A stretch of 20,229 bases of DNA, taken from positions 1-20,229 of the IMG/VR virus record IMGVR_UViG_3300031840_000054. One strand, written 5' to 3'. Positions 1 through 20,229 of the stretch are shown here, in pieces. Each line of letters starts with the position of its first letter. Within the stretch, counting starts at the first letter, position 1. The stretch is from a virus. Both the position numbers and the translations under genes were made by a program. The notes under the pieces are model-generated. The model was not told where the DNA came from. It did no database searches and saw nothing but the letters and a program-made list of their open reading frames with translations.

Positions 1-8
1 GGTTTAGC

Positions 9-152
9 ATGAATACTCAAGAGAGAAGATTGCACAATGAAGAACCATACACTGAACAGATTGCCAAACGAGTATTCAACGAGATGCATGGTAGAAAAGC
101 ATTAAACAATGTTGAAGATCAGATAGGCAAATTCTTTACCAAGGAGAATTAA
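9..152 (+). CDS. Small hypothetical protein, possibly missing its 5' end
   Basis: I do not recognise this 47-residue protein. It runs from an ATG at 9 to a TAA at 150-152 and is charged, with Arg/His/Glu near the N terminus and Lys/Asn near the end. The frame stays open to the left edge of the window, so a longer N terminus outside the window cannot be excluded. In another frame a TAG at 5-7 could be the end of the preceding gene, which would give the close stop/start spacing seen throughout this module. Its last codons contain the AAGGAG (141-146) that serves the next gene, suggesting the two are translated together. Confidence 0.55.
   Translation: MNTQERRLHNEEPYTEQIAKRVFNEMHGRKALNNVEDQIGKFFTKEN
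141..146 (+). promoter_or_regulatory. Ribosome binding site fixing a GTG start
   Basis: AAGGAG lies inside the end of the upstream small gene and sits 8 bases before the GTG at 155. The first in-frame ATG (179) has no such sequence at a useful distance, so this site decides the GTG start. Confidence 0.7.
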
Positions 153-154
153 GA

Positions 155-493
155 GTGGATGAGCAAGTAGAATCGTGGATGCATCAGATTAGAACTCTTG
201 CACCATTGATAGAGAAAACTGAATACTTAGTCTTTAAAAATGAAGCTGATGTAAAACAGTTGTTAGCTACTCTCAAACTCAAGGCACTGGCTGATGGGAT
301 GAAAACTACTTCTGCTCAAGATACTTGGGCAGAAGCACAGGATGAAGTCTATAACGCTAGATTAAGAGTAGGCGAAGCCAAAGGTGGCTTGTCTGCTCTC
401 AAGGTGCAGTTAAAAGCATTAGAGGTAGGCTTTGAGGAGTGGAGGACTAAGATGGTCAACGCTAGAGAAGAACGCAAGAGGTATGGAGCATGA
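155..493 (+). CDS. Helical hypothetical phage protein
   Basis: This is a 112-residue protein with no function I can name. It starts with GTG at 155, chosen because of the strong AAGGAG 8 bases upstream. Apart from the Thr/Ser stretch near residues 49-53 the sequence is almost entirely helix-forming. Long runs of Glu, Lys, Leu and Ala (about residues 55-110, ending in an Arg/Lys-rich tail) look like a helical hairpin or short coiled coil. It has no Cys/His cluster, signal peptide or membrane segment. Its stop overlaps the next start (ATGA at 490-493), so translational coupling is likely. The position ahead of Ref and RusA genes suggests a DNA-metabolism context, but nothing in the protein proves this. 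Confidence 0.75.
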   Translation: MDEQVESWMHQIRTLAPLIEKTEYLVFKNEADVKQLLATLKLKALADGMKTTSAQDTWAEAQDEVYNARLRVGEAKGGLSALKVQLKALEVGFEEWRTKMVNAREERKRYGA

Positions 494-618
494 ACCAAAA
501 AGCTAGAGACTTCTATGCTTGGCTTAATGCTTGTCCTTTTAAGGTATGGAAAATTCAGTATGATTCTTTTGGTAAGACTACTGTAAGTTTTATATGGGAT
601 GAAGATGTCCAAGGGTAG
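490..618 (+). CDS. Small hypothetical protein (42 aa)
   Basis: This very short gene starts at the ATG of an ATGA overlap with the preceding stop and ends with TAG at 616-618. A GAGG (478-481) lies 8 bases before the start. The product is rich in aromatic residues (Phe8, Tyr9, Trp11, Phe17, Trp20, Tyr24, Trp36), which is unusual for a chance frame and suggests a small folded domain. Its 3' end overlaps the next gene, which starts at 605 in another frame. I cannot assign a function. Support is the start/stop overlap on both sides and the ribosome binding site. Confidence 0.5.
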   Translation: MNQKARDFYAWLNACPFKVWKIQYDSFGKTTVSFIWDEDVQG

Positions 619-715
619 CAAGAGGAGACCTGAAAAGGGAACGCAGTATCAAGACAATTGGGAAAGGATATTTGGTAAGAAAGATGGCAATAAAAGGAAG
701 AAACCCAAACGCTAA
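605..715 (+). CDS. Small basic phage protein (MSKGSKRRP type, 36 aa)
   Basis: This 36-residue, very basic protein begins with Met-Ser-Lys-Gly-Ser-Lys-Arg-Arg-Pro, contains a central Asn-Trp-Glu-Arg-Ile-Phe, and ends in a Lys/Arg-rich tail. Small proteins with an N-terminal MS(K/R)GSK.RP and a central (D/N).W..IF recur in podovirus and lambdoid genomes near recombination genes. From memory this is such a family, function unknown. The charge would suit nucleic-acid binding, but that is inference. It overlaps the end of the 42-aa gene upstream and the start of the Ref-like gene downstream by about 30 bases. A weak GGGA lies 4 bases before the ATG. Confidence 0.6.
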   Translation: MSKGSKRRPEKGTQYQDNWERIFGKKDGNKRKKPKR

Positions 716-992
716 AGAGAAGAGACACATGGATGCAGTTTTTCAGATAGGTTGTATTGTGTGTCTTAACAAAGGCTTTCCCAATCATGCTGTAGAAATC
801 CATCATGTTTATGGCAAGACTAAAGAAGATGCACATATGCATATATTACCTTTATGTTTTGACCATCATCGTGGTGGTAAGGATTCTGAACCTATTATCA
901 GTAGGCATCCTTGGAAGAAGAGGTTTGAGAAAGCTTATGGAACTGAACAGGAATTATTAAATCAAGTGAATGGTATAGTGGAGAATACATGA
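684..992 (+). CDS. Ref-family HNH nuclease (recombination enhancement function)
   Basis: The 102-residue product matches what I know of the Ref family, named for phage P1 Ref, a RecA-dependent HNH-type DNase. It opens with the characteristic GR-x-P-x-A-x-E-K-R (residues 5-14). Then come C24-x2-C27, H40-H41, P56-L57-C58 and H61-H62, followed by R74-H-P-W and K86-YGT. The cysteines and histidines should form the structural zinc site and the His-Asn-His-type active site. The ATG at 684 is chosen because Ref proteins begin just before the GR motif; a TTG at 672 would add four residues. The stop overlaps the next start (ATGA, 989-992). Its expected role is targeted DNA cleavage on RecA-coated substrates during recombination, beside the RusA-like resolvase encoded downstream. 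It is shorter than P1 Ref, as are most phage-borne relatives. Confidence 0.85.
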   Translation: MAIKGRNPNAKEKRHMDAVFQIGCIVCLNKGFPNHAVEIHHVYGKTKEDAHMHILPLCFDHHRGGKDSEPIISRHPWKKRFEKAYGTEQELLNQVNGIVENT

Positions 993-1255
993 AAGACTTT
1001 AAGACTAAATCAAAAATAGAAAAGGTGGTTGTTCAGCCTTTCTTTTATTTTGAGTTTGACCATATGCCTAGTGATCAAGAAATTAAAGAAGAACTGATTA
1101 GGTCTGTAAAAAGAATAGAATTAGACTTCAAGAACATTGCTTATTCTGTAAAGGTGTCCTATCAACAAGAATACAAAGGCAATTTTTATGATCATGAAAC
1201 CAAGAAGCTATACAAATGGAATAATCTAATGGAGTTGCGTAATGATAAGTCTTAA
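989..1255 (+). CDS. Hypothetical phage protein (88 aa)
   Basis: I do not recognise this protein. The start is the ATG of an ATGA overlap with the Ref-like gene, and the TAA at 1253-1255 lies inside the next small gene. A central helical stretch rich in Glu, Lys and Ile (about residues 27-48) is followed by Tyr-rich sequence (Tyr52, Tyr58, Tyr62, Tyr67, Tyr75), suggesting a small alpha/beta domain. No cysteine cluster, membrane segment or signal peptide is visible. Context is the nuclease/recombination module. A remote relative of a nucleic-acid-binding protein is possible, but nothing in the sequence demonstrates it. Confidence 0.7.
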   Translation: MKDFKTKSKIEKVVVQPFFYFEFDHMPSDQEIKEELIRSVKRIELDFKNIAYSVKVSYQQEYKGNFYDHETKKLYKWNNLMELRNDKS

Positions 1256-1418
1256 ATCAATCATAGTAGAAACAACAGAGGGAGACTTCCAAGTTGATAC
1301 CCATGTTGTTAAAGGCAAATCGTTTACTGGTGTGGAACGCAAGTTTAAAGGCGAACACATTGTAGCCATATTAAAAATAGATGAAGATCAGTTTATGGTT
1401 TTTGTAGAAACAGAATGA
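1242..1418 (+). CDS. Small hypothetical protein (58 aa)
   Basis: This gene starts with ATG at 1242, overlapping the last 14 bases of the 88-aa gene, and ends with TGA at 1416-1418. GGAG at 1231-1234 lies 7 bases before the start. The sequence alternates hydrophobic and charged residues (IIVET, FQVDTHVV, HIVAILKI, FMVFVE), as expected of a small all-beta domain of four or five strands. No function is assigned. The overlap, the good ribosome binding site and the strand-like pattern make it a credible gene. It is the last gene before the only real intergenic gap of the left module. Confidence 0.65.
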   Translation: MISLKSIIVETTEGDFQVDTHVVKGKSFTGVERKFKGEHIVAILKIDEDQFMVFVETE

Positions 1419-1434
1419 CGGCTGGAATGGATCG

Positions 1435-1462
1435 TTGCAATAACACAGCAGTCGGTTATAAA
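1435..1462 (+). promoter_or_regulatory. Putative sigma70-type promoter upstream of the RusA-like gene
   Basis: TTGCAA at 1435-1440 and TATAAA at 1457-1462 are separated by 16 bases. They match the -35 consensus at 4 of 6 positions and the -10 at 5 of 6. They lie in the only gap longer than a few bases on this strand, 25 bases before the ATG of the RusA-like gene. An imperfect stem (1419-1424 with 1449-1454, one G-U pair) overlaps the -35 region. In such AT-rich DNA a match like this can arise by chance. Confidence 0.35.
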
Positions 1463-1486
1463 ATATATTTTACCAGTCAATAGAAT

Positions 1487-1894
1487 ATGACCTTCGTGAC
1501 CTTACCTCTTGAAGTTTACTACTCTGAAAAGAAGAAATTTATCCTGAACCTAAACAATTATCGCAATGCTCATTACAGGATTTTGTCCATTGCAAAGAAA
1601 ATCTATACAGAAAACTTAGTAGAAAGGATAAAAGACTTTGCTAAGTTTAATGACCCTGTTTCCTTAGAGTATGTTTACTATGCCAAAAGCAATCGAAGAT
1701 TAGATGTGAGTAATCCTTGTTCTATTATAGATAAGTTTACTTGCGATGCTTTGGTCAAGGCTGAGATCATAGAGGATGATAGTTTTAAACAGATTAAAAA
1801 GGTGTCGTATGTATTTGGGGGTGTGGATAAACATAACCCTAGATGTGAACTTACGATTAAGTGTTTTCCATTAGTAAGGAGTAAAGATGAATAA
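1487..1894 (+). CDS. RusA-like Holliday junction resolvase (divergent)
   Basis: The 135-residue product has the layout of RusA-family crossover-junction endonucleases, which are about 120-140 residues and act as dimers on four-way DNA junctions. The signature is D73-x-S75-N76, then I81-D82-K83-F84, C86-D87-A88-L89, and the acidic pair D97-D98, followed by a hydrophobic strand and GGVD with NPR near residues 111-119. In E. coli RusA the catalytic acids are D70, D72 and D91; here the second Asp of the DxD pair is Ser75, as I recall for some phage variants. The preceding in-frame stop (TAG, 1481-1483) fixes the ATG at 1487. No good Shine-Dalgarno sequence precedes it, so a short leader from the putative promoter at 1435-1462 is possible. 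It probably resolves branched replication or recombination intermediates before packaging. Confidence 0.8.
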   Translation: MTFVTLPLEVYYSEKKKFILNLNNYRNAHYRILSIAKKIYTENLVERIKDFAKFNDPVSLEYVYYAKSNRRLDVSNPCSIIDKFTCDALVKAEIIEDDSFKQIKKVSYVFGGVDKHNPRCELTIKCFPLVRSKDE

Positions 1895-2102
1895 AGATGA
1901 AGTGACTTACGATGAAGTCAAGCAATGGGCAGAGAATATAGATAGAGAAGATTTACTTCAGATTATTACTGATATTGCTAACAAGTATTACTTGCCTAGA
2001 ATATTGGTAAAAGATATTAAAAATGAAAGTGGTTTTAAAATGGCAGGATGGTTAGAAAAATTAATGGAGGAAGATAATGTCGATGATGATAGAACAGCTT
2101 GA
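1887..2102 (+). CDS. Small acidic hypothetical protein (71 aa)
   Basis: This gene begins with ATG at 1887, inside the last codons of the RusA-like gene, with AAGGAG at 1876-1881 five bases upstream. It ends with TGA at 2100-2102, within the next gene. The protein is strongly acidic, with Asp/Glu runs at both ends, and mostly helical; residues 20-45 carry an Ile/Leu-rich amphipathic stretch. I do not recognise the family. Its overlap with rusA suggests it is made in parallel with the resolvase. An acidic partner or DNA-mimic role would be speculation. Confidence 0.7.
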   Translation: MNKDEVTYDEVKQWAENIDREDLLQIITDIANKYYLPRILVKDIKNESGFKMAGWLEKLMEEDNVDDDRTA

Positions 2103-2535
2103 ACAAAAGCTACAAGAAAGGAAAGAGGCTTGGTGGGAGTGGCATAAGAAGAACCCTCAAGTGTGGAATAAGTTTGAGGAGTATACGCTAGAAGCTATTA
2201 AGACTGGCAGAAAGCATTACTCTCATTGGGCAATCATTAATCGGATTAGGTGGAACAGGGAGATAGAAACCAATGGTGGGGAGTTTAAAATCAGCAATGA
2301 TTACATCAGCTTTTATGCTCGTCTGTTTCATGCTCGTCATCCTGATCACAATGACTTCTTTAAGTTAAAACAATTTAAGGAAGAGAAAATCATCGAACAG
2401 CTAAAGAGTGTGGATGAAAACATTGATCGAATGTCAGACAAAATAGTTGATCTAAGCAACGCAGTTGAAAGGGTGAACCAGAAATCGCAGCGTCTGGCAG
2501 CCCAGAAAAATATATTATTTACTGGTAAGAGATAA
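2077..2535 (+). CDS. Conserved phage protein of unknown function (152 aa)
   Basis: The start is ATG at 2077, with GGAGG at 2066-2070 six bases upstream, overlapping the acidic 71-aa gene by 26 bases. The N-terminal 100 residues contain a pattern I recall from many phage and prophage genomes near recombination and replication genes. It comprises Trp-rich helices, then WAIINRIRWNREIETNGGEFKI (about 50-72), an N-D-Y aromatic strand, FYARLFHARHP (about 79-89), and an FF near 94. Its function is unknown to me; the Arg/Trp/His-rich conserved block could bind nucleic acid. Residues about 105-145 form a separate Ile/Leu/Val heptad-like coiled coil. It is the last gene of the rightward module, and its stop codon lies one base from that of the convergent giant gene. 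Confidence 0.8.
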   Translation: MSMMIEQLEQKLQERKEAWWEWHKKNPQVWNKFEEYTLEAIKTGRKHYSHWAIINRIRWNREIETNGGEFKISNDYISFYARLFHARHPDHNDFFKLKQFKEEKIIEQLKSVDENIDRMSDKIVDLSNAVERVNQKSQRLAAQKNILFTGKR

Positions 2536-2536
2536 C

Positions 2537-5500
2537 CTATCGCAGGATGACACCCACTGTATCAGGTGGGATATCTGCTTTTTGTCTTAGTTCAGGAATC
2601 ATTGCCAGTCTTTTATCTCTTTCTATTTGCAAGTCTAACAACATATCACTTCTAACATTTGCGTTGATGTCTGTTCTGTTGAGAATCCTATCTCTTCTTT
2701 TTCTCCAATTCCTCATGTATCTTTCTATGGCTCTGACCTGACCTTTTGCATTTAACAGTCCTTGTACTTGGTTTCTGTAAGCGTAGAGTTCATCCATTCT
2801 GCCATCTTCTCTGAGAGAGTTCATGGTGGTCACAGCAGTATTAACCTCTTCTCTGAGTTTATAGAATTGTTGTTGCAGTCCTCCCATCCTTTCTTGATCG
2901 CCAACAAACCTACCAACAACAGGAATTTGTTTGATGTTAGGTGGCATGAGAGGTGTGCCAGTCACTGACCTTGCAAGAGCATCAGTGATAGTCAAGGCAT
3001 AACCTCCTAGTGTTCCTGTGTAGCCTTTGAAGATGTACTCAAGTTTGATTGGGGATATGTTAAATTGTTCTCCTATTAGTCTAAACAATTCATTAGTTGA
3101 CTCTCTTGTTTGATAGGCAGGTTTTTCTTTTTCCATAAAGTAAGGCACTATTTCTGAGTTAGTAAATGAGGCTCTATTAGTGACTGCTTCAAAGATAGGT
3201 TTGATTGCTTGTATGCTTACATCTCCACCTAAAAATGGTATATCAGCAGATGTGCTTAATTGTCTAGATACTGATTCTTTAAAATCTGTAATTGAAGTTT
3301 CAGAAAATGCATCTTCTCCACTAATTAAATCAAAAAATCTTTCAGGTATGGCTTTACCTAACATACCTATTTCAAATGGAATTGGTATATAAATAACATT
3401 GCCACCACCTATAGGAATGATCCAATTGTCATCTCTTTTTTCTAGCTTTTCTGCTTTATATTCATCAGTATCACTAACCAAAGCGTAATACAAAGCAGTT
3501 GTACCAATTAACACAGCCATTCTGCTTAATGCTCTACGCATAATCATGCCTTGTAAATCTTCTAATGAACCACCCTCTTGCAATTTATCTTGTGCAGAAT
3601 ATTTACCAGTAAATGATCTATACAGAACATCTAGACCTTGAACTCTTGCATTTAAAAAAGGAATTGCAGTAGTTAATATTTTAAAAGATGTTGATTGTCC
3701 ACGCCTTCCAAAGTTAATTATTTCTAATCCTTGATAAGCTGCTTCAGATTGAGCCTGAGCTTCTGTGTAATATTTTCCTGTGACTGGATCAATAGATTTT
3801 TTTAATTTTTTATAGACTGCATCTGCTACAGCTTTTCTAGTTGCTCCATCAGATTTAGTTGTTAAGTGACCCAATCCATCCCATAGTTTATAAAATGCTA
3901 CATCAGGTCTCATACCATTATTTGTTGAGAGTCCAGCTCTTCTTCTTGCTCTGTTTAAGAAATCTTTTACATCACCTTCGTCATTTGCAAAGTCATATCC
4001 ACCTATGACTCCAAACTCTTCTAATGAACTTATGTCACCAAATAAATTTTTAAATGAATCTATTACTGGTGTAAATCCTTCACCTCCTAATGGTGCACCA
4101 GAAGTAACTGCTGCAGACAATGTATCTCTTAATACATTAACAAATACAAATCCAGGATCACGAGTTACTGTATCTCTTAATAATCCTGCAGGCATTGCAA
4201 TAGCTTTCATAATTCCATCTACTTTAATACCACCTATAGATTGCATAGCCATAAATAAATCTATGTCTGCAATTTGATAATGTTTTTTATTTCCGTTTTC
4301 AAAAACAAATACACTATTTATTCCTGCTAATTTATTTTTATCTGTAATAAGAGTTGCTTCTTTTATTCCTTTTTCAGGATTATTAAGTTGTTCAAAGTCT
4401 CTTATAAGTTTTCTCATGCCATCATTCTTCATAGCAGCAGTTAAAATAGATAAAGAGTTTCTTGCTATAGCTTCTATAGGATCAACATCAATTTTTTCTT
4501 CAGACCCTTTCATTGGCATATTTAAAGGGTTGTTAGGCAGTGAGCCACCTGCAATGGTAGGTGCAGTAATATTTGCATCATCTACCATAGTTCTATAGAA
4601 AGGATAATAGCTTGAATGTTCTATCCATTTTGCAGCTTGATCTGCATCTAACAATCCTTTTTCAGTAGCAAACTTTACTAATCCATTGTTCCATTTTTGA
4701 TAGTTGTTATATGTTTCTACCACTACTGGATGTTCTCTTTCAATAGTTTCAATAGCTTGTAGTTCTTTAGAAGTAATTGGAGAGGCTATTTCTTCTCCTC
4801 TTTCATTTAATTTTTTAACTCTTTTTAACTTAGCATACAAAGCAAACACACCTTCTAAATCTACTTCAGGATCAGATTGAAGTGCTGATAGTATTTGCAT
4901 TAATCCACCTGTAGAAGTATCACCTTCAATTAATGGGTTATATCTTGTGTTAATTACTAAATCAATAACTTTAGTCAAAGAAGGTAATTTCTCTATAACA
5001 TCTACTGGTATACCTTTTAACAACATTTGTTGAAAAATACCTCTTGCTCTATCTGCCATACGAATTGCAGCTATACTTGCTGTATCTGCAGTGTTATTAG
5101 CTAGTCTAACTTCTTCATTTTCTTCTGATCCTTTAAGTATTCTTTTATCAAGAAGGTCTTTACTATCTATATAACTTTGTCTAAAAGTTTTAAATCTTTT
5201 TTTAATGCTGTTAATAGGGTCAGATGCAAAGTCAATTAATCTTGTGGCTTGTGATTGTTTAGGTGTAGCAACTCCTACTGCATCTGCAGCTTCTTGTAAA
5301 TTAGATGGCATAGCTCTAGAAAAAGTAGGTATGTCATCAGGTGCAGTCTTAAGAGGGTCTTGATTAAACTCTATAGCAGCTTCTAAGGCGATGTCTGAAG
5401 CGTTCATATTGTAAAAAGGTATATCACCCCTAGGTGTTTCTTTTGTTCTTTCTTCAGCTACCTTTACAGCTTCTCTTCTTTTGATGCTTTCATTAGAGTT

Positions 5501-8500
5501 GCCATCGCTAAAATTTCTAGATGCTCTGCTAAACAATGGTATGTCTTGAGGTGATGATTCTAGATATCCTAAATCTATTAAATTATCATAATGACTTTCT
5601 AATTGAGCACTATATCTAAAATCATTTTTTAGATTTGCTGGAACACTTTGTATTTGTTGAATTGAAAATAAAGCAGATTGTTTATCTTCATTATTTAATC
5701 TTTGTCTTTCTTGTATGCCATCTGGAAGAGTAGCTATTGCTAATGCTTGATTTATATTTTGATCATTAATAATATTTGTATCTACAAGTAATTCAACTTT
5801 ATCTGTTAATGATTTTTTAAATTGTGGTAATAAAAATTTTATTCCTAAATCTTCTAAATTATTAGCAGAATATATTTTTTCTTTTTGTGGTAATGCTTTG
5901 CCTGTTGGCTCAAACATAATAATTACTGGTGCATCAATAGCACCATCTTTTTGACCTAAAACTAATCTATGTCTACCTTCATGTCCTATAACTTTTCCAT
6001 CTTCGTTAATAGATAAATAAGGATATGCACCAACATATCTATTCATTCTTCTTGGTAATTTATTAAAAATATCTGGATCAAAATTAGGATTTAAAGCTAC
6101 TGTATCTCCCATAACATCAACATTTTTTGGTTTTTCAGATTTAATTAATTCAAAAATTGTTTTATCAGAAGTCAACATTAAAAAATCATCTATAGGCATC
6201 CTTGTAATAAAAGGTAAAACTAAACGAGAGGTATTTTCAGTTTCATTTTTTGCCCACTCATTTGTATATTCTAAATTTTCTTTTGTTAAATCTAAATATG
6301 CAGGTGAATCTTTAGTAGCTGCTCTACTAAATAAAGGTACTTGTTCTGGAGGTAGATTGTTTCTTTCTTCTACCAGTCTTGCTCTTTGTCCTTTAAGAAC
6401 ATCTATCTCATTAGACATTCTGTTGTAAGAAGCTGTGCCAAGGTATTGACCATCTTGTCGTAAAGTATTTTCTTTAATTTCTATTCGTCTATCAAGGTCA
6501 GCAATTCTATTATCTAACTCACCTCGTTTACTAATCCTTGAGAATGTAGGCACATCTTGTCTAGCTTCATTAAGAGTAACGCCTTCATCTAATATAAGTT
6601 TGTTTTCACCACGAACTCCATAGGTATAAGAACCATTTCTAAGAAGTTGTAGCCATAAATTTTTAACATTTGTAACAGCATCTTTTTTGTTAAAAGCATT
6701 TAAGTTTATTGATGAAATATCAGATTTAAGTGTTACACCATTAATTATTTGTTCTGCTGGTGATTCTAAATACCATGACCCATCATCAAATTTAAAAATT
6801 TGTAATTTATAATTATTAAGTTCTCCATTGTGATAAACAATATCCATACCAGCTTCTTCTGGTTTAGCTTTTGTATATGTAAATGGTTTAGTTACAACTA
6901 CTTCTGTAGGTCTAGTAGCAAAAGGAACTGTATCTGGCTCTTTAGGTTTTTTAGGTTTTTTTTCTGGTTCTATAGGCGGTGCTCTTGGCACTAATGATTC
7001 TAATCCTGTTTGTCCTAAATCTAAAACCTCTGCTGCATTAGATAAAAATGCAGATAATTCAGTATCTAATTTAGCTGGTATTCCTAATATTTTTCTTATA
7101 CTTTCTACAAAACCTTGCCATAAAGTTTTATTATTTTTATATGGAATACTTTCAAGCATTTTTTGAAAATTTCTATTTGTTAAACCAAAAGTAATCATTT
7201 CAGAAACATCTTGTTCTTTTTGTTTTCCTTTTCCAAATAATTGATAACCTATTTCAAATTCTCTAAATGCCTCTAAATTAATTTGAGAAAGATAAGTATT
7301 TTGTTGTATGTATGTATAAGGCACATCTGGATTTTCTTTAATAAATATTTGTGCTATTTCTGCTTCTATAGGATTATTTGCTGCTAAATCAAATAATTTT
7401 TCTGCTATTTCTTTTTGAACCTTAGAATTATCTAATTGTTTAGATGCATTTCTATAGTATTTAATTTTATCGTCATAATGTTTTTTAAGTCTTTTTTGTT
7501 GAGACTGTAATTCTTTATATGCATTTTCTACTCTAGCAAATGATTGAGCATCACCTGTTGCATTACCATCTTTAACAGCAAACATTTGAGCTACTGTTGC
7601 TTGATGAATATTTTCATGTAAAAGAGTTTCAAAATTTACTCCATTATTACTTCTCCATTGATCTTTATCAACATTATAAAAATCGTTAGGATCAGAAATT
7701 TGCATAGATAAAACAGCAGTTCTTTTTCGATTTGTTGCTATAGTTTTTCCGTCTGCTTGTAAAGGAGTTATTTGTCCTCTAAAACTATTTATTTTATTTT
7801 CTATTTCAAAAGGAAATTTATAACCAATTTTTTGCAAATCAAGTAAAGATTTATGAGTTTTTTGAGCAATAATTTTATAATCTTCACTAGGAGAATTATC
7901 TATTAGCCATTTAAGCATTTTAATAGAATCGTTATTTCCTTTTTTTGTGTTTATTACATTACCATCTGCATCAAAAATATCTTGATCTATTACTCCAGCT
8001 TTTTGTAAACCTAATAATATATTAGTTCTTTGTTGTATATATTCTTCATTACTTATACTTCTATTATCAAAAATAGTAGTAGGTTTAGAAGGTGTAACAG
8101 GTGGTGTTGCAACTGGTGGGGTAGTTGGTGTAGTAGTTAATGTATCAAACTCAGGATCAGAAGTAATATTATAAGGTTTAGAACTTATATTAGGGTAAAA
8201 AGTAAAAGTACCATCTTCATATCTTTTTACATCTGCATCAAAAATTTCTTTTGCTTTTCTTCCTTTAACTGTATTTGTATCAAAACCTGCAACTTTTAAT
8301 AATTCTTGTAAAAAATTTACATCACCATCTTCTTCAAATTTTTTTGCAAAGTTTTTTAGGTTTTTAGTTTGCGGAAGAAAATCTCTAAATACTTGATAAT
8401 CAGTAGCATCACCACCATTAAACTCAGAATAATACCTTACTAAGTGATTATAAGCATAAGGATTTTTAAATTTTATAGGAGGATTTTTTCCTTGAGGAAC

Positions 8501-11500
8501 AAGTGTTGTTGGTGCAACTGGTGTTGTTGGTGTTACAGGCGTAGTAGGTGTAGTAGGTGGCGTAGTAGTTGGTGTACTTCTAGGATCAAACGCTAAAGGT
8601 CTAGGACTTGTAGGTTTAACTTTTGTTTCTACTACTGGACCAGTAGGAGTCTCTGCATCATCTTCATAATCGGTCACAACTTGAGCTTGTGCTCTACCAG
8701 CTTGATCTAAGTCTCGTAAGGTTCTTATCTCACCTCTAGCTCTAGCTCCAACTCTACCTGCTTCTATGTCTTGGAATATATCTGCAGCTTTGTTGTAGCC
8801 TGATATCTTCATAGCATTGCCAATGCTTTGGAAGAACTGAACAATCTTGTTATAGATACCTTTAGCTTTAGGTGGTACATCTTTAGCCACTACTTCTCTA
8901 GCTCTAAATAGTTCTGCTATAGCTTCTTCTATATAGATTTCTTCTTTTTTATTTGTACTTGCACCATATTTTTCAATGCCTTTATTTATTCTTTTACTTC
9001 TATCATAAAAAGTTTCTTTTTTTTCAAAGGCTTGAGCATCAACTGCTTGAGGTACTCTTTTATTTTTAACTAAATTCTTTAAATATCTGTATTCACTTTC
9101 TGTAATTAAATCTTTAGCTCGTAAAGCATGAATCATTTCATGATCTAGAATTTTGTTTAATCGTGTTTGTATTTCTGCATCAGTAGCATTGCCATCAGGA
9201 TTAACTGCATTTAATGATAAGAAAATAATATCTGTATTTTTGTCGTATTCTCCTTCTACAGCACCTTCTTCGGCTGTTTCTCTTGTTATTCTAGGATCAA
9301 AAGCTATTTGCCCATCTTGTTCTTTTAATACTGAAGTAGATAAAATGTCATTACTTACAACTATACCTGTATCTTTTAAACCTCTAGCATCTAGAGACTT
9401 ACGCAATTCTTTAGCAAACTTATTGGTTCGCCCTTCTTCTATAGCTTCTGCAAAGTTTATGGTTTGTTCTTCTAGTTGTTCAGGAGGAGTGTAAGGTTCT
9501 TGTCTGGCTGTTTCGTTTTGAACCATTTGTTCAATAACTTCTGGTTTAAGTTCACCTTGGCTTTCTAACCTAGCACGAAACTCTTCAGGAGACTCGTTAA
9601 AGCCTTCTGCTCTTCTGGCAATATCAAACTCAAAGTTAGGTCTAATTTGTCTTACAGAGGTTAAAAATCCTTTCTCTTTACCTTTAACAAACTGTGCTCT
9701 ACCACTTTGATCTAAGTCTCGCAAAAAATCTGAAGCAGCAAGTGTAGATATTTCTCTATTTCCTAAAAAGTTTTGTACATCTTTACCAGTAAATTCAGTT
9801 GAGCCTATGGTTGCTACAAAGTCTGCAGTATCTTTTGCAGAGTAAGCTCTAGGTGCAAAGTTAGGAAATGGGGTTTTAACATTAAAGGAAGGAAGAGAGT
9901 GAAGTTTAGCCAAGAACAATTCTTTTTGTCCTTTGCTCATCTTGGAATAATTTGATTCACCAGTATATAGTTTTGCTGCATAGTTTACAGCAGGAGTATT
10001 GAAGTCTAGTTCTATGTTTTTACCAGCAGCAAACTCTTTAATATATTTTCTAGATGTATCAATGGTTTGTTTGCCATCACGAATAGATGGTATGCCGTTT
10101 TTTTCTGAAGTTTCAAATATTTTGGCTGCAGCATCAGATGCAAACTGATTAAACTGTGATTTGTTTAATAGTTTTTGTGCATCTGCAATGGTGTATTGAT
10201 TTTGAAATGGAAGTTTGTTGTAAGTACCTGCAGTCTCTAGCTCTTCTCTATACTCTTTAAGAGTTTTGTTTTTAGCTTTAGGGTCATACTTAATAATTGT
10301 ATTAATGCCAACAGATATAGAGTTTGGATTTAATAAACTTTCACCAATCCTATATGCAGTAGAACTGTTAATAAGTCCTTGAGAATATAGATCGTTGTTT
10401 AGTTGTTGTATGATTTGTGTTTGTGCAAAAGCATCTTTAACTTTTTTGTTTTCAGCTAAGGCTTCTGCTTGAGTTGGCACTGTTTTAATAACAGGGTTTT
10501 CAAGATTGTTTTGATCCAACAAAGAAAATGTTGAATCGGTATTTTCTATAATTTGTAAGTCAGGTGCAATTGCAGGTTCTACTGGTGCAGGTATGTTTGG
10601 AGCAACTTTAAATGGTTGATCTTGTATTACTGGTAATACACCTTGTTGTTCTGCTAGTTCTGCTTTTTTAGCTTCAATTAATTTATTAGAATCTACTTTG
10701 GCTCGTTCTGCTCTTTCACCTTCTTCATGAGTAGCAATACCTCTACGCTTTTGCATACTGTTAAAGACAAGATCAGCAGTACCACCGACAATACCACCAA
10801 GAGTAAACTCTTCAAATACACTATCTATTAATGGTAGTTCATCGCTGTATAAACCACGAGCAACCATATTTTGTAATAAACTTGCTGCTACTTCTTGAGC
10901 ACCTTCAAATGTTCCTGACTGTGCAGCAGACTTCATGTACTCAAGTATGAGTTGTTTAGTTGGTAAATCTTCTAATGCTTTCCTTGGAACTTTCTTTAAG
11001 ATATTAGCAACAGGCATTATTTCTGTAGCACCTATAGCACCACCAAGTAATGTGGCTACAGTTTCTTTAAAACCACCTACTTCTTCTCCTAATCCTCTAG
11101 AGGCTTCAATAAGATCAGCTTGTTGACCCATACCTGCTGGAACTGCTAAACCTAATGGAATACCATACTGTCCTGCTCTTGCACCTATTGTACCTGCTTT
11201 AGCTAATGCTCCACCTACTACACCAGCTCCTAAAAAAGGAATAAAAGAACCAAATGCACCACCTAGTTTTGTGCTGTATAAATCTTCATAACCAGCTTCA
11301 GGTGCTAGTGCTGAATCTTCTTGTAAATATTTTTCAAAGTCAGTAATGCCTTTATATAAATCGCTGTCATCACCGACATCAAACAAAGCAACTGGACCTT
11401 TAATGGCAGAAGCTAATGTAGCCAAACCTTGTCTAGGTATAGCTTTACCAAACTCAACAGCTCTACCACTAAGTGTTGGTTCATCTATATTAAATCCATC

Positions 11501-11602
11501 ATACTGTCTACTTACAGCAGCAGCTAATTCAGACCTTTTTACAGGGTCTAAATTATCTGGAATTTTAATTACCTTCCCATCAGGCAAAGTTACTTCTTTC
11601 AT
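2537..11602 (-). CDS. Giant polyvalent-type ejection (internal virion) protein, 3021 aa
   Basis: This is the last and by far largest gene of the leftward virion operon, one base after the 531-aa gene. Visible layout: a short N-terminal segment; Gly/Ala-rich hydrophobic segments at about 113-160, 181-203 and 263-281; a metallopeptidase-like domain with HEMIH (821-825) and E893 or E897; Pro/Thr linkers near 1008-1033 and 1155-1175; a second HExxH (1329-1333) with E1468; a Lys/Pro-rich linker near 1550; a ParB/Srx-like GHEGRHR (1873-1879); and a C-terminal region of about 900 residues around RDPGFVFVNVLRDTLSA (from 2481) that resembles LPD38 of large polyvalent proteins. Established knowledge: polyvalent proteins of phages and conjugative elements are thought to enter the recipient with the DNA, and T7 gp16, P22 gp16 and N4 vRNAP are ejected last-gene giants. 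Ejection and the individual activities here are inferred. No polymerase motif was recognised. Confidence 0.85.
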   Translation of the reverse strand: MKEVTLPDGKVIKIPDNLDPVKRSELAAAVSRQYDGFNIDEPTLSGRAVEFGKAIPRQGLATLASAIKGPVALFDVGDDSDLYKGITDFEKYLQEDSALAPEAGYEDLYSTKLGGAFGSFIPFLGAGVVGGALAKAGTIGARAGQYGIPLGLAVPAGMGQQADLIEASRGLGEEVGGFKETVATLLGGAIGATEIMPVANILKKVPRKALEDLPTKQLILEYMKSAAQSGTFEGAQEVAASLLQNMVARGLYSDELPLIDSVFEEFTLGGIVGGTADLVFNSMQKRRGIATHEEGERAERAKVDSNKLIEAKKAELAEQQGVLPVIQDQPFKVAPNIPAPVEPAIAPDLQIIENTDSTFSLLDQNNLENPVIKTVPTQAEALAENKKVKDAFAQTQIIQQLNNDLYSQGLINSSTAYRIGESLLNPNSISVGINTIIKYDPKAKNKTLKEYREELETAGTYNKLPFQNQYTIADAQKLLNKSQFNQFASDAAAKIFETSEKNGIPSIRDGKQTIDTSRKYIKEFAAGKNIELDFNTPAVNYAAKLYTGESNYSKMSKGQKELFLAKLHSLPSFNVKTPFPNFAPRAYSAKDTADFVATIGSTEFTGKDVQNFLGNREISTLAASDFLRDLDQSGRAQFVKGKEKGFLTSVRQIRPNFEFDIARRAEGFNESPEEFRARLESQGELKPEVIEQMVQNETARQEPYTPPEQLEEQTINFAEAIEEGRTNKFAKELRKSLDARGLKDTGIVVSNDILSTSVLKEQDGQIAFDPRITRETAEEGAVEGEYDKNTDIIFLSLNAVNPDGNATDAEIQTRLNKILDHEMIHALRAKDLITESEYRYLKNLVKNKRVPQAVDAQAFEKKETFYDRSKRINKGIEKYGASTNKKEEIYIEEAIAELFRAREVVAKDVPPKAKGIYNKIVQFFQSIGNAMKISGYNKAADIFQDIEAGRVGARARGEIRTLRDLDQAGRAQAQVVTDYEDDAETPTGPVVETKVKPTSPRPLAFDPRSTPTTTPPTTPTTPVTPTTPVAPTTLVPQGKNPPIKFKNPYAYNHLVRYYSEFNGGDATDYQVFRDFLPQTKNLKNFAKKFEEDGDVNFLQELLKVAGFDTNTVKGRKAKEIFDADVKRYEDGTFTFYPNISSKPYNITSDPEFDTLTTTPTTPPVATPPVTPSKPTTIFDNRSISNEEYIQQRTNILLGLQKAGVIDQDIFDADGNVINTKKGNNDSIKMLKWLIDNSPSEDYKIIAQKTHKSLLDLQKIGYKFPFEIENKINSFRGQITPLQADGKTIATNRKRTAVLSMQISDPNDFYNVDKDQWRSNNGVNFETLLHENIHQATVAQMFAVKDGNATGDAQSFARVENAYKELQSQQKRLKKHYDDKIKYYRNASKQLDNSKVQKEIAEKLFDLAANNPIEAEIAQIFIKENPDVPYTYIQQNTYLSQINLEAFREFEIGYQLFGKGKQKEQDVSEMITFGLTNRNFQKMLESIPYKNNKTLWQGFVESIRKILGIPAKLDTELSAFLSNAAEVLDLGQTGLESLVPRAPPIEPEKKPKKPKEPDTVPFATRPTEVVVTKPFTYTKAKPEEAGMDIVYHNGELNNYKLQIFKFDDGSWYLESPAEQIINGVTLKSDISSINLNAFNKKDAVTNVKNLWLQLLRNGSYTYGVRGENKLILDEGVTLNEARQDVPTFSRISKRGELDNRIADLDRRIEIKENTLRQDGQYLGTASYNRMSNEIDVLKGQRARLVEERNNLPPEQVPLFSRAATKDSPAYLDLTKENLEYTNEWAKNETENTSRLVLPFITRMPIDDFLMLTSDKTIFELIKSEKPKNVDVMGDTVALNPNFDPDIFNKLPRRMNRYVGAYPYLSINEDGKVIGHEGRHRLVLGQKDGAIDAPVIIMFEPTGKALPQKEKIYSANNLEDLGIKFLLPQFKKSLTDKVELLVDTNIINDQNINQALAIATLPDGIQERQRLNNEDKQSALFSIQQIQSVPANLKNDFRYSAQLESHYDNLIDLGYLESSPQDIPLFSRASRNFSDGNSNESIKRREAVKVAEERTKETPRGDIPFYNMNASDIALEAAIEFNQDPLKTAPDDIPTFSRAMPSNLQEAADAVGVATPKQSQATRLIDFASDPINSIKKRFKTFRQSYIDSKDLLDKRILKGSEENEEVRLANNTADTASIAAIRMADRARGIFQQMLLKGIPVDVIEKLPSLTKVIDLVINTRYNPLIEGDTSTGGLMQILSALQSDPEVDLEGVFALYAKLKRVKKLNERGEEIASPITSKELQAIETIEREHPVVVETYNNYQKWNNGLVKFATEKGLLDADQAAKWIEHSSYYPFYRTMVDDANITAPTIAGGSLPNNPLNMPMKGSEEKIDVDPIEAIARNSLSILTAAMKNDGMRKLIRDFEQLNNPEKGIKEATLITDKNKLAGINSVFVFENGNKKHYQIADIDLFMAMQSIGGIKVDGIMKAIAMPAGLLRDTVTRDPGFVFVNVLRDTLSAAVTSGAPLGGEGFTPVIDSFKNLFGDISSLEEFGVIGGYDFANDEGDVKDFLNRARRRAGLSTNNGMRPDVAFYKLWDGLGHLTTKSDGATRKAVADAVYKKLKKSIDPVTGKYYTEAQAQSEAAYQGLEIINFGRRGQSTSFKILTTAIPFLNARVQGLDVLYRSFTGKYSAQDKLQEGGSLEDLQGMIMRRALSRMAVLIGTTALYYALVSDTDEYKAEKLEKRDDNWIIPIGGGNVIYIPIPFEIGMLGKAIPERFFDLISGEDAFSETSITDFKESVSRQLSTSADIPFLGGDVSIQAIKPIFEAVTNRASFTNSEIVPYFMEKEKPAYQTRESTNELFRLIGEQFNISPIKLEYIFKGYTGTLGGYALTITDALARSVTGTPLMPPNIKQIPVVGRFVGDQERMGGLQQQFYKLREEVNTAVTTMNSLREDGRMDELYAYRNQVQGLLNAKGQVRAIERYMRNWRKRRDRILNRTDINANVRSDMLLDLQIERDKRLAMIPELRQKADIPPDTVGVILR
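5315..5335 (-). other. DIPTFSR motif, copy 4 (residues 2090-2096)
   Basis: This copy sits directly before the C-terminal LPD38-like region of about 925 residues. The serine codon is TCT, and it is followed by Ala-Met-Pro. Confidence 0.7.
5525..5545 (-). other. DIPLFSR motif, copy 3 (residues 2020-2026)
   Basis: This copy ends the ParB/Srx-like segment and starts a short charged linker of about 63 residues. The serine codon is AGC, and it is followed by Ala-Ser. Confidence 0.7.
5966..5983 (-). other. ParB/sulfiredoxin-like GHEGRHR motif in the giant protein
   Basis: Residues 1874-1879 read H-E-G-R-H-R, preceded by I-N-E-D-G-K-V-I-G and followed by a hydrophobic helix, a Gly-Ala turn and A-P-V-I-I-M. 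This strand, EGRHR, helix, G-x2-(A/V)-P-V arrangement resembles the nucleotide-binding core of ParB/Srx-fold domains, which are known in polyvalent proteins. The fold assignment is inference from the motif only. Confidence 0.5.
6323..6343 (-). other. QVPLFSR motif, copy 2 (residues 1754-1760)
   Basis: This copy sits between the short coiled coil (about 1690-1753) and the segment with the ParB/Srx-like motif. The serine codon is AGT, and it is followed by Ala-Ala. Confidence 0.7.
6536..6556 (-). other. DVPTFSR motif, copy 1 (residues 1683-1689)
   Basis: First of four related heptapeptides of pattern (D/Q)-(I/V)-P-(L/T)-F-S-R in the giant protein. It ends the segment after the second zincin and precedes a short coiled coil. 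The serine codon is TCA. Confidence 0.7.
7601..7618 (-). other. Second zincin active site (HENIH) in the giant protein
   Basis: Residues 1329-1333 read His-Glu-Asn-Ile-His, preceded by Leu-Leu and followed by Q-A-T. About 135 residues on comes V-S-E1468-M-I-T-F-G-L-T-N, then LWQGFVESIRKILG, an arrangement typical of phage zincins with a distant third ligand. It is unrelated in local sequence to the HEMIH domain, so this is not a simple duplication. Confidence 0.7.
8077..8141 (-). repeat. Second Pro/Thr-rich linker in the giant gene
   Basis: A second Thr/Pro-rich stretch (about residues 1155-1175), similar in composition to 8503-8577. The two bracket a domain of about 120 residues and precede the second zincin region. 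Confidence 0.65.
8503..8577 (-). repeat. Pro/Thr-rich linker repeat in the giant gene
   Basis: Low-complexity coding repeat built from Thr-Pro and Thr-Thr-Pro units (about residues 1009-1033) with Val and Ala interruptions. It separates the first zincin region from the following segment and is probably an extended interdomain linker. The short GT-rich units are prone to slippage. Confidence 0.75.
8687..8719 (-). repeat. LRDLDQAGRAQ repeat, copy 2 (residues 962-972)
   Basis: This 33-base stretch matches 9692-9724 at 29 of 33 positions and encodes the same undecapeptide except Ala for Ser. It lies just after the first zincin domain and before the first Pro/Thr linker. Confidence 0.75.
9125..9142 (-). 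other. First zincin active site (HEMIH) in the giant protein
   Basis: Residues 821-825 read His-Glu-Met-Ile-His, followed by Ala-Leu-Arg and an E-S-E-Y-R helix. A downstream EEAIAELFR (892-900) can supply the third zinc ligand, E893 or E897. The pattern of HE.(V/I)HALR, an acidic/aromatic helix and later E.(I/V)AE.FR is one I associate with peptidases embedded in phage polyvalent proteins. All expected catalytic residues are present. Confidence 0.75.
9692..9724 (-). repeat. LRDLDQSGRAQ repeat, copy 1 (residues 627-637)
   Basis: Partner of 8687-8719, in direct orientation about 1 kb away. It lies before the first zincin domain, so the two copies bracket residues 638-961. Confidence 0.75.
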
Positions 11603-11603
11603 T

Positions 11604-13199
11604 TTATCCGTATGAAGCTATTACATTAGCATCTTCACTTGCTGGTTTAGTTTCTTGACCTTCTAATTCAGCATATCTTTTTGCTAAAGCATTATATTGA
11701 ACCATAGCTGCTTCCATATCAGTAATTAATCCAGCTTCAGATGCTTTTATAAGATTTGTCATTTGTGAAAGAAGTGCTTCTTTAGGCATAGCTTCAATAT
11801 TAGCAAGTATTTGTTCAGTTTGTGCTTCAGTTAATTTACCTTGTAGTCCAACTAATCCACGCTTATCTTGTGCATCTAGTACACCAGTAACTGCTGTACC
11901 AATATCACCTATATTTTTAGCACTCATAATACCTGCACCTAGTCTTACTAAATCACGATAGTCTCCTTTGTTTTCTTTTGCACCAGCTAAACCTTTTAAT
12001 TCGTTTAATTCTGTTATTTGTTTTTCTAACTCTTGTATTCTTAATTGTTCTGTTGTTAATTCTTTTTTACTTTCATCAGAAACTACATCACTTGTTTCAG
12101 AATCACCCATTGCTTGATTAATTGCACCTAAAACAGGCGTTGCTATTACAGCACTTGTTAGAGGATTATCAATTATTGGTTGTATAAATGGTCGACCTGG
12201 ACCTGCTTCTTCAATAGTTTCTCTTAAAACTCCACCAGGTTGAGTTCCACCACCTTTTATTTTTACATCTGGTAATGGGGTATCTTTTGTTTTGGCTTTT
12301 CTAAAATAATTTTTTAAACCTCTATATCCTTTACCAATCATAGGTAAACCTTTTTGTAAAACCTTTCCTGCTACTCCTAGTCCAGGAGTAATAGCAACAT
12401 AATCCATAAATTCATCACCAAATTTTTCACCAAACATAAACTTAAATGCTTGATCTCCAACTTGATTTCTAATTTCTGCTAATCTTTCTAAATCAATATT
12501 ATCTCCTAATGCATCCATACCCATACCTGCTCCCATCATAGGTGCACTACCTGCAGGTAAAGCAGTCATATCTCCTGTTGCATAACCTGTTAAACCACCA
12601 CTAGCTTTTTTATTTATTATTTGATTAGCTAATTCAACAAACATTTTTTCTTCATTTGGATTTAATCTAATATTATTTCCACTACCTCCCATAATACTAA
12701 AAGCTCTATCTCCTATATTAGACATTCGACCTGCTATTTGACCTCTTTCTTCTATTCTATTTTGTGCAATTTTATTTAAAATTTCACTATATTGTTTAGA
12801 AGTAATTTTAGAATTAGCAGCTAAAAATGGGTCTTGTCCTGCTTTATATTCTGTTTTACCTTTATTAGCATAACCAGTAATACCACCACTAGCTGCCATT
12901 TGCATAGGAGCAGTTGGTGCACCAGATAATCCTGCAGAGATATTTGTAGGCAAGGGAGTTGCCTGTGGTGCACCACCCTGCAAACCTGTAGGTTGTGCAA
13001 AGTCACTTACTACTTCTTCAGCTACTGTAGTAGTAGGTTGATTAAGCATAGCTTGATAATTTTTTTCGTTAGTGGTTCTTCTTTGTATTTCACTTAATAC
13101 TAAAAATGGAGGAAATTGTGCATTAGGGTCTTGTGACATACTAACCAATTGATCTTTAGGCACATCTTCTAAAAAGTTTGCTTGTTGTACTAAATTCAT
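11604..13199 (-). CDS. Internal virion / ejection-type protein, 531 aa
   Basis: The N terminus (LEDVPKDQL with FLVLSEIQRR, residues 10-41) is a helical block I associate with marine podovirus virion proteins encoded just before the giant gene. Two copies of A-S-G-G-(I/L)-T-G-Y-A follow (103-111 and 199-207), within Gly/Met-rich, probably flexible sequence. A hydrophobic stretch at 347-362 precedes a coiled coil (about 382-403) and an Ala/Leu-rich helical C terminus (about 415-512). No enzymatic motif is seen. It starts 2 bases after the 475-aa gene and ends 1 base before the giant gene. By position it resembles the middle ejection proteins of T7 (gp14/gp15) or P22 (gp7/gp20). That role is inferred from order, composition and helical content, not from recognised homology. 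Confidence 0.75.
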   Translation of the reverse strand: MNLVQQANFLEDVPKDQLVSMSQDPNAQFPPFLVLSEIQRRTTNEKNYQAMLNQPTTTVAEEVVSDFAQPTGLQGGAPQATPLPTNISAGLSGAPTAPMQMAASGGITGYANKGKTEYKAGQDPFLAANSKITSKQYSEILNKIAQNRIEERGQIAGRMSNIGDRAFSIMGGSGNNIRLNPNEEKMFVELANQIINKKASGGLTGYATGDMTALPAGSAPMMGAGMGMDALGDNIDLERLAEIRNQVGDQAFKFMFGEKFGDEFMDYVAITPGLGVAGKVLQKGLPMIGKGYRGLKNYFRKAKTKDTPLPDVKIKGGGTQPGGVLRETIEEAGPGRPFIQPIIDNPLTSAVIATPVLGAINQAMGDSETSDVVSDESKKELTTEQLRIQELEKQITELNELKGLAGAKENKGDYRDLVRLGAGIMSAKNIGDIGTAVTGVLDAQDKRGLVGLQGKLTEAQTEQILANIEAMPKEALLSQMTNLIKASEAGLITDMEAAMVQYNALAKRYAELEGQETKPASEDANVIASYG

Positions 13200-13201
13200 A
13201 A

Positions 13202-14629
13202 TTAACCCATCCCTTTATAAAGACCAAGACCTGCTAGACCAGCACCTACTGCTTGTTGAAATAATCCAGGTTGTTGACTGTATGTACTTATTCTTTGCTC
13301 TGGCTGTACTGGTACACCTCTTAACATACCACTAAAGTCACTAAGCTGTCGTTTAGAAAAGTCTCGTTGACGCATGAAATCTTCATATCCCATATCCATA
13401 CTAGCTTGTCGCAAGGCTCTGTCTTGAGCACCAATGCCACTTAAAGCACCGATTCTAGAAAGCACATCTTGTTGTTGTGCACTACCTATACTCTGTAAGC
13501 CTTGAGCTGCCATCATGTTATAACGATTGGACATATCATATGCACTTTGTCCAAACCTTTCTTGTGCTTGACGAGCAGCTTCATTCTGTTGATCTGCTGT
13601 TAAATTAAGTTTAGCTGCTTGTTGTCTTGCAGCTTCACCAGCTTGATAGGCTTGTAAACTTTGTATACCTTCTTGTTGTAAGGCTTGTTGTTGCATTTGA
13701 AATCCGCTTTGAGCAAATTTTTCTTGAGCCTGTCTTGCAGCTTCTTCTTGTTGCTGTGCAGATAACCCAAGTTGAGCAGCCTGTTGTCTAGCTTGTTCAC
13801 CTGCATTAAATGATGCTTGTGATAATTGTTCTTGTGTTTGCAATGCACCTTCTTGTGCACCAAATCTAGATAAACCAAATTGTGCACCACTAAGTTGTGC
13901 AGCTCTTTCTCTTTCAAGTTGTGCTTGTGCTGATTCAAAAGCTCTTTGACTGCCCATTGTTTGAATGTCACCTAGCTGTTGTGCAAGATTTCTTTCTCTT
14001 TCTGATTGTTGTATAGCTTCACGATATCCACCTAGTCCACCTTGTGCTGTAGCTTGATCACCTATGCCTTTGCTCATAATGTCTGATTGACGAGCAGCTT
14101 CTCTTTTTTCTATATCAATAACATTCTGTTGATATGGTGACATAAACCTAGAAAGATTTTGTTCATAAGCTAATGGATCGTATGTTGGCAATGCTTGACC
14201 AGCCATATATTGAGATGCTCTTGTTCTAGCATCATATCCTGCATCAAACCCACCAGCTTGATAATTAGGATTGTAAGTACCTGCTTGATAAGTTTGACCT
14301 ACTTCTCTTGGATCATAAGTAGATTGAGTTTGACCTGCTGTATAGCCTGAAGTTATTGGAGCAACTGATCCAAATCTAGCTTGAGCATCTGTGTATGCTT
14401 GTGGTGTACCTGATGTAGCATAGCCACGAGTCATTGCCTGTGATGTTAATTCATCAGGAGAAAAGTATGCTAATCGTTGACCACCATAAGGTTGATAACC
14501 TTGTATGCTGTCAGCTTCAGCTCTTTGTAATAATCTTTCAAAATACGGCTGTACATATTCTGGTAGATCAGTTTGAGTTACAGTTGTTTCTGTTGGTCCG
14601 CTACTACCGCCACCTTTAAACTTTCTCAT
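13202..14629 (-). CDS. Gln/Ala-rich internal virion-type protein, 475 aa
   Basis: The start overlaps the preceding stop (ATGA). The N terminus is Gly/Ser-rich, then LPEYVQPYFERLLQRAE (residues 22-38) and YQPYGGQR, a combination I recall from marine podovirus structural proteins. Residues 95-160 are rich in Tyr, Gly and Thr. Residues 165-365 are long helices rich in Gln, Ala, Arg and Glu. They include two copies of a 35-residue unit (276-310 and 330-364) repeated with a 54-residue period, likely a rod-like coiled coil. The C terminus is glycine-rich and hydrophobic (459-474). Such composition suits ejected proteins that assemble as a tube. There is no catalytic motif. Placement between the GNAT-like and 531-aa genes supports an internal virion role, but a tail or fibre-associated role cannot be excluded. 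Confidence 0.75.
   Translation of the reverse strand: MRKFKGGGSSGPTETTVTQTDLPEYVQPYFERLLQRAEADSIQGYQPYGGQRLAYFSPDELTSQAMTRGYATSGTPQAYTDAQARFGSVAPITSGYTAGQTQSTYDPREVGQTYQAGTYNPNYQAGGFDAGYDARTRASQYMAGQALPTYDPLAYEQNLSRFMSPYQQNVIDIEKREAARQSDIMSKGIGDQATAQGGLGGYREAIQQSERERNLAQQLGDIQTMGSQRAFESAQAQLERERAAQLSGAQFGLSRFGAQEGALQTQEQLSQASFNAGEQARQQAAQLGLSAQQQEEAARQAQEKFAQSGFQMQQQALQQEGIQSLQAYQAGEAARQQAAKLNLTADQQNEAARQAQERFGQSAYDMSNRYNMMAAQGLQSIGSAQQQDVLSRIGALSGIGAQDRALRQASMDMGYEDFMRQRDFSKRQLSDFSGMLRGVPVQPEQRISTYSQQPGLFQQAVGAGLAGLGLYKGMG
13538..13642 (-). repeat. 35-residue coding repeat, unit 2
   Basis: Encodes residues 330-364, starting A-G-E-A-A-R-Q-Q-A-A and ending A-R-Q-A-Q-E-R-F-G-Q-S-A-Y. Differences from unit 1 are mostly conservative (Q/K, E/N, K/R, F/Y), which suggests an old duplication kept under selection. 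Confidence 0.75.
13700..13804 (-). repeat. 35-residue coding repeat, unit 1
   Basis: Encodes residues 276-310 of the 475-aa protein, starting A-G-E-Q-A-R-Q-Q-A-A and ending A-R-Q-A-Q-E-K-F-A-Q-S-G-F. It is similar to unit 2 at 13538-13642, with 162 bases between equivalent positions. Confidence 0.75.
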
Positions 14630-15102
14630 TTATTTTCCTCAAATATATATTCATAAAATGTTGCAGGTTTTTTCCAACCTTTTTTATTTTTTACCCAATT
14701 CCATTGTCCATGTCTGCCTATACCTTCTAAGCCTTCACAGTCTGTATCTTTAGCAAATTGAGTAATTACATCAATACCTTTTTCAACCCAATCTTGCATA
14801 TTAGTTCCAGCAGTATGTTCTAGATTTAACATTTTTTTACCAGTAGGATAAATATTAAATAAAGTTATTTGCACTCCACTAATATCAGATGTGTTTGATT
14901 CATAAATAATCCAAAGATGTGTTTTATTATTTATAAGCTCGTAATAAATATCTTCTATTGTTGTTCTTCCACCTGAACGACCAGCAGATTTTTTAAGATA
15001 CTTTTCTATTTTTTTCCAAATTAAAGAAATTTTATCAGCAGGAACTAAAGAAATTTCATAATTTTCTTGTTGCATTTCTATGTTTTCTGCTACTAAATTC
15101 AT
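14626..15102 (-). CDS. GNAT-fold-like phage virion-cluster protein, 158 aa
   Basis: The product looks like the GNAT (N-acetyltransferase-fold) proteins found beside internal virion genes of many podoviruses, comparable in position to T7 gp13. Supporting features: SLVPADKISLIWKKIEKYL at 18-36; R-S-G-G-R-T-T-I-E-D-I at 42-52; alternating strands HLWIIYE and GVQITLFNIYP at 62-86; a helix WVEKGIDVITQFAK at 105-118; then C122-E-G-L-E-G-I-G-R-H-G near 122-132 and K-G-W at 141-143, the usual end of this family. A canonical acetyl-CoA Q/R-x-x-G-x-G/A loop is not obvious, so it may be structural or chaperone-like rather than enzymatic. Both ends overlap neighbours by ATGA, so translation is coupled within the virion operon. 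Confidence 0.65.
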   Translation of the reverse strand: MNLVAENIEMQQENYEISLVPADKISLIWKKIEKYLKKSAGRSGGRTTIEDIYYELINNKTHLWIIYESNTSDISGVQITLFNIYPTGKKMLNLEHTAGTNMQDWVEKGIDVITQFAKDTDCEGLEGIGRHGQWNWVKNKKGWKKPATFYEYIFEENK

Positions 15103-17072
15103 GCTGGTAATAGTCCTCCAGCATTAGCTAGTTTAGGTGCTTGTTTAGTTGTACCAGTTTTCTTTTGTCTTACTCTATCCATCATGTCATAAAGCTCTTT
15201 AGAACCAGCATCTGAACTGCCATCACCTAACATAGAAACTACATCTGCAGGTACAATAAATTCATCTTGAGATACAGCAATTTTTTCTTTATTGCCTATA
15301 GTTCCCATAATGTCATCATCCATGCCACCATTACCAACGCCTTTTATAAGTCCTGATGTTTGAGCATTAGGCACAAGTGATTGTAAAATTTCTTCTCTAA
15401 GTTTTGTAAAAGCCTCTACACCATACTTATCAACAAATTGATTAACGACTTGCTGATCATCAGATTCACCTAAAATAAACATAGTAACTTCTTGTATTAA
15501 TGGGTCTGTTTGTCCACCTTCTTGATAACCCATTTTATTTACCACATCAGGTGCTACTTTATTTAAAGCTTCTAATCCTTTATTAGGCATTTTTTTATCT
15601 GTATCGCCACCAGCTTTTCTACCAACATTTGACATTTCATCTCTATAAAAGTCTTGAATATCATCATAGTCAAAGAAATAATTACTATATTGATCTCTTA
15701 TATCTTGTACAGCTTGTTGATCATATGCACCATATGGAGAGCTAGTTAAAGGATTACCAGCAGAATCTGTTGCATTGTAAAAAGAAAAATCAAAATTAGG
15801 ATCACCACCATAAAAATCTTCTCCACCAATTCCGCCATAATCAGAAGTATCTTCAGTTTCATCTGTTGGAGACATACTTATTGGTTGTACTGGATAAGGA
15901 TTGTAAGCAGATTGAACTAAACCTTGAGGTGCAGAGCCTGTATATGCTGCATATGGGTCTATAGCTGTTTGTGGTGCAAACTGTACGCCTTGTGCTGTAC
16001 CTGCAACAAAGTTGCCATCTGCATCATAACTACCTTCATAGTCATAACCACCTTTAGTTCCTGTATAAGTATCTGCTCCTAGTTTTGGTCGTGATCCACC
16101 TCTTGTACTCATTGATGGAGCATTAAGAGTATCAGGTCTAAAGTACATTGTTTCAGGTGCAAATCCTGCCATAAAGTCAGGGTTTACTGCATATTGTTGT
16201 TTAGCTGGTGCATATACTTGTTTGTTTGATTCATAGCCATAATCAGTATCACCGCCACCTTGAAATTGTGTTAATCCACCTGCTGCTGAATATAACTGTA
16301 CTTCAGGATTATTTGCATACATATTTCTTCTGCGTTCTTCTTCATCCATTTCCATTTGTCGCATTTGTTCTTCAAATAGTTCTTGAGAGTTTATAACTCC
16401 TTGTGTACCTAATGATGCACCTGCAACCATACCACTAGGAGACATAAGTCCTGTTGCTAATGATTTAGCACCTTGATCAAAGCCACCTGCAAATATATCT
16501 TTTGTTGCTTGTAAAGGACCAGTTGCGACTCTAGGCATAGTAATTGCAGCATCTGTTACTGCTTTAGTTGCTGCTTCTCTTGCTCCTGCTCCTGCTGCTT
16601 GTTGAGCTGCTAATGTTGTTGCTTGTCCTGCTGTTCCATCTGCAATACCTTGTGCTATCTGAGCACTAGCTGTATCTGCTGCAGTTTGTGTAGCAATATC
16701 ACTTGCTATTTGTGATGACTGTGCACCTGTATTTAATGCATTTGTTCCAAACCCTGCTGTTAAACCAGATAGTAATGCTTTAGAACCAGAACCACCTGTT
16801 TGTGCATATGTAGCTAGACCTGCTCCAATACCTGCTGCAAGTCCTGCAGATAAACCATATCCACCTGCTCCTAATAAAGCAGTACCAGCCATTGATCCTA
16901 AGATTGGTGCAAGAAAAGGTAAAAAGGCTTCAGGCTGTCCTGTTTGTGGGTTTACTGTAATAGGCATTGCTTGTGCCAAGCCTTTAACTTCTGCTGGATT
17001 TACATGGAGAAGCATAGAGTCGCCATAACGACCTTGATTAGCTACATTTTGTGTTTGTTGCTTTATATCCAT
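15099..17072 (-). CDS. Gly/Ala-rich virion protein, 657 aa
   Basis: Residues 51-90 form a strongly hydrophobic Gly/Ala/Leu segment, followed by an Ala/Thr-rich helical region to about 180. This is typical of phage proteins that insert in membranes during DNA entry or line the tail channel. A short acidic/basic coiled stretch (231-250) leads to A-A-G-G-L-T-Q-F (263-270), then a long low-complexity region rich in Tyr, Gly, Asp and Pro (275-475). The C-terminal 140 residues look folded, with a helical part around 524-567 and VSQDEFIVPADVVSMLGDG (600-618), a block I recall in other marine phage proteins. A GAGG lies close upstream of the ATG. Ejection or tail-tube function is inferred; no enzymatic motif is visible. 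Confidence 0.7.
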   Translation of the reverse strand: MDIKQQTQNVANQGRYGDSMLLHVNPAEVKGLAQAMPITVNPQTGQPEAFLPFLAPILGSMAGTALLGAGGYGLSAGLAAGIGAGLATYAQTGGSGSKALLSGLTAGFGTNALNTGAQSSQIASDIATQTAADTASAQIAQGIADGTAGQATTLAAQQAAGAGAREAATKAVTDAAITMPRVATGPLQATKDIFAGGFDQGAKSLATGLMSPSGMVAGASLGTQGVINSQELFEEQMRQMEMDEEERRRNMYANNPEVQLYSAAGGLTQFQGGGDTDYGYESNKQVYAPAKQQYAVNPDFMAGFAPETMYFRPDTLNAPSMSTRGGSRPKLGADTYTGTKGGYDYEGSYDADGNFVAGTAQGVQFAPQTAIDPYAAYTGSAPQGLVQSAYNPYPVQPISMSPTDETEDTSDYGGIGGEDFYGGDPNFDFSFYNATDSAGNPLTSSPYGAYDQQAVQDIRDQYSNYFFDYDDIQDFYRDEMSNVGRKAGGDTDKKMPNKGLEALNKVAPDVVNKMGYQEGGQTDPLIQEVTMFILGESDDQQVVNQFVDKYGVEAFTKLREEILQSLVPNAQTSGLIKGVGNGGMDDDIMGTIGNKEKIAVSQDEFIVPADVVSMLGDGSSDAGSKELYDMMDRVRQKKTGTTKQAPKLANAGGLLPA

Positions 17073-17075
17073 TCT

Positions 17076-17414
17076 TTATCTTTCCTCTGTGGTTTCACAG
17101 CCAAACATATTAAAACTCATGTCGACTGCACTTGTATAAACTTTAATAACATCTGTTTGATTTAATGTTATACCTAAAACGATTGCTAGGGAATCATTAG
17201 CTGCTACTGATTTATCATAGTATATGTACTGTTTATCATCAGCACCTGCTCCAGCTACATGAACACTTAGTCTAAAAGTAATAGCAGAACCTGTGCGATT
17301 TGCTGCAACAATAGAACTAACTGTTGTTTGTGTCATGTCTGGCACTGTGTATAACACAGTAGTTGTAGTAGCTGCTGGGTCTAACTGTCCTAATACTTTA
17401 AGATTATCAGCCAT
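17076..17414 (-). CDS. Small beta-rich structural protein (112 aa)
   Basis: The product is Thr/Val/Ala/Ser-rich, with alternating strand-like segments: TTTVLYTVP (17-25), TTVSSIVAANRTGSAITFRLSVHVA (30-54), KQYIYYD (61-67), SLAIVLGITL (75-84) and DVIKVYTS (88-95). Small beta-sandwich proteins with the pattern LYTVP followed by V..I...N are common in marine phage genomes among virion genes, probably as decoration, tail or fibre-attachment proteins. That role is inferred. The start overlaps the end of the 67-aa gene by 8 bases, and the gene ends 3 bases before the 657-aa gene. It has no signal peptide and only a single cysteine (Cys106). Confidence 0.7.
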   Translation of the reverse strand: MADNLKVLGQLDPAATTTTVLYTVPDMTQTTVSSIVAANRTGSAITFRLSVHVAGAGADDKQYIYYDKSVAANDSLAIVLGITLNQTDVIKVYTSAVDMSFNMFGCETTEER

Positions 17415-17610
17415 GTTTTATTCCCATAAGTAAAAATTGTTGTCGTCTAGAAGCCTTACTTATAGTAGTAGACTTCATTCTATTAATTAAAGTAATTTTA
17501 GTATTGATTTCTTCAATAGCTTGTTCTATTAATCTGCGTGTAACTGCTTCATTATTTGGATCAAACTCTTGACTAGGTAAGGGTAATGCTATCGTTTTGA
17601 TATCAGCCAT
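17407..17610 (-). CDS. Small helical virion-cluster protein (67 aa)
   Basis: This short gene is coupled to the tail hub gene by a TAATG overlap at 17608-17612. The first 20 residues (MADIKTIALPLPSQEFDPNN) look extended. Residues 21-60 form a charged amphipathic helix with I/L/I spacing suited to oligomerisation. Similar short proteins with ALPLP..EFDP..E occur beside podovirus tail hub genes as I remember them, without a known function. A tail assembly or hub-plug role is a guess from position. Confidence 0.65.
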   Translation of the reverse strand: MADIKTIALPLPSQEFDPNNEAVTRRLIEQAIEEINTKITLINRMKSTTISKASRRQQFLLMGIKHG

Positions 17611-19475
17611 TATCTTTTACCATCTGGTCTAATCTCTAGTCTAAGGTCTCCTGCTCTCCAACCATAGTCACTAGATGAGTTTGATATTCTAACTGCAGCT
17701 TGTCTGCTTCTAGCTCTAGTATTAGAAAATGTAGAGTTAGGTGTTACATCAACTGTTTGTAATGTAGTTAAGTCTTGCAGTGGATAGTCTCTACCTTTAA
17801 TGGTGTAAGTAACACTATCACTTGTACCTTGTTGATCTCTAAACTGTACATCAGGTATGAGTTTAGATATAAAAGTAAATCTTTCACCATCTGGCTCTAA
17901 GTCAAAGTCACTTGACTCTATGTATGCTGTAAAGTTACTGCCATCATTACCATGACCTTTTTCATGATTATAAACATAGTTAAGATTGGTTGAATCATTT
18001 TTACTTGCAGCTATAGGATATTCTAGTATTGATGCTTGATCCCATGCTGTTCTAACAAAGCCATCATCAGTTGTGCCTATACTCCAAACATTTTCAAGAT
18101 AATTATATAAAACATATTTATCTATTTCTGTATTAGTGCCTGATGGATAAAACCACATTATTTCATTAGCAAGATTATTGACTGCAGCAAACACTTTAAA
18201 TAACTGATCTTGGTTTAAATCAGATAAAACATAGTCTAATACTGTACATTGTATTTTTTCTGCAGAACCTGAGTAGGCATAAAACCCACCAGCATCCATA
18301 AAATAAACTCTATTATTAGCACTTACAGCAGCATTAGGTCCTATAAGAGATGGACCTTCTGCTACTTCTGTAAATGAAAATATAAATGGTTCGCCAACAA
18401 AACGCATAGAAATAATACCTACATCAGTCCATATAAGTATTTCTTGCCTTGTTTTAAGTGCTCCAATAATTTCAGAACCTTGTGAAAGTTGTACGCCACC
18501 AGCTTGATTAGTTGCTGTAGGAGTCCAATCTACTGCACTTTCTCTATCAGAAAATCTTACCAGTAAAGGGTCTATAGTGCTTGAACCTATAGGATTGCAA
18601 CCAAATGCAATACAGTGTTTATCTACATCAGAAGTCATTACTTGTATAACTGCTGTAGGTACATCACTTGCACTTGATTCTGCTGATAGCAGTGTAGCTC
18701 TGGTGCTTAAACCATCTGACTCATCCCAAAAATATATTGGTCCACCTCTAGGTGCAGCAAGAGTATCATCACCAAAATTATCTATAGTCCATAATCTAAG
18801 TTGATTAGTTAAAGATAAATCAGCTTTTGATCCCCATGTTCCTGCTCCCCAAGGATTTACACCCCAACCAGTAGAACGAACATAAACATCTAATCCTGAG
18901 TTAATTTGATATACACCATCTACCCCTGAACCACCATTACCTGTATCGCTTGAATTAGCAGTAACAGTATTACCATCAGTATCTTTAGCAGTAAAAGTAT
19001 AAGTATCTACACTAGGTACAGAGTCAATTTGATATTCTTGATTTAAAACAGAAGCTGTAATTAACCCACCTAAACTAACAGCTTGTGCAAAAGTAACAAA
19101 ATCTCCTTCAACTGCTCCATGTGCATTGTCAGTAGCTGTAATAGTAGATGATCCATTAGTTGCTGCAAATACAACACCATTGGTAGAAGTAGCTCTAATA
19201 GGATTTATATCGTAATAAACATCTCCATTAAGAACATAAAGTTTTTGATGAGTGCCAAGTATTATAAACTGATCGCCATCAATAGCTTTATATGGGTATA
19301 GTTTTCTACAAGTTCCAATAAAACTTCCATCAGTAAATTTATCCCAGCCACCTATGCGTTCAGGTTTACCTTTACGAAATCTTACTTTGTCAGCATCAAA
19401 CCAACCATATTCATTACTGTAGTTAGTACCTTCTTTATTTATACCGGGTCTAAAAACATATTTAACTAAAGGCAT
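17610..19475 (-). CDS. P22 gp10-like tail hub / head-completion protein, 621 aa
   Basis: The layout fits the family of P22 gp10, a beta-propeller-like hub or stopper protein that closes the portal and anchors the tail. Visible marks: an N terminus with RPGINKEGTNYSNEYGW and VRFRKGKPERIGGW (9-45), typical of marine relatives; repeated beta strands throughout; QEILIWTDVGIISMRFVGEPFIFSF (344-368), where P22 gp10 has FIVCFGSSTIEYF; and SANNRVYFMDAGGFYAYSG (385-403). The last 40 residues hold R-x-R-x-R-Q-A-A-V-R-I and end in a charged strand. Residues about 100-195 look like an inserted small beta domain (TITATDNAHGAVEGDFVTF). The length is greater than P22 gp10 (about 470 residues), which the insert partly explains. 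It follows the endolysin by a TAATG overlap. Confidence 0.65.
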   Translation of the reverse strand: MPLVKYVFRPGINKEGTNYSNEYGWFDADKVRFRKGKPERIGGWDKFTDGSFIGTCRKLYPYKAIDGDQFIILGTHQKLYVLNGDVYYDINPIRATSTNGVVFAATNGSSTITATDNAHGAVEGDFVTFAQAVSLGGLITASVLNQEYQIDSVPSVDTYTFTAKDTDGNTVTANSSDTGNGGSGVDGVYQINSGLDVYVRSTGWGVNPWGAGTWGSKADLSLTNQLRLWTIDNFGDDTLAAPRGGPIYFWDESDGLSTRATLLSAESSASDVPTAVIQVMTSDVDKHCIAFGCNPIGSSTIDPLLVRFSDRESAVDWTPTATNQAGGVQLSQGSEIIGALKTRQEILIWTDVGIISMRFVGEPFIFSFTEVAEGPSLIGPNAAVSANNRVYFMDAGGFYAYSGSAEKIQCTVLDYVLSDLNQDQLFKVFAAVNNLANEIMWFYPSGTNTEIDKYVLYNYLENVWSIGTTDDGFVRTAWDQASILEYPIAASKNDSTNLNYVYNHEKGHGNDGSNFTAYIESSDFDLEPDGERFTFISKLIPDVQFRDQQGTSDSVTYTIKGRDYPLQDLTTLQTVDVTPNSTFSNTRARSRQAAVRISNSSSDYGWRAGDLRLEIRPDGKR

Positions 19476-19918
19476 TACACAGCACTCCAGTCTTTATCTT
19501 CAAACATTAATGCTTCTGCTTCTCTCCGTCTTATTAATCCTTCTAAAACTTTACCACCTGCTTTATTCCATCTTTTTATTTGGCTTGGAATTAAATGATA
19601 ATCACCTGCATTTAAAAATTTTAACATAGTAGATGCTTTTAAATTAGCTGGACCAAGATTAAATACCCAAGATACTAAAGCATCAAACTGATTTTGTTTA
19701 AGGGGTACTTTTACTAGCTCTTTAATATAACTTTCATACTCTTGCATTTCATGTAATAACAAATTATCTGCTTCTTTTTGCGTAAGAGTATCTCCTTCCT
19801 TTACACCTTTAGTTGAACCATAACCTATAGTCCAAACACCTGCTGCACATTGATATGCTTCTAATTCACATCCTTCAAATTTTTTAATTAATGATAATCC
19901 TTCTTGTGATATGTTCAT
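19475..19918 (-). CDS. GH24 lysozyme (endolysin), 147 aa
   Basis: This is a muramidase of the T4/P22/lambdoid GH24 family, which cuts the NAM-NAG bond of peptidoglycan at the end of infection. The catalytic Glu is E15 in KKFEG. Eight residues later stands C24 where T4 has Asp20, and T30 follows in VWTIGYG, giving the Glu-x8-Cys-x5-Thr form of the triad found in a subset of phage lysozymes. QFDALVSWVFNLG (77-89) and GLIRRREAEALMF (127-139) are the other conserved blocks. There is no signal peptide or signal-anchor-release segment, so release would need a holin, which is not in the window. The start is in an ATGA overlap with the lipoprotein-like gene, with AGGAG just upstream. Confidence 0.92.
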   Translation of the reverse strand: MNISQEGLSLIKKFEGCELEAYQCAAGVWTIGYGSTKGVKEGDTLTQKEADNLLLHEMQEYESYIKELVKVPLKQNQFDALVSWVFNLGPANLKASTMLKFLNAGDYHLIPSQIKRWNKAGGKVLEGLIRRREAEALMFEDKDWSAV

Positions 19919-20229
19919 TTATTCTCCTGTGGTGTAGTAACTTTTTTATAATAAACCACAACTTCTTGTAACTCACTGATATAGCGTTTTAATTCTTGTG
20001 TGTTGTATGCCATCAATTCATAATCAGGTACTGACATAGCAAGAAATACAACTGTACCACTTTCTTTTTTTATTCTAGCAAGAAACTCATCTAAGTTTTT
20101 ATCTGAAACAACATACCAATAAGGATCATTTAAAGATATTTCACGAGGCATTACTGGTTGTGCTATAGATCGTTCTATAGGTTTAGAAATAATTTCTACT
20201 TGCTGTTTACTTGGAAACAGACTGCAACT
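19915..20229 (-). CDS. Lipoprotein-like phage protein (5' end outside window)
   Basis: The reading frame is open from the right edge of the window to a TGA at 19915-19917, giving 104 visible residues. It begins Ser-Cys-Ser-Leu-Phe-Pro, then VEIISKPIERSIAQPV, then MPREISLNDPYWYVVSDKN. An ATG at 20151 could start a shorter 78-aa form. However, the coding-like residues upstream and the P..P.(I/V)..P pattern suggest the true start lies outside. The Ser-Cys-Ser at the edge would fit a lipobox cysteine followed by a periplasmic chain, with Ser at +2 favouring the outer membrane. The folded part (about 33-95) is alpha/beta. Placement directly before the lysozyme suggests a lysis or envelope role (for example an outer spanin), but its size and folded domain are not typical of Rz1. 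Confidence 0.55.
   Translation of the reverse strand, partial: SCSLFPSKQQVEIISKPIERSIAQPVMPREISLNDPYWYVVSDKNLDEFLARIKKESGTVVFLAMSVPDYELMAYNTQELKRYISELQEVVVYYKKVTTPQENK

What the first reader, a model, noticed from the sequence alone, without database searches (positions are those of the whole stretch)
2537..11602. A 9-kb single gene encodes a multi-domain 'polyvalent' giant, last in the ejection operon
Seen: one uninterrupted 3021-codon frame with hydrophobic N-terminal segments, two HExxH sites, a GHEGRHR motif, Pro/Thr linkers and a long conserved-looking C terminus around RDPGFVFVNVLRDTLSA. Established: polyvalent proteins of phages and conjugative elements combine peptidases, ParB-like and other effector domains with LPD modules. 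Last-gene giants of T7, P22 and N4 are ejected into the cell. Inference: this protein may deliver several early host-takeover or anti-defence activities together with the genome. The particular domain combination may be undescribed.
Basis: partly seen in the sequence, partly recalled or inferred. Interest (0 to 1): 0.8.

Follow-up and report, generated by a model that had tools for sequence, protein, structure and literature searches.

The report
Phage giant protein with swappable cassettes
The 9-kb gene of an uncultured marine phage encodes a giant protein, probably injected into the host, whose middle is an array of exchangeable effector cassettes separated by a short repeated peptide that marks where related phages swap cassettes and may be where one of the protein's own peptidases cuts them apart.

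Summary
Observation confirmed: one intact 3021-codon ORF on the minus strand (2537-11602), last in a virion/ejection operon, with LPD38 at its C terminus and two HExxH sites. The second HExxH domain is homologous to phiKMV gp37 and the N4 virion RNA polymerase C-terminal region, both virion proteins with solved structures.

The new result lies in residues 1683-2096. A short junction peptide, [DQ][IVL]P[LTN]FSR, occurs four times in the window and 0-6 times in 64 giants surveyed. It separates cassettes (ADP-ribosyltransferase-like, GNAT-like, HEGRHR, coiled-coil and others) that recur in different orders. Recent exchanges between divergent giants change identity at the junction: about 33% nucleotide identity on one side, 95-98% on the other. 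The junction serine uses both codon classes (AGY, TCN), so the peptide itself is under selection.

All 45 giants with a junction have an intact peptidase 1 (HExxH plus Glu). All eight with a dead peptidase 1 have none, although two still carry a cassette. This suggests peptidase 1 cuts at junctions to release cassettes, but only 2-3 independent inactivations were seen and no cleavage data exist.

Shown: the shuffled, junction-delimited array. Inferred: ejection (likely) and self-cleavage (about even odds). Verdict: a new variant of polyvalent virion proteins.

The parts
2537..11602 (-). Giant ORF, 3021 aa, last gene of the virion/ejection operon
   Evidence: identical or homologous giants in other contigs
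9923..11602 (-). Conserved N-terminal region (residues 1-560), mostly helical
   Evidence: alignment A5; AlphaFold model
9635..9856 (-). Winged-helix-like domain (residues 583-656)
   Evidence: structure comparison, best Z 8.1, rmsd 2.2 over 64 residues, many winged-helix rows
8903..9454 (-). Peptidase 1 (about residues 717-900): HEMIH at 821-825 (9128-9142) and Glu 892; zincin-like order of strands and helices
   Evidence: alignment A3; predicted secondary structure; active-site survey of 64 giants
8453..8650 (-). Pro/Thr linker (residues 985-1050) between the peptidases
6968..8107 (-). HExxH domain 2 (residues 1166-1545): HENIH at 1329-1333 (7604-7618); homologous to phiKMV gp37 and N4 vRNAP C-terminal region
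   Evidence: profile vs PDB: 9sfn_G E 8.7e-23, N4 vRNAP E about 2e-4
6557..6967 (-). Module 1546-1682, present in the window and L003, mostly missing in other relatives
   Evidence: indel map
6536..6556 (-). Junction 1: DVPTFSR (1683-1689), Ser codon TCA
6344..6535 (-). Cassette C7 (1690-1753), predicted coiled-coil hairpin
6323..6343 (-). Junction 2: QVPLFSR (1754-1760), Ser codon AGT; exchange point against L139
   Evidence: nucleotide identity 0.33 upstream, 0.97 downstream
5546..6322 (-). Cassette C2 (1761-2019) with invariant HEGRHR (GHEGRHR at 5966-5986); 89% nt identical to L139/L005 where the backbone is 69-70%
5525..5545 (-). Junction 3: DIPLFSR (2020-2026), Ser codon AGC
5336..5524 (-). 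Segment C0 (2027-2089) with conserved TPRGxIPxYNxNASD
5315..5335 (-). Junction 4: DIPTFSR (2090-2096), Ser codon TCT
2540..5314 (-). Conserved C-terminal module (2097-3021), including LPD38 (2713-2887; 2942-3466)
13202..14629 (-). Upstream 475-aa gene, DNA-ejection-protein family (phrog_4287)
   Evidence: E 4.4e-8
11604..13199 (-). Upstream 531-aa gene in the same operon, no confident family
17610..19475 (-). Podovirus stabilisation/tail-hub-like structural protein (phrog_3287), same operon
   Evidence: E 5e-76; 38% identity over full length to phage DSL-LC04 'stabilization protein'

Best explanation
The gene encodes an internal virion protein that is probably ejected with the DNA. A fixed frame (N-terminal region, zincin-like peptidase 1, usually an HExxH domain 2 shared with phiKMV gp37 and N4 vRNAP, and a C-terminal LPD38 module) carries, between domain 2 and the C-terminal module, an array of interchangeable effector cassettes. 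Each cassette is bounded by the junction peptide [DQ][IVL]P[LTN][FY]S[RK]. Related phages exchange cassettes by recombination at the junction, which keeps the reading frame. Peptidase 1 probably cuts at the junctions, before or after ejection, to release the cassettes as separate proteins in the host. Shown here: the frame, the cassettes, the junctions, the exchange at junctions, protein-level selection on the junction, and its tracking with an intact peptidase 1. Inferred: packaging and ejection (likely), the cassettes' effector role, and cutting by peptidase 1 at the junction (about even odds).
For: Junction: 4 copies in the window giant, 0.02 expected by shuffling; 0-6 per giant in relatives, between domain 2 and the C-terminal module. 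Cassette families recur in different orders, e.g. C7-C2-C0 in the window, C7-C4-C1-C0, C4-C5-C2-C1-C0, C6-C2-C1-C8, C10-C2-C12-C0. Exchange: in nine of ten junction comparisons nucleotide identity jumps across the 21-nt junction, 0.29-0.46 on one side and 0.94-0.98 on the other; 36% of ends of high-identity blocks between divergent giants lie within 10 nt of a junction, 6% expected for random positions in the variable zone. Protein-level selection: junction Ser is encoded by AGY 82 times and TCN 66 times, and by four different codons in the window gene. Peptidase link: 45 of 45 giants with at least one junction keep HExxH and Glu in peptidase 1; 8 of 8 with a dead peptidase 1 have no junction while their domain 2 keeps HExxH. 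Two of the eight still carry a cassette but lost its junctions: L143 with C5 and L091 with C4, junction decayed to QLSLFERS. Domain 2 is not detected in several junction-bearing giants, so it is unlikely to be the general processing enzyme. One clade of all dead forms is rejected, AU p 9e-5. Ejection: domain 2 homology to solved internal virion proteins and operon position.
Against: No proteolysis or virion data exist. Peptidase 1 inactivation occurred only 2-3 independent times, too few for a significant phylogenetic test. One lineage with intact peptidase 1 (L048, L046/L221, L066) also has decayed junctions (PLFSE, DIPLWSA), and deeper lineages with intact peptidase 1 have none or one. N4 vRNAP, whose C-terminal region shares domain 2, is packaged uncut according to Iyer et al. 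2017 (PMC5512222). Part of the junction's DNA conservation is shared descent (same codon 73% of the time, 51% expected). No zincin fold appeared in the structure comparison (not informative for that region). Distant cultured relatives of the C-terminal module lack the junction.
Confidence: 0.5

Rival explanations
1. The junction is only a flexible linker and recombination seam. Cassettes are exchanged at it and work as domains of one uncut protein; peptidase 1 does something else.
For: Junction DNA is more alike than codon usage predicts (0.73 vs 0.51), crossovers fall on it, predicted local structure there is low-confidence, and plasmid polyvalent proteins and N4 vRNAP are transferred uncut (PMC5512222).
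Against: A mere linker need not keep P-x-F-S-R through both serine codon classes, and nothing explains why junctions disappear, with cassettes kept, in giants whose peptidase 1 is dead.
Confidence: 0.35
2. Peptidase 1 is itself an injected effector that cuts a host protein; its loss together with the junctions reflects general loss of effector functions in some lineages.
For: Iyer et al. name this as one option for such peptidases (PMC5512222); cassettes are often missing too in the peptidase-dead clade.
Against: Domain 2 keeps its HExxH in all peptidase-1-dead giants, and two of them keep a cassette but not its junctions.
Confidence: 0.15
3. The protein is a structural part (scaffold, core or tape-measure-like) that is not ejected, and the cassettes matter for assembly.
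For: It lies in a structural operon; a relative of the C-terminal module in Aeromonas phage phiARM81mr is annotated as virion structural protein.
Against: Cassettes include matches to ART-PolyVal and a GNAT-like domain, unlikely in a purely structural role; domain 2 homologues are ejection proteins.
Confidence: 0.08
4. The shuffling is an artefact of chimeric metagenome assembly.
For: All close relatives are metagenome contigs.
Against: The same arrays recur in more than one contig (L002 identical to the window; L306 and L308 give the same cassette match from two contigs), frames stay open, and breakpoints fall on one in-frame peptide.
Confidence: 0.02

Closest known systems
Polyvalent proteins of phages and conjugative elements (Iyer et al. 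2017, PMC5512222)
   Same: Many disparate domains in one chain, LPD38, zincin-like peptidases, ART-like domains, late virion gene context, predicted injection and autoprocessing.
   Different: That paper's main text has no mention of a junction motif or linker peptide (searched); here a fixed peptide bounds cassettes and marks the exchange points, and tracks one specific peptidase.
N4 virion RNA polymerase (PDB 9pnr, 11fw; PMC12633501)
   Same: Giant ejected protein; its C-terminal HExxH domain aligns with domain 2 (E about 2e-4).
   Different: No RNA polymerase domain detected here; no swappable cassettes are known to me in N4 vRNAP.
phiKMV gp37-type internal virion protein (PDB 9sfn, 1337 aa)
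   Same: Clear homology over about 155 residues including HExxH and downstream helices (E 8.7e-23); tblastn hits to phiKMV gp37 in the same region.
   Different: Less than half as long; no endolysin/transglycosylase domain was found in the window giant.
Prohead-protease maturation of SPN3US ejection proteins (gp245, motif AXE; PMC10052503)
   Same: Works-alike: head proteins, among them ejection proteins, cut at a short motif by a phage protease.
   Different: Separate protease and, mostly, removal of propeptides; here the candidate protease is in the same chain and the sites separate cassettes.
LPD38 giants of cultured phages (Escherichia phages Pondi and PTXU04, Vibrio phages 1.232.O and D274, Planktothrix phage Pag-Yong1)
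   Same: C-terminal module 25-26% identical over 60-76% of the query, in large late-operon proteins where checked.
   Different: Giants checked (Pondi, 1.232.O, Pag-Yong1, others) have no junction repeats; different N-terminal parts.

Membership tests
Polyvalent protein (Iyer et al. 2017) | Contains a domain of the polyvalent set (LPD38) | tested here: met
   LPD38 E 1.2e-32, 114 bits against a cut-off of 27; 12 of 13 family members
Polyvalent protein (Iyer et al. 2017) | Several domains of disparate biochemical activity in one chain | tested here: inconclusive
   Two HExxH domains and a winged-helix-like domain in the window; ART-PolyVal (below cut-off) and weak GNAT matches only in relatives' cassettes; no activity shown for the window's C2
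Polyvalent protein (Iyer et al. 2017) | Encoded in a late/virion gene neighbourhood | tested here: met
Polyvalent protein (Iyer et al. 2017) | Transferred into the host with the DNA | not testable with these tools
   needs virion or infection proteomics
Zincin-like metallopeptidase (peptidase 1) | HExxH on one helix and a zinc-binding Glu on a later helix | tested here: met
   HEMIH in predicted helix 808-829 and Glu 892 in helix 883-900; conserved in all junction-bearing giants
Zincin-like metallopeptidase (peptidase 1) | Known zincin fold | tested here: inconclusive
   Foldseek and VIA-align rows were filled by the winged-helix region; Pfam SprT-like only E 0.13
N4-like virion RNA polymerase | T7-like single-subunit RNA polymerase domain | tested here: not met
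   no RNA polymerase match in Pfam; the best phrog_2206 stretch is residues 1301-1524, the HExxH domain
phiKMV gp37-type internal virion protein | Shared HExxH domain | tested here: met
   E 8.7e-23
phiKMV gp37-type internal virion protein | Lytic transglycosylase/endolysin domain | tested here: not met
   no such Pfam or PHROG match in the giant
DdrB-like ParB domain (cassette C2) | ParB/sulfiredoxin fold with conserved active-site Arg | tested here: inconclusive
   invariant HEGRHR but no profile match and low-confidence model

The most novel reading that the evidence does not exclude
A self-processing effector array inside one virion protein: a chain with its own peptidase, a fixed cleavage peptide between cassettes, and population-level cassette exchange at that peptide, so that each phage injects a different set of released effectors. 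A similar scheme with another peptide (D[IV]R[FY]S[LI]) may exist in an unrelated giant (L320), which would make it a general design.
Probability: 0.4. Interest if true: 0.88.

Novelty: new variant of a known kind. Interest (0 to 1): 0.75.

Why it matters
It makes testable a question open since 2017: whether and where polyvalent virion proteins are cut. It gives a candidate peptidase, a candidate cleavage peptide and natural knock-outs. It shows effector-like domains of a probably injected protein being shuffled within one gene, at a seam that keeps the frame. The junction is also a practical tool: it lets unknown injected domains be found and delimited in metagenomes, and if cleaved it would define a new site-specific protease.

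Tried and rejected
(1) A virion RNA polymerase: the PHROG hit covers only the HExxH domain. (2) Fold searches of both models: rows were filled by the winged helix and by the coiled-coil hairpin, so they say nothing about peptidase 1, C2 or the C-terminal module. (3) Identifying cassette C2 by PHROG, NCBIfam, PADLOC and PDB profiles: nothing convincing; PADLOC hits of other cassettes are weak and taken as chance. (4) Looking for the giant's host: bacterial genome scan found no relative; C2 absent from plasmids. (5) Searching for homologues of the giant in the nearest phages by tail protein (DSL-LC04, CRP-901, HTVC023P): their ejection genes show no detectable homology to it. (6) Explaining the peptidase-junction link as mere loss of cassettes: L143 and L091 keep a cassette. 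(7) The link as a statistical proof: only 2-3 independent losses, sign test cannot reach significance. (8) The junction in distant cultured LPD38 giants: not found. (9) Library searches for an earlier report of such junctions or shuffling found none; the library lacks most subscription papers.

Full report
OBSERVATION. The ORF at 2537-11602 (minus strand) is intact, 3021 aa. The window is a whole IMG/VR record of 20,229 bases, so it is probably a fragment of a phage genome. The giant's operon, read on the minus strand, runs: lysozyme, tail-hub-like protein, four smaller genes, a 475-aa gene of a DNA-ejection-protein family, a 531-aa gene, the giant; then genes on the other strand, including RusA-like and Ref-like nucleases. 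The nearest cultured phages by the tail-hub protein are DSL-LC04, Roseobacter phages CRP-901/902 and Pelagibacter phage HTVC023P, consistent with an aquatic podovirus; the host is unknown.

FRAME OF THE PROTEIN. Relatives from viral contigs share four conserved parts: the N-terminal 560 residues, a peptidase 1 region, usually a second HExxH domain, and a C-terminal module of about 900 residues that holds LPD38. Peptidase 1 has the order of elements of a zincin: strands, a helix 808-829 with HEMIH, a later helix 883-900 with Glu 892. A winged-helix-like domain precedes it (583-656). Domain 2 is homologous to phiKMV gp37 (E 8.7e-23) and, more weakly, to the C-terminal HExxH region of N4 virion RNA polymerase (E about 2e-4). 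In N4 that region belongs to an ejected protein (PMC12633501). This is the best support for ejection; it is an inference.

JUNCTIONS AND CASSETTES. Between domain 2 and the C-terminal module the window has four copies of a short peptide: DVPTFSR, QVPLFSR, DIPLFSR, DIPTFSR. Shuffled versions of the protein have 0.02 on average. In relatives the number runs from none to six. Segments between copies fall into 18 families, 15 of them with two or more members, that recur in different orders and combinations. The window has C7-C2-C0; its near relative L017/L003 has C7-C4-C1-C0; L097 has C4-C5-C2-C1-C0. Families C11 and C17 match ART-PolyVal (E 1.8e-4 and 1.1e-6, both below the curated cut-off), C14 is GNAT-like, C13 holds a second copy of domain 2. 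C2, the window's main cassette, has an invariant HEGRHR but no recognised family.

EXCHANGE AT THE JUNCTION. The window's C2 is 89% identical in nucleotides to C2 of L139/L005, whereas peptidase 1 and the C-terminal module of the two are 69-70% identical. At the upstream junction identity goes from 0.33 to 0.97. Nine of ten junction comparisons show such a jump; the tenth, at the far end of C2, is blurred by a small indel. Over pairs of giants with divergent C-terminal modules, 56 of 157 ends of high-identity blocks lie within 10 nt of a junction, against 6% for random positions in the variable zone; many of the other ends come from fragmented alignments. The ends are not independent, so no p-value is given.

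PROTEIN-LEVEL SELECTION. The junction is not only a DNA seam. Its serine is encoded by AGT/AGC in 82 copies and by TCN in 66, and by TCA, AGT, AGC and TCT in the four copies of the window. Because the search pattern asks for S, the 100% serine is partly by construction; decayed copies (PLFSE, PLFFR, SLFERS) exist. Same-codon use is also above expectation (0.73 vs 0.51), as shared descent or exchange would give.

LINK WITH PEPTIDASE 1. In 64 giants, all 45 with at least one junction keep HExxH and the later Glu in peptidase 1. Eight giants have lost both; all eight have no junction, while their domain 2 keeps HExxH. Domain 2 is not detected in several junction-bearing giants. Two dead forms still carry a cassette: L143 carries C5 with neither junction, and L091 carries C4 with a decayed QLSLFERS. 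The dead forms are not one clade (AU p 9e-5) and need three changes on the tree, two on well-supported branches. This is too few for a significant test, and one lineage with intact peptidase 1 has lost junctions too, so the link is suggestive only.

MECHANISM. Most likely the chain is packaged, ejected, and cut by peptidase 1 at junctions to free the cassettes. Packaging and ejection rest on homology and position, cutting on co-occurrence. The main rival is that junctions are linkers and recombination seams in an uncut chain. N4 vRNAP is reported as packaged uncut, and P1 DdrB as cut before packaging (PMC5512222), so precedent goes both ways. I put cutting at junctions at about even odds.

COMPARISON AND NOVELTY. 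The protein is a polyvalent protein in the sense of Iyer et al. (PMC5512222), who proposed processing by such peptidases but whose main text mentions no junction motif. Junction-delimited, shuffled cassettes are, as far as the searched library shows, undescribed. Distant cultured LPD38 giants lack them. An unrelated giant, L320, has four DIRFSI-like peptides spaced by module lengths around ART-like and HEGRHR modules, hinting at a wider scheme; this was not followed further.

Noticed in passing
L320, residues 1100-1690 of the ORF (nt 2-8323): A giant without detectable parts of this family has four copies of D[IV]R[FY]S[LI] (0.15 expected) spaced 173-223 residues apart, bounding ART-like modules and a HEGRHR module: possibly a second junction code.
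   Followed up: partly
L371-L400: C5-type cassettes also occur in other, mostly shorter phage proteins (about 320-840 aa), often near the C terminus, without junctions.
   Followed up: partly
L074 vs L072, region after peptidase 1: In a deeper sister lineage an ART-like segment is inserted just before an SRFS[RK]SGLT peptide, suggesting a divergent junction there.
   Followed up: no
L059 and L054: The second HExxH domain is duplicated and travels as a cassette (C13).
   Followed up: no
window, C0 segment of the giant (5336-5524): TPRGxIPxYNxNASD is conserved even in giants that lost all junctions; role unknown.
   Followed up: no
L155 (HTVC010P) 9761-11275: Pelagibacter phage HTVC010P has a relative of the C-terminal module as a separate 504-aa protein, perhaps an older, simpler form.
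   Followed up: no
window 672-992 and 1487-1894: Ref-like RecA-dependent nuclease and RusA-like resolvase genes next to the giant, on the other strand; possible players in cassette exchange.
   Followed up: no
window 15099-17072: 657-aa low-complexity gene in the operon with no family match.
   Followed up: no

Follow-up and report, generated by a model that had tools for sequence, protein, structure and literature searches.

From the distribution of a seven-residue linker peptide and of an embedded metallopeptidase-like domain among the giant proteins of related ocean viruses, we propose that the last gene of the virion block in this viral sequence encodes a self-processing polyprotein of virion-carried effectors, which would be cut at the linker peptide by its own first zincin domain (zincin-1); we put the probability of this reading at roughly 80%. 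The window, that is, the whole stretch of DNA analysed, comprises the 20,229 nucleotides at positions 1 to 20,229 of IMG/VR record IMGVR_UViG_3300031840_000054.

The giant protein and its zincin domains

The giant (3021 amino acids; window 2537..11602, minus strand, as are all features below) is an LPD38-type polyvalent protein. Its C-terminal region (residues 2097-3021, window 2540..5314) contains the LPD domain of this type, LPD38 proper, at residues 2713-2887 (Pfam PF18857, E=1.2e-32, 114 bits against a curated cut-off of 27), and several unrelated domains share the chain, among them two zincin-like metallopeptidase domains with HExxH motifs, which the earlier note had called correctly. Upstream in the virion block lie stabilization-like (PHROG 3287) and ejection-like (PHROG 4287) genes, and in phage DSL-LC04 the place of the giant is occupied by a "DNA transfer protein".

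Zincin-1, the predicted processing protease (residues 709-961, window 8720..9478), is supported by an alignment of 59 relatives, an AF2 model (pLDDT 80, pTM 0.73) and its co-loss with the sites. The model predicts a mixed fold in which the HEMIH motif (residues 821-825, window 9128-9142) lies on a long helix with a Glu further downstream, and the alignment identifies the third ligand as E893 (window 8924-8926). By neither Pfam nor an M34-type fold could zincin-1 be placed in a named zincin peptidase family: Pfam returned nothing above cut-off, and the best fold match among solved structures in the PDB was not significant (E=0.19). No zincin-1 was found in cultured phages. Zincin-2 has approximate limits of 7163..7930 and a HENIH motif at residues 1329-1333 (window 7604-7618); residues 1301-1524 of this region match PHROG 2206, the N4-type virion RNA polymerase family (E=7.6e-8). 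A third HExxH-like string, HEGRH (residue 1874), is, to judge from its motif, probably part of the ParB/Srx-like module described below and not a protease.

Linker heptapeptides and exchangeable modules

The four heptapeptides of the form [DQ][IV]P[LT]FSR that had been noticed in the window are all present in the giant: DVPTFSR (site 1, residues 1683-1689, window 6536..6556), QVPLFSR (site 2, residues 1754-1760, window 6323..6343), DIPLFSR (site 3, residues 2020-2026, window 5525..5545) and DIPTFSR (site 4, residues 2090-2096, window 5315..5335), the last forming the junction to the LPD38 region. With the pattern [DQNE][ILVM]P[LTNRKAS][FYW]S[RK], four matches were observed in the protein and 0.002 expected, and none of 20,000 shuffles reached four. 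All four sites lie outside folded cores, in low-confidence coil of an AF2 model that predicts unstructured linkers there (low overall confidence; the site-region model was built from 25 sequences). The weaker DTVPFATR (residues 1557-1564) was excluded as a fifth site, being outside the family consensus and found only in the window protein and its closest relative. A presumed likeness of the heptapeptide to short Tyr/Phe-Ser motifs of other polyvalent proteins plays no part in the evidence.

The sites delimit the modules that the earlier note had described. Between sites 1 and 2 is a 64-amino-acid helical hairpin or coiled coil (M13, window 6344..6535); between sites 2 and 3 a ParB/Srx-like segment (M4, window 5546..6322), so assigned by its GHEGRHR motif alone, Pfam having no match; and adjoining the LPD38 region a 63-amino-acid conserved segment, TPRG.IP.YN.NASD (M1, window 5336..5524). 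Homologues carry the motif at their module edges as well: 108 strict matches, comprising 44 distinct heptapeptides, all fall between zincin-1 and the LPD38 region, with no other in 105,634 residues and 0.08 expected by chance over the whole proteins. The family thus has a conserved site repeated at its module junctions, as in a self-processing polyprotein.

When modules were clustered with two-sided coverage required, about 20 types were found between the sites of proteins with intact zincin-1, in many orders. Modules can be more identical than the backbone by as much as 46 points, and in blastn comparisons the breakpoints of module swaps lie no more than a few bases from the sites; sites 2 and 3 of the window are the two DNA breakpoints of a swap relative to L084/L009. 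The function of most modules drew no matches in Pfam; M15 showed a weak GNAT likeness there, and parts of PHROGs 10691 and 11975 match it. It had been argued from the conserved Ser codons, which are TCA, AGT, AGC and TCT as stated, that the peptide is conserved and not a recent DNA copy. This stands for the copies within the window but not for neighbouring lineages, whose sites are still 88-93% identical over about 27-33 nt, and module swaps break at exactly these sites.

Joint loss of sites and zincin-1

Among 54 core-family relatives with complete informative regions, every protein with intact zincin-1 (HExxH and Glu, window residues 821-893) carries one to five sites (46 of 46), and none of the eight in which the active site is destroyed carries any. 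There were no discordant cases in this set, and after clustering at 90% there remained 27 intact proteins with sites and seven dead ones without. In the dead domains HEMIH is replaced by GQVIH, AQVIH, GQIIH, GNVIE, GDLIK or KEVVS, and the third-ligand Glu by S, N or D. Losses map to three places on a tree of the LPD38 region only, the starred branches requiring at least two, and constraining the dead rows to a single clade was rejected (p-AU 7e-7); zincin-1 thus appears to have been lost independently about two to three times. At the orthologous junction that leads into the LPD38 region, conservation of the site Ser is 96% in proteins with intact zincin-1 vs 14% where the domain is dead, and that of the Arg 59% vs 0%, while conservation of the upstream TPRG...YN.NASD core is nearly equal in the two groups. 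Homologues without the motif had been named as the case that would speak against cleavage. They exist, but since in the core family they are exactly those with a destroyed zincin-1 active site, they become support for it, and this evolutionary association suggests that the sites depend on the active protease embedded in the chain.

The earlier note had pointed to two candidate proteases, of which zincin-1 is implicated; zincin-2 is intact in all eight site-less proteins and absent from nine proteins bearing three to five sites, and this double dissociation rules it out as the processing protease.

In the site-less proteins the adjoining modules are retained and decay is confined to the junction peptide: M7 is kept in L142 (59% over 201 amino acids), M12 in L139 (54% over 142 amino acids) and M1 in all eight. 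These cases bear on the possibility that the peptide serves as a tag for docking or packaging, to which zincin-1 or another virion protein binds without any cut being made. Repeated linear motifs in linkers can indeed serve as docking sites, and some family members end in a similar tail, [ND]IP[IV]FSLNL. A single tag per chain would suffice, however, unless the chain is cut, and catalytic residues should be irrelevant to pure docking; since modules outlive the peptide exactly where the protease is dead, docking fits less well than cleavage, and we consider it improbable.

It is still less likely that a host or another phage protease does the cutting, with zincin-1 acting elsewhere and co-lost by coincidence or through one functional change. 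Processing of head proteins by a prohead protease is common in phages, as with SPN3US gp245 (PMC10052503) and P1 Pro (PMC12810830), but a separate enzyme leaves the loss of sites at independent zincin-1 active-site losses unexplained, and no credible motif was found in neighbouring or other virion ORFs, where apparent matches look like spurious antisense frames. That the peptide matters solely at the DNA level, as a joint of short homology where modules recombine, its protein sequence having no role, is the least probable reading: swap breakpoints and shared nucleotides agree with it, but codons differ among copies within one gene, the peptide is conserved across relatives with backbones about 50-60% identical, and its loss tracks a protease active site, which is unexpected for a mere joint.

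The rule linking sites to zincin-1 is strict only in the core family, because an outer sister clade (L185, L186, L189, L191-L193, L196-L199 and L074/L146; LPD38 about 38-42% identical) has intact zincin-1 and mostly non-canonical junction peptides (ETPSYSR, LTPKFSR, DIPTFKR, DIPILKR, QVPSLSSR). Some junctions have also drifted in the subclade of L105, L116, L129 and L131, with zincin-1 intact (QLPLFSE, QMELFQE, DIPRWSA). The motif is absent from LPD38 relatives without zincin-1 (Pondi, Vibrio 1.232.O, Planktothrix Pag-Yong1, L075-L082 and others), and the syntenic large genes of HTVC027P, HTVC023P, CRP-901 and DSL-LC04 have no zincin-1, LPD38 similarity or sites. L[AS]PLYSRPE in L065, L068 and L070 was rejected as a chance match inside the LPD38 region, where relatives have TAPLYADP. 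A direct DNA pattern scan gave 31 loci, the clear real cases being family members only, and a search of genome contigs with the LPD38 alignment gave no match.

Proposed processing and related systems

The comparative data strongly support the earlier interpretation of the heptapeptides as cleavage sites. In the process that we propose, the linker sequence [D/Q]-[I/V/L]-P-x-[F/Y/W]-S-[R/K] would be recognised by zincin-1, which would cut at or beside it. We infer that recognition entails cleavage, and that the cutting molecule is the same giant chain or its twin, acting around packaging or after ejection. The coiled-coil, ParB/Srx-like, 63-amino-acid and LPD38 C-terminal pieces would be freed from an N-terminal part retaining both zincins; if the cut follows Arg, pieces of about 188, 8, 30, 8 and 103 kDa are predicted. 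The sites also double as joints for whole-module exchange between related phages, and any incoming module would therefore be bounded by cut sites. The odds are, in our view, even that this amounts to a cassette polyprotein system, in which the zincin and a seven-residue cut site that is also the recombination joint define an open slot for recombined effector modules, each released separately without further adaptation.

Iyer et al. (2017, PMC5512222) described polyvalent proteins from both phages and conjugative elements, including P1 DdrB and the N4 virion RNA polymerase, and already proposed autoprocessing by embedded zincins and the polyprotein analogy. The giant resembles the proteins treated there in being multidomain and virion-linked with LPD38 and zincin-like domains. 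The main text of that paper, supplements aside, contains no cleavage-site motif and no FSR, linker or cleavage-site passage, nor does it appear to name the cutting zincin or to describe exchangeable site-bounded cassettes; what seems to be new is thus the site, the identity of the cutting zincin and the cassette logic. In the head maturation of giant and T4-like phages, short motifs in ejected internal proteins are likewise the targets of a phage protease, e.g. SPN3US gp245, which cuts after AXE (PMC10052503), and P1 Pro, which acts on DarA (PMC12810830). These are separate prohead proteases acting in trans on many head proteins, whereas the candidate in the giant is a zincin within the same chain, to which the motif is confined.

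Since zincin autoprocessing was put forward in 2017, it has been an open question whether polyvalent proteins undergo processing, and at which places. The present result offers a concrete cut site, one protease out of two candidates and predicted fragment sizes, and the relatives with dead zincin-1 are natural loss-of-function cases. By analogy only, MARTX toxins carry an exchangeable array of effector domains freed by a protease built into the chain, albeit one of another class and with another delivery route. The site rule allows unannotated giants of marine phages to be divided into individual modules whose functions can then be tested, and it shows how phages can exchange early-infection effectors as ready-made cassettes.

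The giant gene and its repeated peptide

The minus strand of the window (20,229 bases of an IMG/VR virus record) carries a run of virion genes, among them those for a lysozyme, a stabilization-type protein (PHROG 3287) and an ejection-type protein (PHROG 4287), which ends in the giant gene (2537–11602, minus strand, 3021 codons). Its product has an LPD38 domain (PF18857) at residues 2713–2887. In the related podovirus DSL-LC04, a 'DNA transfer protein' occupies the giant's place downstream of the stabilization gene. A small convergent gene (672–992, plus strand) matches a RecA-dependent nuclease family (PF16786, E=1e-20).

Four heptapeptides, all encoded on the minus strand, were located exactly where the earlier note had claimed them: DVPTFSR (site 1, residue 1683, 6536–6556), QVPLFSR (site 2, residue 1754, 6323–6343), DIPLFSR (site 3, residue 2020, 5525–5545) and DIPTFSR (site 4, residue 2090, 5315–5335). 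Since 0.002 occurrences were expected and none of 20,000 shuffles reached four, chance does not explain them. The AF2 model, a weak one (mean pLDDT 52.8), places all four in coil with pLDDT <50, between a confident helical hairpin (the coiled-coil module M13) and other elements. A second repeated peptide, RDLDQ[SA]GRAQ, occurs at residues 628 and 963, before and just after zincin-1, the first of the giant's two HExxH domains; only the window and its nearest kin have it, other members showing RTLRELD at the second of the two places.

Approximately 100 distinct related proteins came from scans of IMG/VR whose queries were the C-terminal region, the middle and the N-terminal half, an alignment of zincin-1 and two of LPD38. 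Cultured phages contained only distant LPD38 kin (~22–26% identity) and no zincin-1, and sites were absent from those LPD38-region relatives that have no zincin-1. One relative with five sites, L201 (NZIO01000027.1), sits on a contig from the Candidatus Pelagibacter MED605 bin, which hints at SAR11 as the host, or else at a phage that was co-binned.

Modules bounded by the peptide

The stretch from zincin-1 to the LPD38 region differs among the relatives in its set of modules, and the peptide flanks every module. The window contains M13, M4 (ParB/Srx-like) and M1 (63 residues before the LPD38 region); L084/L009 contain M13, M6, M2 and M1; L122/L021 have M6, M4 and M1; L090/L019 have M12, M7, M4, M2 and M1; and in some other relatives M1 is the sole module. 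In total, about 20 types occur in many orders. M2, M7 and M9 resemble ADP-ribosyltransferase-type folds by eye; M15, which resembles a GNAT acetyltransferase, is the only one with any family support. In L067/L123 and L069/L106, the site-bounded module M14 contains a second copy resembling zincin-2 (the other HExxH domain) and a coiled coil, seemingly an internal block that was duplicated.

Together the sites have the form [D/Q/E][I/V/L]P[L/T/N][F/Y/W]S[R/K]; the search pattern itself in part dictates P, the aromatic residue and S, and D, I, L/T and R less so. The search of homologous giants proposed in the earlier note revealed the peptide at module edges, with 108 strict matches between zincin-1 and LPD38 in the core family (to which an outer sister clade does not belong) and none in its N-terminal part or LPD38 region. 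Neighbouring virion genes lacked the motif, save in apparently spurious antisense frames. In L103, L108, L111 and L112 the last residues of the giant are the site-like [ND]IP[IV]FSLNL.

At the DNA level, identity between the window and L084 is 98.7% as far as nucleotide 687 of the stretch compared, with site 2 at 664–684; similarity ends after this site and returns at 1461, site 3 starting at 1462. L084 and L122 share 95% identity over 655–1019, a span that opens shortly ahead of a site (at 664) and closes where the following one (at 997) ends, although their LPD38 regions are only ~58% identical as protein. Among 174 module pairs, 26 had an identity over 15 points above that of the backbone (maximum 46). 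Because sites at different places have 27–33 nucleotides in common at 88–93% identity, the sequences suggest that the site itself may guide recombination. The peptide is thus conserved as earlier claimed, but not the peptide only.

Loss of the sites with the zincin-1 active site

AF2 models zincin-1 well (pLDDT 80, pTM 0.73), and in this model a long helix carries HExxH and a later helix the third ligand. Its closest viral model matches include another large polyvalent-type protein, with E 4e-7 for an unnamed protein and E 1.6e-4 for an LPD protein. Against the PDB there was no significant match (top: zincin metalloproteases of lethal-factor type, E 0.19), and it is therefore assigned to no named peptidase family.

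L015, L016, L018 and L066, a clade that lacks the peptide, at first seemed to have no zincin-1; on reading the sequences, the domain is there with its active site destroyed, DHEMIHAFR having become D(G/A)QVIHAFR and the third-ligand Glu Ser or Asn. The comparison covered the 54 giants that include the beginning of the LPD38 region as well as a zincin-1 domain (profile score >250). At least one site was present in 46/46 with H-E-H-E intact, and none in the eight reading GQHS, GQHN, AQHS, GNES, GDKD or KESD (27 intact versus 7 dead after 90% clustering). A tree of the LPD38 region only put the losses in three places (L142/L124/L130/L133; L140/L143; L139), rejected a single grouping of the losers (p-AU 7e-7) and, on strongly supported branches, required at least two losses. 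Hence there were two to three independent events, a small number, but each hit several protease residues and all sites.

At the orthologous junction that immediately precedes the LPD38 region, conservation of the site's Ser is 96% with intact zincin-1 and 14% with dead, and that of its Arg 59% and 0%, while the core TPRG.IP.YN.NASD is nearly equally conserved in both; the site therefore decays and its surroundings do not. The modules outlast the sites as well: M7 in L142 (59% over 201 amino acids) and M12 in L139 (54% over 142) persist in site-less proteins with dead zincin-1, and M1 in 8/8 site-less proteins. Zincin-2 shows the opposite behaviour to zincin-1 and is dissociated from the sites, being intact in 8/8 site-less proteins and missing from nine site-bearing ones (six once clustered). 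Site positions, module shuffling, the co-loss and this dissociation are all shown by the sequences.

Two groups fit less well. The outer sister clade has zincin-1 intact yet few canonical peptides, its junctions reading ETPSYSR, LTPKFSR, DIPTFKR, DIPAFKI, QVPSLSSR or DIPILKR; a candidate reading is that protease and site can drift together. In the L105/L129 subclade zincin-1 is intact and the sites have partly drifted (QLPLFSE, DIPRWSA, QMELFQE). In sister-clade members L185, L189, L191–L193 and L196–L199, one large conserved middle segment, including GIFGITSAQ and HMLRKFG, replaces the small modules, and the junction peptides have diverged.

Proposed processing

The idea that polyvalent proteins may be processed by their own zincins was put forward by Iyer et al. 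2017 (PMC5512222), who also likened them to polyproteins and described shuffled domains in prophages of Helicobacter; no cut site is named in the main text. Cleavage of ejected proteins by separate prohead proteases is known as well (PMC10052503, PMC12810830). Nothing further on phage polyproteins was found in the mostly open-access literature covered. The giant is thus a polyvalent-class member that adds a defined site, a protease assigned to that site and the exchange of cassettes there.

Judged from its sequence, the giant is most likely a single chain cut by zincin-1. From these patterns we infer the cutting, the bond cut, action in cis or in trans, the stage at which it happens (ahead of packaging, within the head or once ejected) and the role of the modules as effectors. 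Cleavage after Arg would give fragments of about 187.7, 8.3, 30.2, 7.8 and 103.0 kDa. The giant would be produced as one chain, zincin-1 would cut at the peptide within the linkers, and this would free the modules as separate putative effectors, entering the host along with the DNA.

Follow-up and report, generated by a model that had tools for sequence, protein, structure and literature searches.

A between-domain motif linked to a zincin-type domain in a giant polyvalent-type phage protein

Background

Why would one phage protein carry two metallopeptidase sites? The question is raised by the window, a 20,229-nucleotide stretch of viral DNA (IMG/VR record IMGVR_UViG_3300031840_000054), where a single gene encodes a giant polyvalent-type protein of 3021 aa (2537..11602, minus strand, stop included). 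An earlier note on this DNA described two HExxH sites in the protein, regarded them as unrelated zincins, and suggested that one may process the protein itself and the other may act on a host target. Both sites are real: HEMIH (residues 821-825; 9128..9142, minus strand) and HENIH (residues 1329-1333; 7604..7618, minus strand) lie in the same open reading frame, and among 5,000 shuffled versions of the protein, 0.7% contained at least one HExxH and none contained two.

Zincins are known from proteins of this kind. According to the part of Iyer et al. 2017 that was available (PMC5512222), the polyvalent proteins of phages and conjugative elements are, like the window protein, giant and multidomain, with a C-terminal LPD38 domain and zincins; zincin-like metallopeptidases, 1-5 per protein, are found in ~36% of them, and more than one such domain in ~8%, where the wording leaves it ambiguous whether this fraction refers to the zincin-containing proteins or to the whole set. 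Self-processing by these zincins was proposed in the same work and is thus a published hypothesis, whereas the candidate cleavage site and the assignment of roles to the two zincins described here are new: unlike the present analysis, the available part of that source names no cleavage-site motif and contains no co-loss test. Literature searches outside subscription journals returned unrelated papers for the motif strings, and broader ones listed none on such a cleavage site.

Results and discussion

The LPD38 domain of the giant protein (residues 2713-2887; nt 2942-3466, minus strand) was detected by Pfam with an E-value of 1.2e-32, and the only other Pfam match was a weak one to SprT-like. 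This domain lies within a C-terminal core that is constant among the relatives compared (residues 2097-3021; 2537..5314, minus strand), and the N-terminal region is constant as well (residues 1-720; 9443..11602, minus strand), with ~92% identity to the nearest relative, L002. Size, multidomain layout, LPD38 and the two zincins together indicate that the protein belongs to the polyvalent class. The upstream genes match PHROG families of DNA ejection protein (4e-8), virion structural protein (5e-76), tail fiber and endolysin, a neighbourhood of the late virion type; judging from these neighbours and from its relatives, the giant protein is probably present in the virion. The source phage is uncultured, and no phage relatives were found at the DNA level.

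The first zincin domain, Z1 (residues 721-960; 8723..9442, minus strand), was delineated using 67 loci and 7 new ones, a predicted model and VIA-align. Apart from one Pelagibacter MAG, all sources in which it was detected are uncultured phages, and two queries detected no Z1 in 50,697 annotated phage records. This MAG and distant matches of the core in pelagiphages hint at SAR11 hosts for relatives. The Z1 catalytic residues do not vary among the 57 distinct intact domains, and in 8 others the HExxH is broken. These Z1-dead domains offered a natural test, in which the 51 columns with at least 95% conservation in the intact set were checked in the dead one. H821 and E893 were kept in none of the 8 dead domains, E822 and E897 in one each, and H825 in 5; after the catalytic columns, even the worst-kept column was still present in 6 of 8. 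Between E893 and E897, which the earlier note had both offered as the third ligand, E893 (codon 8924..8926, minus strand) is accordingly the most likely one on conservation grounds.

The predicted structure of Z1 (pLDDT 77, pTM 0.52) places E893 on helix 163-180 of the model, a later helix than that carrying HExxH. In the predictions, the order of elements (helix, strands, HExxH helix, later helix with Glu) fits a zincin. The top VIA-align rows for Z1 were mostly zincins, led by the mini-zincins Acel_2062 (3e11), selecase and proabylysin, with Z 6.8 (rmsd 3.5, 90 aligned residues) and 6.5 (rmsd 2.7, 71 aligned); the fold match is modest, the maximum Z being below 8, and, unlike the mini-zincins, Z1 contains a long stretch separating the HExxH helix from the Glu helix. 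Foldseek returned no match to the Z1 model at E 0.001 or better. Taken together, these features suggest that Z1 is a zincin-type site, in the best reading a gluzincin-type protease.

The second zincin, Z2 (module at ~residues 1171-1530; 7013..8092, minus strand), belongs to a known family. Across all 39 aligned rows, H1329, E1330, H1333 and E1468 never vary, which supports the earlier choice of E1468 (codon 7199..7201, minus strand) as the likely third ligand, a position also occupied by Glu in a solved internal virion protein. That protein, of the phiKMV gp37 type (PDB 9sfn chain G), is matched by Z2 at E 2.7e-31, and the alignment with phiKMV gp37 itself (NC_005045) spans both HExxH, there HEAVH, and the third-ligand Glu. 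Weaker profile matches (E 0.007-0.011) to the C1 domain of the N4 virion RNA polymerase (gp50; PDB 9pnr and others) likewise span HExxH and Glu. PHROG 2206 is matched by 31 of the 39 Z2 rows, with the match in the window protein confined to residues 1301-1524. The proteins around this shared domain differ: phiKMV gp37 has 1337 aa compared to the 3021 aa of the window protein, in which, unlike N4 vRNAP, Pfam and PHROG recognised no T7-like RNA polymerase domain. The predicted Z2 structure (pLDDT 83.6, pTM 0.83) gave a best VIA-align Z of 4.8, to SprT-type 6mdw, with mixed rows below, and only noise in Foldseek. The Asp that, according to the available part of PMC5512222, follows HExxH by three residues in one phage clade corresponds to R828 in Z1 and T1336 in Z2.

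Profile-profile comparison of Z1 with Z2 gave a probability of 2.7%, and the two domains are distributed separately: in 10 of 47 evaluable Z1-intact proteins, the region separating Z1 from the core contains no other zincin-type HExxH, and 7 proteins contain Z2 without Z1. Because there is no detectable sequence relation and the distribution is independent, a recent duplication is ruled out, and the view of two independent zincins stands.

Between the zincins and the core, the window protein contains four copies of a linker motif, [D/Q]-[IVL]-P-x-F-S-R, where x is L, T or N. Motif searches located these candidate cleavage sites at VPTFSR 1684-1689 (6536..6553), VPLFSR 1755-1760 (6323..6340), IPLFSR 2021-2026 (5525..5542) and IPTFSR 2091-2096 (5315..5332), all on the minus strand, the last at a fixed position before the core. 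Sites 3 and 4 bracket a conserved module of 64 residues (5333..5524, minus strand), in keeping with a recurrent spacing: 37 site pairs 68-71 residues apart were found among the 47 Z1-intact proteins. The strict motif is largely restricted to the giant proteins, with 160 occurrences in 175,443 aa versus one in 193,107 aa of the 681 other ORFs on the same contigs, and permuted or reversed patterns gave 0-2 matches versus 166 for the real motif in 55 intact proteins. Upstream of the Z1 end, none of the 47 Z1-intact proteins contains a strict motif. Five matches that fall within the core (APLY/SPLY-S-R/K in L009, L010, L011, L059 and L061) were not counted as linker sites because a conserved core stretch, APLY in the alignment consensus, explains them. 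A scan of phiKMV gp37 with.P.[FYWRL][SA][RK].. gave only APGLARRA-like matches and no P-x-F-S-R. Another repeat, LRDLDQ[S/A]GRAQ, which flanks Z1, was considered as a second cleavage signal and rejected, being present only in L001-L003.

The presence of the motif follows the state of Z1. Among 55 evaluable proteins from 74 loci (15 truncated and 4 identical ones were dropped), 44 of the 47 Z1-intact proteins that extend to the core contain one or more motifs in the stretch from Z1 to the core, 152 motifs in total, compared to none of 8 Z1-dead proteins (Fisher p 1.4e-7, a value that ignores relatedness and is insufficient alone). The loss is local: compared with L004, the Z1-dead L013 lacks the motif at two homologous sites with flanks that are still alignable, and the last site is erased in all Z1-dead rows shown. 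On a core tree built without Z1 and the linkers, the Z1 state changes three times, at least two of these changes being forced by the starred branches. The motif follows the Z1 state in both independent pairs (sign test p 0.5), a comparison that cannot reach significance because there are only 2-3 independent Z1 losses.

The correspondence has exceptions. In the Z1-intact L009, L059 and L061, the sole candidate is a degenerate DIP[L/R]WSAPS at the position of the last site, and the truncated L008 and L012, which extend past Z2, contain no motif. Conversely, the Z2-bearing L117, without detectable Z1, carries APLFSR in a Pro-rich linker, and the Z1-dead L021 has LPDFSK upstream of Z1. Among distant Z1-intact, full-length proteins that share the core (L207, L210, L211, L212/L214, L213, L215 and L217/L218, where each close but non-identical pair was counted once), P-x-F-S-[R/K] is present in 4 of 7 distinct proteins and missing in 3. 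On the whole, this pattern of co-occurrence and co-loss suggests that the repeated between-domain site is tied to Z1 as a resident protease.

The segments delimited by the motifs, and the Z2 module, are exchanged among phages that are otherwise 95-97% identical. L001 and L002 carry different cargo between sites 1755 and 2021, and most of the rest is ~90% identical; L054 shares the cargo of the window protein at 85% identity, although its Z1 and core are only 57% and 59% identical, respectively. In four pairs (L042/L046, L053/L055, L035/L038, L031/L033), Z2 is only 45-54% identical, compared to 96-99% for the core and 96-99% for Z1; the swapped block begins shortly behind Z1 and ends close to the first site. 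The cassette borders coincide with the motifs.

We consider it somewhat probable that Z1 is a self-processing protease that cuts the chain at the motif, with Z2 as an effector that can be exchanged. In the mechanism that we infer, including the cleavage, its timing and its targets, the giant protein would act like a viral polyprotein within an ejected phage protein: Z1, on the constant backbone, would cut its own chain, either in cis or from one copy to another, at the linker signals, in the window protein at 1684, 1755, 2021 and 2091. Assuming a cut between F and S, the products would be an N-terminal part with putatively zinc-binding Z1 and Z2 (~187 kDa), small spacers, the cargo (~30 kDa) and the LPD38 core (~103 kDa). 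As each piece would be set free, cassettes between sites could then be swapped without harm to the remainder of the protein. Z2 would not be the processing enzyme; most likely, this module acts outside the chain, possibly on a host protein after ejection. The division of labour suggested in the earlier note is thus supported, with a direction that we assign to processing by Z1 because Z1 tracks the linker motif on a constant backbone and Z2 is swapped like cargo.

Some observations would also fit other readings. The motif might be cut by another protease, a phage prohead protease or a host enzyme, with Z1 linked to it through shared descent only. The internal head proteins DarA and DdrB of phage P1 are ejected and have an antirestriction role, and DarA is trimmed not by a zincin of its own but by a separate enzyme, the prohead protease Pro, according to the available part of PMC12810830; the independent Z1 losses are few, and L117 has the motif without detectable Z1. 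However, in every Z1-dead protein examined, the loss of the motifs accompanies that of the Z1 catalytic residues, on 2-3 separate branches with alignable flanks, and the fact that other ORFs on these contigs almost never contain the motif also argues against this unlikely reading. It is highly doubtful that the two zincin folds lack protease activity and serve as modules for structure or ejection: a dead Z1 is tolerated in some lineages, and a cryo-EM preprint on N4 (PMC12633501) notes, in its available part, a conserved HExxH in C1 and states no activity, but the invariance of the catalytic residues in intact Z1 and in Z2 is more than a fold needs.

The nucleotide sequences of the motif bear on a further reading, in which it serves, without any cutting, as a DNA-level anchor for recombination or as a spacer through which cassettes stay exchangeable. 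The cassette borders at motifs would be expected in this case, two 15-base spellings account for 61 of 162 occurrences, and the Pro codon is CCT in 146 of 162 compared to a background of 54%; motif codons are more uniform than background and, therefore, DNA copying contributes. Nevertheless, there are 58 distinct 15-base spellings, with Ser from both codon boxes (95 AGY and 62 TCN), which indicates selection on the peptide, and an anchor leaves the joint loss of motifs and Z1 catalytic residues unexplained, so that we consider it quite unlikely. We give very little credence to the possibility that Z2, instead of or along with Z1, processes the giant protein. Both zincins in the window have full active sites, and the available part of PMC5512222 proposes self-processing for polyvalent zincins generally, but 2-5 motifs are present in each of the 10 Z1-intact proteins that lack Z2, the Z2 HExxH persists in all 8 Z1-dead proteins with no motif left between Z1 and the core, and N4 vRNAP, which has a related domain, is packaged unprocessed according to the same source.

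Self-cutting by Z1 combined with swappable cargo may account for the construction and rearrangement of injected proteins in such phages. The full scenario, a tailed-phage polyprotein in which Z1 cuts at [IVL]PxFSR and frees recombining effector cassettes, including a host-aimed, rapidly exchanged Z2, is possible and is proposed here tentatively. The candidate site, the natural series of active-site losses and the roles assigned to Z1 and Z2 make the 2017 idea testable with one small construct. If the scenario is correct, the limits of effectors in giant phage proteins would be marked by P-x-F-S-R motifs, which would aid the search for injected effectors not yet known, and the exchange of Z2 would point to a host-facing target under changing selection.

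The cargo segment of the window protein (residues 1761-2020; 5543..6322, minus strand), which is absent from L002, contains a third HExxH, HEGRH (residues 1874-1878; 5969..5983, minus strand). The earlier note had missed this site, as well as the repeated motif and the known phage family of Z2. The context in the 11 proteins listed is [G/S/A/R]-HEGRHR. HEGRH is probably not a zincin, and it was not counted as one because the motif resembles what we take to be the ParB type; Pfam and PHROG assign it no family, and no ParB match emerged when 7 cargo segments, including 6 with HEGRH, were scanned against PHROG. Among 62 cargo segments searched with Pfam, 3 matched ART-PolyVal, and the other matches were weak.

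The giant protein and its two zincin-type domains

The largest ORF of this virus record of 20,229 bases (2537-11602, minus strand) encodes a giant protein of 3,021 residues, with one clear Pfam domain, LPD38, at residues 2713-2887. It can reasonably be considered a virion protein because upstream genes match PHROGs for a DNA ejection protein, a virion structural protein, tail fibers and an endolysin. Two small plus-strand ORFs, judging by their residues, resemble genes for an HNH/Ref-type nuclease (672-992) and a RusA-type resolvase (1487-1894). The motifs HEMIH (residues 821-825) and HENIH (1329-1333), reported in the earlier note, are both present in the giant protein, and two HExxH exceed chance expectation (0 of 5,000 shuffles). 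A third, HEGRH (1874-1878), had been overlooked; its HEGRHR context, which no family match supports, we take to suggest a ParB-like motif.

Successive searches with the first zincin-type domain (Z1, residues 721-960) retrieved 24 viral contigs, then 67 and finally 7 more, and no relatives among 50,697 phage records. Of the first 65 loci that allowed typing, 10 have a broken Z1 active site, the HExxH being replaced by, among others, GQIIH, AQVIH, GNVIE, KEVVS or GDLIK. When 51 nearly invariant columns of 57 distinct intact domains were compared with 8 dead domains, the broken columns were H821, E893, E822, E897 and, in part, H825. Therefore, of the third ligands previously proposed, E893 or E897, the former is the best candidate, with E897 perhaps aiding at the predicted metal site. 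The best structural matches of the AlphaFold2 model of Z1 (moderate confidence) are mini-zincins (Z 6.8 and 6.5); Foldseek found no match to this model at E 0.001 or better. A near-identical sequence, LRDLDQ[S/A]GRAQ, flanks Z1 on both sides (residues 627 and 962; nucleotides about 9700-9724 and 8696-8719, minus strand) and, among the loci scanned, is confined to L001-L003.

In the second domain (Z2, about residues 1171-1530), the HExxH and E1468, the third ligand guessed earlier, are invariant in all 39 aligned rows. Profile searches link Z2 to the solved internal virion protein 9sfn_G (E 2.7e-31) and to chains of the N4 virion RNA polymerase (E 0.007-0.011), in each case covering the HExxH and the later Glu, and phiKMV gp37 has HEAVH at the equivalent place; thus, by sequence comparison, Z2 is a member of a known phage family. 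Profile comparison detected no match between Z1 and Z2 (probability 2.7%). The giant protein of one locus, L117, combines two HELLH domains of the Z2 type (residues 1262 and 2348) with APLFSR between them, a probable duplication inside the Z2 family.

A linker motif tied to Z1

Between Z1 and the constant C-terminal core (residues 2097-3021), the giant protein contains four copies of a motif, VPTFSR (1684), VPLFSR (1755), IPLFSR (2021) and IPTFSR (2091). Across 133 distinct sites in 55 Z1-intact proteins, it mostly starts with Asp or Gln, followed by I/L/V, Pro, L/T/N, Phe, Ser and Arg. These 55 proteins contain the pattern 166 times, compared with 1-2 times for permuted and reversed patterns, and it is nearly limited to giant proteins (160 there vs 1 in 681 other ORFs). 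A search of genome_contigs yielded a single Z1 relative, L140 (NZIO01000027.1), which has five motifs and lies on a contig binned as a Candidatus Pelagibacter MAG; this could be either a host lead or a phage contig binned with that MAG.

Of the 74 classified loci, 19 were left out, 15 because they end short of the core and 4 as identical copies. Among those remaining, 44 of the 47 Z1-intact proteins carry one or more motifs between Z1 and the core, compared with none of the 8 Z1-dead ones; in the three exceptions, a degenerate DIP[LR]WSAPS occupies the last motif position. Ten Z1-intact proteins lack a second zincin-type HExxH between Z1 and the core and yet each contain 2-5 motifs, whereas all Z1-dead proteins keep such an HExxH and have no motif in that region, so the motif tracks Z1 rather than Z2. 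When L004 (intact) is aligned with L013 (dead), the flanks match but other residues stand at both motif positions. In a tree built from the C-terminal core alone, Z1 and linkers excluded, the Z1 state changes three times, at least two of them on starred branches, and the motif changes along with it in both of two independent pairs, a number too small for significance.

Some observations go against a strict association. Among distant Z1-intact relatives, P-x-F-S-[RK] is present in L207, L212, L213, L214 and L215 but absent from L210, L211, L217 and L218; some distant relatives (L210-L218) have PPKFHR, PAKFHR or PRRFNR before the core where nearer ones have PxFSR, which may reflect a shifted cleavage signal or specificity. 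One APLFSR occurs in L117, where no Z1 is detectable; six other Z2-only proteins lack the motif, and P-x-[FYW]-S-[RK] is absent from seven cultured-phage proteins obtained by the core search (six core matches and one neighbour). Codons within the motif also vary less than those of the background, so copying contributes.

Proposed self-cutting, and exchangeable modules

Given the anatomy, conservation, co-occurrence, co-loss and swapping, the best-supported mechanism is that Z1 would cut its own chain at the motif, freeing modules of which Z2 would be an exchangeable one. Zinc binding, the cutting itself, where in the chain and when it would happen (prior to packaging, inside the head or following ejection) and what Z2 acts on are steps that we infer. 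According to Iyer et al. 2017 (PMC5512222), no domain is commoner in polyvalent proteins than the zincins, some of these proteins have several, and self-processing or host targets are suggested for them; the two-zincin observation therefore adds to a known kind. In the literature searched, we found no account of the motif, its co-loss with Z1 or the split of roles between Z1 and Z2.

The window protein and its nearest relative, L002, are about 90% identical over most of their length; the two exceptions are the Z2 body (about 1170-1470) and the stretch that separates the motifs at 1755 and 2021. The latter is 85% identical in L054, in which the N-terminus, Z1 and core are 44%, 57% and 59% identical, respectively. 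Similarly, the pairs L042/L046, L053/L055, L031/L033 and L035/L038 are 95-97% identical outside low-identity blocks; the Z2 block (about 990 to about 1255-1485) is 41-58% identical, and cargo blocks, the segments between motifs, also differ within pairs. Of 66 close pairs (core 72-98.x%; 5 of 71 pairs, at 99%, were left out), 57 show lower similarity in Z2 than in Z1.

The cargo families form 14 clusters, and few of them have matches to named families. Among 62 cargo segments, three match ART-PolyVal (Pfam) and two a ParB C-terminal PHROG. Weak matches link L065:12362-13540 to ART-PolyVal (E 1.8e-4, under the curated cut-off) and L074:11810-12130 to acetyltransferase models (E 0.04). In L072 (residue 1758) and L076 (residue 1388), cargo between two motifs contains an extra zincin-like HEAIH, besides Z1 and Z2.
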